Shown one piece after another: positions 1-64,000 of a stretch of 64,000 nt of DNA; positions within the stretch are counted from its first letter, which is position 1, and every line of letters starts with the position of its first letter. The stretch covers positions 55,862,386-55,926,385 of the forward strand of contig CM049322.1 of the NCBI GenBank assembly GCA_026874595.1. Direction: 5' to 3'. Origin of the DNA: Sipunculus nudus (lineage: Eukaryota; Annelida; Sipuncula; Golfingiida; Sipunculidae). The position numbers were made by a program, and so were the translations under genes. The notes beneath the pieces are model-generated. The model did no database searches. It was not told where the DNA came from and saw only the letters and a list, made by a program, of their open reading frames with translations.

Positions 1-200
1 ATATATACAAATGCCATATTATATAAATATTTTTCTGGTTCTACTGCTGATTTAATTTCACTATATATACTGAGCTTAGATTTACTTCTGATTTCTGATA
101 AAATTTCTTGTTGGCTATTGTCTTTGACCCTCTGTACAAACATCTTCATAAACATTTTACTGTCACCAACACTTTGTTCAAACCGTACAAAACTAAAACC

Positions 201-900
201 TTATCTGTTTAACAGTAGTTTTATATCTGTAGCCCATGTGTTTCTTTCCATATCATCTAAATGTTTGAGGGTGTTATAACATAATCTAGGATATCTAGAA
301 TTATCCATTGTGATAATTTTTAACCAATAATTTATACATGTTTTAAAATATATACAATGTAGGGAGTATCTTCCACATTCCATTATAGCAGCAATATTAA
401 CTGTTTTTATACTCACACCAAGGAGTTGCTTATAAACACTTGATTGCATGCACTCTATTTTGGGTCTTGCAACGGATCCCCAGATTTCTGATCTAAAAAG
501 AAGTGATGGGAGTATAACTTTTCGAAAATAGTTCGAAAAAATGTTTATCTGAAACAACAGATAAAGACATTTAACCACATTTTGATTCACACTTTTTGAT
601 AATATTTAAGCCTTTACTCGTTTTTAACATGAGCATATTTAAACATTGGTTCCATTTCAGTGAGGAAGAGAACAGAACTCCTATATATGTATAACTATTA
701 ACATTTAAAAGCTTCTGACCCTTGAAATATCATTTCTCATTTTGTTTGACTATCCCTTTCCTTCTAAATACCATAGATTTTGTTTTATCAGTATTGACTT
801 GCATACCCCATCTATCACAGAAGTCTTCTAAAATGTTTAATAAGTTCTAAAGCCTCCCCACCGAGTCCTCAATGAGACAAATGTCATCTGCAAAGGCTTA
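201..900 (-). pseudogene. LINE copy A reverse transcriptase end and C-terminal domain
   Basis: The catalytic box AFADDICLI reads at 871-897 on the minus strand. Downstream (840-590) is the DKT thumb region, broken by stops, and at 201-590 the C-terminal region with RYPRLCYNTLKHL and TWATDIKLLL, which is typical of this LINE group. The upstream reverse transcriptase sequence (900-1870) is still alignable by eye to copy B but is full of stops. The enzyme copied element RNA at the nicked target. Confidence 0.82.
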
Positions 901-1871
901 AATATTTTTATTTGTGTGTTGTAATGAGATCTGGATACCAGGAAGCTGTTTCATGAACTATTTAAAAGAAAGTATTAAGATATAAAATAAATTATATTTG
1001 GCTTAATAAGCAACCTTGCCTTGTACCATTAATACATTTAAATTCTTCTATTAAATATTTGTTTACCTTGACACAGCAAGTTAACTATTTCATACATGGA
1101 TTTTATTACGTTAATTATGTTTCTATGGATCCCTATTTTAAGTTACCTGTATAAAAGTAAATTAAGTGAAATTTTATCACAAGCTTTACTTAAATCGACA
1201 AAGACACAACAAACCCTCCGTTTTTTGCATAAATATTTCTGGATTATTGCTTGTAATGTAAAAATTTGGTCTGTAATGGAATAACCTTGTCTATAACCAG
1301 CTTGTAATTCATATAGTTTATTGTTTTCTATGGCCCATATTTTAATTCGTGAATAGAGAATTTAGTAAATAACTTTCCTGTAGTATATAATAAAGCAATT
1401 CCTCTATAGTTATTAACTTTATTATGATTTCCTGATTTATGTAAACGAAGAAGTATTGTTCTGTCCACCTTTTAGGATAATGTCTTGTTACCATTATTTA
1501 ATTAAACAATATGGATAAATAAGGAATTATAATATTCTTAGTACATTTAAATACCTCTATAATTAGCCCATCAGTTCGAGGTGCATTATTTACATTTGTG
1601 TTTTCAATACTTCACAAGATTTCACTGTCAGAGATAGCATATTTAAGAACAGATGGAAAATTTTGAGAACATTTTTCACAATCTTAGTCATGGTTTTCTA
1701 AATAATTATTAACATTCCTCTTAAATGATGAATTTATTTCTACCTTAACATTGAGGCGTTCATTAAAATAAGTATACCAATCATCTGGATTGATATTTAC
1801 ATTTTTCCTTTGTACTCTGGTAAATGATTTTACCTCTTTCCAAAATTTAACTGTTTCATATATTTTATCAA

Positions 1872-3004
1872 TTAAAGAACAGGTTTATGTTCTAACAATT
1901 TTTGCCTACAGTTTCTTTTGAACTGTTGTTTTGTAATTTTATATTCTTCCAGATATAATTTATTTTTTGAATTTCTGAATTTATTTAATGCTAAATATTT
2001 CTTTTTCAGGGTTTCACATTGAGTGTCCCACCAAGCTTGTTTTCTTAATAATTTTCTTTCTTGTACTGGTTTGGTCATCTGAGCACATGCAGTTAGCAAA
2101 ATATTTTCTAAAATAGTTACTGCCTGATCTATTTCTTGATGTTTCACTTCAGAATATGAAATATAATGCTGAAAGTCTGCAACCGTTCCATTACCTGTCT
2201 GATCCAAAACATTCTGGTGCAAGAAATGTGCAAGTTCAGGTTTCCAATGGATTCTCTGATAAGGGAGCAGGTGCAGTGAGGAGGAATACAGTGATGTGTG
2301 CTGTTTGGTGCAAGTGAACCTACAACACATAGGAAAATGGTCAGACAAGTCAAAATTTAGAACTTCAAAATTAGATATACAATGCATAATATCTACTGAC
2401 AATACCATATTATCAACAATACTAGCTCCATTATAGGATACACAAGTAAACTGACCTTCAGCATCATTTACAGTTCTACCATTTTATATATTTTTAATAT
2501 GCTGAGATTATTTACTATGCAAAAATCAAGAAACATTCTTCCATACTTATTGACTATTTTATCTCTAGAACAACGCGCTTTAATGTGATCTTTTTCAATT
2601 GTTAGAAGATCATTTATCATATTTGATTCTACTTTACCAGGATTTATGTTATCTTGTATATTCCCAGTTCTAGCATTTAAATCTCCAGCTATATATATAT
2701 TTGCACCGGGGTATTTAACTTTCAATATGTGTAATTTCTCTTCTTAAATACTGGTACCATCCGTTTGTTCTAAGTATATTGGTGAGCCATCTGGAGATAT
2801 ATATGCAAATATCATAATAATGTCATTAGTAATTTCAATAATTTTGCCATCCACCAAGAATACAACCATGTCTTGAAAATGATCATATATGCGATGAACA
2901 AATGTACAAAATATATCTTTTACAAATACAAATATGCCACCAGAATATCTTACTTTATCCGCCTTTTTGCGAGTTGTAGAAAAGCATGTGAATCCCATCA
3001 TCAT
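1872..3004 (-). pseudogene. LINE copy A endonuclease region (three broken frames)
   Basis: Three consecutive minus-strand frames (2744-3004, 2468-2725, 1872-2408) together cover the apurinic/apyrimidinic-type endonuclease of ORF2. Recognisable pieces in order are a segment with YSGGIFVFVKDIF, then IMIFAYISPDG, then AGDLNARTG with the catalytic Asp/Asn, and last LSDHFPMC with the Ser-Asp-His triad. The remainder of the third frame is a lysine-rich linker between endonuclease and reverse transcriptase. The enzyme would nick genomic DNA to prime target-primed reverse transcription. The frame breaks show it is inactive. Copy B retains the upstream CETW glutamate that is out of frame here. Confidence 0.85.
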
Positions 3005-3856
3005 ATCATCAAATTCTGTATCATCTACACCCTAGGTTTCACACAAACCAATTATATCATAATTCATCAATAAGTTTTTCATTTCATTATTTAGTTGCTT
3101 GTATTTAAGTCCTTGACAGTTCCAAGATATATTGTTAAGTTTCTCTCTGTATTTACAATATTTCTAAGATAATCTATATGAAATGTTTCTTTTGTAGGTG
3201 AGGTATCTCTCTTATTCTCAAATTGTGTTCAATTGTTCACATATTTTCCTTGGCCACAGCCAAAACCCTATTCATCATTTATGCGTGACCTCCTCTCATG
3301 AAAATCAACAATTGAGTTTGTGTCCTCATCCCACTTATATGTTTTACCATTAATAATCAGTTTGTCATGTGCAAGTATGCATTATCTCCAGCACTCCTAG
3401 CTTTTTCTAATTCGTTGCCTAGGACCTTTCTAATCTGCCTCACTCGATCACTGAAATCTTCTGTAAACTTAATGTCACTGCCAGATCCCTTCAACTCTTT
3501 CCTCACTGCAACCAGATTTTTTTGTTTACATTTGCACTTGCTGCATTCAACAATTGCTGGTCTAGTTTTGAAACCCCGCTTTGGCCCTATCCTGTGCGCA
3601 TTCTCTCTCTATTTCAATTTCTTCTGTATTTTCAATTTTTTATTTGCTTTCATCACCTTTCTCACTTTGTTTTCAGACATTTCCCAGGATCCTTTCGAAT
3701 CTTCAGGTATTCCATGCACTACTAAATTGTCCCTTCTCATTTGATCTTCCATCCTGCTAATTTTATTTGCGAGGTTTTTATTTTCTTTGATCAGTGACTT
3801 TACCTGCCCCTATATCTCCTGTACTTGTTTCTCGAGTCTGGTCAAAATACTATCAG

Positions 3857-4288
3857 TTACTGTGCGGTTTTGTGTTGTACTACCAGTACTACTTGTACTA
3901 CCAGGGACACTATCCTCGGTATTGCCGGTGTCAGCCATTTGGAAGAAAGCCTATTATCGCTCACCTGTTCTGTCGCCATGTGATCGGGTCCCTGTAAGCT
4001 ATCACTCGAATTACTTCTCAGCAGACGTGTGTGTTCGAGTATTGTACTTTGTACGCTGGAACTTTTTGCCTCATTGGTTTGTTTGGGAGGACCCGGGTTC
4101 AACTCAACGTCTCCAGACATTGTTAGTAGTATCGTCATGGATACAACAAGACCCAAGGTCAAAGACATACCTGTAAGTGTTATGATCCCTCCTCGAAACT
4201 TCTCTTTGGTTCCCGGTTGATCGTAGCAGCTTATCCTGGCCCTCAAGACCGTGATGCTTACTCCCATCTCGTGCTTGAGTACCCACAA
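3857..4288 (-). pseudogene. LINE copy A ORF1 N-terminus with 2A recoding motif
   Basis: This is the start of ORF1. Residues 35-58 are mostly hydrophobic, and residues 59-67 read GDVELNPGP (4088-4114), followed by a proline. That is the D-x-E-x-N-P-G-P signature of 2A peptides, which make the ribosome skip the Gly-Pro bond. 2A sequences at the N-terminus of ORF1 are established for APE-type LINEs of sea urchins and other aquatic invertebrates. After SDNR the frame departs from copy B, so the coiled coil seen there is out of frame here. The hydrophobic run plus 2A resembles the dual signal/2A sequences described in some invertebrate proteins; applying that here is inference. Confidence 0.85.
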
Positions 4289-4638
4289 TCATAATGTGTA
4301 ACTAAATATGACCTACTCTGAATTTTATACAAAACTCAGAATATTTTCCGGGAGTCGATGTGAAACACGTCTTTCACTCACCCCAGCCGGTGGCGCTCCC
4401 CCAACACGTATTAGACAACAAAGATGTAATTGGTGTAAAGTTCACGATTAAATTCGAAATAATGCCTGATATTAAAACGCTTTATTTAATCACAGCAAGC
4501 GATTATTAAACAGGTAAATGGTTTCATTTCAAACATTTTTGAGCCACTGATAACATTTTCACAAGTGGTAACAAAATTTGTTTCATAGAACCTTTTGGTC
4601 AGGGTATTGTTTTTTTGTGTGTGTATTGCAGAAGAAAA

Positions 4639-5477
4639 CATAAATGCAATATTTAACTGAAGTCCATAATGTTCATGGATTCCTTGTAACACAATACTAA
4701 AAAAAAATTGACGAAACTTCACAGCGGGTAACGAAAGTCCGTGGAAAAAATCCGATATCGAGCGTTAATAGTATTACAAAGTCCGCATAACCGTGGGGAG
4801 GAATATACAGCAAGCAGCAGAGGTGTCGATGTCTTAATCCGACGTAATGTGCTGGAAGCTATTTTGTTAAAGACAGATCCTTTCTTGTGAACTCTGGCCA
4901 CAGGCGCAGGAAGATTTGCTATTTTAATAATTTTCCAAACTTTCAACCCGTCCATTCATCTGATAAACTATAAGAAAGAGAAATGTTTTATTAGAATCCC
5001 ATTGATATCAAAATAAAGAAATTAAATAATGTTATTTTCAAAGAATCTATTGTGACGAAGAACTATTAATTCTTTTTTTACTGCAAAGCTGACGTGTGCC
5101 ATTGAATCGAAAAACAAAAGAAGCTTCAAAGTTCTGGAGGTATTCGGGCAGAGACTGGCACTTAAATGTCCCTCCTGATGTGACATTGTAAATTGTGAAC
5201 TGATGGATGCGTGATGGACCATTATATTACCTTTGCCCCAACAAAAGCGAGCACTACATGTTTCATTTCTCCATAATGAGTGAACCAGCATACTCATTCA
5301 TTCATCTATTAGACACATATGATATTTATAAGTTTCCTAAATGCAATATTCCCGTTTCTTCAGTTTGAGAAAGCATTGATTAGAGTAGGAAGCTGTCTTT
5401 GTCCAATCTCAGTTTTTTTGCTAGGGCATGCCGTTATCAAATAGGAGAGAATTACGTTCGATATAACCATGGGGAGT
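4639..5477. other. Intergenic, no gene recognised
   Basis: Between the 5' end of LINE copy A and the Penelope-like relic I find only short frames with no recognisable domain. A minus-strand frame at 4719-4955 is open for 78 codons but shows no family motif. Confidence 0.5.
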
Positions 5478-6640
5478 TTCGACGGGGCCGAAGTGTGTGA
5501 TTTGGTCGGCGTATACGCCCTGAACCTCAAAGGAACAGAGTTCCCCCACATGAACGAGACAACGAGCTTGTGGCCCTGAAATAAGTATAAGGCACAGAAG
5601 CGGACAGAATCAGAAAACTCACTGGAATTTTCAACACCATGGGCTTAATAATCATATCAATAAAAAGCCTGAAATCGGTTAACTAAGTTATTTCTTTAGA
5701 CCTCCAGTCTTGAAATTTCTGTCTCTTCAAGAAACCAAATGACTCGCCAAAGTATATAAACACAAAATCAGAGCACCCCGAGCCATCATTTAAAAACTCC
5801 CTATAACCGTGAACAAAGACCTATCCGAAGTCTCCCTTGACAGGAACAGCTTTAAACATGCATCAAAAGAATGCGAAGAAGCACTCAAAAACAGTGGATA
5901 TAAGCCAAAACTCATTTACAGCGCTCAGGAGGAAACAACCAAAAACACCACAAAAACCGACCAAGAAACATCATTCTGTTTAACCCACCGTTGAGTACAA
6001 CCATCTAGACAAACTTAGGCAAAACTTTTTTGAAACTTGTGGCCAAACTATTCCCAAAAAAAAAAACACATTTTCTACAAAATATATAATAAAAGCAACC
6101 TGAAAATCAGTTACAGCTGTATGAAAAATGTTAAATCAGTAATCCACGACACAAGGATACTCTCCAAAAGACAACAAAGAGAACCCGCGCAAGAAAGGCT
6201 ATGCAATGCCTTAACAAATCTGATTGCCCTCTTAATGGGAAAGGTCTAGCCTCCTCCATTCTGTATCAAGCGGGCGTGTCCAGCAACGCTGCAGTGAATA
6301 CGTACATTTCCATGACCGGGGGCTCCCTTAATCAAAGGTTGTACAACCACAGCAAATCATTTAAGCACAGGACTCACACAAACAAAACTGGGCTCACAAA
6401 ACATGTGCGGTCCCTAAAAGGCAAGCAACAAAATTTCCCCAACACCTGGTCTATAATCCAGCAATCTAACACAGCTATGATCTCTTAAAACCAGTGCAAC
6501 TTGTGTTTGGCCTATACACTGGCAATCCTAAGCTAAAAACAAAAGAACTCGCTGAACAACTGCTGTCCCTATGGATCAAGGGCACCAAACCGTGCAAAAA
6601 AGAAATGATAAAACGGATATCGCAGAAGTTTAGCGTCAGT
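5478..6640 (+). pseudogene. Penelope-like retroelement relic with GIY-YIG-type endonuclease end
   Basis: A decayed plus-strand retroelement coding region in several frames. FDGAEVCDLVGVY (5478-5516) is a reverse transcriptase segment seen in these elements. Next come a frame with LKNSGYKPKLIYS (5809-5994), a frame with FYKIYNKSNLKISYSC (6037-6249), and a CxNKxxCPLxGK zinc-binding segment leading into NTYISMTGGSLNQRLYNH (6201-6488). The last piece fits a GIY-YIG endonuclease with YIG changed to YIS. The catalytic YRDD/YADD box is missing, probably by deletion between 5560 and 5780. A hammerhead ribozyme follows directly, which is a known hallmark of Penelope-like elements. The element class is from memory of the families and was not checked by search. 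Confidence 0.68.
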
Positions 6641-6685
6641 CATCTGATGAGTCGATGAGGCGAAACCGGCGGTAGTGAATCAGAT
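6637..6685 (+). ncRNA. Hammerhead ribozyme, minimal stem III type
   Basis: All invariant core blocks are present in order. CTGATGA lies at 6644-6650. Stem II is GTC/GGC closing a GATGA loop (6651-6661). GAAA follows at 6662-6665. Stem III has three base pairs (ACC with GGT, loop GGC, 6665-6673), and A6674 is the base 5' of the expected cut, making a GUA cleavage triplet. Stem I begins with four pairs, including one G-U (6640-6643 with 6675-6678). The very short stem III is the form known from Penelope-like retroelements, and it sits at the 3' end of such a relic. Self-cleavage is inferred; pairing in outer stem I is weak. Confidence 0.8.
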
Positions 6686-6755
6686 CTTTTACTTACCTTA
6701 ATATAGCATGCTCTGTTACTTAACATAGAGCGCTGTGTGACGGCGGAAAAAATAC

Positions 6756-6758
<3 letters not shown>

Positions 6759-6829
<71 letters not shown>
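6759..6829. repeat. (AT)n microsatellite
   Basis: About 70 bases of uninterrupted AT alternation directly abutting the palindrome on its left side. Confidence 0.97.
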
Positions 6830-6831
<2 letters not shown>

Positions 6832-6903
6832 TGGAAAGGGTATACACAGAAAAGTGGTTCACTGCCAGTGAACCACTTTTCTGTGTATACCCTTTCCATC
6901 TAT
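6827..6903. repeat. Perfect inverted repeat, 37-bp arms, SINE-tail related
   Basis: Arms 6827-6863 and 6867-6903 are exact reverse complements with a GCC loop. Each arm holds the GTATACACAGAA block and the GATGGAA block that also end the SINE at 14.46 kb. The structure therefore looks like two SINE 3' ends fused head to head, with (AT)n tracts on both outer sides. It could extrude as a cruciform. Confidence 0.95.
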
Positions 6904-6934
6904 TAAATAATGAACCAGCATGGCTACTCATACA

Positions 6935-6935
<1 letters not shown>

Positions 6936-6979
<44 letters not shown>

Positions 6980-7012
6980 AAAATAAAAATAATAATAATA
7001 ATAATAATAATA
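6936..7012. repeat. (TA)n followed by (AAT)n microsatellite
   Basis: A TA tract (6936-6974) passes through an AAAT-rich bridge into AAT trinucleotides (about 6988-7012). Confidence 0.95.
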
Positions 7013-9236
7013 ATTGGAAGAATTAATTTGCATAGAAATGTGGGTACATTTAGTCATCCAGCTTTATGGAAAACTAGAATGTTATGCATATGGCTGATAA
7101 TAAGATGATCTTTATATATACAGTTTCTCCTGGTGCTAAAACATTCCTAAATACCTTTAAGTGGGACTTTTTCAATATCATTGGACCACATTGATCTGTA
7201 GCGAACAAGCATTTTTTCTCATTATTCTTCTTGCGTCCAGTCACAGCCGAGCAGTTATACGTACACAATCACCTCCTGCCCGCACACATATGTATATGGA
7301 TTTGTGTGTACGTGTGTGAGTGTGTCTGTATCCGATGTACACATAACAATTGATATAAGTTCTATTCATTATAAGTTTTCATGAACACAGATTTATTTCC
7401 TAGCCTAAGGTCTGTATAGCATTCCACGCAGTGCTCTTAACTGGCCATGGTCTGTAACTCAACCATGAGGAGTAAATATCACGCTTTGTGAGTTAACTAA
7501 ACCTTTGTCAAGCTGAGGACAACCGGATGCAGTCCTTGTCCAAGTTATTATGAGAAAACAAGTAACCATGCTGGTTTTCTGTTTTCAGCTACGGATTGTA
7601 ATATGTGAGACTGGCAAAATGTGGTTTGGTATCTCGGTGTAAAAGCATGATAAGTTGTCACTGCCAAGCTGAAATTGTCTCGCAATTTCAGTAATTGAAT
7701 ATACATCTTCAAAAAAAAAATCAGACCTGTGTTTCATATTTTGCTAATGTGATCATATCATTTCTGTTTTTTTCTACCATGCTTTGGCCAACAACAAAAC
7801 ACAGGCATTTGGAAATCATATAGACCACCTCGGCCCGCTTATCCTAGCTTTTAGCCCCATCCTCCCAGGACAGCAGTGAGACAAATTCACTCGCGGGGCG
7901 GGTTAGGGGGGGGATTATGTGGGGACACATCGTTTTAATATGTAGGTGACTTACAATTGTTTCACAGGAAAATTTCAAAAGTCTTTCCAATGATACCTCG
8001 CTTCAAATAAATCGGAGAATGGAATTGTAGAATTTGCTTTAAAAAGCATTTGCATACCAGGACAAGCATGCCTCATGCATTAGATCTTGAAACTGATACC
8101 CTATCATTGATTTAGACCTATATCCCTAACATCATAAAACATTAAACACAATTTGGCTCCAAAATAGAAACCACGGTCATAGCAGCAGCTCCATGTAGAA
8201 ATCAAATAGTGTTCCTCCTGTGTCTAAAAAAAATCTTCTGAAGGAGAATAAAGATGATTGTATGAAGAGAATTCGGAAAGATTATGTAACCGATATAAAG
8301 CTGATCGTTAATGGCGTGGGGCCAGACTGCGCAAGGCCTAAACTAAAATCTCTCAGCAGGTAATTTTGCAATCATGGCCTTTCAATACATTTTATCAAAT
8401 CAGCTCCTAGATTCAATAACATTGGCCTAACTTTATGATATACATATATATAAGAATTTTTAATGTATAATTACATTATTAATGGTCCACAAGTTGGTTT
8501 AAAATAAATCTCTTTGATGTTAAGATATATGCCCCCATGCATTCAGGCCATATGCAGCTGTGACAATTTGACAAAAGTACAGTGTGTGATAAACAATATA
8601 TTAAGTTTCATTTAGTTGTAGCAGCTGAGATAGACATTGTATTAAACGAAAAACTGGCTAATTACACATTGTAGGCATACACAATAGAGAAAGAAACAAA
8701 CCCCGCTTTTTTATGCAATATTCTTAATATTGCAGATCACATGACAGTAATTTGTGTTGCATTGGGTTTGTGAGGCTAATACTCTTACAATAAATAATCA
8801 ATAGATAATAAATAGTGGTTTTAATAAGGTCATTCTTTGGTGTATATACATTATTGCACATAAATCAGTAGAGTATAATCAGTATAAGATTCAATATCGA
8901 AAAAAGACAGACCAACCAGGGAACAGTGTTCGTCTGTTCTCATACTGCAGCCCTTTTATCAAAAGCAACATCTAAATAAGGGAACATCACAGATGAGAGC
9001 GGTACTTTTTTTATTGTAGTCATGTTCTATATTATTCCACACGTATGGGAATTCATGTCCTTTCTCTATTAAAAGGCTCACAGTGGCAATGATATTTTAC
9101 CGTTCATTATTCTTAAAAACAGTGTTTATGAAACATTACCAAATAACCTCCCTTTTTCAAGTTTATCAAGTCTCAGATCAATATTAGACACAAGTGTTTC
9201 AAAATTTGTACATTAAATATCAAATTGAACGTGAAC

Positions 9237-9239
<3 letters not shown>
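7013..9239. other. Non-coding, nothing recognised
   Basis: No frame longer than about 65 codons and no repeat family that I recognise. A slightly GC-richer patch lies at 7830-7920 with a G run. An (AT)n tract starts at about 9240. Confidence 0.5.

Positions 9240-9275
<36 letters not shown>
9240..9275. repeat. (AT)n microsatellite
   Basis: Short uninterrupted AT alternation, just downstream of the small secreted peptide gene. Confidence 0.95.
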
Positions 9276-9278
<3 letters not shown>

Positions 9279-9363
9279 AATTTATAAATCAGAACTCCTC
9301 TCCCCTTACATCCCATTGCATAACTTTTAGATAATAAAACAAAGACTTAATATGATTTCAAAT

Positions 9364-9369
9364 TTTATT
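9364..9369 (-). terminator. Polyadenylation signal of the small cysteine-rich peptide gene
   Basis: AATAAA on the minus strand, 66 bases after the TGA stop at 9435-9437, preceded by a short 3' UTR. The spacing is normal for a compact animal gene. Confidence 0.6.
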
Positions 9370-9434
9370 CACCAGAGAAGAAAGGAACAAATCCTTAACT
9401 CTGTTCAATATGGTTTTCATTCTTGGTACAGGTA

Positions 9435-10651
9435 TCATTGGTCCCAAGGCCATTTTCCTGAAATGAAGAAGAATAATAACTGAACCACTAAGGCAACATA
9501 GAGAGTAACACGTTTGGGACCTCTTTATATTTTATATATTATTTTACATCTACTGGCCGCAGGCGTAGAATTGAAACATATTTGTTTAATATATGTTCAA
9601 AACTTTATTTATCTTCTTGTTTGGCCCTTTATATCTCAACATTTACCCCGAATGTCATGAAAGAGATCTTGACCAAACTATGATATTCCTATACGTCTAG
9701 CCTACCAGATTTTTTTTAATGGCACAGGGTTTGACATATGCAGGTATGTGAATATGGGTCATTTGACATTTTCTTTCTGGGAAGTAGACTCTTGGGGATA
9801 ACTACATATTGTTCTTACCAAGTAAACATTAATCCATTATCACTTTAACATATAAGATTACTTTTTTAACGGTTGATTAAGATTATTTTTATGTGTGCCC
9901 CGCAATGTGTAAATAACTTCTTTTAAACCAATCTGTCATTAGCAGAACCCTCGATGCTCTTAAACTTAACGCATTTTCTTAACTGAAAAGGTTATCAGTG
10001 ATTCCTCATGGGTCGTCTGATGTGTAAATACCTACCACAGCAGGCACAGTGGTAAAAACTATTAGAACACACTGTTCGTTCTCCATTGCGGCAACTTCCC
10101 CTCTTAGTTGAACCAGAAGGGCACACGTTTCTGCCGCATCCGCATCCGCCTTCGGCTAAAATCAAAATTGGAAATATATTGTTAGTCCGGCATACACTCA
10201 TTCAAATTCCAATACCTAATGGTTGCATTAAAGCTCTAGGCAGTGTGTCTAAAATGAAAAGTTATTAAGTAGAATTTATATCCGAGAATATTTAAATAGT
10301 CATTCTTGTACAAAGGTAGTTTTACTGGACGCCAACAAATAGATTTATGATAAATTTGAGGAAATAATTTGTTAAATTCATCGTACTCAGTCTTTGCCAA
10401 AAGTTATGATGGGCTTGATATTGTCATCAGTGTGGGTCAAGAGTCACCACGGTCTTCATCAGAATTAAGACATTAAACATGAAATAAATCAATTTTTTAC
10501 AAGTGCAGTTACATTTATCCCTTGTGTACAGACTGTTTATAGAAAACCTGTTATTGTTCGTTTATCTCTGGATAAAATATTGCTTACCGAATTCAAAAGT
10601 GGTTAATAAAAGTATAGAGCAAACCATCGCGAATGCCAAAATTCTCCTCAT
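9435..10651 (-). CDS. Small secreted cysteine-rich peptide, three exons
   Basis: Exon 1 (10588-10651) encodes MRRILAFAMVCSILLLTTF, a clear signal peptide, and ends in G before GTAAGC. Exon 2 (10036-10155) follows a TTTTAG acceptor and encodes GGCGCGRNVC, then single cysteines in GSC and TVC, then HCACC, before GTAGGT. Exon 3 (9435-9457) follows TTTCAG, encodes GKWPWDQ and stops. Both introns are phase 1 and the spliced frame is 68 codons with no break. The mature part is about 47 residues with eight cysteines, enough for four disulfides, and a small positive charge. It should be secreted. I do not recognise the family: antimicrobial, matrix or signalling roles are all possible and none is shown. 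The start is the first ATG, shortly after TATA-like sequences at 10711-10737. Confidence 0.72.
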
Positions 10652-10710
10652 GATGATCAAGTACTGGCTTGTTGATTGTCCGTGTGGATGGATCATTCAG
10701 ATGATTCGAG

Positions 10711-10737
10711 CTTATACCAAAGCCATTGATATATAAT
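10711..10737 (-). promoter_or_regulatory. TATA-like promoter elements of the small peptide gene
   Basis: On the minus strand TATATATC (near 10730) and TATAAGC (near 10712) lie about 60-85 bases upstream of the start codon. The following leader GAATGATCC...GGACA...AACAA resembles the leader at 49.8 kb, suggesting a shared promoter family. Which box is used cannot be decided from sequence. Confidence 0.4.
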
Positions 10738-10739
10738 CC

Positions 10740-11635
10740 TGCTGTGTATTCATCTGTCAATCAAGCTACTCAAACTCCGCCCATATATGGTATATTATTG
10801 GACAGCTAATGGCGGAAGGTTGGTCGACGCTTTATGGAAGGCCGTTATTGTACTGTTGTAGGATCTGGAAATATAGTGATTCTTCTACACCGAAGGTTTC
10901 TGTATTTATACTTAATGTAATGAAATATCAATACAAAACCAAACTATATGTCAAATTCCATTGTAGCCCTCTCCATTTATCAAATAATATGACAATATCT
11001 TCTCTGCTAATAATATCCATTGAAATATAAATAATGTCTATGAAGGCTCAATGTGTGGACACCATTTTTGGTTTCCGTGTCTACATCTTATAGTATTACT
11101 TTCAAATTAAACCATGAAGAGAGTGATTATCACACGTAATACATCGAAGTTTCACATGGAATATAATAATCTCATGGACTGTCTTTTTTATGTGCGCACA
11201 TTTTGTGTACTTAATATCGTCTAAATAAAAATCCTTAATTTTGGACTAAGGACGGTTTCTTTAGATATAACAAGAGGCGCTCAAGAGGTGGTAAAATGCA
11301 TAGTTTAATTTTATATCAAACTGATAGGTTAGGCAGAGAGAGTGTAGCCGGTAGCCGTTGTATTCAATCTAGCATTTTTCTGATAAAATCCTTACGACAA
11401 TGTTGTACCATGGGAAATTTGATGGGCATTTGATGTGAATTGCTTACATCGCTTTTCCCATTGCTTTGAATTAAAAATGAATAATACAGAATATCTTCCA
11501 GAATCTCCTTACGGGCACACCTGTACAAAGAGCACCTGCTATTAACGTCCACTTATTGGAAGTCCCTTGAATGCAGGTGATGAAATCTATAACCTCCCTT
11601 ATAAGGACACCTCTCTATTGCGGGAAAGTATCCGG
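10740..11635. other. Upstream intergenic, nothing recognised
   Basis: AT-rich sequence with only short frames (73 and 62 codons) that show no domain. Confidence 0.5.
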
Positions 11636-11637
11636 TC

Positions 11638-12215
11638 CCGTTACTGTCCGTAATTTGGAGTTATAGAGTATTTTATTCTAGGACATGTGCTGTAAGTGTT
11701 CGTAATTTGGAGATTATAGCGTACTTTATTCTATGACATGAGCCGTTAGGATCCATAATGTGGTGGTTATAGCATACTTTATTCTAGGACATGTGCCGTT
11801 AAGATCCTAAATTTGGAGGTTATAGAGTACTTTGTTCTAGGATATGTGCCGTTAGTGTCCGTAATTTTGAGGTTATAGTGTACTTTATTCTAGGACATTT
11901 GCCATGAAGGTCCGTAATTTGGAGGTTATAGAGTACTTTATTCTAGGGCAAGTGCCATTAGGGTCCGTAATTTTGAGGTTATAGAGTACTTATTCTTTGA
12001 CATGTGCAGTTAGGGTCCGTAATTAGGAGGTTATATAGTACTTATACCAGGACATTTGCCATTAGGGTCCGTAATTAAGAGGTTATAGAGGTTATTCTTC
12101 GAAATGTGCCGTTAGTGTCCGTAATTTGAATATTATAGAGTACTTATTCTTTGACATGTGCCGTTACTGTCCGTAATTTGAAGATTTTAGTGTACTTTAT
12201 TTTAGAACTTGTGCC
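11638..12215. repeat. Minisatellite, about 57-bp unit, roughly ten copies
   Basis: A unit of the form GTCCGTAATTTGGAGGTTAT, then AGAGTACTTTATTCTAGGAC, then ATGTGCCGTTA repeats imperfectly about ten times. Units differ by substitutions and 1-4 base indels. It does not keep an open frame, so it is not coding. Confidence 0.92.
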
Positions 12216-13316
12216 GCTTGAATCAACAGCCTGTGAAGCATGTGTAGCCTCTACCTTACCCCTTCCCATTATTTGTGAGTGAAAATATGCATTCTCCCTG
12301 TGTTTACATGGTAATAAAAATTGTGTTCTAATTTAAAAATGAAACTCAACTGAATTCCCTCTCGCTATTCATTTGTACATATTAGCTTTATTAAGCTATT
12401 AATTTATTTACTGAAAGGTTATGATCAGTACAACATGATACCTTATCATAGTCACCAAAGTTTAAGACAGTGTCAAACGTAAGACAACATCATGCTGTAT
12501 TGTCACAGCTGTAAAAGAAACAGAGTAAGATTTGAATAACAACTACACATAAAAATATCAAATGAATGTTTAGTAAACTGCAGTACAAGTAAATACTATC
12601 GATTCCTGCTGAACACAGCATAATCCCTGTAATTTCATGTTCCCCAAATCAATTGTGTGTCCAGTTCATTACGGAGAATGGCTATATGAAATGAACACAG
12701 GACAGTCAACATAAAACTTAGTGAAAACTTTCTACCATGAACCTGTCATTATATTTATGCAAAATATCATATTTGGTTAATTCTTCTCGCATCAATAATG
12801 AACTCATCAGACGTTATGACATTTGTTTTTTGTCATTATTAGAAACAGGTAAACTGCCAGTAGTGTGCCAATCTGGTCCTAAAATAACACCCTTAGTAAT
12901 CACTAATGTATATTTGTAACAAATGGTTTAATCAACTTCAGATGTTTATAGCCTTTTCTTACATGTGTGTTTCAGTAAATGCACAAAAATATATATATTT
13001 CACAATGCCTTGGTACAACATTTTAAAAATAGTTTGTTAGGTGTACTCATATTTTATCATCATTTATTATTAAGCCTCCATTATCTCATTCTCAATATAT
13101 GTTCAATGTTTGTAATATGCTAACAACATATAGCGATTCACTGTATTGTTTCCAATATCGAGTGTTCAAAGCTCTACATGTGTTGAGGAGTTAATCAAAA
13201 TGATATCGTAATTGATGGATAAAAAATGAATTTAAAATTAGCAACGATATAAACAGTTTATATTTTGTTCATATTCAACTGTGATCCTAATTTGTGATTT
13301 AGTTAAAGTTCACTTC

Positions 13317-13320
<4 letters not shown>
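12216..13320. other. Non-coding, nothing recognised
   Basis: AT-rich sequence with only short frames. Confidence 0.5.

Positions 13321-13361
<41 letters not shown>
13321..13361. repeat. (AT)n microsatellite
   Basis: Uninterrupted AT alternation of about 40 bases. Confidence 0.95.
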
Positions 13362-13364
<3 letters not shown>

Positions 13365-13599
13365 ATAATTATTTTTCATATAACTCTTTAAGGCGGAGAA
13401 CCCTTTAATCAATGGCATAACATATATATATATGTTTTGTAACATATCATAATGCTTTGAAGCATTTTTCTGTTTGCAATATGTCTTGGTTCAAGTTAGT
13501 AATTGATTCTATATATCTATAGTCAATAGTCAATTCTAGATAAATCTAATGATTGTCAACCTACATTATACACACAACCCTATCTCAGGCGTGTAGCTC

Positions 13600-13740
13600 T
13601 TGGTCACAGCCTCTCCTAATAGGCACTGTTTGTTCCACCTCCAGCCATGTGGTCGGCTATTAGTTGTCACCTTAAGTCAATGCATGGTGCCTAGTGCCCA
13701 CTGGGCGATGACAGCATCCAGCATGAACTTATCACTAATA
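13600..13740. repeat. Dispersed repeat fragment
   Basis: The part at 13680-13730 (GCCTAGTGCCCACTGGGC...) reappears in reverse orientation at 18090-18150 (GTCCATTGGGCACAGGGC...). The element class is unknown. Confidence 0.4.
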
Positions 13741-14261
13741 ACGGTGTTTCAATATATATAATAAAACACTTTACGCCTCACCTGTTTAAGATAGAGTAGT
13801 ATCAGAAATGAAAAAATCATTATTCCATTTTTAGGGACCTATACCTATTACTATTTCAGGTTAAAATATTTTTTGTAATTTTATTCTGTTATTACAGCTT
13901 TGGAAACCTGTCATTTATTATTTTTACTACCACAAATCACAAAATTTACTGTTACCCCATCATTGATACTCCTCCCTGAGGTTTATTTCCTTGAAAGTTC
14001 ACGGAATTTGAACTACGTGACCGTAAACGACATGGGTCCAATCTTCGCATACCCGGGGCTGGCCTTAATCAGCAACCAATCTTTAGATACATAATCGTAT
14101 AAACATTGAATAAATCTAACTAATTCTGTCGAGAATATATGATATATAAATCTATGTATCATATACATAGAGGCTCTTAGCTTTTATTATATATTTATAT
14201 ATACATCCATTATTTATATACATTTATTTATACATTTAAACATATATATTGTTACGGAAAC

Positions 14262-14390
14262 ATTTGGCTCCAAGAAAATATTTGGACGATCCAGGATTCG
14301 AACCCCTGTCGGTGTCGCACATGCCCACTTCTCTACAAAAGCAAGCTTTACTAGCGAGACAGGTCCGCTTTTTTATCACCCCATAACAAT
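14262..14390 (-). mobile_element. tRNA-derived SINE-like element
   Basis: The minus strand has an exact RNA polymerase III box B, GGTTCGAATCC (14294-14304). The ends carry short inverted TTGTTA/TAACAA sequences. It does not fold as a full tRNA, so I read it as a SINE or SINE fragment. Confidence 0.55.
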
Positions 14391-14458
14391 ATGTATACAT
14401 ATACATTATTTATATATATTTATACATATACATATATGTATTTCTTATATATTTGTAT

Positions 14459-14620
14459 AGATGGAACTGGTATACACAGAATCGTCGGTTCAATGCCGAT
14501 GGGAATCAAACCCACGATCTTCCGATTTCCGGTGCGGCTGCCTTAACCACTTACATCTGCACACTTTCACAGGAACAGGCAAGGTGACGTCACGGCATTG
14601 ACGTCATAGTCTCACCCACT
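14459..14620 (-). mobile_element. tRNA-derived SINE
   Basis: On the minus strand a box A-like GTAAGTGGTTAAGGC (14540-14554) is followed by box B GGTTTGATTCC (14502-14512) at the right spacing, then a tail that ends CTGTGTATACCAGTTCCATC. The same tail forms both arms of the palindrome at 6827-6903. A long (AT)n tract lies on the 5' side. Confidence 0.72.
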
Positions 14621-14626
14621 ACATGG

Positions 14627-14682
<56 letters not shown>
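14627..14682. repeat. (AT)n microsatellite
   Basis: Uninterrupted AT alternation adjoining the SINE. Confidence 0.95.
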
Positions 14683-14686
<4 letters not shown>

Positions 14687-14689
14687 TTA

Positions 14690-16080
14690 AGAGTCTCCGG
14701 TTAAACAGAAACTTTAATGAAATCAAAGCTGATGCACTCAGGTGTCCTTGCAATTTGTCATGCTGTGGCATATGGCAATGTGAGTCTTATTGTACAGCCT
14801 CAAATACGACAGCTGTTACAACAAATGCATTTAATAAAACACTTGCCAATTACACATTGTGTTGTAGACACAAAAGACAGAACAAGTTCGTTCGACACAT
14901 TTGCCTTCTCCAATCAATAGTCTGCTAAAGTTGTCCAACGCGTGCCAGCTATGTATATAATCTATAATCCGAAAAATAAAAAAATTATAATTTTCATTTT
15001 CGTGAATATAATTTTTTGTGATTGAACGAGGGCAAGACATTTCAAGTGTGGTTATGATGCGTGTCTACAAAGTTGATTTTTAAACTTTCGTGTGCCTTTG
15101 AGCAGAAGAAAGAGACAAATCTTCGGCTGTGTCGAGTCTGCTTTTCATACAGCGCCCAATAATCATTGAGTGCACAATACCTCTTCGAAATTTATAATTA
15201 TCAATAAACTAGTTGGTGTCAATAACACGACTTTTGAATATAGCACACAGTATGTTTAAAATAATTTTCTTACACGCATATCCTGCCCACTGTCGTGGAA
15301 ATGCAATACGGCATATTTTGTTAGTTTATTTTTATCTCAACACATACCATGAACGTGAAATCGGAGACATCTTTCAATTTACGAAGGTCTCATATATTTT
15401 ATATTAGCTAAATTAACAAGACATACATATCGAGTAAGACTGATGAAAAACATGTATTTTTTATTAAATGTCTTAATGTTTGATATTCTTTACTATCACG
15501 TAACCATATATTTTCAATCAAGGCCAAACATAATCAGGTATATTGATAAAGAATCATGTGCAAAATACCCCAAACTTTAACGACTTTCCCGCTCGTCAGT
15601 TTTGATGCACACAAGGAAGCTTGAGTTAGCATGATAAAAGCATGATAGCATTAACTCCAGAAATGATATCCGCTTTTCAGACGTAAAAAATAATTATTCA
15701 GATTAATTGATTACAAATCTAAAGAATATATGTATATGATTCCCCATTGTGTTGCAAAGAATGATGTTTTGAAGTTACAGAATAAGTATTCATATTAAGA
15801 AATATGAATTTGGTCTTCACTTTTGACTTAATCTGCCCAAGATTACCTAATCTTGGTACAAATTTATTGTGTATTCGTTCAAACAAACAAAGGTTTATTT
15901 TCCATTCTTATCTTCTTTTCTTCACTGCCATTTGTCCAATTCTAATGAAATGCCGTGCTTTATTAAATGTATCAATGTATCAGTCGCTTTAAAAGTGATT
16001 CATTGTCGATCAATAATAATATATTATGAACCAGATCAGGGGTTTTATGTTTAAATAATCTTGAAGAACATCCCACCAAC
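14690..16080. other. Non-coding, nothing recognised
   Basis: Two overlapping frames at 14623-14928 are partly (AT)n-derived. No domain seen. Confidence 0.45.
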
Positions 16081-16138
16081 AGCAGAAAGACACGCATGGA
16101 GTATCTTTGCACACTTTTATTTCACCGAGGTGACAGTT

Positions 16139-16345
16139 TCTTCTCTTAACCCCTTGTCTCCCCTGCAGCCGCATTGCTCTTTCGCTTACATTGATTGAAT
16201 AAATTCTGTAAACATCAGATATTGAATTTCAGTATTTCCTCGTACTCTTTTCTTCAATATACACGCTAATGATGGGCATAGTGCTTACGGAGCATAGTAG
16301 GAGGAGAATACAGACTTGTCTCGCAGCCGCATACGCCCCCGGCCA
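16139..16345 (-). pseudogene. Exon relics resembling the small cysteine-rich peptide gene
   Basis: At about 16286-16344 the minus strand reads GGVCGCETS..., similar in DNA and reading frame to exon 2 of the 10-kb peptide gene. The base pair before it is GG instead of the acceptor AG. It ends at a good GTAAGC donor. At about 16139-16193 a frame reads QCGCRGDKGLREETVTSVK and stops in TAA, overlapping a near-ideal AATAAA. Joined in phase these would make one short CGC-containing tail, but the acceptors are poor. I treat the pair as a degenerate or unproven relative of the 10-kb gene. Confidence 0.35.
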
Positions 16346-17164
16346 AAATGGATAATGTGATGCATCAGTATATCAATCAAAACTGTAACAGTATAGATTC
16401 CGCATTGGTGCTGTGGCCTCTCGTGGCGTGCTGATGAATCTATCAATTTCATCCAGTTATACTTAAAAACACCTTGTTTATTTTAAAGACGATTTCTTTA
16501 GTCACACTACAGTGAATCCGTCTTCTACAAATCCACCGAAATATGAGACTCTTTCCTTTTTTAGTCTGAACATAAATAGAAGAATCCGATAAGTTATAAG
16601 TCGTGATAGGGGTGTTCCTATTCGGTGACGTTACCGTCATATGTAAAATGTATGTGCATATACTTTTACATTTATTCATTGCTGGCAAAATATATAATAA
16701 ACCTGTCGTGAAGCCATATCCAAATACACTCTACCAAATACCTTGCGTACGGGCACATATGATCTCCGTTAAACATTATCAAAATGTAAGTTTCTTTATA
16801 TGATATATGACGAAATGTTAAAAAGTTTAAGGAAGATAACCATCTAAAGCCTGTATCTTTAATCACCAAATATTGTTAAAACTTCAGGAAATTCATGTTT
16901 TTTCACTTTTCTTAAAACTCAGTAAATATATTTTGGAAAAGAACATAAATTCAATTGAAGAAGACTGACCTATCTCCATAATCAATAGCATAGCTCATTG
17001 ACACATTAAAGTTCCCATGAGTGCACATGTTTATTGAAACAACATGTGTATTTCAAAATAAAATGGAAACCACAAATGAATTAATGATCACATTAAGGAA
17101 ATATTTACTGAAGGCAATTTTTAACAATATGCTAATATATGTGTAATATTATCTATTTTAATTC

Positions 17165-17422
17165 CTATTTCTTTGAACGAGTATTGCCATCAGCTTGTTC
17201 AGAGTGATCAAAATCACCGCTAACCACATTACCTATAAAACAAAATTCTGACGTCAAGATATCAGGAATTTTAAAGATGCATTTATAGATTAGACCTTCA
17301 CAAGGATTGTTAATAAGCGCACCTGATTGTTCTTAAATTTCCAGAACAAATAACACCGCAATATGACGGGTTTAAGCACATTAGAGAGAGAAAATTATTA
17401 CAAATGACAACAGTGTCTTTAT
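17165..17422 (-). pseudogene. Relic of a secreted-peptide precursor start
   Basis: The minus strand from 17422 reads (ATA)-KTLLSFVIIFSL-stop, which is a signal peptide with the start ATG changed to ATA and a premature stop. An acceptor TTTTATAG then opens a frame at 17165-17232 reading NVVSGDFDHSEQADGNTRSK plus K and a stop. That is an acidic segment ending in basic residues, like a propeptide. A TATATAAGG promoter-like box lies upstream near 17470. The pieces could belong with the cysteine exons at 16.1-16.35 kb as one dead precursor gene; this is inference. Confidence 0.3.
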
Positions 17423-17459
17423 CGTGAACAATAAGTGGCTTGAAGTGCCTGAAGCTTAT

Positions 17460-17760
17460 ACACCTGCCTTATATATGTTATACAGATGATTATGCATGAT
17501 AATATTCAAGAACCGCCCTCTGCATAATGATAGATCTCTTTGATTACTTGGATATCATTAGTTTTTACCAGAAAGTCAGTTGAAGGACAATTAAGCCGCC
17601 CCGAGCGGAGCTATTATGGTATTTTTCTTTTAATTAATCTTTCAGGAATTCCCACATAAGATAACGGGCAATTAAATACGTCCCATATTTACATATTCAG
17701 TATAGTAGTCCAACAATATTATACACGTCATATAACGCAATTACCAATAACATGACCAAA
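17460..17760 (-). repeat. Duplicated promoter-flank segment (left copy)
   Basis: About 300 bases align to 49830-50110 in the same orientation, sharing GGTATTTTTCTTTT, GAATTCCCACATA and GGGCAATTAAATAC in order. It lies upstream of the relic signal-peptide exon, so it may be duplicated gene flank rather than a transposon. Confidence 0.55.
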
Positions 17761-17854
17761 GTAAGTATAGTTTTAACGAGATATCAAGGGAAGATCCATT
17801 GAAAAACTGAAAAGAATAACCTATTTTGAAAACCAGTATTGATCAGGAATGGCG

Positions 17855-18000
17855 TAACAGAAATATGTAATAGTAATAGTAATAGAAAATTACAGGTTTA
17901 CAGAGTAATAGCAATAGTAAAAGTAATTGACAAGAAATTTTAACCTGAAATAGTATTAGTTCTAGTTATAGAACCCTAAGTAATAGAATAATAGCTATTA
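17855..18000. repeat. (AATAGT)n-like simple repeat
   Basis: Imperfect TAATAG repeats. The same motif recurs at 20470-20605, so the pair brackets the L2 LINE insertion region. Confidence 0.8.
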
Positions 18001-18162
18001 CTTTAACTATTATAGCCCTTGGCTAAAACAGGTAAGGGATGAAGGATTTGTTTGATTATACTGAAACACAGGAAAAGGCTGTAGTTGAAGTGTGATTAGT
18101 TCATGCTAGTTGCTGTCATGGTCCATTGGGCACAGGGCATCAGGAACTGGCTTGAGATAATA

Positions 18163-19500
18163 TAATATAATATTATATATTTAATTTATATAGCGCTAAT
18201 TCAACAAAATAGTTATTAAAAGCGCTTTACAAGACACAAAGCACAGTTTTACTAAAACATAAATGTAGATTCCTACTAAAGCAAAGATTCCTAAAAGAAA
18301 ACCCTAAAGTCTAAGAACTACCAAAAGCTAATATAAAAAGGTAATTTTTAAGATTACTTTTAAAAGAAGCTAAAGATGGTGAAGCTCTGATTGAGTGTGG
18401 AAGTTCATTCCACAACCTTGGTGCCACAGCTGAAAAAGCTCTCGAACGACACATCTCACTTCGTGCTTTAGGGATCTCTAAAAGCCCTTGGTCAGATGAC
18501 CTAAGCTGCCTGACTGGAACATAAAACGTTAAGAGGTTCCTAATGTAAATAGGCGATTGACCATTTATGGCTTTATATACTAATAATAAAATTTTAAAAT
18601 CAATGCACCAAAGCACTGTCGCACCGGCAGCCAGTGGAGTTCTTTAAGTATTGGTGTAATGTGGTCGCGCTTCTTGGGACCAGTTACAAGCCTAGCAGCT
18701 GCATTCTGCACTCTCTGTAGCCGGTCCAGTAACTTGCTAGGAAGACCACATAGCAAAGAGTTGGAACAGTAAATCCTTGAACTGATGAACGCATGAATTA
18801 ATGTTATTAGTGAATCTTGAGTTAGAAAACCCTTTATCCTAGCTATATTACGCCGGTGGTAAAAAGCCAAACTACAAATATTATTTACATGCTTGTCAAG
18901 GCAAAGCCCTTGGTCAAACACTACCCCCAGGTTTCTAGCACTCTTTGTTGGCACAACTACAGAGTCAAATATGTTAAGAGTTTTCAACTGATTTTTTTCC
19001 CTCTGCTGGTTTGTACCAATAATCAGAACCTCAGTTTTATCAGCATTGAGTTTAAGCAGATTCTGACACATCCAAACACCTATGTCATGCAAGCATGTTT
19101 CAGTGGTAGAAATAGGAACCTTTGATTCGGGTTTAAATGATACATTAATTTGACTGTCATCAGCATAAAAATGATCATTCATTCCATGTTGTCGTATTAA
19201 TTCACCAAGTGGTAATGTATAAATTATAAAAAACAGAGGCCCCAGCACAGAACCTTGTGGAACACCGTAGGTTATCTCAGTTGGAGAAGACTTATGACCT
19301 ACTACACTTATACACTGACTTCGATTACACAGGTATGACCTGATCCATTGCGAGGCATTTCCAGTTATTCCAAGCCTGGTGGACAACCATTGTAACAGGA
19401 GCTGATGATCTACTACATCAAAGGCAGCAGATAAATTCAATAGTATGAGAATGGAGATGATAACTAATAAGATAAACCCTTGGGTTATTTGTAGATTCAT
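18163..19500 (-). mobile_element. L2/CR1-type LINE, 5'-truncated
   Basis: A reverse transcriptase fragment on the minus strand starts abruptly at LNLSAAFDVVDHQ. It holds the palm motifs GVPQGSVLGP (residues 79-88 of the frame) and FYADD (111-115), then the tail region LHWLPVR and FKILLLVYKAINGQSP. One indel near 18600 splits it into two overlapping frames (18580-19500 and 18311-18616). The 3' end runs through AAAGCGC, then GCGCTATATAAAT, then a TAATAT repeat, as is typical of L2-group elements. About 1.3 kb survives. It is inactive because the endonuclease and the start of ORF2 are absent. Confidence 0.92.
18580..19500 (-). pseudogene. L2-type reverse transcriptase fragment
   Basis: A 306-codon open frame with reverse transcriptase motifs from the SAAFD box through GVPQGSVLGP and FYADD to the C-terminal HWLPVR segment. 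It is long because it is fairly young, yet it lacks the N-terminal half of ORF2 and is shifted out of frame at its 3' end. It would have copied element RNA at the target site. Confidence 0.92.
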
Positions 19501-20469
19501 TAACTAGGCTTGGTTGGTAAACATTGCAGCAGTGCTTGGTCAGTTTTTACACATCATATGGGGCAAGTAACTATCAGCTCAGGCAAGACAGTACAGCTAC
19601 AGTGCTGCATATGTTTGGGTACTTCAGAAGTATACAGTCTGATTGTCATAGCCTTCGATGAGATATTAAGTGGTGCCACAGACAGTTAATTTGGTCCTGT
19701 TTGTACTAACTATGGGGGTATTGCAGTCTAGGTATTATGGCTTGAACAAATCTAGTTGACTGTGTTTGAAAATGCGTTTATCATGTGTGATAAACACCTA
19801 TTTAAGGTACATTAAAATAGACTAATCCAAAGAGATGCAATAAATTTGTGGTATACACGAAATCCACCCTATTTCAGGTTGTATGAACATGAATAGGATG
19901 AATTCGAAAGCTACAAGCTAGGACTATTTGCACATTGTTTGTCCTATATATAAAATATATACAGATATAGATATATATTACTTTGATTATGCTACGTTGA
20001 ACAGGAAGTTATCGTATTTAATGACTCTAAATTGCACCAACATTCCTTTAATATTTTTGTGTTTCAGGATTATTCAAACCTGACTCTTTTTTTAACTGTT
20101 CTGAACCTTGAGCTGTTTATTTAATTTTCTGTTGAACATTGTGTAAAATGTTTAATTAAATGTAAAAGAAAGTGTCTGTAACTATTCTGAATATAAACCT
20201 ACCGGAACTGGGCTTATTTTGTACTGATCACGTACTAGCTGGACATAATCCTGAACTTTAATCTAAGCCACATTGTGAGCATTAATTGCTATAGAGAAAC
20301 CTCATATATACTAAAAGATTTAAATCTGTTTTATATCCATTTTTAATTAAGGACAAAAATTACAAGAATTACAATTTAAATAAACGAACAAATCAAAGTT
20401 TCACCAACAGGGAATGGGGGTTGGGTAATGTGGAGGACAAGGTCAGCTTATGCATATATCACCATTTAA

Positions 20470-20605
20470 AAGTAAAGTAATAGTAATTGTAATATAAGCA
20501 AGTAATAGTAATAGTAATAGATAAAAAAACATGCTGTAATAGTAATAGTAATAGTAATAAATCGATTAAGAAGTAATAGTAAAAGTAAAAGTAATAGAAC
20601 CACTT
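20470..20605. repeat. (AATAGT)n-like simple repeat
   Basis: Second tract of the TAATAG motif, same orientation as 17855-18000. Confidence 0.8.
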
Positions 20606-22880
20606 TAATAGGACCCAACCCTGGTATTAATTCCATACTACCCCGAATAAATATGCAGCGAAGGTTTTAATCCAATTTGGTTATATGTTTGCAATGAATA
20701 ATGCAAACTATAGTACACACACGTACAAAATCCTTTGTCTTGCCATCTGCGACACCTCGAATTGACTGCCATATGGTGAACTTAATTTACGGAACATTGT
20801 TAAAAAGGTCCGGATCCTGAAATCTTATTGTATTCGTATTTCTAAAAAAAAAGTTTGTAATTACCAACACACTGTATTGAATACAGTTTAATTAAATTCT
20901 GATACAATATCACACACACCCTCTTTTAATCATGTGCATATGCTAAACTTTCAGCAACATGAACGGCTCGACATATTAAGGTATCATTAATGTAACTATT
21001 GTATTCACTTTAATGCATGTAGATTTAACGATATTTAATCAAAATTATGTTAATTCCTCACGCTTCCCAAATATTATTCATCGATTTGCTAAATTACATA
21101 TTTTGCCTGCAAACCTTGGTCAACACACATGATACTGTTATTTTATAGTTAACTTCTCAAGTTCTGTCGGTTGAGTTAAAAGGTAATTCAACAGTTTTGT
21201 CCTAAACAAATCAACGTAAAAACAAAGCACAAAAAGCCTATCTTCTAGTTTCGGCTTTTTAGAAGATATAGCGGCCTGGCTGCACAGAAAGTTAATATCT
21301 GAGCTACTATGTTGTGCACCCTCCTCATTCAATTTCAAAACACGAAATTCTGGGAGATCATCAAGTATTAAGTACATGACATAATTATCCATCATGTGCT
21401 AAACATAATCAGCGTTGTCTGTATTTCTAACAGATTCGAAACTGGTGGGAAGTGTGCGACATATGCGATAGCTTACATAGAAAAACACCGATACACTAGA
21501 AGGTATCTTTTTAAGAAATCATCATTTAGAGGCAAAGGAAAATTGAAATCTCCCTTATTTTCCATGGGTATATGTTGTCATATTACTGTTCTTTTATGTT
21601 TTGAGACCTTTTAAAAGAAATCATCAAACAGTTTTTGTTATACGATAGCTCGAATGTATTTCTGCAATTATGGTATTAAATTAAGGTTATAAGTTAAAGG
21701 AGATAAAGCATATTCGACTGGGTAATTGGACAGTTATTTCTGTTGCTTATGTATATCAGGATTTAAGACTTAGTGAAAGAAGGTTTATTTTATCTTGCAG
21801 TTTTAACCTCATTTAGCGGTCCTTAATCTATTGTTTGTCTAACTTTTGGAAAATCACCAGCCGCGTGCGGGATCTCTTATCTTAGAGGTCCGATATTATA
21901 AAATATGTTTCCTGCGGAAGCCCATCATGTAGATTTTACCGTATTTATGAATAAAAGGATAACGTAGTGTGTACGCATCTAAATACATCCATCCTCACAA
22001 ATTGCTTCCCTCAAATACTAATCACTTCCATTCCATGTTTTGAAATAAGGCCGCACAAAACATGACCCCCCCCCCCCCCCCCCCATGAGAAGGCTGATTG
22101 GCAGGAGAGTCATGGGAGATACAATGTAATATTTATTATCATTAAGGTGACGAGACTTCTGCTTCTGCGGAAATATGATTGTGATAGCAAATTATGAATA
22201 ACCTTTTGTTCCTTTAACATAAAAATCATCTTGGTAGATTTTGTAATATCTGAATGCACGCTGAAAAAAATGTACATAGAAAAAAACATATCATATCAGC
22301 AACCTTACTTGCCTCATGAGTCCCTTTCCGCCTAAATTCTTTCAAATTATCTGATCAGCATGCATCAGACTGGAAGCTATAAGCAGAAGAAAATATGTGC
22401 AATGATTCATTACCATAAGAGTTGATGTACTGATTTCATACAATTCTTTATATAAGACCACACTCTGGATTGAACCTCTAACCTGTATAAAAAGAAACCT
22501 AGACGTCATCTAAAATTTGCTTGGTGATTATCCATAATAATTCAATCTATTTTGTTTACTTATTTACAATTTTATGGCATGTATATGAATTGACGTACTC
22601 CCTGGTTTACATATATTCACGAAACACAGCGTAAGGAAAGTTAATATTTCACATTACAGGGACCCCGATAAAGAATGAAAAATGAGCCCGATACACCGGA
22701 TAAAATGCCCTGTGGGATGGATATGTGCGATAATATAAGCCAACAAGATGCCTTCCTGTCACCTAATTCATCTAAAATTTTATCATCACATATACCTGAA
22801 TCCAGCATTTTGTATTGCTATCCACATCACAAAAATACTGAACCTACTCAGAAACGTTGTCTACGGATATACTTCTCATA
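20606..22880. other. Non-coding, one C homopolymer
   Basis: No recognisable gene. A run of about 18 C residues lies near 22066-22084. The 85-codon frame at 21138-21395 (minus) has no known domain. Confidence 0.45.
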
Positions 22881-23025
22881 ATTTTCGTCATTTTCTCAAC
22901 AATCCTCAGTCATCCAAAAACACACGTATTAGAAGAAAAACGAAGAAGAAAATTGTTGAGAAAATGACGAAAAATCCTCAGTCATCCAAAAACACACGTA
23001 TTAGAAGAAAAACGAAGAAGAAAAT
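22881..23025. repeat. Tandem 53-bp unit with inverted spacer
   Basis: A 53-bp unit occupies 22901-22953 and recurs at 22973-23025. The spacer between them (TTGTTGAGAAAATGACGAAA) is the reverse complement of the sequence just before the first unit (about 22881-22902), forming a hairpin around unit one. It directly abuts the 3' end of LINE copy B. Confidence 0.9.
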
Positions 23026-23400
23026 GTTTTATTGTAGAAAAGGCCTTGTGGCCCATGGTACAAATATAAATAATTAAAAACAATTGAACATTGAACATAT
23101 AACATGCTTATACAAATATAATAATACATATATACATGGTTGTGTTACCTGCTATTGTGTTGTTTTATAACCATCGACTATCTGTCACATCGAGGTTTTC
23201 TTTAACTTGTTTACCTGAAATAAATATTTCGCCAGGTTCAAATGAACATTAAAAGACTGAATTTTTAATAGTTTAAATAAACCATATGTGTTTTTTTTGG
23301 AATTTCCTTTAAAGATGTAAAAAATCATTTCTTAAGTTTTCATATCCAGAGCAATAAAGTAAAACATGGATCTTATCTTCAACTTCATCTTGATACACAT

Positions 23401-24370
23401 TTAACAGACCCTCATTTCTTTGGGTATATAATTTCTCTTTACAATTTCAATTTCATAACAATGGTCACCTAATCTAAATTTTGATAAAGCCTGCATATAT
23501 ACAAATGCCATATTATATAAATATTTTTCTGGTTCTACTGCTGATTTAATTTCACTATATATACTGAGCTTAGATTTACTTCTGATTTCTGATAAAATTT
23601 CTTGCTGGCTATTGTCTTTGACCCTCTGTACAAACATCTTCATAAACATTTTACTGTCACCAACACTTTGTTCAAACCGTACAAAACTAAAACCTTATTT
23701 GTTTAACAGTAGTTTTATATCTGTAGCCCATGTGTTTCTTTTCATATCATCTAAATGTTTGAGGGTGTTATAACATAATCTAGGATATCTAGAATTATCC
23801 ATTGTGATAATTTTTAACCAATAATTTATACATCTTATAAAATACATACAATGTAGGGAGTATCTTCCACATTTCAATATAGCAGCAGTATTAACTGTGT
23901 TTATACTCACACCAAGGAGTTGCTTACAAACACTTGATTGCATGCACTCTATTTTGGGTCTTGCAATGGACCCCCCGATTTCTGATCCATAAAGAAGTGA
24001 TGGGAGTGTAACTTTTCGAAAATAGTTGAAACAACAGATAAAGACATTTAACCACATTTTGATTCACACTTTTTGATAATATTTAAGCCTTTACTCGTTT
24101 TTAACATATTTAAACATTGGTTCCATTTCAGTGATGAAGAGAACAGAACTCCTATATATGTATAACTATTAACATTTAAAAGCTTCTTACCCTTGAAATA
24201 CCATTTCTCATTTTGTTTGACTATCCCTTTCCTTCTAAATACCATAGATCTTGTTTTATCAGTATTGACTTGCATACCCCATCTATCAAAGAAGTCTTCT
24301 AAAATGTTTAATAAGTTCTGAAGCCTCCCCACCGAGTCCTCAATGAGACAAATGTCATCTGCAAAGGCTT
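23401..24370 (-). pseudogene. LINE copy B reverse transcriptase end and C-terminal domain
   Basis: AFADDICLI (24342-24368) leads directly into the frame 24048-24332, with RWGMQVNTDKTRSMVF and YTYIGVLFSSSLKWN (thumb region). The C-terminal domain continues in the shifted frame 23695-24057 and then 23401-23649. Only two indels separate three long frames, so copy B decayed less here than copy A. Confidence 0.87.
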
Positions 24371-25346
24371 AAATATTTTATTTGTGTGTTGTAATGACAT
24401 CTGGATACCAGGAAGCTGTGTTCCATGAACTATTTCAAAGAAAGTATTAAGATATAAAATAAATAATATTGGGCTTAATAAGAAACCTTGCCTTGTACCA
24501 TTAATACATTTAAATTCTTCTATTAAATATTTGTTAACCTTGACACAGCAAGTTAACTATTTCATACATGGATTTTATTACCTTAATTATGTTTCTATGG
24601 ATCCCTATTTTAAGTTATCTGAATAAAAGTAAATTAAGTGAAATTTTATCACAAACTTTACTTAAATCGAAGTAGACACAATAAACACTCCCTTTTTTCT
24701 TGCATAAATATTTCTTGATTATTGCTTGTAATGTAAAAATTTGGTCTGTAATATAATAACCTTGTCTATAACCAGCTTGTAATTCATATAGTTTATTGTT
24801 TTCTATGGCCCGTCTTGTAATTCTTGAATAGAGAATTAAGCAATTCCTCTATAGTTATTAACTTTATTATGATTTCCTGATTTATGTAAACGGAGAAGTA
24901 TTGTTCTGTCCGCCTTTTTGGATAATGTCTTGTTACCATTATTTAATTAAACAATATGGATAACTAAGGAGTTATAATATTCTTAGTACATTTAAATGCC
25001 TCTATAATTAGCCCATCAGTTCGAGGTGCATTGTTTACATTTGTGTTTTCAATACTTCAATAGATTTCACTGTCAGAGATAGCATAATTAAGAACAGATA
25101 GAAAATTTTGAGTACATATTTCACAATCTAAGTCATGGTTTTCTAAATAATTATTAACATTCCTCTTAAATGATGAATTTATTTCTACCTTAACATTGAG
25201 GAGGTCATTAAAATAAGTATACCAATCATCTGGATTGATATTTACATTTTTCCTTTGTACTCTGGAAAATAATTTTACCTCTTTCCAAAATTTAACTGTT
25301 TCATTTATGTTATCAATTAAAGAACATGTTTATGTTCTAACAATAT

Positions 25347-25670
25347 TTACCTACATTTTCTTTTGAACTGTTGTTTTGTAATTTTATATTCTTCCAGATA
25401 TAATTTAGTTTTTGAATTTCTGAATTTATTTAATGCTAAATATTTATTCTTTTTCAGGGTTTCACATTGAGTGTCCCACCTAGCTTGTTGTCTTAATAAT
25501 TTTCTTTCTTGTACTGGTTTGGTCATCTGAGCACATGCAGTTAGCAAAATATTTTCTAAAATAGTTACTGCCTGATTTATTTCTTGATGTTTCACTTCAG
25601 AATATGAAATATAATGCTGAAAGTCTACAACAGTTACATTACCTGTCTGATCCAAAACATTCTGGTGCAA
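25347..25670 (-). pseudogene. LINE copy B linker between endonuclease and reverse transcriptase
   Basis: A 107-codon frame matching the second half of the 1872-2408 frame of copy A, with ARWDTQCETLKKNKYLALNK. The SDH end of the endonuclease lies just upstream and is out of frame here. Confidence 0.75.
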
Positions 25671-26138
25671 AAAATGTGCAAGTTCAGGTTTCCAATGGAT
25701 TCTCTGATAAGGGTGCAGGTGCAGTGAGGAGGAAGTACAGTGATGTGTGCTGTTTGGTGCAAGTGAACCTACAACACATAGGAAAATGGCCAGACAAGTG
25801 AAAATTTAGTACTTCAAAATTAGATATACAATGCATAATATCTACAGACAATACCATATTATCAACAATACTAGCTCCATTATAGGATACACAAGTAAAC
25901 TGACCTTCATCATCATTAACAGTTCTACCATTTTATATTTTTTTTAATATGCTGAGATTATTAACTAGGCAAAATCAAGAAACATTCTTCCATACTTATT
26001 GACTATTTTATCTCTAGAACAACGCTCTTTAATGTGATCTTTGTTCAATTGTTAGAAGATCATTAATCATATTTGATTCTACTTTACCAGGATTTATGTA
26101 ATCCTGTATATTCCCAGTTCTAGAATTTAAATCTCCAG

Positions 26139-26534
26139 CTATATATATACATTTACACCGGGGTATTTAACTTTCAATATGTGTAATTTATCTTCTAAAA
26201 TACTGGTACCATCCGTTTGTTCTAAGTATATTGGTGAGCCATCTGGAGATATATATGCAAATATCATAATAATGTCATTATTAATTTCAATAATTTTGCC
26301 ATCCGTCAAGAATACAACCATGTCTTGAAAATGATCATATATGCGATGAACAAATGTACAAAATATATCTTTTACAAATACAAATATGCCACCAGAATAT
26401 CTTCCTTTATCCGCCTTTTTGCGAGTTGTAGAAAAGCATGTGAATCCCATCATCATATCATCAAATTCTGTATCATCTACACCCCAGGTTTCACACAAAC
26501 CAATGATATCATAATTTATCAATAAGTTTTTCAT
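26139..26534 (-). pseudogene. LINE copy B endonuclease, N-terminal half
   Basis: The frame reads YDIIGLCETW, which holds the catalytic glutamate of apurinic-type endonucleases, then YSGGIFVFVKD and IMIFAYISPDG, and ends at VNVYI just before the GDLNA(R) block. Downstream the frame is broken, unlike copy A, where that block is still readable. Confidence 0.87.
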
Positions 26535-26680
26535 TTCATTATTTAGTTGCTTGTATTTAAGTCCTTGACAGTTAAAAGATATATTGTTAAGTTTCTCTCT
26601 GTATTTACAATATTTCTAAGATTATCTATATGAAATGTTTCTTTTGTAGGTGAGGTATCTCTCTTATTCTCAAATTGTGT

Positions 26681-26959
26681 TCAATTGTTCACATATTTTC
26701 CTTGGCCACAGCCAAAACCCAATTCATCATTTATGCGTGACCTCCTCTCATGAAAATCAACAATTGAGTTTGTGTCCTCATCCCACTTATATGTATTACC
26801 ATTAAAAATCAGTTTGTCATGTGACAAGTATGCATTATCTCCAGCACTCCTTGCTTTTTCTAATTCGTTGCCTATGACCTTTCTAATCTGCCTCACTCGA
26901 TCACTGAAATCTTCTGTAAACATAATGTCACTGCCAGATCCCTTCAACTCTTTCCTCAC
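26681..26959 (-). pseudogene. LINE copy B ORF1 C-terminal part
   Basis: A 92-codon frame with MFTEDFSDRVRQIRKVIGNE and KLIFNGNTYKWDED, a typical C-terminal domain of LINE ORF1 proteins. It is shifted relative to 27094-27744. The matching sequence in copy A (about 3230-3480) is broken. Confidence 0.75.
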
Positions 26960-27093
26960 TGCAACCAGAATTTTTTGTTTACATTTGCACTTGCTGAATT
27001 TAACAATTGCTGGTCTAGTTCTGGAACCCAGCTTTGGCCCTATTCTGTGCGCTCTCTCTCTCTCTATTTCAATTTCTTCTGTATTTTCAATTT

Positions 27094-27744
27094 TTAATTT
27101 GCTTTCATCACCTTTCTCACTTTGTTTTCAGACATTTCCCAGGATTCTTTCGAATCTTCAGGTATTCCATGCACTACTAAATTGTTCCTTCTCATTTGAT
27201 CTTCCATCCTGCTCATTTTATTTGCGAGGTTTTTATTTTCTTTAATCAGTGACTTTACCTGCCCCTGTAGCTCTTGTACTTGTTTCTCGAGTCTGGTCAA
27301 AAAACTATCAGTTACTGTGCGGTTTTGTGTTGTATTACCAGTACTACTTGTACTACCAGGGACACTATCCTCGGTATTGCCGGTGTCAGCCATTTGGACG
27401 ATAGGCCTATTATCGCTCAACTGTTCTGTCACCATGTGATCGGGTCCCTGTAAGCTATCACTCGAATTACTTCTCAGCAGACGTGTGTGTTCGAGTAATG
27501 TACTTTGTACGCTGGAACTTTTTGCCTCATTGGTTTGTTTGGGAGGACCCGGGTTCAACTCAACGTCTCCAGACATTGTTAGTAGTATCGTCATGGATAC
27601 ATCAAGACCCAAGGTCAAGGACATACCTGTCAGTGTCATGATCCCTGCTCGAAACTTTTCTTTGGTTCTCGGTTGAGCGTAGCAGCCTATCCTGGCCCTC
27701 CAGACCGTCATGCTTACTCCCATCTCGTGCTTGAGTACCCACAA
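27094..27744 (-). pseudogene. LINE copy B ORF1: 2A motif, coiled coil, RNA-binding start
   Basis: An open frame of 216 codons. A hydrophobic stretch (about residues 35-58) precedes GDVELNPGP at residues 59-67 (27544-27570), where ribosome skipping would release a 66-residue leader. Then comes a Ser/Thr/Asn-rich linker, a coiled coil (FLTRLEKQVQELQGQVKSLI onward, residues about 147-180) and RRNNLVVHGIPED, which resembles the start of the ORF1 RNA-binding fold. ORF1 proteins trimerise through the coil and coat element RNA. The frame is lost at residue 216 and resumes at 26959. Confidence 0.87.
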
Positions 27745-28429
27745 ACATAATGTGTAACTAAATATGACCTACTCTGAATTTTATACAAATCTCAGAATAT
27801 TTTCAGGGTGTCGATGTGAAGCACGTCTTTCACTCACCCCAGCAGGTGGCGCTCCCCCCCCCCCCCCACAAGTATTAGACAACAAAGATGTAATTGGTGT
27901 AAAGTTCACGGTTAAATTCGAGCCACTGATAACATTTTCACCAGTGGTAACAAAATTTGTTTCATAGAACCTTTTGGTCAGGGTATTGTTTTTTGTGTGT
28001 GTATTGCAGAAGAAAAAATACAAATACACTTTAAAACCGACCTGCCACAGGCCCTTGTTAGTAAACAGCCTCATTGGGCGTGTGTTGTTTTGGTAATTAA
28101 TTTACTTATTTAGCTTATATTGACAATTCATAATGTCACCGGATTCATCATTTTCAGAGTATGTTGGAAAGTAAATGACCAAACGGAACCCCCATTATCA
28201 TTAAAAACGATAATTTTAGAGCTAGCAGGCGACGTTTCTACCTTAAAACAAATACAAATCAAGTTTATTAAAAGTCTTATTTCGTCTATACCTTTATTCT
28301 GAATTTATTCTTCATTTGGGAAAATTTCCAACGACAACTTATGAATGGCATAAATCAGTGCGTAATGGATAAAAAATCATCAAAAAAGGAAATATTATAC
28401 ATATTCTTTATTTAATTTTAAATCAATCT

Positions 28430-28660
28430 GACTCTTGGGCCCATGACATCCAAATTCCTAGTATACACTCTGTTAGTACTTATAAAAAACAAGGTATTCC
28501 TACGTATCGGGTACAAGTGTAATAGTATAGTCAACCAGAGAAATGTGTCATCCGTGTATAATATGCATTTAAAAATAACACCTAACTTAATTTTAAGCAT
28601 GACTGCTCCGACCATATTAGGAATCATAGACATAGAAAAGTAAAATGTAAAACCTAATTT
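28430..28660. repeat. Single unit of the 255-bp repeat
   Basis: One unit here matches three tandem units at 53152-53915 in the other duplicated block. The number of units therefore changed after duplication. Confidence 0.8.
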
Positions 28661-31600
28661 TGAAAAAAAGAAATAATTGGTAATCGGTTAGTTACTTTCA
28701 AGATTTCTTGTAAAGAACATTGGATAAATATCACGTAAAGTGCAGGTGGCCAAGAATCCTTTGATTTGCCATACATGTATTATTTTTACATCTACCTTGG
28801 ATACGTATTCTTCAATATCCTGAAATTATCATACTCTCCTTGGAAAATCTATATAACCATGTTGGTCTAAGAGAGTAAAAACAAACAAGCATGCCCTAAA
28901 ATAATCATCCATATTTTTTGTTTTTCTTTTTATGCACGATATGATTACTTCTGGCTCCCACTCAACGTCTTTCTTGTTCCTCAAGCTGTTCGTACGTGGC
29001 GTCCGAATAACTACCAGTAAGGCTTGCAGCTGCAGTCGGGGGGTGCTTTGTAAAACAAGAATAATAACGCACGGGATATGAAATTGTCTGAAAGTAGCAT
29101 TTTTTTTTAATATGAATATTTAATGGCATAAAATTATATATAGCCATATTTTGAAAAATGCGAAAACAAATGTCTCATACTATATTGCCATTTTTAATAT
29201 GAGTATAAAAATGCTTGAGAGTAAATATGGCCACTTCGTGTAGTTGTTCATGTCTTTCTTAATGAAAGTTCAAATCAATCAATATAAGGAATGTGAAAAT
29301 TTTAAGAGCTTTCCTAATATTGAAAAAAAAGACATGTTAAAGCCGTTGATTCATTCAATATGGACAAAATGTGTCAGGGTAATATTTTAATAATTTTTAG
29401 TTCAATATTTTCCTAGTCTTCTCCTGTTGTCTAAGCCAGGCTTTTTGATATACATATTACATATAACACCGTTCAATAAAATGTCAGTTTTAAACAAAAC
29501 TGAATAATAGGCAACAAGAGGGCATTCACAGTTCAGTTTTGTCAATAGCCATTACCGACATTTTCAAAATATTAAATTAATTAAATAACATACCTTGCTC
29601 TGCTTCAGCCGGGCAACCTGAAATATATACATCATGATATAAAATACACACATATATATGTATAAATATGTATGTGTGTGTATATGTGTATGTGTATATA
29701 TATATACATACCCCGTTTTTAGCCCGGTGTTGACAAGGGTAATCATATCCGCTACTATTTGGGAAATACAATTTATACATAGGAAATAAGCTGAGGACTA
29801 AAGTCACTTTCCCTACGTATTCTACCCTCTTTCTATATACAATACGTAATGTCTTTAGATCTTATAAGTATTAAATGATTTTAAGTGGAGTAAGCGTATG
29901 ATAATTGATAGAAGTGAAAACCTTAACATCTAAAATCGAGAATTACAGTGGATTTGTCTTGATCAGTTCAAATTAAATGGTTATGTAAGGATTCTGCAAA
30001 CCATGTCAGATTTTCTCAATAACGGGAGCATCTGGTGTAATAAAGTAAATGGACATAATCAAAATTAAGGCGCACGCCGAGTAATCTAATAGGCGAACAC
30101 GAGTCATGTTTACAAGACAAGCTGATTTATGTGTTTTAATCATGCTGCGTATGATTACCAGCGAAACTCAATCAAGAAGGATGAAGACATTACATGGATA
30201 AAGCTGGCTTTTCCATCTAGTTCGAATAGATAGGAATTGAAAGGGTATGTTAAACGAAAAATGCGGCATAAATGTTTTGGGGAATACAGTAAGTAAATGA
30301 TGGTTTCTCATCAGTTTTGACTTTCATTTAAGACACCTTTAATATATTTTATGCAAATGAATCAACCAAAAGCCCCCTGAAGTTGGGTAGAGCGGATCAC
30401 AAAATAGTATAAATTGTAACTACACATACGTTCATATACATCAGGGCTGTAGGTTACCCCTTGCCACGGACCACCAATGACCTTCAGGTACGCATGCTCG
30501 TCCGCCAGTGAACCTGTTAGGATGAACGGGAACTTGCTCCACAGACGGACATTGCGCATCTTCCGTCAGGTGATTCAACACAGGAAATGCCCAAGAAGTA
30601 ACGGGAGTAGTCAGTGTCCTCAATCACTGTCTGCAAAACTTTTAAACAGTCATACTTCTAAGTTAATAACATTTTATATTTGCTTCAAACGTTCATAGGT
30701 CGCGCATTATGTGTGTAGTAGGCTAAACCACAAAGTATACAAAATTTAACTTGGATTTCCTATGATAATCCGAGGCCTCTCTTTTTAGCTTAACACCGTA
30801 CTGAAATTCAGAATCAAACATATGTACCCAAATGTGGGAGGCACTTTAAGTCCGAAAAATGCAGCGAGAATGAAAGGCAATTTCACAAGAGTCCTATGGT
30901 TTGTAACACATATATAATCGCATTATATAATTGATTCTACATTAGTATTAATATTTAATGCAAGTAAATAGGGAAGGACATTTCTTCATAATACAAACTA
31001 TCCACAAAGTGCATTGAACAACATATTATCTGAATTATTTTGCTCAGGTAAATAAAGAAGAACAAGAATAAACATATTTAGAATTTGCAAAACCATTTGA
31101 CAATAATAATTTTCTATATGCATACGAGATTGAAATAATGCATGAAATATTCAGATGAAAAGTTAATTAAGCTCGAATAATTTCTGACTCAATCGCCATT
31201 CTAGCTTGCAAATTTATTGCCTCAACTCATTTTTATAATAGTTTCAAATACGGCCATTCGCCAAAAAAAAAATGCCCCAAAATGTCTGTCCATGTCAACA
31301 AAGTTCAACAGTACTCTCCGAATGAATATATCTTTTGCCAATGAATTATTCTTATGGAAATCAGCTATGTCCGTTGTTTTAAACTATCAAGAATATCTTG
31401 CGCCTTTGGGCACGGTGTAATTACTGTTTCCGTCTGCCTCATGCTCTGTAACTATTCCACTAACCTGCATGGATAGCCTTCACTTTGGCATTTTCAGGCA
31501 AATACAGCTAATGCTTTGAAGTTTAAAAAAGAAATTGGGAAATAAAATATTTTTTATTCAGCTTTATGATAACATTTATTACTCAAATGCCTTTAAGAGA

Positions 31601-32206
31601 GAATGCGAAACCTACAAACCTTACGCTAGGTGTAGGAGAGACAGAAATAATGCAATGTTAGAGAGACAGGAAAAATATAATGTTAGGGAAACATTTACAA
31701 AAAACATCTGCCAAATAACAAAACGAAAAATGCTGAAAATTGCAGCAAAATATTAGATTTCTGGTATATGGATACAAACAAGCCATTGTTTTATAAAAAT
31801 TTATATATATACACCAAACAATATATTTTTAATAAATACTTTATATTTTCTCGTTAAGATTGATAAAGAAAGACTTACTCAAAAGAATCAGTATAAAAAT
31901 AGTCGCTTCCATTCGTAGAAACATCTCTCGTAATCCCTAACAAATCCTTCACCGGCCTGCCACGAACGCGATAGAACCAGGTACTTAAGTACAAGCGTCC
32001 AAGAACCTTAAAGAAAGTTGGCTAGATATATTCCTCCTACAGGTTAAAGGGATAAAATCTTGTTCATGCTTTGTTTATTTTTGGACCTGTTGCTGGGAAA
32101 TCCGATTTTAGATAATCTTGCCGAAATAAATTAAGTTGCAATGTACACACAACTTTTTTTTTTATTTTACGTGATGGTCATATATGATTAGAAACACCGT
32201 AACGGA

Positions 32207-32211
32207 ATATA

Positions 32212-32276
<65 letters not shown>
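32207..32276. repeat. (AT)n microsatellite
   Basis: Uninterrupted AT alternation of about 70 bases in the pseudogene intron. The right copy lacks it. Confidence 0.95.
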
Positions 32277-32280
<4 letters not shown>

Positions 32281-33324
32281 CCATGAGAGAAGAAAACAAA
32301 AATGCAAGACTTTGCAATTCGTAAATTCTATTGGGATACTGTGTCACCTTGAAACACCCATGTACTCCGTTGATGAAAAATACCTACTGGCTCCGCGTCA
32401 AAGTTGCCCAGGAAAGGTATGCTGTTCATGTGTCGATAGCTCTCTGGAATTAAAGTATTTCACTTGGTAACATCTGTGTCAATAAGGTTCGAATATGCGA
32501 TTAAACGGATAGCAAACCATCGTTCAATCAGTTGTCAGCAAGATCCTGATTTTTTTTAAGGAACAGTCAAACCATGGTATTTACATAATATAATGTCAAA
32601 CCATGATATTAACATATTTTTCTCTGGTGTCATGGTGCTTACGTGAAGAAACTTGTGTATTTAATTAATAATCGGGAACTGGTATAACTTACCTTCAGCC
32701 TTTTCAGCAGGACAATCTGGAATTAACAAGTACACCATACAAAACGTAATGTACCAGCTGTTATTGAGAATCGGTTCTTTCACACACAAAGCTATAGACT
32801 ATATTTGAAATGCCTAATAAATAATGTGAATTTTGTATCAAGAGTTCCTACAGTTTTATTCAAGAGTTAGTAAACAAGATTATATATGTGGCAAAGAGTC
32901 TGAGGAGAGAGTTCAAAGCGTGAGCAATGAATCCACAGAAAAATAAATGCTCTCACTGTTGTAATTTTCTGGCTGGTAGGAGAACGTGTACTGCTGCATA
33001 CAGATACGCTCCAGCTGTCCTCTAGCCAGGGCATACGCGTCCTCAGACAGTTCTATGGTTCTGCTCCAAACGTGAACCAGTGCCGCCCGACATTTGCCAT
33101 CCTCAACGTCAGTACACTAGTAGTCAATGGAGTAAGTGTGTTAGTTAGTAAAGATCGTCAAGATGTCCCCACTCAAAGGAAAAGTTAATGTTTTAAGCAA
33201 AATATTCGTGAAACCGAGACGGTTGTAAATTAGTTTGACAGTGATCGTGACCTGCCTTACTCAAATACAATCTTCAAAAACATCAATCTACTAAGGAAGC
33301 ACCACCTAAATAATAACGACATTA

Positions 33325-34490
33325 CTTAACAAAAATACATGGTCACCCAAATCTGTATACAGTCCCCACACCTTACTAAACATAAATCCATCGTCATTCA
33401 AATCTGTATACAGTCCTCACACCTTACTAAACATAAATCCATCGTCGTTCAAATCTGTATACAGTCCCCACACCTTACTAAGCAAAAATACATGGTCACT
33501 TAATATGTATACATTCCCCACACCTTACTAAACATAAATCCATCGTCGTTCAAATCTGTATACATTCCCCACACCTTACTAAACATAAATCCATCTTCGT
33601 TCAAATCTGTATATAGTCCCCACACCTTACTAAACATAAATCCATCGTCGTTCAAATCTGTATACAATCCCCATACCTTACAGAGCAAAAATACATGGTC
33701 ACTTAATATGTATACATTCCCCACACCTTACTAATCATAAATCCATCGTCGTTCAAATCTGTATACAGTCCCCACACCTTACTAAGCAAAAATACATGGT
33801 CACTTAATATGTATACATTCCCCACACCTTACTTAACATAAATCCATCGTCGTTCAAATCTGTATACAGTCCCCACACCTTACTAAGCAAAAATACATGG
33901 TCGCTTAAAAGGTATACATTTCCCACACCTTACTAAACATAAATCCATCGTCGTTCAAATTTGTATACAGTCCCCACACCATACTAAGCAAAAATACATG
34001 GTCACTTAATATGTATACATTCCCCACACCTTACTAAACATAAATCCATCGTCGTTCAAATCTGTATACAGTCCCCACACCTTACTAAGCAAAAATACAT
34101 GGTCACTTAATAGGTATACATTCCTCACACCTTACTAAACATAAATCCATCGTCGTTCAAATCTGTATACAGTCTTCACACCTTACTAAGCAAAAATACA
34201 TGGTCACTTAATAGGTATACATTCCTCACACCTTACTAAACATAAATCCATCGTCGTTCAAATCTTTGTACAGTCCCCACACCTTACCAAGCAAAAATAC
34301 ATGGTCACTTAATATGTATACATTCCCCACACCTTACTTAACATAAATCCATCGTCATTCAAATCTGTATACAGTCCCCATACCTTACTAAGCAAAAATA
34401 CATGGTCACTTAATAGGTATACATTCCTCACACCTTACTAAACATAAATCCATCGTCGTTCAAATCTGTATACAGTCCCCATACCTTACT
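33325..34490. repeat. Satellite with 101-bp higher-order dimer
   Basis: About 23 monomers of 50-51 bases. Two monomer types alternate: one with CATAAATCCATCGTCGTTCA and one with AAAATACATGGTCACTTAAT, both ending CCCCACACCTTACT. It lies in the intron between exons 5 and 4 of the dead lipocalin-like gene. The matching intron of the right copy has no array. Confidence 0.95.
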
Positions 34491-34493
34491 CTA

Positions 34494-36166
34494 CTCCGTT
34501 CCACGAACCATGGTCCACATCATTTTTCCATTTATTTTGTTACAAACTCAATTTCAGGCTTCAGTGTTGCAAGAACCAACAGATGTGAGAAACCGCCTAA
34601 TTTATTTCCCATAAATTATTGATGAAATGAAATAATATTACCTATCGACGCTGAACCACTGAACCTTGTCATGTGGCAACCATAGCGGGAGAGTTGGTAT
34701 GACATCATAGAGGCTCGACTGTGCCAAAAGACAACTCGGAAGAGGGTGTCAGGTCCTTGCTCAGGGTGCCTGGAGGGTGCGCTGCGACCTCTTTGGTCAG
34801 GAATGTTAATAGGGTTTTGCCTCTATGATGTCAGATGTGGCTAACTTTATAGACTACAGTTCAGAATAGTGTTAATGAGAGGGTGTGCTCCATTTCTGAG
34901 ATACAGTCAAGCCCACTTTGAGTCATAGGCCTATCAGTGAATGGAAAATCCCTTCTATTGACTTTATCACATAAACTGAAATCCCAAACTATTTCATTTA
35001 ATTATACAACGGTACGTAAATCTGACCGTTTAATATCATGGAATATTGTTATAATCATGTTTAATCAGGTGTATCAAAAAAATATAAGACTACAGATAAG
35101 GACAACAGATGCGGTGGGTGTGCGATGCGGTGTGTGTCAATTAGAGACGTTTTAAGTGTGTTTTTTTAGGAATAATATAATAAAATAAAAATGTATTATA
35201 AATATATATTATGTATAAGATATGGATATATATATAATGAATAATATAACAAAATCAAATATATTACAAGTAAAAATCATGTATTTGATATAGGATGAAT
35301 ACAAGAAGAGTTGAATGGTAAAACATTAATAAAATGGTTCCAGGCGATGTCCATGGTGTTCAATAAATACAGAATATATTATACTTTTTTTTCTTAATTT
35401 TATAGATGCATCTGATTTGAACAAAAATAATTGTGATACAATTCATGAAAAATACAGAAAATATATATTAAATGTCTCATTAAATGTCTCTATGTACAAT
35501 TAAATTTAACGTAAATAAACATATTGATTACAAAACTGAGTTTTTAGTGAATGGGCTTATATAGATTCTGCTTTTAAAACATGCCTGGTTAAAATATTGT
35601 ATAGGCCTACAACAGAGGCAACTTCTCACAAACGTCCCTCGGCACCGGAGGAAAGTTGGGCGTATGTAGCCTTGTTTCAGTGAACATGGCCCATACAAAC
35701 ATAGTCAAACATTCATTATATTTATTATCTGCTCTCTGTCATCTTATCAGTCATACATTTATTAATCTCCTAATTAAATTTACATACTTAACTGGTTTAT
35801 ACATGTGTAGATCTTTCCTAATTTACGATCAACACGGTCAACAACACGATATGTCACCAAAGCCTAGGAACAAAATAAACCATTTCACCCCTTCTGGTAA
35901 AATGGACTCTCCGAACCAATCCAGGCACTGTCCTTAACCCCTTGTTCACAAGCGCCTCTCGCAGAAACTGTCGCAAAGTTTGTTGACTGATTCTAACATT
36001 TCAGAACAAAATCGATTGTGAAAACAACATGCAAGGTACATTTTTATATTATGATTGACAATTAGGTGGATGTTTCTTCTACCCCATTTTGTAACATTTG
36101 TTATGATATCTAACTTCCCTTTTTTCCCTTGCAAAAAACGGCTGGACCATGGGTCGTGGAATGGAG
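34494..36166. mobile_element. Non-autonomous TIR element splitting the satellite
   Basis: Terminal inverted repeats of 24 bases (34494-34517 and 36143-36166) differ at two positions; each contains CCATGGTCCA. TA dinucleotides sit at or within two bases of both ends, and satellite sequence continues on both sides, so this looks like an insertion into the array. No transposase frame is present. A second hairpin (34701-34832) is nested inside. Confidence 0.72.
34701..34832. repeat. Nested inverted repeat, 14-bp arms
   Basis: GACATCATAGAGGC (34701-34714) and its exact reverse complement GCCTCTATGATGTC (34819-34832) enclose a 104-base loop that is GC-richer than its surroundings. It may be a small element inserted in the larger TIR element. 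Confidence 0.6.
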
Positions 36167-37060
36167 AATAAACATAAATACATGGTCACACAAATCTGTA
36201 TACAGTCCCAACATCTTACTAAACATAAATCCATGGTCATTCAAATCTGTATACAGTCCCCACATCTTTCTAATCATAAATACATTGTCACTCAAATCTG
36301 TATACAGTGCCCACATCTGACTTAATATAAATACATTATCCCTCAAATCTGTAAACAGTCTCCACACCTTACTAATCATAAATACATGGTCCCTCTAATC
36401 TGTATACAGTCACCACACCTTACTAAACATAATAAATGGTCCCTCAAATCTGTATACAGTCCCAACAGCTTACCAATAATAAATATATGGTTCCTCAAAT
36501 CTGCATACAGTTCCCACACATTGCTAAACATAAATAAATGGGCAATCAAATTTCAATACGGTCCCAACACCTTACTCAACATTATTCCATGTTCAATCAA
36601 ATCTGTGAACAGTACCCACACCTTACTAAGCATAAATACATGGCAAATCAAATCTGTATACAGTCTTCTAACCTTACTAAACATAAATACATGGTCACTC
36701 GTATCTGTATACAGTCCCCACACCTTACTAAGCATAAATCCATGGTCATTCAAATCTGTATACAGTCCCCACATCTTTCTAATCATGAATTCATTGTCAC
36801 TCAAATCTGTATACAGTCCCCACACATTACATAACATAAATCCATGGTCAATCAAATTTCAATACAGTCCCCACACCTTACTAAACATTAATACCTGATT
36901 AATCAAATTTCAATGCAGTCCCCAAACCTAACTTAACATAAATCCATGGTCAATCACATCTGTGTACAGTCTCCACACCTTACTAATCATAAATCCAAGG
37001 TCACTCAAATCTGTACACAGTTCCCACACCTTACTAAACATAAATACATGGTCATATATG
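36167..37060. repeat. Satellite, second block, divergent monomers
   Basis: About 17 monomers of the same 50-51-base satellite, more varied and without the alternating dimer order of the first block. Periodic frames such as SKVWGLYTDL in both blocks are by-products of the unit length, not genes. Confidence 0.93.
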
Positions 37061-39249
37061 CAGATGTGTTATGTGAGACGTATGTACATAAAAATATGTT
37101 GCTGCATGCACGTTTTTTAAACGATTGTAAAGATAACTTCGGCTTTCCTTTTGTATTGCATATTTCCTCTTATTTTATAAACTCAACCGAACAACACAGC
37201 ACGCATAATGTTTTGTCAATGTGATTTAGCATAAATTTCAGCTGATGTATATGTTGCTCTACCTTTTCGTCCATCAACATACAGCGAGGACCAACCCTGT
37301 GTGTTTAGGCGGACCTGCATCACTTCTTCGTTACCACATTTGCCTTCTGAGTCACTGTTAAATTGAAGATAAGGATATTCTATCAATTTAGTCAGTTCGG
37401 AGATCTGACATTTTGATCATTGTCATCTGAATGAATTCAGTCATATCTGACTGCAAAGGTTTCCAGATGTGCAGATTTAACGAGTTGACCAGACAAATTT
37501 TACTCAGGTGTTAAATGTCAGAAAAACAAAAGTAATTCTGGTGTATTAAATATTTAATTGGACATGAATGGGTTAGCCCTTCATGAAATTTATTTTGCGT
37601 TTTCCATCAGATGATTAAGATGGTATCAACTTTTGCATTTCTAGAGCATTTAAATATAGTTTTCATCCCAACTGACCATAGGTCATCTGCGCTATATTAA
37701 CCTTTATCCGTAACCTTTCTTTAAGAAAAACCCACAATGTTTACTCAAAGGACACGTCCCAGCAGAAGGCAGTTATGCCGTGTTTCTTGCCGCCGTATGG
37801 TATATATAATTTTACCTTACTAATAAAACAGTCGTCTGTGATATTCTCTCTCCTCTTCATCAGTGCTGCCCAGATTTCTTCATTCAGGTATAAATGAATG
37901 TACTTTTTATAGCTACAGGTAATATATATAAAGTTTAGTGTGATATTTATTGCCAATGGTTCAATCTGCTGATGTTTTGATGCAGCTATATACGTGATAT
38001 GCATTTTTTTAAAGTCAATTGCGTCTTACTAATAGCTGGATGCCTTTAGCGCGGTGTATATATATAAGCTCATATAAGTAAGATGTCCCACACCAGCTTT
38101 AACATTCACACCCATACACACCACGATTATCATTAAGGTATGGGACTTACCGGACTGTTTTAATAAATCATACCTATGTTAAGGAGGAAAGTCAGACACA
38201 AGGAAATTTGGACAGTTAAAAGTTGTCTCGGTTTATTCCATAAACTATTATTTTATTTACCTGTTACGTTTTGTATTTGAATTATACATTTTGGGTATTG
38301 AATTATAATTTTTATATATTTGTATCACCAATGTCATCACACAAAAGAAAGGAAAAAACAAAACAAAAAAGAAAACCAAATTAAGATCGGTTTCACAGTG
38401 TACATGTATGCCTTGGCGGGCCATATATTCAATATTATAATATACTTTGAGGTCGACAGGTCCCCTTGTGCTAGCGAGAGGTCAGCTTAAGAGTTAGTTG
38501 TCTGCAATGGCCAGGATAGCTGTAGTTGAATATATATTTGTATATGTATGTGGATGTAGATAGACATATATTTATATATAATCTATTTTTATGTATCAAT
38601 GTATAAAGTGTATCAATTTATTGGGATATTTATGTATGTTGATTCATATATCAAATCTCTATTTTTTCTCGCATATATTTCACTTTTAATGCATGTACAT
38701 TGCTATCAGTCTGCAATAAAAAAAACAATGTGTGTGTGTTCGTGTGTGTGTACAGCTTTATCTATGCATTTTATTTATATACAAATTCTCACCTTTTCAT
38801 TTATTCTATTATCCATGGTTGGTTGGTCATCCCAACGGCAACCGGTGTTTAAGAACATTCCCAAGAGAGGCTACGACAACTACAACACCGAACAGCATGG
38901 TACTTCCCATAGCCTTTCTCATGTCGAACTGCTGAGGGTCCTGCCTACAGCCTGCTTTCTTTCCTGGTTTTCAGCTCTCAGCTTCACTAGCAAGCTTGTG
39001 CTCTAAAAAGCTTCAGTTGGAGACTGGCTCTGTGCCAGAATTGCACAGGACGGTAGATTTCTATACATCTTTGGAGACCTAAATTGTTTGCATGTCAAGC
39101 GTATCTTATGTGGCAAAAAACAATTGACCTTTGTTTGGAGATTCCTGCACAGGAACATAATATATCATATGACACAATGGCTGTTTGATGTTGTATGATA
39201 TAAATTGATGATGAACTCTCTGCTCCAGGGCACTAGACTTTTAGGTTTG

Positions 39250-39259
39250 CTTGTGTGTG

Positions 39260-39309
<50 letters not shown>
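39250..39309. repeat. (AT)n microsatellite
   Basis: AT alternation of about 45 bases preceded by GTGTGTGTATT. Confidence 0.95.
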
Positions 39310-39312
<3 letters not shown>

Positions 39313-42300
39313 GCTGCTTCAATGTTAGCAAACAACATGGAACCAACGCAACAATAAATGCCGGCCAACGTTGACCCTTTGTTGTTGTATTACCCGGGGC
39401 AGGTATATACTTATCATTTTTTTTTTAACAAAAAGCTATCATCAAATACCATCACGGTGTAGATGGTGGCCCATTTTATTAAATATGACATATTTTATGT
39501 TAGGTCAAGTAATGTGCGTTCATATATAAATAGCGGCCACAATGTTTAGAATTTATCACTAACTAGTAAGACTTATGGAATTTTAAAAAGTGTAGAGACA
39601 TAATGAAGCCGAATTTCCTTATCCTTGGTTAGGGGATTCATAATGAAAATATTCATCATATCGACTGCACTTTCAGTAGTGTCAAGCATTACGTTCTTTA
39701 CCGGCAAACATTGCAGATCCTCATTATCATATGGTTGTTAACTAAGTCTTTTGTATTTCTATTACAGCACTTGTATAAATGCATTAAAGTAAAACTAAAT
39801 GTGAACGAAAAACGATTAAACAATCACTAGGTTAATATTGGTTAATATTAATTTTAACTGAATGCAGTTTAATTTGCAGGTCTTTAATGAGGCTCAGTTT
39901 TTTATATTATTTTTAATACTTTACAAGTCCCATTGATGCCTTCTTCATGTGGTTATTTATTGTTGCTCCTGATATTTTGACATAAAATTGGGCGATTCCT
40001 TGAGGAGACGTTTGGATAATAAAGCAATTGTACAGTAGGAGCATGTCCCAACGTCAACGTGATGAATCAGGACAGATTAATTACCTGTGTAATACAGATC
40101 AAGGGCCAGTCAAAATGCTAGGGTCATTATTACAGTGAATCCGTAGTTAAATTTCTGTTCCAGTATGTTTGTATCAAACATAAAAATATGCAAATAAAAT
40201 AATGATTTACGCATATTCAAATGATATCAAAACTCTACATTGTGCAATTTTCCTGTAAATAGGCGTATGTAGGCGATTTTTAGAAACATTGGTTTCATCT
40301 GAACTGTTATTAAAATAATTTTAACAGGTAACAGGGCAAGGTTATTTTAATTCCTCTATGTGTCAGATCAAGGGTCGGTCATAGTTCCTGCACCTGTCTA
40401 CTATCAAAATCAGCACAGTGCAAAATTAACATATGATATTCCAATTTCTGAGAATGGTGTCTTCCGGTTGTAGGCCCGATTTTCAATAACAATAGTTTCT
40501 TTTATTTCAGACATAACTTGTCCTTCTAATTACGTATACTGGCTTGCATATGTCAGAATAACTGCACATTGCACATAAGAGTTCTGTTGTTATCATATCA
40601 CCCGAGGGAAAGCAGAGCTTAACACTTTGTGATCACACTGTAATTTAAGCGATAGTAGTCTGTGCATTAGATAATCTGCTGAGGAGGATGAATATGTGTG
40701 GAGAGTGAAAGGTAAATACTTAGCTCTGTTACGATGTCCTAACTAATTATCTCCAACTCTATCCGATGTCATTATCGAAAATTTCAGAGGCCAATAAATC
40801 GGTATACAGCAACCTGGAACAACTTTTACCAATTTAATGCGGTACACGGCATGACCTGTCCTTCCTGTTTCATCCTGTTTAAAGCTGACAGAGTAAACAC
40901 ACATCTTGTTCATGTTATTTTCTTTGTGCTCCGGGTATACCTATAATCATATTAAACGCACACAGAATAGTTTTCAAGTGGGTAATTTTCTGTTTTATTC
41001 ACTTCTTCAATCGCTATTAAAACATTCATTAAGTCGAATCTAGTTTCGAGTCTCCAAATCTAGAGGTATAACATACCAGCTTCTGTGATCGCTCTGCACG
41101 TTTAATGGAAAGGCCGATCCCAAAGGTAATTTTTCACTAACAAAAAAGTGCGCCTTTCAGGGCTCCTCGGTAGAATAACATAGAAATGAGGACGATTAAC
41201 GCATCCGAGGCCTACAGGTGCCGTCTTCACCGGGCATGGTTAACGCCCTGATATAAAATAAGAGGGCGTGTGATACTGCCCTGTCACGTAGTTTAAAAAT
41301 GGAATGGAATTCTGCAGATGTACATATATATATATGGTTACGTAAGCATTAAAAAACTGAAGGCGGTTGCATCCACCACTTTTTTTAAATCACATGTCAC
41401 TCACTAGTCTATATCATTCATCCTGTAGTGTTAATATTTCGCCGTTTTGTACTTTGTTTTACGATTTTTTCTAGACCTTTAAAAAAGTATATGTTAACGA
41501 AGGTTCCGTGGCCTTATATTATTCTTGCGTGAAGAAGGCACAAGCAAATCTAATGGGAATATTGTTGTTTGTTGTTTCTTAAATGCTTTGGTACACAGTT
41601 CTTTTTTTTTATTAATTCTATTTTTTAGATTTTCTGGATGTATACTTCAAGTGAGCCATTGTTTTTTGGCCACCGAACAGCAAACGAAGGAGATTCCGGA
41701 ATGTTTATAATAATAATGTTTATATGAAATATAAATAGAAATTAAACATTATTTCCTTGCAAAACCTTGTGTTCGAATAAAGATAATTAATAATACTCGA
41801 CATTGAACCAGATTTATCCGCAAGCAAAGACATGTTTCCGCTCAACCTCTAATGACAGCTACTATGTATTTGCAAATCATACATTTATCGCCGCAAACAG
41901 ATACCCCATCCCATCAAATAACCGTTCAGCAGGCAAAGGTAGTGGTCGCCTATAAGACCAAAAATATAGTATCTATCGACCCATGGGACTAATATACGAA
42001 ATAACGTTAACAGGGACAATAGGGCAATTTTATTGTTTCGGCAAAAGTATTAACCTAAAAGACCGAAGGAAACACTCACAATCTCAGACATTTCCAACAG
42101 TGTCAACATAAATTCATTATTATGTTCCTGTAAAAGACGTACAGCATCTATAAAAATGGTCAGAGAGAAGAATCACTTTGGAATAGGTTTACACACTGTG
42201 TGAAAGCATTGTAAGCTCAAAATAACATACTTAACCGATCTATGCAGGTACTCTTTGCTTGATCGTTAATGAAAACTTAAAGACACATAGACTTTGCATG

Positions 42301-42880
42301 TTGTAACAATGGTTGAAACCATTACACCATGGAAGTTTTATCAGCTTAAAATATAAGCTGCGGTGATTCAGTTGCAAATCACATGAAAATGCGACATTGC
42401 GTCGCCGTATGCAACGGGCGTTTTATTATTTACAGTTTTATTACTTACAACGCTAACCGATGAATGCTGGTAGGTGGCTGATAAGACTTAGATCCAGCAC
42501 CATTGAATCTCACGGTTAACGCAGAAAGCTATCGGATGTGACCGGGGGTTGGATTTGTCTGAGAGAGTGAGATTGGGTTTGAACAGGACCTACGAGGTGC
42601 GGGTCTTGGATATAAAACGAACGGGGTTTGATAATACGCGAATCAGCACCGGAGCCCTGGCTGACCCCAAAGTGCGACGGATCTTGTGGGCGCTCCATAC
42701 ATCCTAGGTTACATCGTATTTTCACAGTGTACACTAGGGCATATTTTTTTGTGATTCGTATGGGACGAATGTATTAAAGATATGATTGTCTAATATCGTG
42801 GTTTTTATCGTTACTACGAACTTAGTTCGGATGATTGTTAACGCAATTACGTGATTGACAATTCAGCATCCGTGTTGATA
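39310..42880. other. Non-coding, nothing recognised
   Basis: No frame above 75 codons. A patch at 42456-42720 is clearly more GC-rich than its surroundings and encodes a 72-codon minus-strand frame with no known domain. Confidence 0.45.
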
Positions 42881-42895
42881 ACTCACTTCTGTATA

Positions 42896-42898
42896 ATA

Positions 42899-42965
<67 letters not shown>
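42896..42965. repeat. (AT)n microsatellite
   Basis: Uninterrupted AT alternation of about 60 bases. Confidence 0.95.
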
Positions 42966-42968
<3 letters not shown>

Positions 42969-43845
42969 TCGGACACCGATGCAAAGTCCGGCTTTCTTTC
43001 ACATATTTGTCAATTCAGCTGTTTCTGCGCGCATATCGTGTCCGCATGTTCCTGGTGCTGTCGGAGTTCCTGCGGCCGCTATAGAAGAGTCTCTGTGCCA
43101 TATATGTTTCGATCTAGGGGCTCATGAGCAAATTTGCAAGATAAATACATGTGCAATTAACAACGGCCACAAAAGTGGAAGCATAAGTGTTTGGCATAGG
43201 TGTTGCCCTATTGTATCTTCAAAAGTAATACAAAGAAATAGAATAATATTACCTTGGTGGGATGGGAGGGAGAGCAATTAAAAGGCGTGTGCGTGCAGCG
43301 CAGTTGTCGCCGCTCAAATGACCGTTGGCCAACACCCGCTGTGTAACTGAGAAACCGCAGCGACCGATCGGCTTTCTGGACCTGTCATGTTCCAGTGGGT
43401 TCAACTTGGAGCCATCTAGCGGAGGTTACATTTACTACGCTCCCTGATCGAAAACTAAATTACCTTGGACATTGAGAAAAACTTAACCTAGTAAAAATCA
43501 TTGCTTGTCAAATCGCCTTTGTTCAATGAAATATTATACTATCTTTAAATAAAGTTCCACTTGTTTGAATCCAATATACATTGTACATTTCTAGTTTCTC
43601 GTGATTGTCTTAAAACTGACAAGTTTTATTTGCATAACAAAAGATCAATACTTGGCACATGTGTGCTGAACATATGTACTCACATTTTGTTACCTACGAA
43701 TCTCTATGAACTGGGAAGACTTGCTTTCAATTGAAAATGTAGGTTGTGCGCTTTTATGTCACACAGATACGACCTTATCCTGATTTTCGGTGGCTTCTTG
43801 AAAATTGGGCTGCATAAATATCAATAAATATTTCATCTTTGGTCG
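42966..43845. other. Unassigned, weak open frame
   Basis: A plus-strand frame at 42964-43281 is open for 105 codons with several Cys/His residues but no motif spacing that I can name. It starts inside the microsatellite, so chance is likely. Confidence 0.3.
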
Positions 43846-43851
43846 CTAAAG

Positions 43852-45681
43852 TACGGTGGCTGATTTAGGACATAGAAAAAAAAAATATTTATCTCGAGAT
43901 CTCGAGATAACATCTCGAGTTCTCGACATAGAATTTCGCAACAAAAAAAATTTTAGGAAGCAAAAAAAAAAAAAAAATTTTAGGAAGCAAAAAAAAAATT
44001 TTTAGGAAGCAAAAAAAAAAAATTTTAGAAAGCAAAAAAAAAAAAAATTTTAGGAAGCAAAAAAAAAATTTTATCTTTCGAGATCTCCAGAAAAAATGTC
44101 ACACTTGTACCAACCATTCGAAGCTGAATTGACATAAAACAAAGCAACCTTATGGGGACAGTATACGTTAAGAGTGCTTACTATTGCAATTATAAAACAA
44201 AGACCATGTATACTGTGTTTAACTGAACGGTAATACAATATAATTAATTTAAAATCAATTAAATTTGTATATCCTCTGAGATAAGGCGGGTTGAAGAAAA
44301 GTTCAATATAAATTCAATTTTTAATATTCATATCCGTAAGGAAGATGTCAAAGCCTAAAGAATCTGAAACATTCTACCTGAACGGCGGATTCGGAGCCAT
44401 GTCTGTTAAATCACTCAAATAGAAAGGTTTAGGTCTGCATGCATGCATTGTGGGTACCTTATTATTTTAAGAATACAAACAAATATGAGCTTCTTATAGA
44501 AACACGCTTTTTGTACAATTTCTTTCAGCTTTTGTTTTATTGAAATGGTGTGTCGTTTTATGGAACATGTATTAGACCATCATAAATTAAAATATGCTAA
44601 AACTGATTGCTGTGTTTTCGGGTAGATACGCTGGGGGGGGGGGGGGGGTCGGGGAGGGGCGTTGCTTCAGCCCCTTAAGCCCAAGTCTTGATCCACTATA
44701 GCTCTTACTATAGCTCAGATTAATTTAATCGACCTATCTTCATAAATGTTTTATATTCATAAATACACGGTTTAAAATTTCGATCATCTCTCATCATGAT
44801 TTTTCTTCAGCAAAATGCTCTGCTTTGGTCTTGAAGTCGCTATTCACCTGCCTTATTTATAGAATCTTTGTAATACAGGCTAACTCTGCATATACATATT
44901 AAAGAAGTGAAAGTAATCATAAACATAATCTAGGTAAACATAATCTATTAATCTTTCATAAAAATGAGCCAATGCCATGGGTAAAGGCGGTGTCTTTGTC
45001 TATATCCACGTTTTTTTATAACATGGGTCGGGAGGGGGGGGTGCAAAAATTGCCACCGATCGTAATAGAAAGACGTCCGGCAGAAACATCTGGCTTCAAT
45101 TCAGAGATTACAGATTTCTGTAAATGACAAATACTGCATTGCTTGACATGCATTAACGAATATCAACTAGTGATCTTTCAATAACTCGGTTACATGTTTT
45201 TATCTGTATGTTAACACTTGCTCAAGTGGCTTGTATACAAGTAGCCTTTAGATAAAATGTTTATACGTCAAAGTGACGTTATAAGACCCATTCCCAGCTG
45301 GGGTTTCTTCCTAAATTTTTTTTATTTGCTTCTTAATTTTTTTTTTTTGCTTCCTAAAATTTTTTTTTGGCTTCCTAAAAATTTTTTTTTTTGCTTCATA
45401 AAATTTTTTTTTATGCTTCCTAAATTTTTTTTTGCTTCCTAAAATTTTTATTTTTGCTTCCTAAAAATTTTTTTTTTTGCTTCATAAAATTTTATTTTAT
45501 GCTTCCTAAATTTTTTTTTTTTTGCTTCCTAAAATTTTTTTTTCTTTTTGCTTCCTAAAAATTTTTTTTTTGCTTCCTAAAATTTTTTTTTTTGCGAAAT
45601 TCTATGTCGAGATCTCGAGATGTTATCTCGAGATCACGAGATAAATATTTTTTTTTTCTGTGTCCTAAATCAGCCACCGTA
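43852..45681. mobile_element. Foldback-type TIR element with tandem-repeat arms
   Basis: Both ends read TACGGTGGCTGATTTAGGAC in inverted orientation and are flanked by a 6-bp direct duplication CTAAAG (43846-43851 and 45682-45687). Each arm then has an XhoI-rich palindrome (left copy 43889-43910), the block ATAGAATTTCGC, and an array of TTTTAGGAAGC plus poly(A) units (left arm to about 44075, right arm from about 45300). The inner 1.2 kb has no transposase. A 6-bp duplication with TA-starting ends would fit few superfamilies; I do not assign one. Confidence 0.9.
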
Positions 45682-45687
45682 CTAAAG

Positions 45688-48600
45688 AATACACAATCGT
45701 GTTAAATATTTTGAATTTCATGAATTCTAAATTTGCAGGTCAGGACCAAATAAACTGAACATTTTCTTTACATGAATTCATTGTCAATATAATTTGTTAC
45801 TATGAAATTTGTATTATGGTTGCATTAAATAAATGTTAACTTCTTTGAATTCCGAATTTGAATGATATCATTTGAATACAAGAACCATGCAAAGTTAATA
45901 GCTATTGCACTCGCCTTTCCTGTTACATTTTGTAATACATAATTTAACTGACAAGCCATTTCTTGGAATGAAATGAAATTTTTGGAATGAAAATTTTTTT
46001 TAATTGGTCCGTGGCCGTTAGTTCTGTTAAATTGATTTAATATACCTGACACATTATTAGAAATAAGGCGGCAACAAAACACAAATTCATGATGAAGAAA
46101 GCAGCTTATTTTAATTGACCGTTTAAAGGAGCTAATATATTTAATTCCCTGTCGAAAGACAGGTGAGCAAGTTGGTATGTCAATAACAGATGTACATGAC
46201 CGAAGAATTAATATGAAACGACGAAGTAAACCCTGCCAATGCAAAGTTTAATTCAAATAAGGCATTTAAAAAGTTTTGGGCCTTTCCATTTATACTTTTT
46301 TCATTTATTCCATGTACAGTCAAATGGTACAATGATAATAAATAATAAACATTTCAACGTGTGGTATTCAAATAAACACTATACACATATCCTTACCATA
46401 CAACGTATAGATTCTATCACATTGACATGGTCATTGCCATACAACTATGAATATACAGACTGTACAGATACTTGGCCAACAGTAGGTTTGAGAGGCGGAT
46501 ATTGAAAAAGCTGGGACCCGAAATCATAGCTATCATTGCAGCATGCGTGGTCACCAGACACGGGACAGGTTTCATGCAGATAAATATGCTGGGTTCAAGT
46601 GTCCGTGGAGAAAAGTTCCTGCTGAAATTGTTAACAGTATTTACACATTATATCCTTTTATTAGAGCGAAATTTATGTTCCTAGGCCAAGGTAGCTTTGT
46701 TTTTCTCTACCTATCTGGATGGTATTTGCTGTGGTGATTGTGGGCTGAGTTGATCTCTAAGGCAGATGCTGAGTGGCCGGGGTTGGCTACTTCATAAGTT
46801 TAATCATGAGGCATCGTAATATGTTAAACTTAACTTAGCCATTAGTAAGATATCTTTGTATATCATTTCATATAGGCTTCAGTATTCTTAATATCGCTTA
46901 CAATGTATGCATATTTTGAAGTTTTTATTATCACCATATGTCATGTGAACTTTGACTTCCTTGACAACACCATTGCCCTCTCTTTCCTTGAGACTTCTTT
47001 TCCCCATGTTTTGTTTCAGCTTTGGCTCTGTCCGAGTTCCCTTGAAATGCACCACTGCAAAAAACTTAATCTGCTCCCATAAAAAGTTTGCCTCAGGTTA
47101 AGTACAGAGAATTTTTTTTTAAAAGTCTCTGAAAAATACCGAATGCGTAGAAGAGTGTTATATCCCCCATTTCCCAAACGGTACTTTTAACTCTTTACAC
47201 GTAAACGATAAGCAAATGAACAAATATTTTTTAACCACTTACCTTGCATTCATTTGCACTGTAGAAGACTTAGGAGCAATATAAAATCTCTTTTGGAATG
47301 CTTCCAGGGAGGACGTCTGCTCAGCTGGTGACAAACTGCCTCTGTCTCGACATAGATGCTTGCTAGTCAATACAATGTCAAGCTCTTTTTAGGGCTTTGA
47401 AGCTTTGTTCAAACTGTGAACGATAATCATTGAATATATTATTTGTTTATAGACATTATTTACTTTATGTTGCTATTGTTGTATCAACAATTAAAGTTTA
47501 ATTTTATAGGCGACCATTAAACATGTGTAACAATTACTTTTTGTAATCCAGACTCGTTCTTCAAGGTCGCCATGCTGACACACAGGGTATTTGTTGCCGT
47601 GACCCCTGTGGATGTTGGAGATATGGTTTCATTCTGACTGCCACTTCTGCCCAACTAGTTCCTCGTCTCCTCCATCGGTGGATCAGTCTGCTAGGATCTC
47701 ACACCGACGCCAAAATGATAACCCTTCCAGCTACTAATAGATACATATTTATAAAGCATGATAATGTGAGTTAAAGTTGATGAGTAAAATCACTGAATTA
47801 ATCAAGAAATGAAATGTGATATTGAATAATTGCCACACAAATGCTTGACCAATTATAATTTTATAATGCAATAATAGCAAAGAATGTAAGCCTTTAGCAA
47901 CATGCCACACAACAAATCGGTGAAGGTACAAGGATCTCTCAAGTCTCATCCACTTATTACCCTGGGATACCGGTCATTTGTCAGACACTTGATATTGATC
48001 CCCTTGCGATCCATAGGTTTCAGGCTCCTCTTTAAACCCTTTAGATCTATGGCATTGGAATTATTCCATTCATTTCTCTACATTCACAGAAAAATGTTAT
48101 AGAAAATTATTTATCACGTTGATTCATATTTTATATTCTTATTGGCTGCCATACATATTATCTTTTAACGATTTTATTATGAATTACTGATATTTCCTGG
48201 AAATCTGCAACTTTCGCTCTTGTCAAATACATTAGGGGATAGCTTCTTAATAAGCTCTGTGGCTGGGGAAACAGCATCATGCATCCCCACCAAGCTTCAT
48301 TGCTTCTGAGCAAGTATCCCTGAGTAAATGCAACTGCTTCGTTTCGATGACTTTGTTTATTGATGGGATCAGGTAAGAAGCTTGCAGACGACTGAATGCT
48401 CTTGTAGATTGTTGTAAAGTTTATGTATGTTAATGGGTTCAGTCCTTTCAGAGGGCAGACCCCACTGAACGGAACCCACGCAGCAAAGGCCGAATTACCT
48501 AAGTGCATGGAATGGTGGGATGGCTGGCTTGTCCATGTTCTCGTTTCCTTTGGCGTAAAGCCGCGGAACTAAAACCAAGCTTCCCACAACATCATGAATA

Positions 48601-49825
48601 CACCGCAGTGTTCCAGACAGGGGGTGCAGATGGAAAGCAGAGCTACCAAGCATGATGCAAATACTTAGTGTTTTCTACGATAAAGACCTACGATATGCTG
48701 CATTTCCTGTAACACGAAAAGAGGACAATACTAATTCATACACCATGATTTCGTGTTTGATTTGATAATTATTATAAGATTTACTGAAAACTTATACCTG
48801 GTTAGACAGGTTGTGCTTCTGAGGTATATATCTTAAAATACTCTTTGACTTCGACATTATTTACAATCTGATCTGTAACTAAGAGATATAAATTTCTGTA
48901 TGTCTTTGCAACACTAACACCTCACAGTCAGTCTCACCCGTGTCGGACTCATCCCGATCACTTCCTTCCTCCACATTCCATTTTGTGTCATCTGACACAT
49001 CATTTTTGATTGATGAATCAGTGTGCATTCTCTCCTCATCTGAATGGAGGTGATGGAATGTGATGCAACATCCAAACTTTTTATGTATTGTCCATGTACT
49101 CACATATCGTATAACTTCTATACGGCACTGAATAAAGGTGAATTAATAGTATAACTGGTAACACAACCAGATCTACATTTTCAAAGAAGTATATACTCAG
49201 ATAATCATGTCAAATTTTAATGAATAATTAAATTGGTATTGTGCGCAAATAACTAAGGTTTAAAAAAGCATGTGTCAAGCTCTGGCCGAGTGGATGTTGC
49301 TGTTTACTTAAGCTTACTTAACAACAAACTTTAATGATTAATAAAAATATTTAAAAAAAAATCTTAACTGCTACCAGATAGTCAATTCTCAGTCTTTACG
49401 TAATAATGCTCCATAATATACGAAATCTGACGTTTGGTGACAGCGTTGCTGAGTTCTGAACCGTCGCTGGACTGCGTCGCTAGACTGCGTCTGGCTTTCC
49501 GTGTTTGGACTGGTTCTTTCTGTTGGTCAAAAACGGAAACAATTGTTGCTACTGCCCCCTTTTTAAATCACTGATCGGCAAACTTCATGCCCACAAAAAC
49601 AGACCACGCTCGAATTTACAGTAAAATGGTGTGTAGTCTTTTCTATTGAATTTTGCTAATCGAATCCACATTACTCTTTGTTTCACTGGGCAACCAAGGG
49701 AGTTCTTTGTGTGAGTCCAGCAATGGTGCAAATGACGTCTCATCTACTCGGACACCACTGAGATAGACGATTACACCAACAGTCTCTTCATGTGGTGGTT
49801 TGTTTAATGTCCAAGTGGATAATCA
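45688..49825. other. Mostly non-coding, several weak frames
   Basis: Open frames at 45825-46244 (minus, 139 codons), 46239-46505 (plus) and 48158-48508 (minus, 116 codons) lack recognisable domains, signal peptides or splice support. They could be decayed transposon pieces. Confidence 0.4.
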
Positions 49826-50110
49826 ACCAGGATCATTCATGTATATTCATAATAATACTCAATAACCGCCCTTTACATATCAAAGATCTCTTGTTACAGC
49901 TCCGATATGATTGGCCTTTTACCAGAAAGCCAAAAAGAGAAAAATTATACCGCTCTGAGAACCATTATCGTATTTTTCTTTTCATTAAGCAGTCAATGAT
50001 TCCCACATATTACAATGGGCAATTAAATACATCCCATGACATGATTGTATGTGATTATTGTAGTATAATAATGTTATACACTTGTCATGAAACGCAATAA
50101 TCAATAGCAT
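49792..50110 (-). repeat. Duplicated promoter-flank segment (right copy) with dead start
   Basis: 49830-50110 matches 17460-17760. Just downstream on the minus strand (near 49792) a leader similar to that of the 10-kb peptide gene runs into ATG AAG AGA CTG TTG GTG TAA, i.e. MKRLLV and a stop. This looks like the truncated first exon of another small secreted peptide gene. Confidence 0.45.
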
Positions 50111-51456
50111 AAAGTTGGCTCCGTCGTTTACAATCATTTAGTATTCTAATTTCAATAAAATGCCGACAAGTCGTTCTACTTTCATGCAAACCCCCCACAA
50201 AGTACATATCATTCTTAATCTTATAAAATTATCTATAATGAAATGAATTTATTTTCGTTTCTCATCAATAATCTTAGATTTTTAAAACTCGAATAAAATC
50301 TTATTTTTTGTACAAAACTAGTTATTGCGCACACGTCGTGGCAGTTAGCAGTTTTTTCAGTAGGCTAATAAATAAATGAAAATATCCCAAGGCAATTCAT
50401 TGTTACTGGCCTATCATATACCATTCACGTTCCGAATTCAGCTAATAATTTGCTCCTTTAAGAAAAACTTTTCACGTGAAAAAGCCCATAACTTATTTTA
50501 AATTACAATTTGGACAAAAAGTTAAAAATATTTTGTAAAACATATATGACTTTGTAGGCATGAAATTAGAAGTGAAGGTGACTTATCGTTATGAGAAATA
50601 CGATTCAAACCTAACGCATTTCACTCAGATCCCAATTTGAGAAATGGACGGAAAACCGCATGTGTGAGTTCTAGGGTTGGGTTTTTATCTGGATAAAACT
50701 TATTTAATCCAGGACAATGGAAAAACTGGGTTTTATTCGGTTTAATCCAGTTTTATACGGATTAAACTGGATCAAACTAAAATCACCTTGTTATGTTTAA
50801 AAAATTTATATAATGATAATCTTGATAAATAGGTTCAGAGAGTTAATTAATATGTTAACAAAATATGTTACATCCAATTGGCAATTTCCTCCGGGTTCAT
50901 GTTTCATTCTTGTCAGCAGCCACTATAGCTTATGCTCAACAAGCAGCAGAACAGGATGAGGAGCAGTCCCTTTGTCTTCCGTGTTACCCTTCTGGCTAGT
51001 AGTCAATTTCTCAAAAGGATGTATAATCTTTATAGCATCATCCTCAGCCATCAAACACTTACTCATAGTCAGAGGGCAGGCTTACAGGGTGACCTTTGCA
51101 GATCAATTGTCAACAATTTATAGAGACTTTGTGGAGGAAGATGCCTGAATTACTTTGATCCAATGGAGGTATCTCCTCTCAGGCTGTCATGACTTGATGG
51201 TGGTCAAATGGTAGCCCACTGTTGCTGCTTGTGTAAACATATCTTACCAGAATCAGAAGGGTCAAGGAATCACACCAGTACTACCCACATTCAGAGAAGC
51301 CTACTTTGGTAAGATAGCTTTTCAATTATTTTATCATTTTCCTCTAGAAAGGGCACCCCCACAAAATTATTGACATAGTGATTGATGTCACTGTATCAGC
51401 GACCCGGTCATATTTTCCGGTCATCAACACAACAAAACAAGCGTTACTAGCGACAT

Positions 51457-51460
<4 letters not shown>

Positions 51461-51531
<71 letters not shown>
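51461..51531. repeat. (CT)n microsatellite
   Basis: About 35 uninterrupted CT repeats. Confidence 0.97.
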
Positions 51532-51532
<1 letters not shown>

Positions 51533-52154
51533 ATATAAACATGCTAATTATTTACTTTTCCATTATGAGTTAATTACAATCCTTGATAATTAATACTCGA
51601 TAATCTTCTCTCTGTCTCGCTCTTTCAAGGCAACGCAAGCGAAACATGCATGAATCGACACACTGAATTCCTCGTCTGACAATTCAGGAAACTTAGCCTT
51701 TAACCAAAGGAGTTTTGATATCACCACATAAACCCGAAGTGAATATTTTCGATCTCTCGTTTTGTCCGGAAGTATTGCTTCACTCTGTTCCTGAGTCTTG
51801 AGTTTTTGAGGCGGTCTGTGATGTGACGTGAACTTGGTTGTAAACTTCAGGGGTATAATGTTTAATTTAAAGCTGGTATTAAAGCCAATTTATCAGGTCT
51901 ATACAGTTAGAGGCTCTGCTGAAATCAGCATTATAACACATAAAATCAGGCAGCTAGTCAGTATGACTACGCAGCAAATATCATATTGATATATACGACG
52001 ATTGACACTGTACCGTAGAATCGGTCATTGGCAAGATTATTTAATTAGTATCGTTAGGCCAAGACCAATTAAATGAGATAAGCCGGTGCAACTCGGTCAG
52101 CGCTTCATTGGCTACACATGTGTCCGTCAATGAAGGGTGTGGCAGGGTATACCC

Positions 52155-52229
52155 TATCAGTACAGGCTGTCACTGTTAGTACAATGATGGCAAAGACGAC
52201 GAGGGGCAACAGAAGCGTGTATGTCATTT
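52155..52229 (-). CDS. Possible signal-peptide exon of an unidentified gene
   Basis: The minus strand from 52229 reads MTYTLLLPLVVFAIIVLTVT then ACTDR, a well-formed signal peptide with a cleavage site after VTA, followed by GTATAC as a possible donor. Without splicing the frame runs 18 more codons to a stop. No convincing second exon was found in the next kilobase, so this may be an isolated relic or chance. Confidence 0.3.
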
Positions 52230-52448
52230 TGGGGGACCTATTCCGATAAGTGCGGCAATCATAGATTTTTTTCAGATTTTCTTCTGGATTTGGTGACAAA
52301 TCTTATTTGGTCTTCAGTTTACTTTCGGGATTGTTACAAGAGCTTTACATTGGACAGTTATTCTCCGAGAGAATTTGTGTGAACTGTTCGTCCGGCTTAT
52401 ACATTTTAAAGGACTTGTCGCTGTGACAGTGGTGGTATCCAGGTACTG

Positions 52449-52480
52449 TGCACTTTTTTTTTTTTTTTTTTTTTTTTTAC
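52449..52480. repeat. Poly(T) run
   Basis: About 31 T residues; could be the tail of a minus-strand retroposed sequence, but no body was recognised. Confidence 0.8.
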
Positions 52481-53151
52481 TATGTGATTGTATTGATTTG
52501 CTGTTATACTGCTGTTAAACAGAAGAATTGATTTAGTGTACTGTAATGTTAGGGTTGTTTTAAGAAAAAAAATATGGTTATTTGTTAACAAAAAACCGCT
52601 GAATTCTTTATTCATTCCCCTAGACATTTCACGCTGCCTAATGTTACAGAACCTGGTTTTATTTTTCTCCATTACAAAATTTGTGCTCATCACACATACG
52701 TGATCTGATGATATTAGGTTCCGTGAGTACTACTCAAAAACCTTTGGCATACGTCCTAAGCACAAAGTGCGTAATGAGCAGTTCTCTTGTCAGGATAACC
52801 TTGATGAACTTTGTTCCACATTCGGGGTCCCTCTATGTGTTTTGCCGACTCTTGATGGATAAAGCTGCTTCTGAAGAACCTCTTACTCATTTAAATTCGA
52901 ATACCTCCCAACATATAATCAAGGAATCTTTTTCAATTTCCATGGTGATGTTTTCTCCACGTTCGGGATGCCAAATTATTTCAAATTATAAATAATTATA
53001 TATGTGATTTTATGTATGTACCCTTATTCTGAGGTTATTCTTAGTTGGGAATAATTCCACCAACTTATTAATGGCATAAATCACACCAAAACAGATAAAA
53101 ACATAAAAGAAGAAATGTAATGATATACACAATCTTTATTTAATTTTAAAT

Positions 53152-53915
53152 CACCTAACCCTGGGAACCATGACAGCAAAAATGCTTGTTAATACTCTAA
53201 GAGTACTTATAGGAAACAAGTTATCCCTACCAATCGGGAACAATATGATAGTATAGTCGTATTCACTCAATCAGAGAAATGTGTCATCCATGTATAATAT
53301 GCATATACAAGTACACACCTTCCACGTTAGCTTATAAGCATGGCTTCTTCTAGCATATTAGGAATCATAAACGGAGAAAGGTTACATGTAAGACCTAATA
53401 ATAACACCCTGACCCTGGAACCCATGACACCCAAAATGATATTATACACTTCTTTAGTACTTATAGATGACAAGTAATCCCTACTAATCGGGAACGAGTG
53501 TAATAGTATAGTCGTATTTACTCAACCAGAGAAATGTGTTATTCGTGTATAATATGCATATAAAAGTACACACCTTCCACGTAAGCGCATAAGCATGACT
53601 TCTCCAGGCATATTAGGAATCATAAACAGAGAAAGGTTACATGAAAGACCTTACATAATAAGACCCTGACCCTGGGATCCATTACACCCAAAATGCTTGT
53701 ATACACTGTGTTAGTACTTATAGTTAACAAGTTATCCCTGCTAATCGGGAACAAATGTAAAAGTATAACCGTATTTACTCAATCAGAGAAATGGGTCATT
53801 CGTGTATAATATGCATATAAAGGTACACACCTAACATATAAGCACGACTGCTCCTACCATATAAGGAATTATGGACATAGAAAAGTAACATGTAAGACCT
53901 TAGTAAAAGAAATAA
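53152..53915. repeat. Three tandem units of about 255 bp
   Basis: Units begin near 53152, 53405 and 53662 with CCTGACCCTGG(A/G)-like sequence and share AATCGGGAAC, AGAGAAATGTGTCAT and CATATTAGGAATCATA. They lie downstream of the lipocalin-like gene. Confidence 0.9.
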
Positions 53916-53999
53916 TTGGTAATTGGTAATTTACTTTCAAGATTTCTTGCGAACAACATTGCTTAAATATTACGTAAAGTGCAGATGGCCAAGAATCCT

Positions 54000-54005
54000 T
54001 TTATT
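54000..54005 (-). terminator. Possible poly(A) signal of the lipocalin-like gene
   Basis: AATAAA on the minus strand, about 240 bases beyond the TAG stop (54246-54248). The pseudogene copy lacks an exact match. Confidence 0.35.
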
Positions 54006-54245
54006 TACCATACATGTATATTTTAACATCTACCTTGGGTACGTATGCTTCAATGTCCTGCTGCCCTAAGGAAATCTATTTGATCATGTCGTTGTAAGAG
54101 AGTAAAAGCAAGCAAGCATGCATCAAAATAATAGCTATAATTTTATGTTTCTTTCATTTTCTGTAAGAAGAGATTACATCTGGCTGCCATGCAACGTCTT
54201 TCTTGTTCGTCAAGCTTTCGGCAGGTGGCGCCCGGATACTAGTAT

Positions 54246-57200
54246 CTACCAGTCCCAGTAGGGCTTGCAGCCGCATCCAAGGGATGCTTTGTAAAAGAAG
54301 AATAATAACGTACGGGATATAAAATTGGTAGTGTGTTCAGCCGTTTCATTTTTCCATATGGGATATTAGATTGCATAAAAGTATATATTGCCATCCCCGA
54401 GAGTATATCTGGTCATTATTTTCAGATAGGATATAACAATGATTTAAACTATATATGCCCATTCCTTGTGATTGTTTAAGACGTTCTTATTGAAAACTCC
54501 AATCAATCAATCAATCAATATAGGAAATATGACATTGTTTCCAAGCTTCCCTTACTTTTTAATAATAACACAATTTGAAGACATTGATTCATACAATATG
54601 GACTAAAAGGTGTTAATAGCCATTACAGACATATTTTATTGGGCAAGAGAATGAGCGAAATTCAAAATATTATATTAAAAAACATACCTTGCTCTGCTTC
54701 AGCTGGGCAACCTGAAAAATAAACCTCATGATATTACACACACTCCCTAATATTAATATATATATAGTTTTATGTGTGTTTGTTTCCGCACAGCTGAGAA
54801 CTTCAATCACTTTCCCTACGCATTCTACCCTGACGATATTTATTTATTTCTTTTTGTATACAATATTTAATGTCTTTAGTTCAGGTTAGTATTAAAAGGA
54901 TTAAAAGTGGAGTCTGTATATGATAATTGATTTAAGTAAATAGCTGAACATCTAAAATCCAAGTTCTCAGTGGGTTTGCCTAGAAATGTTCAAAAGATAT
55001 GTAATGATTTTCCAAGCTGCCGTCGAGGACACAGATTTTGAGTATACATTTTTATATGTTATGCAAGGTTTCTCAATAACCGAGGCATACGGTGTTATAA
55101 AATTAACAGAAATCGGGCAATACATGAAAATAAAGGTGCACGCATGGTATTCTAATCGGCGACAAACGGGTCATGTGTTCAACCAAGCTGATAGATGTGT
55201 TTTTACCATGTTACAGAGGATTACAAGGGAAACTCGATCAAGAAGAATAAAGACATGGATAACATGGATAAAGATGTTTTTTAACCGAATACTTAAGAAA
55301 TGATACGCCATGTGAAACGAGCAAATGCGGCATGCATGTTTCGGGAAATACAGTAGATTAGTTTCTCATCAGTTTTGGCTTCCGTTAAAGACGCACTTTA
55401 AAAGTATATTATGCAAATGAATCATCACAGAACTTTTTTCAATTCGTGAGAGCGGGGCATAACATAGTATAAATGGTGACAACACTTACGTTCATATACA
55501 TCAGGGCTGTAGGCAACAGCTTTCCACGAACCACCAATGACCTTTAGGTACGCATGCGCGTCCGCAAGTGAATTTGACGGGATGAACGGGAATCTGCTCC
55601 ACAGACGGACAATTTGTATTGCGCATCCGCCGTCAGGTGATTCAACACAGGAAAACCCCAAGAAGTAACGGGAATAGTCAGTGTCCACAATCACTGTCTT
55701 CAGAACTTTTAAAAAATCATACTTGTAAATGAATAATATACCGAATCTGTTTCAAGAGTTCATAGGTCGCACATAACGTTTGGAGTAGACTAAACCATAA
55801 AAGTATATACAATTTAACTTGTTTTTTCCATGATCAGCCGAGGGTTCTCGTTGTACTTATACACCGTACTGATATTTAGAATCAAACATAGACACGGGAA
55901 TGTGGGAGGCATTTTATAGCCGGAAAAAATCGTGAGCATGAAATATTAGGTAATTACCCAAGGGTACCTTGGTTCGTAACACATATATACTTGCATTATG
56001 AATTTGATTCTACATTAGTAAGAATACTTTATGCGCGAAAATAGGAAAGGCATTTATTCATAATACAAACTATCTACGAGGTTCAGTTAGCAACATATCT
56101 TCTTAATTATTGTTCTTGGAAAAATAAAAAATAAAAACAAGAATAAAGATATTTTAAATTTGCAAATCAATTTGAAATAGATGATTATTTTCATTATGCA
56201 ATTGACATTGAAATAATGCATGAAATTTTCTAAAATTCATATACTAAATCAATTAAGTTCTAAAGCAATTAAACGCATTACTAACTTCAACATTTATCCT
56301 TTGTCCTGGCTGGTAATGATTTCCTTTATATTTTCAATTAAAGTTTTAAAAACGGCCATTTACAAAATAACATGCCCCCAACAGGTCGGTACATATCAAT
56401 TCACGAAATTTGAAATTCACAAAAAAATGACGTTCTATAGTACTCACCGCAGGAATATATTGCTAATGAAGGCTTCCTACGGAAATCCGCCTTGTTTGTC
56501 GTTTTTAACAACCAAGAAATATCTTGCGTCTATAGGCACGATGTACTTACTGTTTCCGTGGGCCTCATGCTGTGTCAGTATTCCACTATCTGGCATGACT
56601 GTTACCTCTCCTATAGGCATTTTCATGCACTCACAGTTAATGCTATGAATTCAAAAAGGAATTGTTATATAAAATATTTTCTTTCATTCAGCTTTATTAT
56701 AACATATACTTCTAAAAAGCCTTTAAGGGAGAATGCGAGAGATACCTAGAACCTTACGCTTTGTGTATCAGAGAGGGAAACAATGGAATGTTAGAGAAAC
56801 ATAAGCAACAAATCTTCCATATATCAAATACTCAAAATTTCCCTTGCGGCAAAATATCATGTGATTTCTACGATTTCTGGTCTTTGCATAAGACATTGCT
56901 TTATAAATATATAAATAATAAAAAAGATAATGTTAAAAAATATGCTATTTGTTTTCCCGTAAATCCAATTTTAAATATTTAATGGCTAGGAAAATATACT
57001 TACTCAACATAATCAGTATGAAAATAGTTGCTTCCATTCGTAGAAAAATGCATCGTAAACCCTAATAAATCCTTCACCGGCATGCAACGAAGGCCATAGA
57101 ACCACGTCTTTAAGTACCAGCGTCCTAGAAGCTAAGAGAAAGAAACCATTTAAATATACACACAATTTGCCAAATACCATATTATATTCCTCTTATAGGT

Positions 57201-60200
57201 AAACGGGGAAAATTCTGCGTCATTTATTCTTTGTTTATTTTCAGGCCCGGTGCTTGGAAATAACATTTCAATCTGAGATAAACTTGCCCAAATAAAGCAA
57301 GTTGCAATGTGTACACAACTTTTTTACGTGATGGTCATATAGAATTAGAAACACCGTTTGCTGAGGTCGTCAGCACCGAACATATTCTGGCAACTACTAA
57401 ATACTACAAACAAATAATCCAAGATTTTCAAAACATACTTAGACAATTGGCATTCCTGGTGAACCACATATACTGAAACAAATCTCTACATAGGTACATC
57501 GTTGCTCGGACATATCCCGATTACGGAAATGTATGGGCTGCCAGAGTTCTTCTATTGGACCACTGTGTTACCTTAAGCGACAGGTATATTTCGTTGAAGA
57601 AAATACCTACTCGCTCCATGTCAAAGTTGCTCAGGAAAGGTATGCTGTTCATGCGCCGATGGCTCTCTGGAGTTAGAGTTTTCTTCACATTGTATCATCT
57701 TTGTCAATAAGGTGCGAATATGTCATTTAATTTATAGCTAAACAACAATCACTCATTCAGTAATCAGCAAGTTGCTGAGGTATTGAAGGATTAATCAAAT
57801 CATGGTATTTACATAACTATCTGATACACAGTCACATGATTCCTCAAATATATTTTTTTCTCGGATAATGTTATCTTGTGCAAACGGTGGTACATTTGTT
57901 CACAACGGTGGCACATTTCCTTAATTGTACATGGTGCTCGTGTAAAGATACGTGTGTGTTTAAATAGTTATCGGAAAAGTTATAACTTACCACCAGCCTT
58001 TTCAACCGGACAGTCTGGAATTTACAAGTACGACATAAAAAATCAATGTAAAAGCTGTTATTTGAAATCGGTGCTTTCAGAAACAAGGCTATAGAATACA
58101 TTTGTTCCAGCTTATATATAACGTGCCACTTTTATTAACGTTCTTCCAGCAACATTTCTATTTATGAGGTAGTAATCAAGAACAGATATCTGCCAATGAC
58201 TCTGAGGAAAGAGTTAAAAAGCGTGAGCAATGAATCCAAAGAAAAATAAATGCGCTCACTGTTGTAATTTTCTGGCTGGTAAGAGTATGTGTACTCCGGC
58301 AGACAGACACGCTCCAGCTGCTCTCTAGCAAGGGCATACACGTCCTCAGGCAGTTCTTTGGTTCTGCTCCAAATGTGAACCAGTGAAGCCAGACATATGC
58401 CATCAACAACGTCAGTACAGTAGTAGTCAATGGAGTAAGTGTGGTAGTTGGTAAAAATTGTCAAGATGTCCGCCACTCAAAGAGAATATTTAATGTTTTA
58501 AGCAATCATTTGCTAAACCTGGAGAGTTATAAATTATACAGTGATCATGACATTCAATGTACAAAAACAACCTGTAGTTGTAAATCCTGAGCATGTACCA
58601 CTCAAATAATAACTACAACATTTAAGATACATATACATATACATATATGTACAATAAAATAAATATACAGTCATCACAGTTCGGACTCATCTTTACCAAT
58701 TGTTTGTATTTTGTTATACCAATGCCCTGTTTTTAGTTAAAAAAATACATTTATTAAATGTACCCTTTGCCCGCTTATCTTATTTTCTCTTATGTTTTAT
58801 AATACGTAGATGTATTTTATCACATGTATGTATGAAAATAATGTTGCTGAATGCATATGCTTATAACGATTGTTATAATAGGTTCTGCACATGTTATATT
58901 GTATATTTCCTCTTCTTTTTTTTAATTTAACCAAACTACACGAAATAGCATCGTCCTGTTTAACATCGTATTCTAGTATATATCCGCAATCATTAAAATT
59001 CTGAAATGAATATACAATTGTATCTCCACTCCAAACTCTAATAATAAAACATTCCAGTACAAACCTGACGACCTGAACATTTACAATGAAAAATCCAGCC
59101 ATACAATAAGCATAATCTACAGGTATGTGTCACGTAGAAGTGTTACCATTCTTCGATTCTCCTATTCTCGAATTGAAAAGCAACAATTCCAAGAAACCGT
59201 TTAATAGTCAACTAATATAAAAAATGCAATTGAAGAGGCGGTTTATTTTTCATCATTTTTTATGCTTGATAGCAACGGCATGGTAAACTTCAACAGAGAT
59301 GAGCAAAGTCTTCTTATCGTATCTTATCTTATCGTAAGATACTTATCTTTACGAGAGGTAATTTATCGTTACAACTCTTTCTGTAGTTTTTTTATTAGAT
59401 CAGATTACACCAAAATTCATACGAGATCGGGGTTTCCTATGTGACTCTAGATTAAACAGTGATCGTGATGCCGTTCTTCAGCGGAGGGTTGTGCAGTAGT
59501 CCAAGCTGAGCGGGGCCAAGATATGTACAATAATTTCTATATCCGGTGAGTGTCTGTTACTTTCTTTGGTAACAGGCATAAAATATCTTTTTTTGGTTTA
59601 ATCTGGACTCACTCTTTGTCATGCATTAGGTTCAGAGGGGACAATGTTTATTTTAAAAAGTATGTTAACATAACAAAATATATCAATGTTTTAATAAGAT
59701 GCAATTTACTTTTTCCCGCACAGGTTGCAGGTGTAAGAAATGGAAGGTCAACTGTCAAAATTAGACAAAAAACTATTGTGTTCTAGAAAAGATTACAAAG
59801 ATATCAAATTCATGTTAATTTGTTGTTTATTTCTGCTTCCTGATGCAATGAGATTTTGCGTAAATTTTAACTGATATTTATGCTGCCCTACCTTTTCGTC
59901 CATCAACATACAGCGAGGGCCAACCTTGGGTGTTCACGCGGAGCTGCATTTCTCTGTCATTACTACATTTACCTTCTGAGTCACTGTTAAATTGAAGATA
60001 AGGATTTTCTATCAAAATAAACCTTTCGGGGATCTGACGTTTTGATCATGGTCATCTGGATGAATTTCTTTTCTGATTGCAATGGTTTCCAGATGTGTAG
60101 CTTAAACGAGTGGACCAGACCAAATTTAATCTGGTGTTAAATGTCTTAAAAACCAAAAATATTCTGGTGTAGAAACCATTTTTATTTAACAGGAATGGTT

Positions 60201-63200
60201 AAGCCCTTCATAAAATTTAGTTTTATTTTTCCTTCAGATGTTTAAGACGATTACAAGTCTTGAATTTCTAGAGCATTTTAATATAGTTTTCAGCTAAACT
60301 GACCATAGGTCTCCTGCGCTATAGCAATTAACCTTTGTCTGTCATCTGTACCTTTTTCTTTTCAGAAAACTCACAATGTTTACTCAAATGACATGAACAT
60401 GAAATGACAGCAGACGACAGTTACGTGTAGTGCTCATGCTCGCTGAAAATATCTGCAAACTTACAGGTGTGTTATATGGATAAAAATCGTTCCGTTCTCT
60501 CGAGTAACCTCCGTGAAGGTTCCGCTGCGTTGTTCACCTTTGGTGCTGCTGACCATGTGTATCAAATACCAACGACCAAGTATCTAAAAGGTATATATAT
60601 GTGGTCAACCCCTTAACGTTTATTATTTTGGCATTTAGCACTACAGATAATACAACTTTAAGATTAGATTTTCTATATTATCTGATATATGTCAATAATA
60701 CAGGAAAAGCGCCAAGTTGTTTAAGTTATATGTTGGCACTTCTTGCCCGATTGTTATGTCCATGTAAACAAAGGCTAATTAATATAAACATATTCTTGTA
60801 GGGCTGACAGACATATGTTAGTACTGAAATAACATGCCTTGTGATCGCAAAGCTTAGGAGTGCAGGTAGCTTAGTTTAAAGAAAATAAATGAAAGGTTGT
60901 ATAAGATGAGAACAATAATAATATATAAATTTCAAATGTTTCCCTAACAGTGAATATCATTCATATATCAGCAAACAGTAAAGCTTATTCCGATGAAGAG
61001 CGTGGGGCTGGTGACTGGAGAAATTCAATGTGGTGCAATGTACATTAAGCAAATTACTTCTTGGTCTTAAATACCTCAAAGGTATATAACGCGAAATATA
61101 GTGTTGGTTTTATAAAAAAAATAAATAGCATTTTTAATAAATATAGCTTTAAATGAAGCTTTATGTGATACTCTCTGAGGAGACGGACATTATAAGCAAA
61201 AAGAAAAAAAGAAAACAAATTCATGTGAACACATTTTATGCGAATATCATTTCCCTAAATTGTCTGCTAGTTAAAAAAAAATGCAGTAAGAGGTTTATGC
61301 TCTGTGGAGAATTTTTTTCAACCAATTTTTGTACATAAGGTCGTCATACCTGGTGTGTAATGTTGTCAAATCTGGATTAACAACAAAGCCGTGTTTCTCG
61401 CCGTATATATGGTATATATATAATTTTACCTTACTGATAAAACATGTCTCCTCTAAATGAGTGCGGGTCCAGATTGCTTCATCCAGGTATAAATGAATGG
61501 TCGTTTTATAGCTACAGGTAATATTTAAAGAGTTTAGTGTAATATTTATTGTCAAAACGTTAAGGATCAGTTCACTTGGAATGAATTATTCAATGTGGTA
61601 ATAATTTATGTAGCTATATACATCATATTATTATTATATTATATGCAATTAATATATTAATATTCATTTCAGTTAATTGCGTCTTACTCATAGCTGGACG
61701 CCTTTAGCGTTGTGCATAAATTAGCTCATGTAAGTAAGGTGTCCCGAATCAGCTCCAACATAAACACCCTTTGATTATCAATTGAAGGTATGTGGACTTA
61801 CTACACTGTTGTAATAAATAAAACCTATGTTATCGAGGAACGTCAGACACCAGACAATCAGGACAGTAAGGTTTGCTTGGTTTATTCCATATACTGTGCT
61901 TTATTTATCTGTTATATATTCTACATTTGAATCATAAATTTTAAATATTGACTTTTATATATTTGCATTAATAATTTAAGGTGAAATTAAACTGTCAAAG
62001 TCAAGTCGTCACACTAACTTTAACAACAAATAACTAAAAAAGGAAACCAACTAAAAAACGGTCTCACAGTATAGCTGTATGTCTTGCAGGAAACATATTT
62101 AATATAATATTATTTTTTTGTAGGTTGACTTGTCCCCTGGTGCTAGCGAGAGGTCAGCTTTAAAATTTATTATCTGAAATGGACGAGATAGCCGTCCTTG
62201 TATATGTTTCAGTCAATGTGTAAAATTAGTCAATTTGCAAATTGCCTGAAATTTTCAGTCAATTTACAAATTACCTGATTCACACAGTACACAGTACACA
62301 CAGTACAGTACTGAAATTATCAGGCATTTTACACATTGACTGAAAAATCAGTTTGTTTATTTGACGCTTGACTGAAGTGCAAAAATAATGAAATATTATT
62401 TCTTTAGGTTACAAAGATTAAAATGACAGTTCATTTATTTCATTTTATCTTACTCTTGCAAACTATTAAACCATTTTGGATCATATTATTCATATTATTG
62501 AACAATTTTATAATTTATTTGATCAGAAGCACCCATCTGGCTTGATTATAGTTCTTGCAGAAATAATTATTACATCATATGAGATGTAAATAATATATTA
62601 TCTCAGGGGCACAATATCCTAATGCACTGTTGGGAGCAGTATAGGTTGGATGACCCCCTCCCTCAATGCGGAAAAATTGTCACAAATTTCTTTCAAAATT
62701 TCAGCAATTTTGTAGCACATTTGGTGTAAAATAACTGGGGATATTCTCGCTTCAGAAACCCAAACATATTCAATTGTTTGACATAAAAAAACACTTAAGG
62801 CAGCAAAAATCCCCTGAGAACAAAATTTGTCCATTATTTTAATTTAAATATTTTGGGGTGATTAATATGGTATGCCCACTTAGCCCCCCCCCCCCCCCCC
62901 ACCAAATTTCACTTCTGTACTGTCTGACTAACAGTTGACAATTGAACACTACCAGCCATTTTCTTTTGCCTCTAATGAAAGATTTTGGATGGCAAACTCA
63001 TTAAAAGTAATAAATACAGTTGGTATAATTGTTGTTTACCTCTACCCTTTGTAACTCACCTAAGCATATATATCTTAATCATATATTTGATATTAACAAC
63101 CATGTAACTGTGGGTATCCTTTAAACATTCAAAAATCTACATCATTCATTTCACTAATTATTGCACATTTAAATGTTTTAATGTGTTATTTGACAAAAAG

Positions 63201-64000
63201 CTTCCATTTGATTTGCTTCCTATTCTCACATAAGCAAAATGTTACCATATGAGTTGGGAAATATTGTATGAATATTTTGTTATGATAGTCTGCTTATGTT
63301 AACTATATGAATCTTGTTATACCATTCACCTATCTGTGTATTTTTGTCTTATTACATGATTACTATCCTTTATAAATAGTCTAGATAGAAAAAAAAAAGC
63401 CACAAAGTTTACTTTAAAGTAGCTGGTTACACTTAATGACAATGTCTGTTTTACATAGTGAGATATATGAAACAACAGACTATTCCACATTGATTCAGTC
63501 AATTAGTCAAATTAACAGACTGATTCTTCATTACAATTTCGGTCATATTACAAAGTGCCTGAGTGGATCAGGCAATTTGTAAACTGAGTGATAATTAAGG
63601 TAATTTAAAAATTGACTGATTTTACACATTGACTGTAACATATGGTTGTAGAGATATGCATATATTTGTATTATATCTTTTTATGTATACTTGTATAAAG
63701 TGTATCAATATATTAGGTTATTTATGTGTATGTATATTGATTAATATATCGTATCTATATTTTTTCTTGCATATATATTGCACTTTCAATGCATTTACAT
63801 GGACTATGAGTCTGCAAAAAACAATTTGTGTGCGTCTATGTAAAGCTCTATTTATGAATTTTATTTATAAACTGGTTCCTACCTTTTCATACATTGTATC
63901 ATCCATGGTAGGTTGATCACCCAGACGGCAACTTGTGTCTGTAAGGACATAGCCAAGAGAGGCTACGACAAGTACAGCACCGAAAAACATGGTGCTTCCC
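54246..64000 (-). CDS. Secreted protein with two tandem lipocalin-like domains, 12 exons
   Basis: Exons: 63883-64000 (partial), 61802-61824, 61350-61511, 59892-59983, 58260-58475, 57991-58014, 57611-57666, 57004-57131, 56551-56642, 55490-55693, 54688-54711, 54246-54286. All introns are GT-AG and all phases agree, giving 389 codons from the ATG at 63990. The dead copy suggests the true start lies 24 bases further upstream, outside the window. A signal peptide (MFFGAVLVVASLGYVL) begins it. Domain 1 has NYHTYSIDYYC and HIWSR with a following helix. Domain 2 has NFDMERLLGRWYLKTWFYG (the lipocalin G-x-W motif), VDTDYSRYFLGFSC and RLWSR. Each domain ends in a 24-nt micro-exon (CPVEKAG, CPAEAEQ). 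The tail is GCGCKPYWDW. Lipocalins bind small hydrophobic ligands in a barrel; the ligand here is unknown. Domain 1 lacks G-x-W. Confidence 0.8.
62206..63639. mobile_element. TIR element inserted in the right gene copy only
   Basis: Ends read GTTTCAGTCAATGTGTAAAA and, inverted, GTTACAGTCAATGTGTAAAA, with similarity extending about 80 bases inward. It is flanked by ATAT (62202-62205 and 63640-63643). The left duplicated block has a single TTGTATATG at the corresponding position (near 38540), i.e. an empty site. A third inverted copy of the end lies inside at about 62324-62343, so the left 138 bases resemble a complete small element by themselves. A 71-codon minus-strand frame (62619-62834) has no recognised domain. 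It sits in intron 1 of the lipocalin-like gene. Confidence 0.85.

Follow-up and report, generated by a model that had tools for sequence, protein, structure and literature searches.

The window analyzed here is a stretch of 64,000 nt of Sipunculus nudus contig CM049322.1, and all positions below are given in window numbering. Its minus strand carries, at 63990–54246, a predicted lipocalin gene, gene A, and at about 28.3–38.9 kb a decayed duplicate of this gene, copy B (table 1). Gene A consists of 11 exons separated by 10 introns, each of which has GT-AG ends, and its donors (n = 10) match the consensus GTRAGT at 4–6 of 6 positions. The spliced sequence of 1116 nt reads as a single open frame without break, giving 371 residues (protein A) and a stop codon. 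This model is predicted from DNA alone, with exon ends set by the reading frame, the splice sites and the comparison with copy B. Because the start codon is only 10 nt inside the window edge, the promoter and any further upstream exon are beyond view; the outer extent of the duplication that produced copy B is likewise beyond view, gene A reaching the window end.

Table 1. Predicted exons of gene A, and its duplicate, in window numbering
Feature	Positions	Strand	Length (nt)	Phase	Content	Relation to copy B
Exon 1	63883..63990	-	108		Start codon, hydrophobic leader, mature domain 1 N-terminus with first Cys	87/106 compared bases identical
Exon 2	60465..60583	-	119	0 to 2	Domain 1 G-x-W, ILGRWYL	Counterpart absent (0 aligned bases)
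Exon 3	59892..59983	-	92	2 to 1	Domain 1	78/92 identical
Exon 4	58260..58475	-	216	1 to 1	Domain 1, YSIDYYC and HIWSR; RBP4-like stretch	
Exon 5	57991..58014	-	24	1 to 1	Micro-exon; CPVEKAG, domain 1 end	AG and GT retained
Exon 6	57611..57666	-	56	1 to 0	Domain 2 N-terminal segment, SNFDMER; weak match to RBP N-terminus (3.5 bits)	49/56 identical
Exon 7	57004..57131	-	128	0 to 2	Domain 2 G-x-W, LLGRWYL	
Exon 8	56551..56642	-	92	2 to 1	Domain 2	
Exon 9	55490..55705	-	216	1 to 1	Domain 2, YFLGFSC and RLWSR	
Exon 10	54688..54711	-	24	1 to 1	Micro-exon; CPAEAEQ, domain 2 end	23/24 identical
Exon 11	54246..54286	-	41		Short tail with Cys, stop codon	
Copy B	28289..38908	-			Decayed duplicate of gene A, located by blastn within the window	Same strand as gene A

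This anatomy departs from the original prediction at several points. Twelve exons had been proposed, one of them of 23 nt; we found 11 in the spliced frame. In the interval from exon 5 to exon 7, the sole AG-23-GT stretch runs into a stop, and the 56-nt exon 6 fits there instead, joining in frame (57666–57611; translation ESHRRMNSIPFLSNFDMER), although the position of the 23-nt exon had been left unstated and another place for it is possible. Domain 1 had also been thought to have lost its G-x-W motif, but exon 2 (60583–60465, phase 0 to 2) encodes ILGRWYLIHM, and it is copy B that is without this exon. On the other hand, the domain 1 run of 92 (phase 2 to 1), 216 (1 to 1) and 24 nt (1 to 1) was recovered in the spliced frame exactly as proposed. 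For domain 2, lengths of 92, 204 and 24 nt with identical phases had been given; the 92, the 24 and the phases are those we read, whereas for the central exon we prefer 216 nt (first base 55705), because in this form it aligns without gaps to its domain 1 partner. The 204-nt form is possible through an AG located 12 nt further in.

Two copies of a non-LTR-like element, 94.7% identical over 4482 columns and with ORFs on the minus strand, occupy positions 1–4457 and 23495–27921. They contain an endonuclease-like stretch (PF03372, E-value 1.9e-4, 21.7 bits, under the cut-off of 24.5), and an upstream ORF of each copy encodes a 2A-like motif, GDVELNPGP; the presence of motifs of this type in non-LTR elements has been described before (excerpts of PMC4981915). 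A reverse-transcriptase ORF of 307 residues (18580–19503, minus strand; PF00078, E-value 1.1e-15) lies outside both copies. At 43850–45683 are inverted arms (∼220 nt, 89% alike), in and beside which lie tandem repeats, A-rich and T-rich, with units of 22–45 nt; the whole may represent a foldback or MITE-type element. The third intron of copy B contains tandem arrays whose units measure 101 and 51 nt (33322–34490 and 36169–37054), ∼80% mutually alike. Intron 1 contains similar open stretches in the two copies (61298–61585 in A, 37741–38025 in B); the one in gene A was rejected as an exon, the surrounding block being 68.8% identical to copy B, no better than intron. Searches of the whole window for tRNA-type genes (ARAGORN) and Rfam families (gathering threshold) found nothing.

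Protein A as a Probable Two-Domain Lipocalin

By using a combination of family models and similarity searches, we obtained matches to lipocalins for the whole protein and for each of its halves. Protein A as a whole matches the Pfam Lipocalin model (PF00061) with an E-value of 3.3e-6 and a score of 27.8 bits, above the cut-off of 23; residues 39–157, in domain 1, form the best-matching stretch. Taken singly, domain 1 scores 21.6 bits, under the cut-off of 23, and no Pfam family was found for domain 2, even at E-values up to 10, so that the lipocalin assignment made in the original prediction passes the Pfam check for the spliced protein but not for either domain on its own. Among sequences of solved structures, phmmer returned 21 matches to the whole protein (E-values up to 10), with RBP4 the best (1e-4) and 20 of the 21 lipocalins by name, the other being Tub (0.62). 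Domain 1 alone gave 22 matches, led by LCN15 (6.3e-4), of which 19 are lipocalins and three are other proteins at E-values of 0.21–1.6. Domain 2 alone gave 21, lipocalins by name, the best being RBP (0.0032) and crustacyanin A2 (0.0046). A profile built from both domains (D1+D2) had 91 matches in the same set (E-values up to 1), including LCN15 (4.2e-6) and RBP (1.1e-5), and the best 60 of these 91 are all lipocalins by name. Domain 2 is thus assigned to the lipocalins because of its similarity to domain 1, its own phmmer matches and those of the profile. When viral contigs were scanned with the two-domain profile, 128 pattern matches were obtained, none of which was confirmed by tblastn.

Lipocalins share as hallmarks a G-x-W motif, a T-D-Y motif and a conserved arginine near the last strand. 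LGRWYL is present in both domains of protein A and is invariant in their alignment, the T-D-Y position reads TDY in domain 2 and TNY in domain 1, and the conserved arginine is found in both as WSR. The three motif pairs listed in the original prediction (YSIDYYC with YFLGFSC, HIWSR with RLWSR, CPVEKAG with CPAEAEQ) all coincide in the same alignment, and an N-G-S/T sequon shares one of its columns (NGT at 66 in domain 1, NGS at 237 in domain 2). The two domains are 24% identical (blastp E-value 4e-15), and their alignment score is 23 SD above those of 2,000 shuffles of domain 2. The repetition extends to the exons: the run 92–216–24 is present twice with the same phases (2 to 1, 1 to 1, 1 to 1), and each run is preceded by an LGRWYL-bearing exon of phase 0 to 2. 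When the 11 exon lengths were shuffled 20,000 times, two identical three-exon runs appeared in 0.265% of the shuffles.

Protein A contains 14 cysteines, which we compared with those of RBP, where one of the disulfides is the Cys4–Cys160 bond. In the phmmer alignments, Cys126, 134, and 164 of domain 1 sit on RBP cysteines. With the D1+D2 profile, Cys21 falls on an RBP cysteine within a very weak stretch (∼1 bit), and Cys82 on a cysteine of LCN15, its counterpart not being seen against RBP; Cys180, encoded by micro-exon 5, would come near RBP Cys174 when the alignment end is extrapolated. Each of the six RBP cysteines would then have its equivalent in domain 1 (21, 82, 126, 134, 164, and 180), the last of them in micro-exon 5. 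Domain 2 would have four (253, 298, 306, and 352), both Cys4–Cys160 partners being missing; the columns aligned to this pair hold His and Gly. Since both partners are absent, one disulfide would be lost from domain 2 as a pair, which makes a clear structural prediction. The extra cysteines are 221 and 251 in domain 2 and 363 and 365 in the tail. The CPxE segments had been described as linkers, and a two-barrel secreted lipocalin bearing them as unusual. From the cysteine alignment to RBP, we infer that they are not mere linkers: they probably supply the C-terminal cysteine of each barrel, and would serve to close it. “Unusual” remains apt for lipocalins overall, yet there are printed precedents in polycalin, tick proteins, Svf1 and AimA.

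A Decayed Copy and the Probable Constraint on Gene A

Copy B has no exon 2, positions 37754 and 37777 of B flanking a gap opposite 60393–61388 of A. Its versions of exons 1, 4, and 9 have frameshifting gaps of 2, 1, and 7 nt, respectively, and further gaps of 3 nt and 6 nt are found in exons 8 and 11; read in the codon register of gene A, exon 4 contains two stops and exon 8 a third. Because of the absent exon, the three frameshifting gaps and the three stops, copy B is, judged on its sequence, a pseudogene. The segment holding gene A would have been duplicated later than the domains themselves, after which copy B would have decayed.

The two copies are identical at 835 of 978 compared exon bases (85.4%, exon 2 being absent) and at 3568 of 4510 compared intron bases (79.1%), the latter figure being overstated because only 4884 of 8629 intron bases could be aligned. 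Identity differs little between codon positions 1, 2, and 3 (84, 88, and 84%), which fits a drifting copy B, yet is weak evidence for gene A. Over 318 codons, dN is 0.136 and dS 0.263, a dN/dS of 0.52 (500 bootstraps, 0.36–0.74, 0.2% at or above 1), with 0.40 for domain 1 and 0.64 for domain 2; intron pseudo-codon controls gave 0.93, 0.73, and 0.91, the value of 0.73 lying just within the upper bound for exons. In neutral simulations (1,500 each at 8, 10, and 12% change per site), the frame of gene A stayed stop-free in 3.1, 0.8, and 0.4% of cases, respectively. Taken together, the intact frame, the dN/dS and the simulations favor a functional gene A.

Alternative Readings of the Locus

Gene A might itself have died recently and kept its frame by chance, as the death of its sister copy and the weak position-wise constraint between A and B would allow. 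However, it has 371 codons without stop or frame break and GT-AG at all ten introns, its dN/dS is below 1, and a frame such as this survives in at most 3.1% of the neutral simulations, all of which makes recent death very improbable. The exons might also belong to two single-domain lipocalin genes placed head to tail, the join between exons 5 and 6 being a reading artefact. Indeed, when the exon 5 donor is read through, a stop follows after three codons (57982–57980), where domain 1 could end, and the frame opened by an ATG at 58101 shows moderate hydrophobicity (1.45) and contains GTs in a phase suited to joining exon 6. That ATG is absent from copy B, which is of limited weight as copy B is a pseudogene, but exon 5 ends, and exon 6 starts, in the same phase, and the AG and GT of both exons are retained in copy B. 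Moreover, in a search for an internal leader between 58260 and 57004, the 18 listed ATG frames with 12 codons or more reached a hydropathy of at most 2.30, as compared with a maximum mean of 2.56 over an 11-residue span in the leader of exon 1; the only ones above 2, at 57180 and 57037, enter exon 7 or sit inside it in another frame. We therefore consider two separate genes unlikely. The stop beyond exon 5 also allows for a gene with two products, the spliced two-barrel protein and a single-barrel lipocalin made by retention of intron 5, with micro-exon 5 as an isoform switch. The retained form would be a complete single-barrel product because the stop comes three codons on, when the last domain 1 cysteine is already present. 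This stop is not retained in copy B, and intron 5 has a poly(A)-like hexamer (57731) that gives the switch no support because such hexamers are common on the minus strand (∼1.1 per 324 nt); we hold the switch to be a long shot.

Gene A is thus best read as one intact gene with two domains, and the question of how the second domain was gained has two answers that leave the two-barrel reading untouched. The original prediction was that an ancestral single-domain gene was duplicated internally. A two-domain repeat is what the exon run, the similarity of the domains, the Pfam match and the profile all point to; these results do not separate the internal route from one in which two neighboring tandem genes fused and the leader and tail exons then lying inside were lost. 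Because equal phases may be found in any two lipocalin domains through shared intron positions, the exon run speaks for repetition and not for the route. In favor of fusion, exon 6 gives 19 residues ahead of the G-x-W exon, and exon 1 is equally long past its leader of ∼17 residues (the end of the leader being estimated); in addition, duplication of a whole gene has occurred at this very locus, as copy B attests. Against it, no relic of a leader was recognized between exons 4 and 7, although with domains as diverged as these (24% identity) its survival would not be expected. We give fusion an even chance. What is supported, from the sequence of the repeat, is that the present unit came about either through internal duplication or through the joining of neighboring copies, two routes that would leave the same trace, and that this happened long ago, as the 24% identity suggests.

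Overall, gene A very probably encodes a functional, secreted lipocalin of 371 residues with two domains. Each domain would fold into a barrel of its own, and the protein may serve as an extracellular carrier of small hydrophobic ligands, with each barrel holding one or, as modeled for Svf1, a single ligand lying between the two. With ligand bound in both barrels, protein A would amount to a naturally occurring carrier with two pockets. At this locus the predicted anatomy of a two-barrel lipocalin gene is complete and, with a dead sister copy nearby, the exon model can be checked.

Comparison with Known Lipocalins

RBP4 is the best or a near-best match of protein A among solved structures, the alignment including the segment YxxxYxC..DG.C and some of the cysteine pattern. 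It has a single domain whereas protein A has two, and the best RBP E-values (1.1e-5 to 0.0032) leave retinol binding unsupported. In the literature searched, outside which most subscription journals lie, we found no paper on the protein encoded by gene A. An expansion of apolipoprotein D-like genes is described for a sea slug (excerpts of PMC8079154), with no link to gene A shown, and the portions consulted of PMC4532494 and PMC8530192 held neither mollusc nor intron-phase data.

Lipocalins with several domains are already known. According to excerpts of the reports concerned, the polycalin of Lepidoptera has 15 lipocalin-like structures and exons numbered up to 49 (PMC10145054), and polycalin in moths is also covered elsewhere (PMC4985599). 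Like protein A, it joins tandem lipocalin-like domains in one polypeptide encoded by many exons; it has ∼15 domains (PMC10145054) as against two, and the likeness is one of description. Closer in number are the tick salivary proteins with two lipocalin domains recorded in TickSialoFam 2.0 (PMC9779611, in part), again likened by description; no tick lipocalin was recognized among the best 60 of the 91 matches of the D1+D2 profile. The yeast protein Svf1 also has two lipocalin domains, with ceramide modeled between both (excerpts of PMC10583516). It resembles protein A by description, but it is intracellular, acting at the ER–Golgi interface, whereas protein A has a hydrophobic leader. Finally, AimA of Aeromonas is secreted and consists of two related lipocalin-like domains with 17% mutual identity, joined by a short linker, and has no homologues outside Aeromonas, as stated in the consulted part of its description (PMC6219842). 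The listed matches of whole protein A, domain 1, domain 2 and the D1+D2 profile do not include its entry, 6B7L. AimA and protein A nevertheless share the same plan, two related lipocalin-like domains in one chain that is known to be secreted in the former and predicted to be so in the latter. Gene A does not overturn the known picture of lipocalins and most likely represents a modest variant within an established class of proteins.
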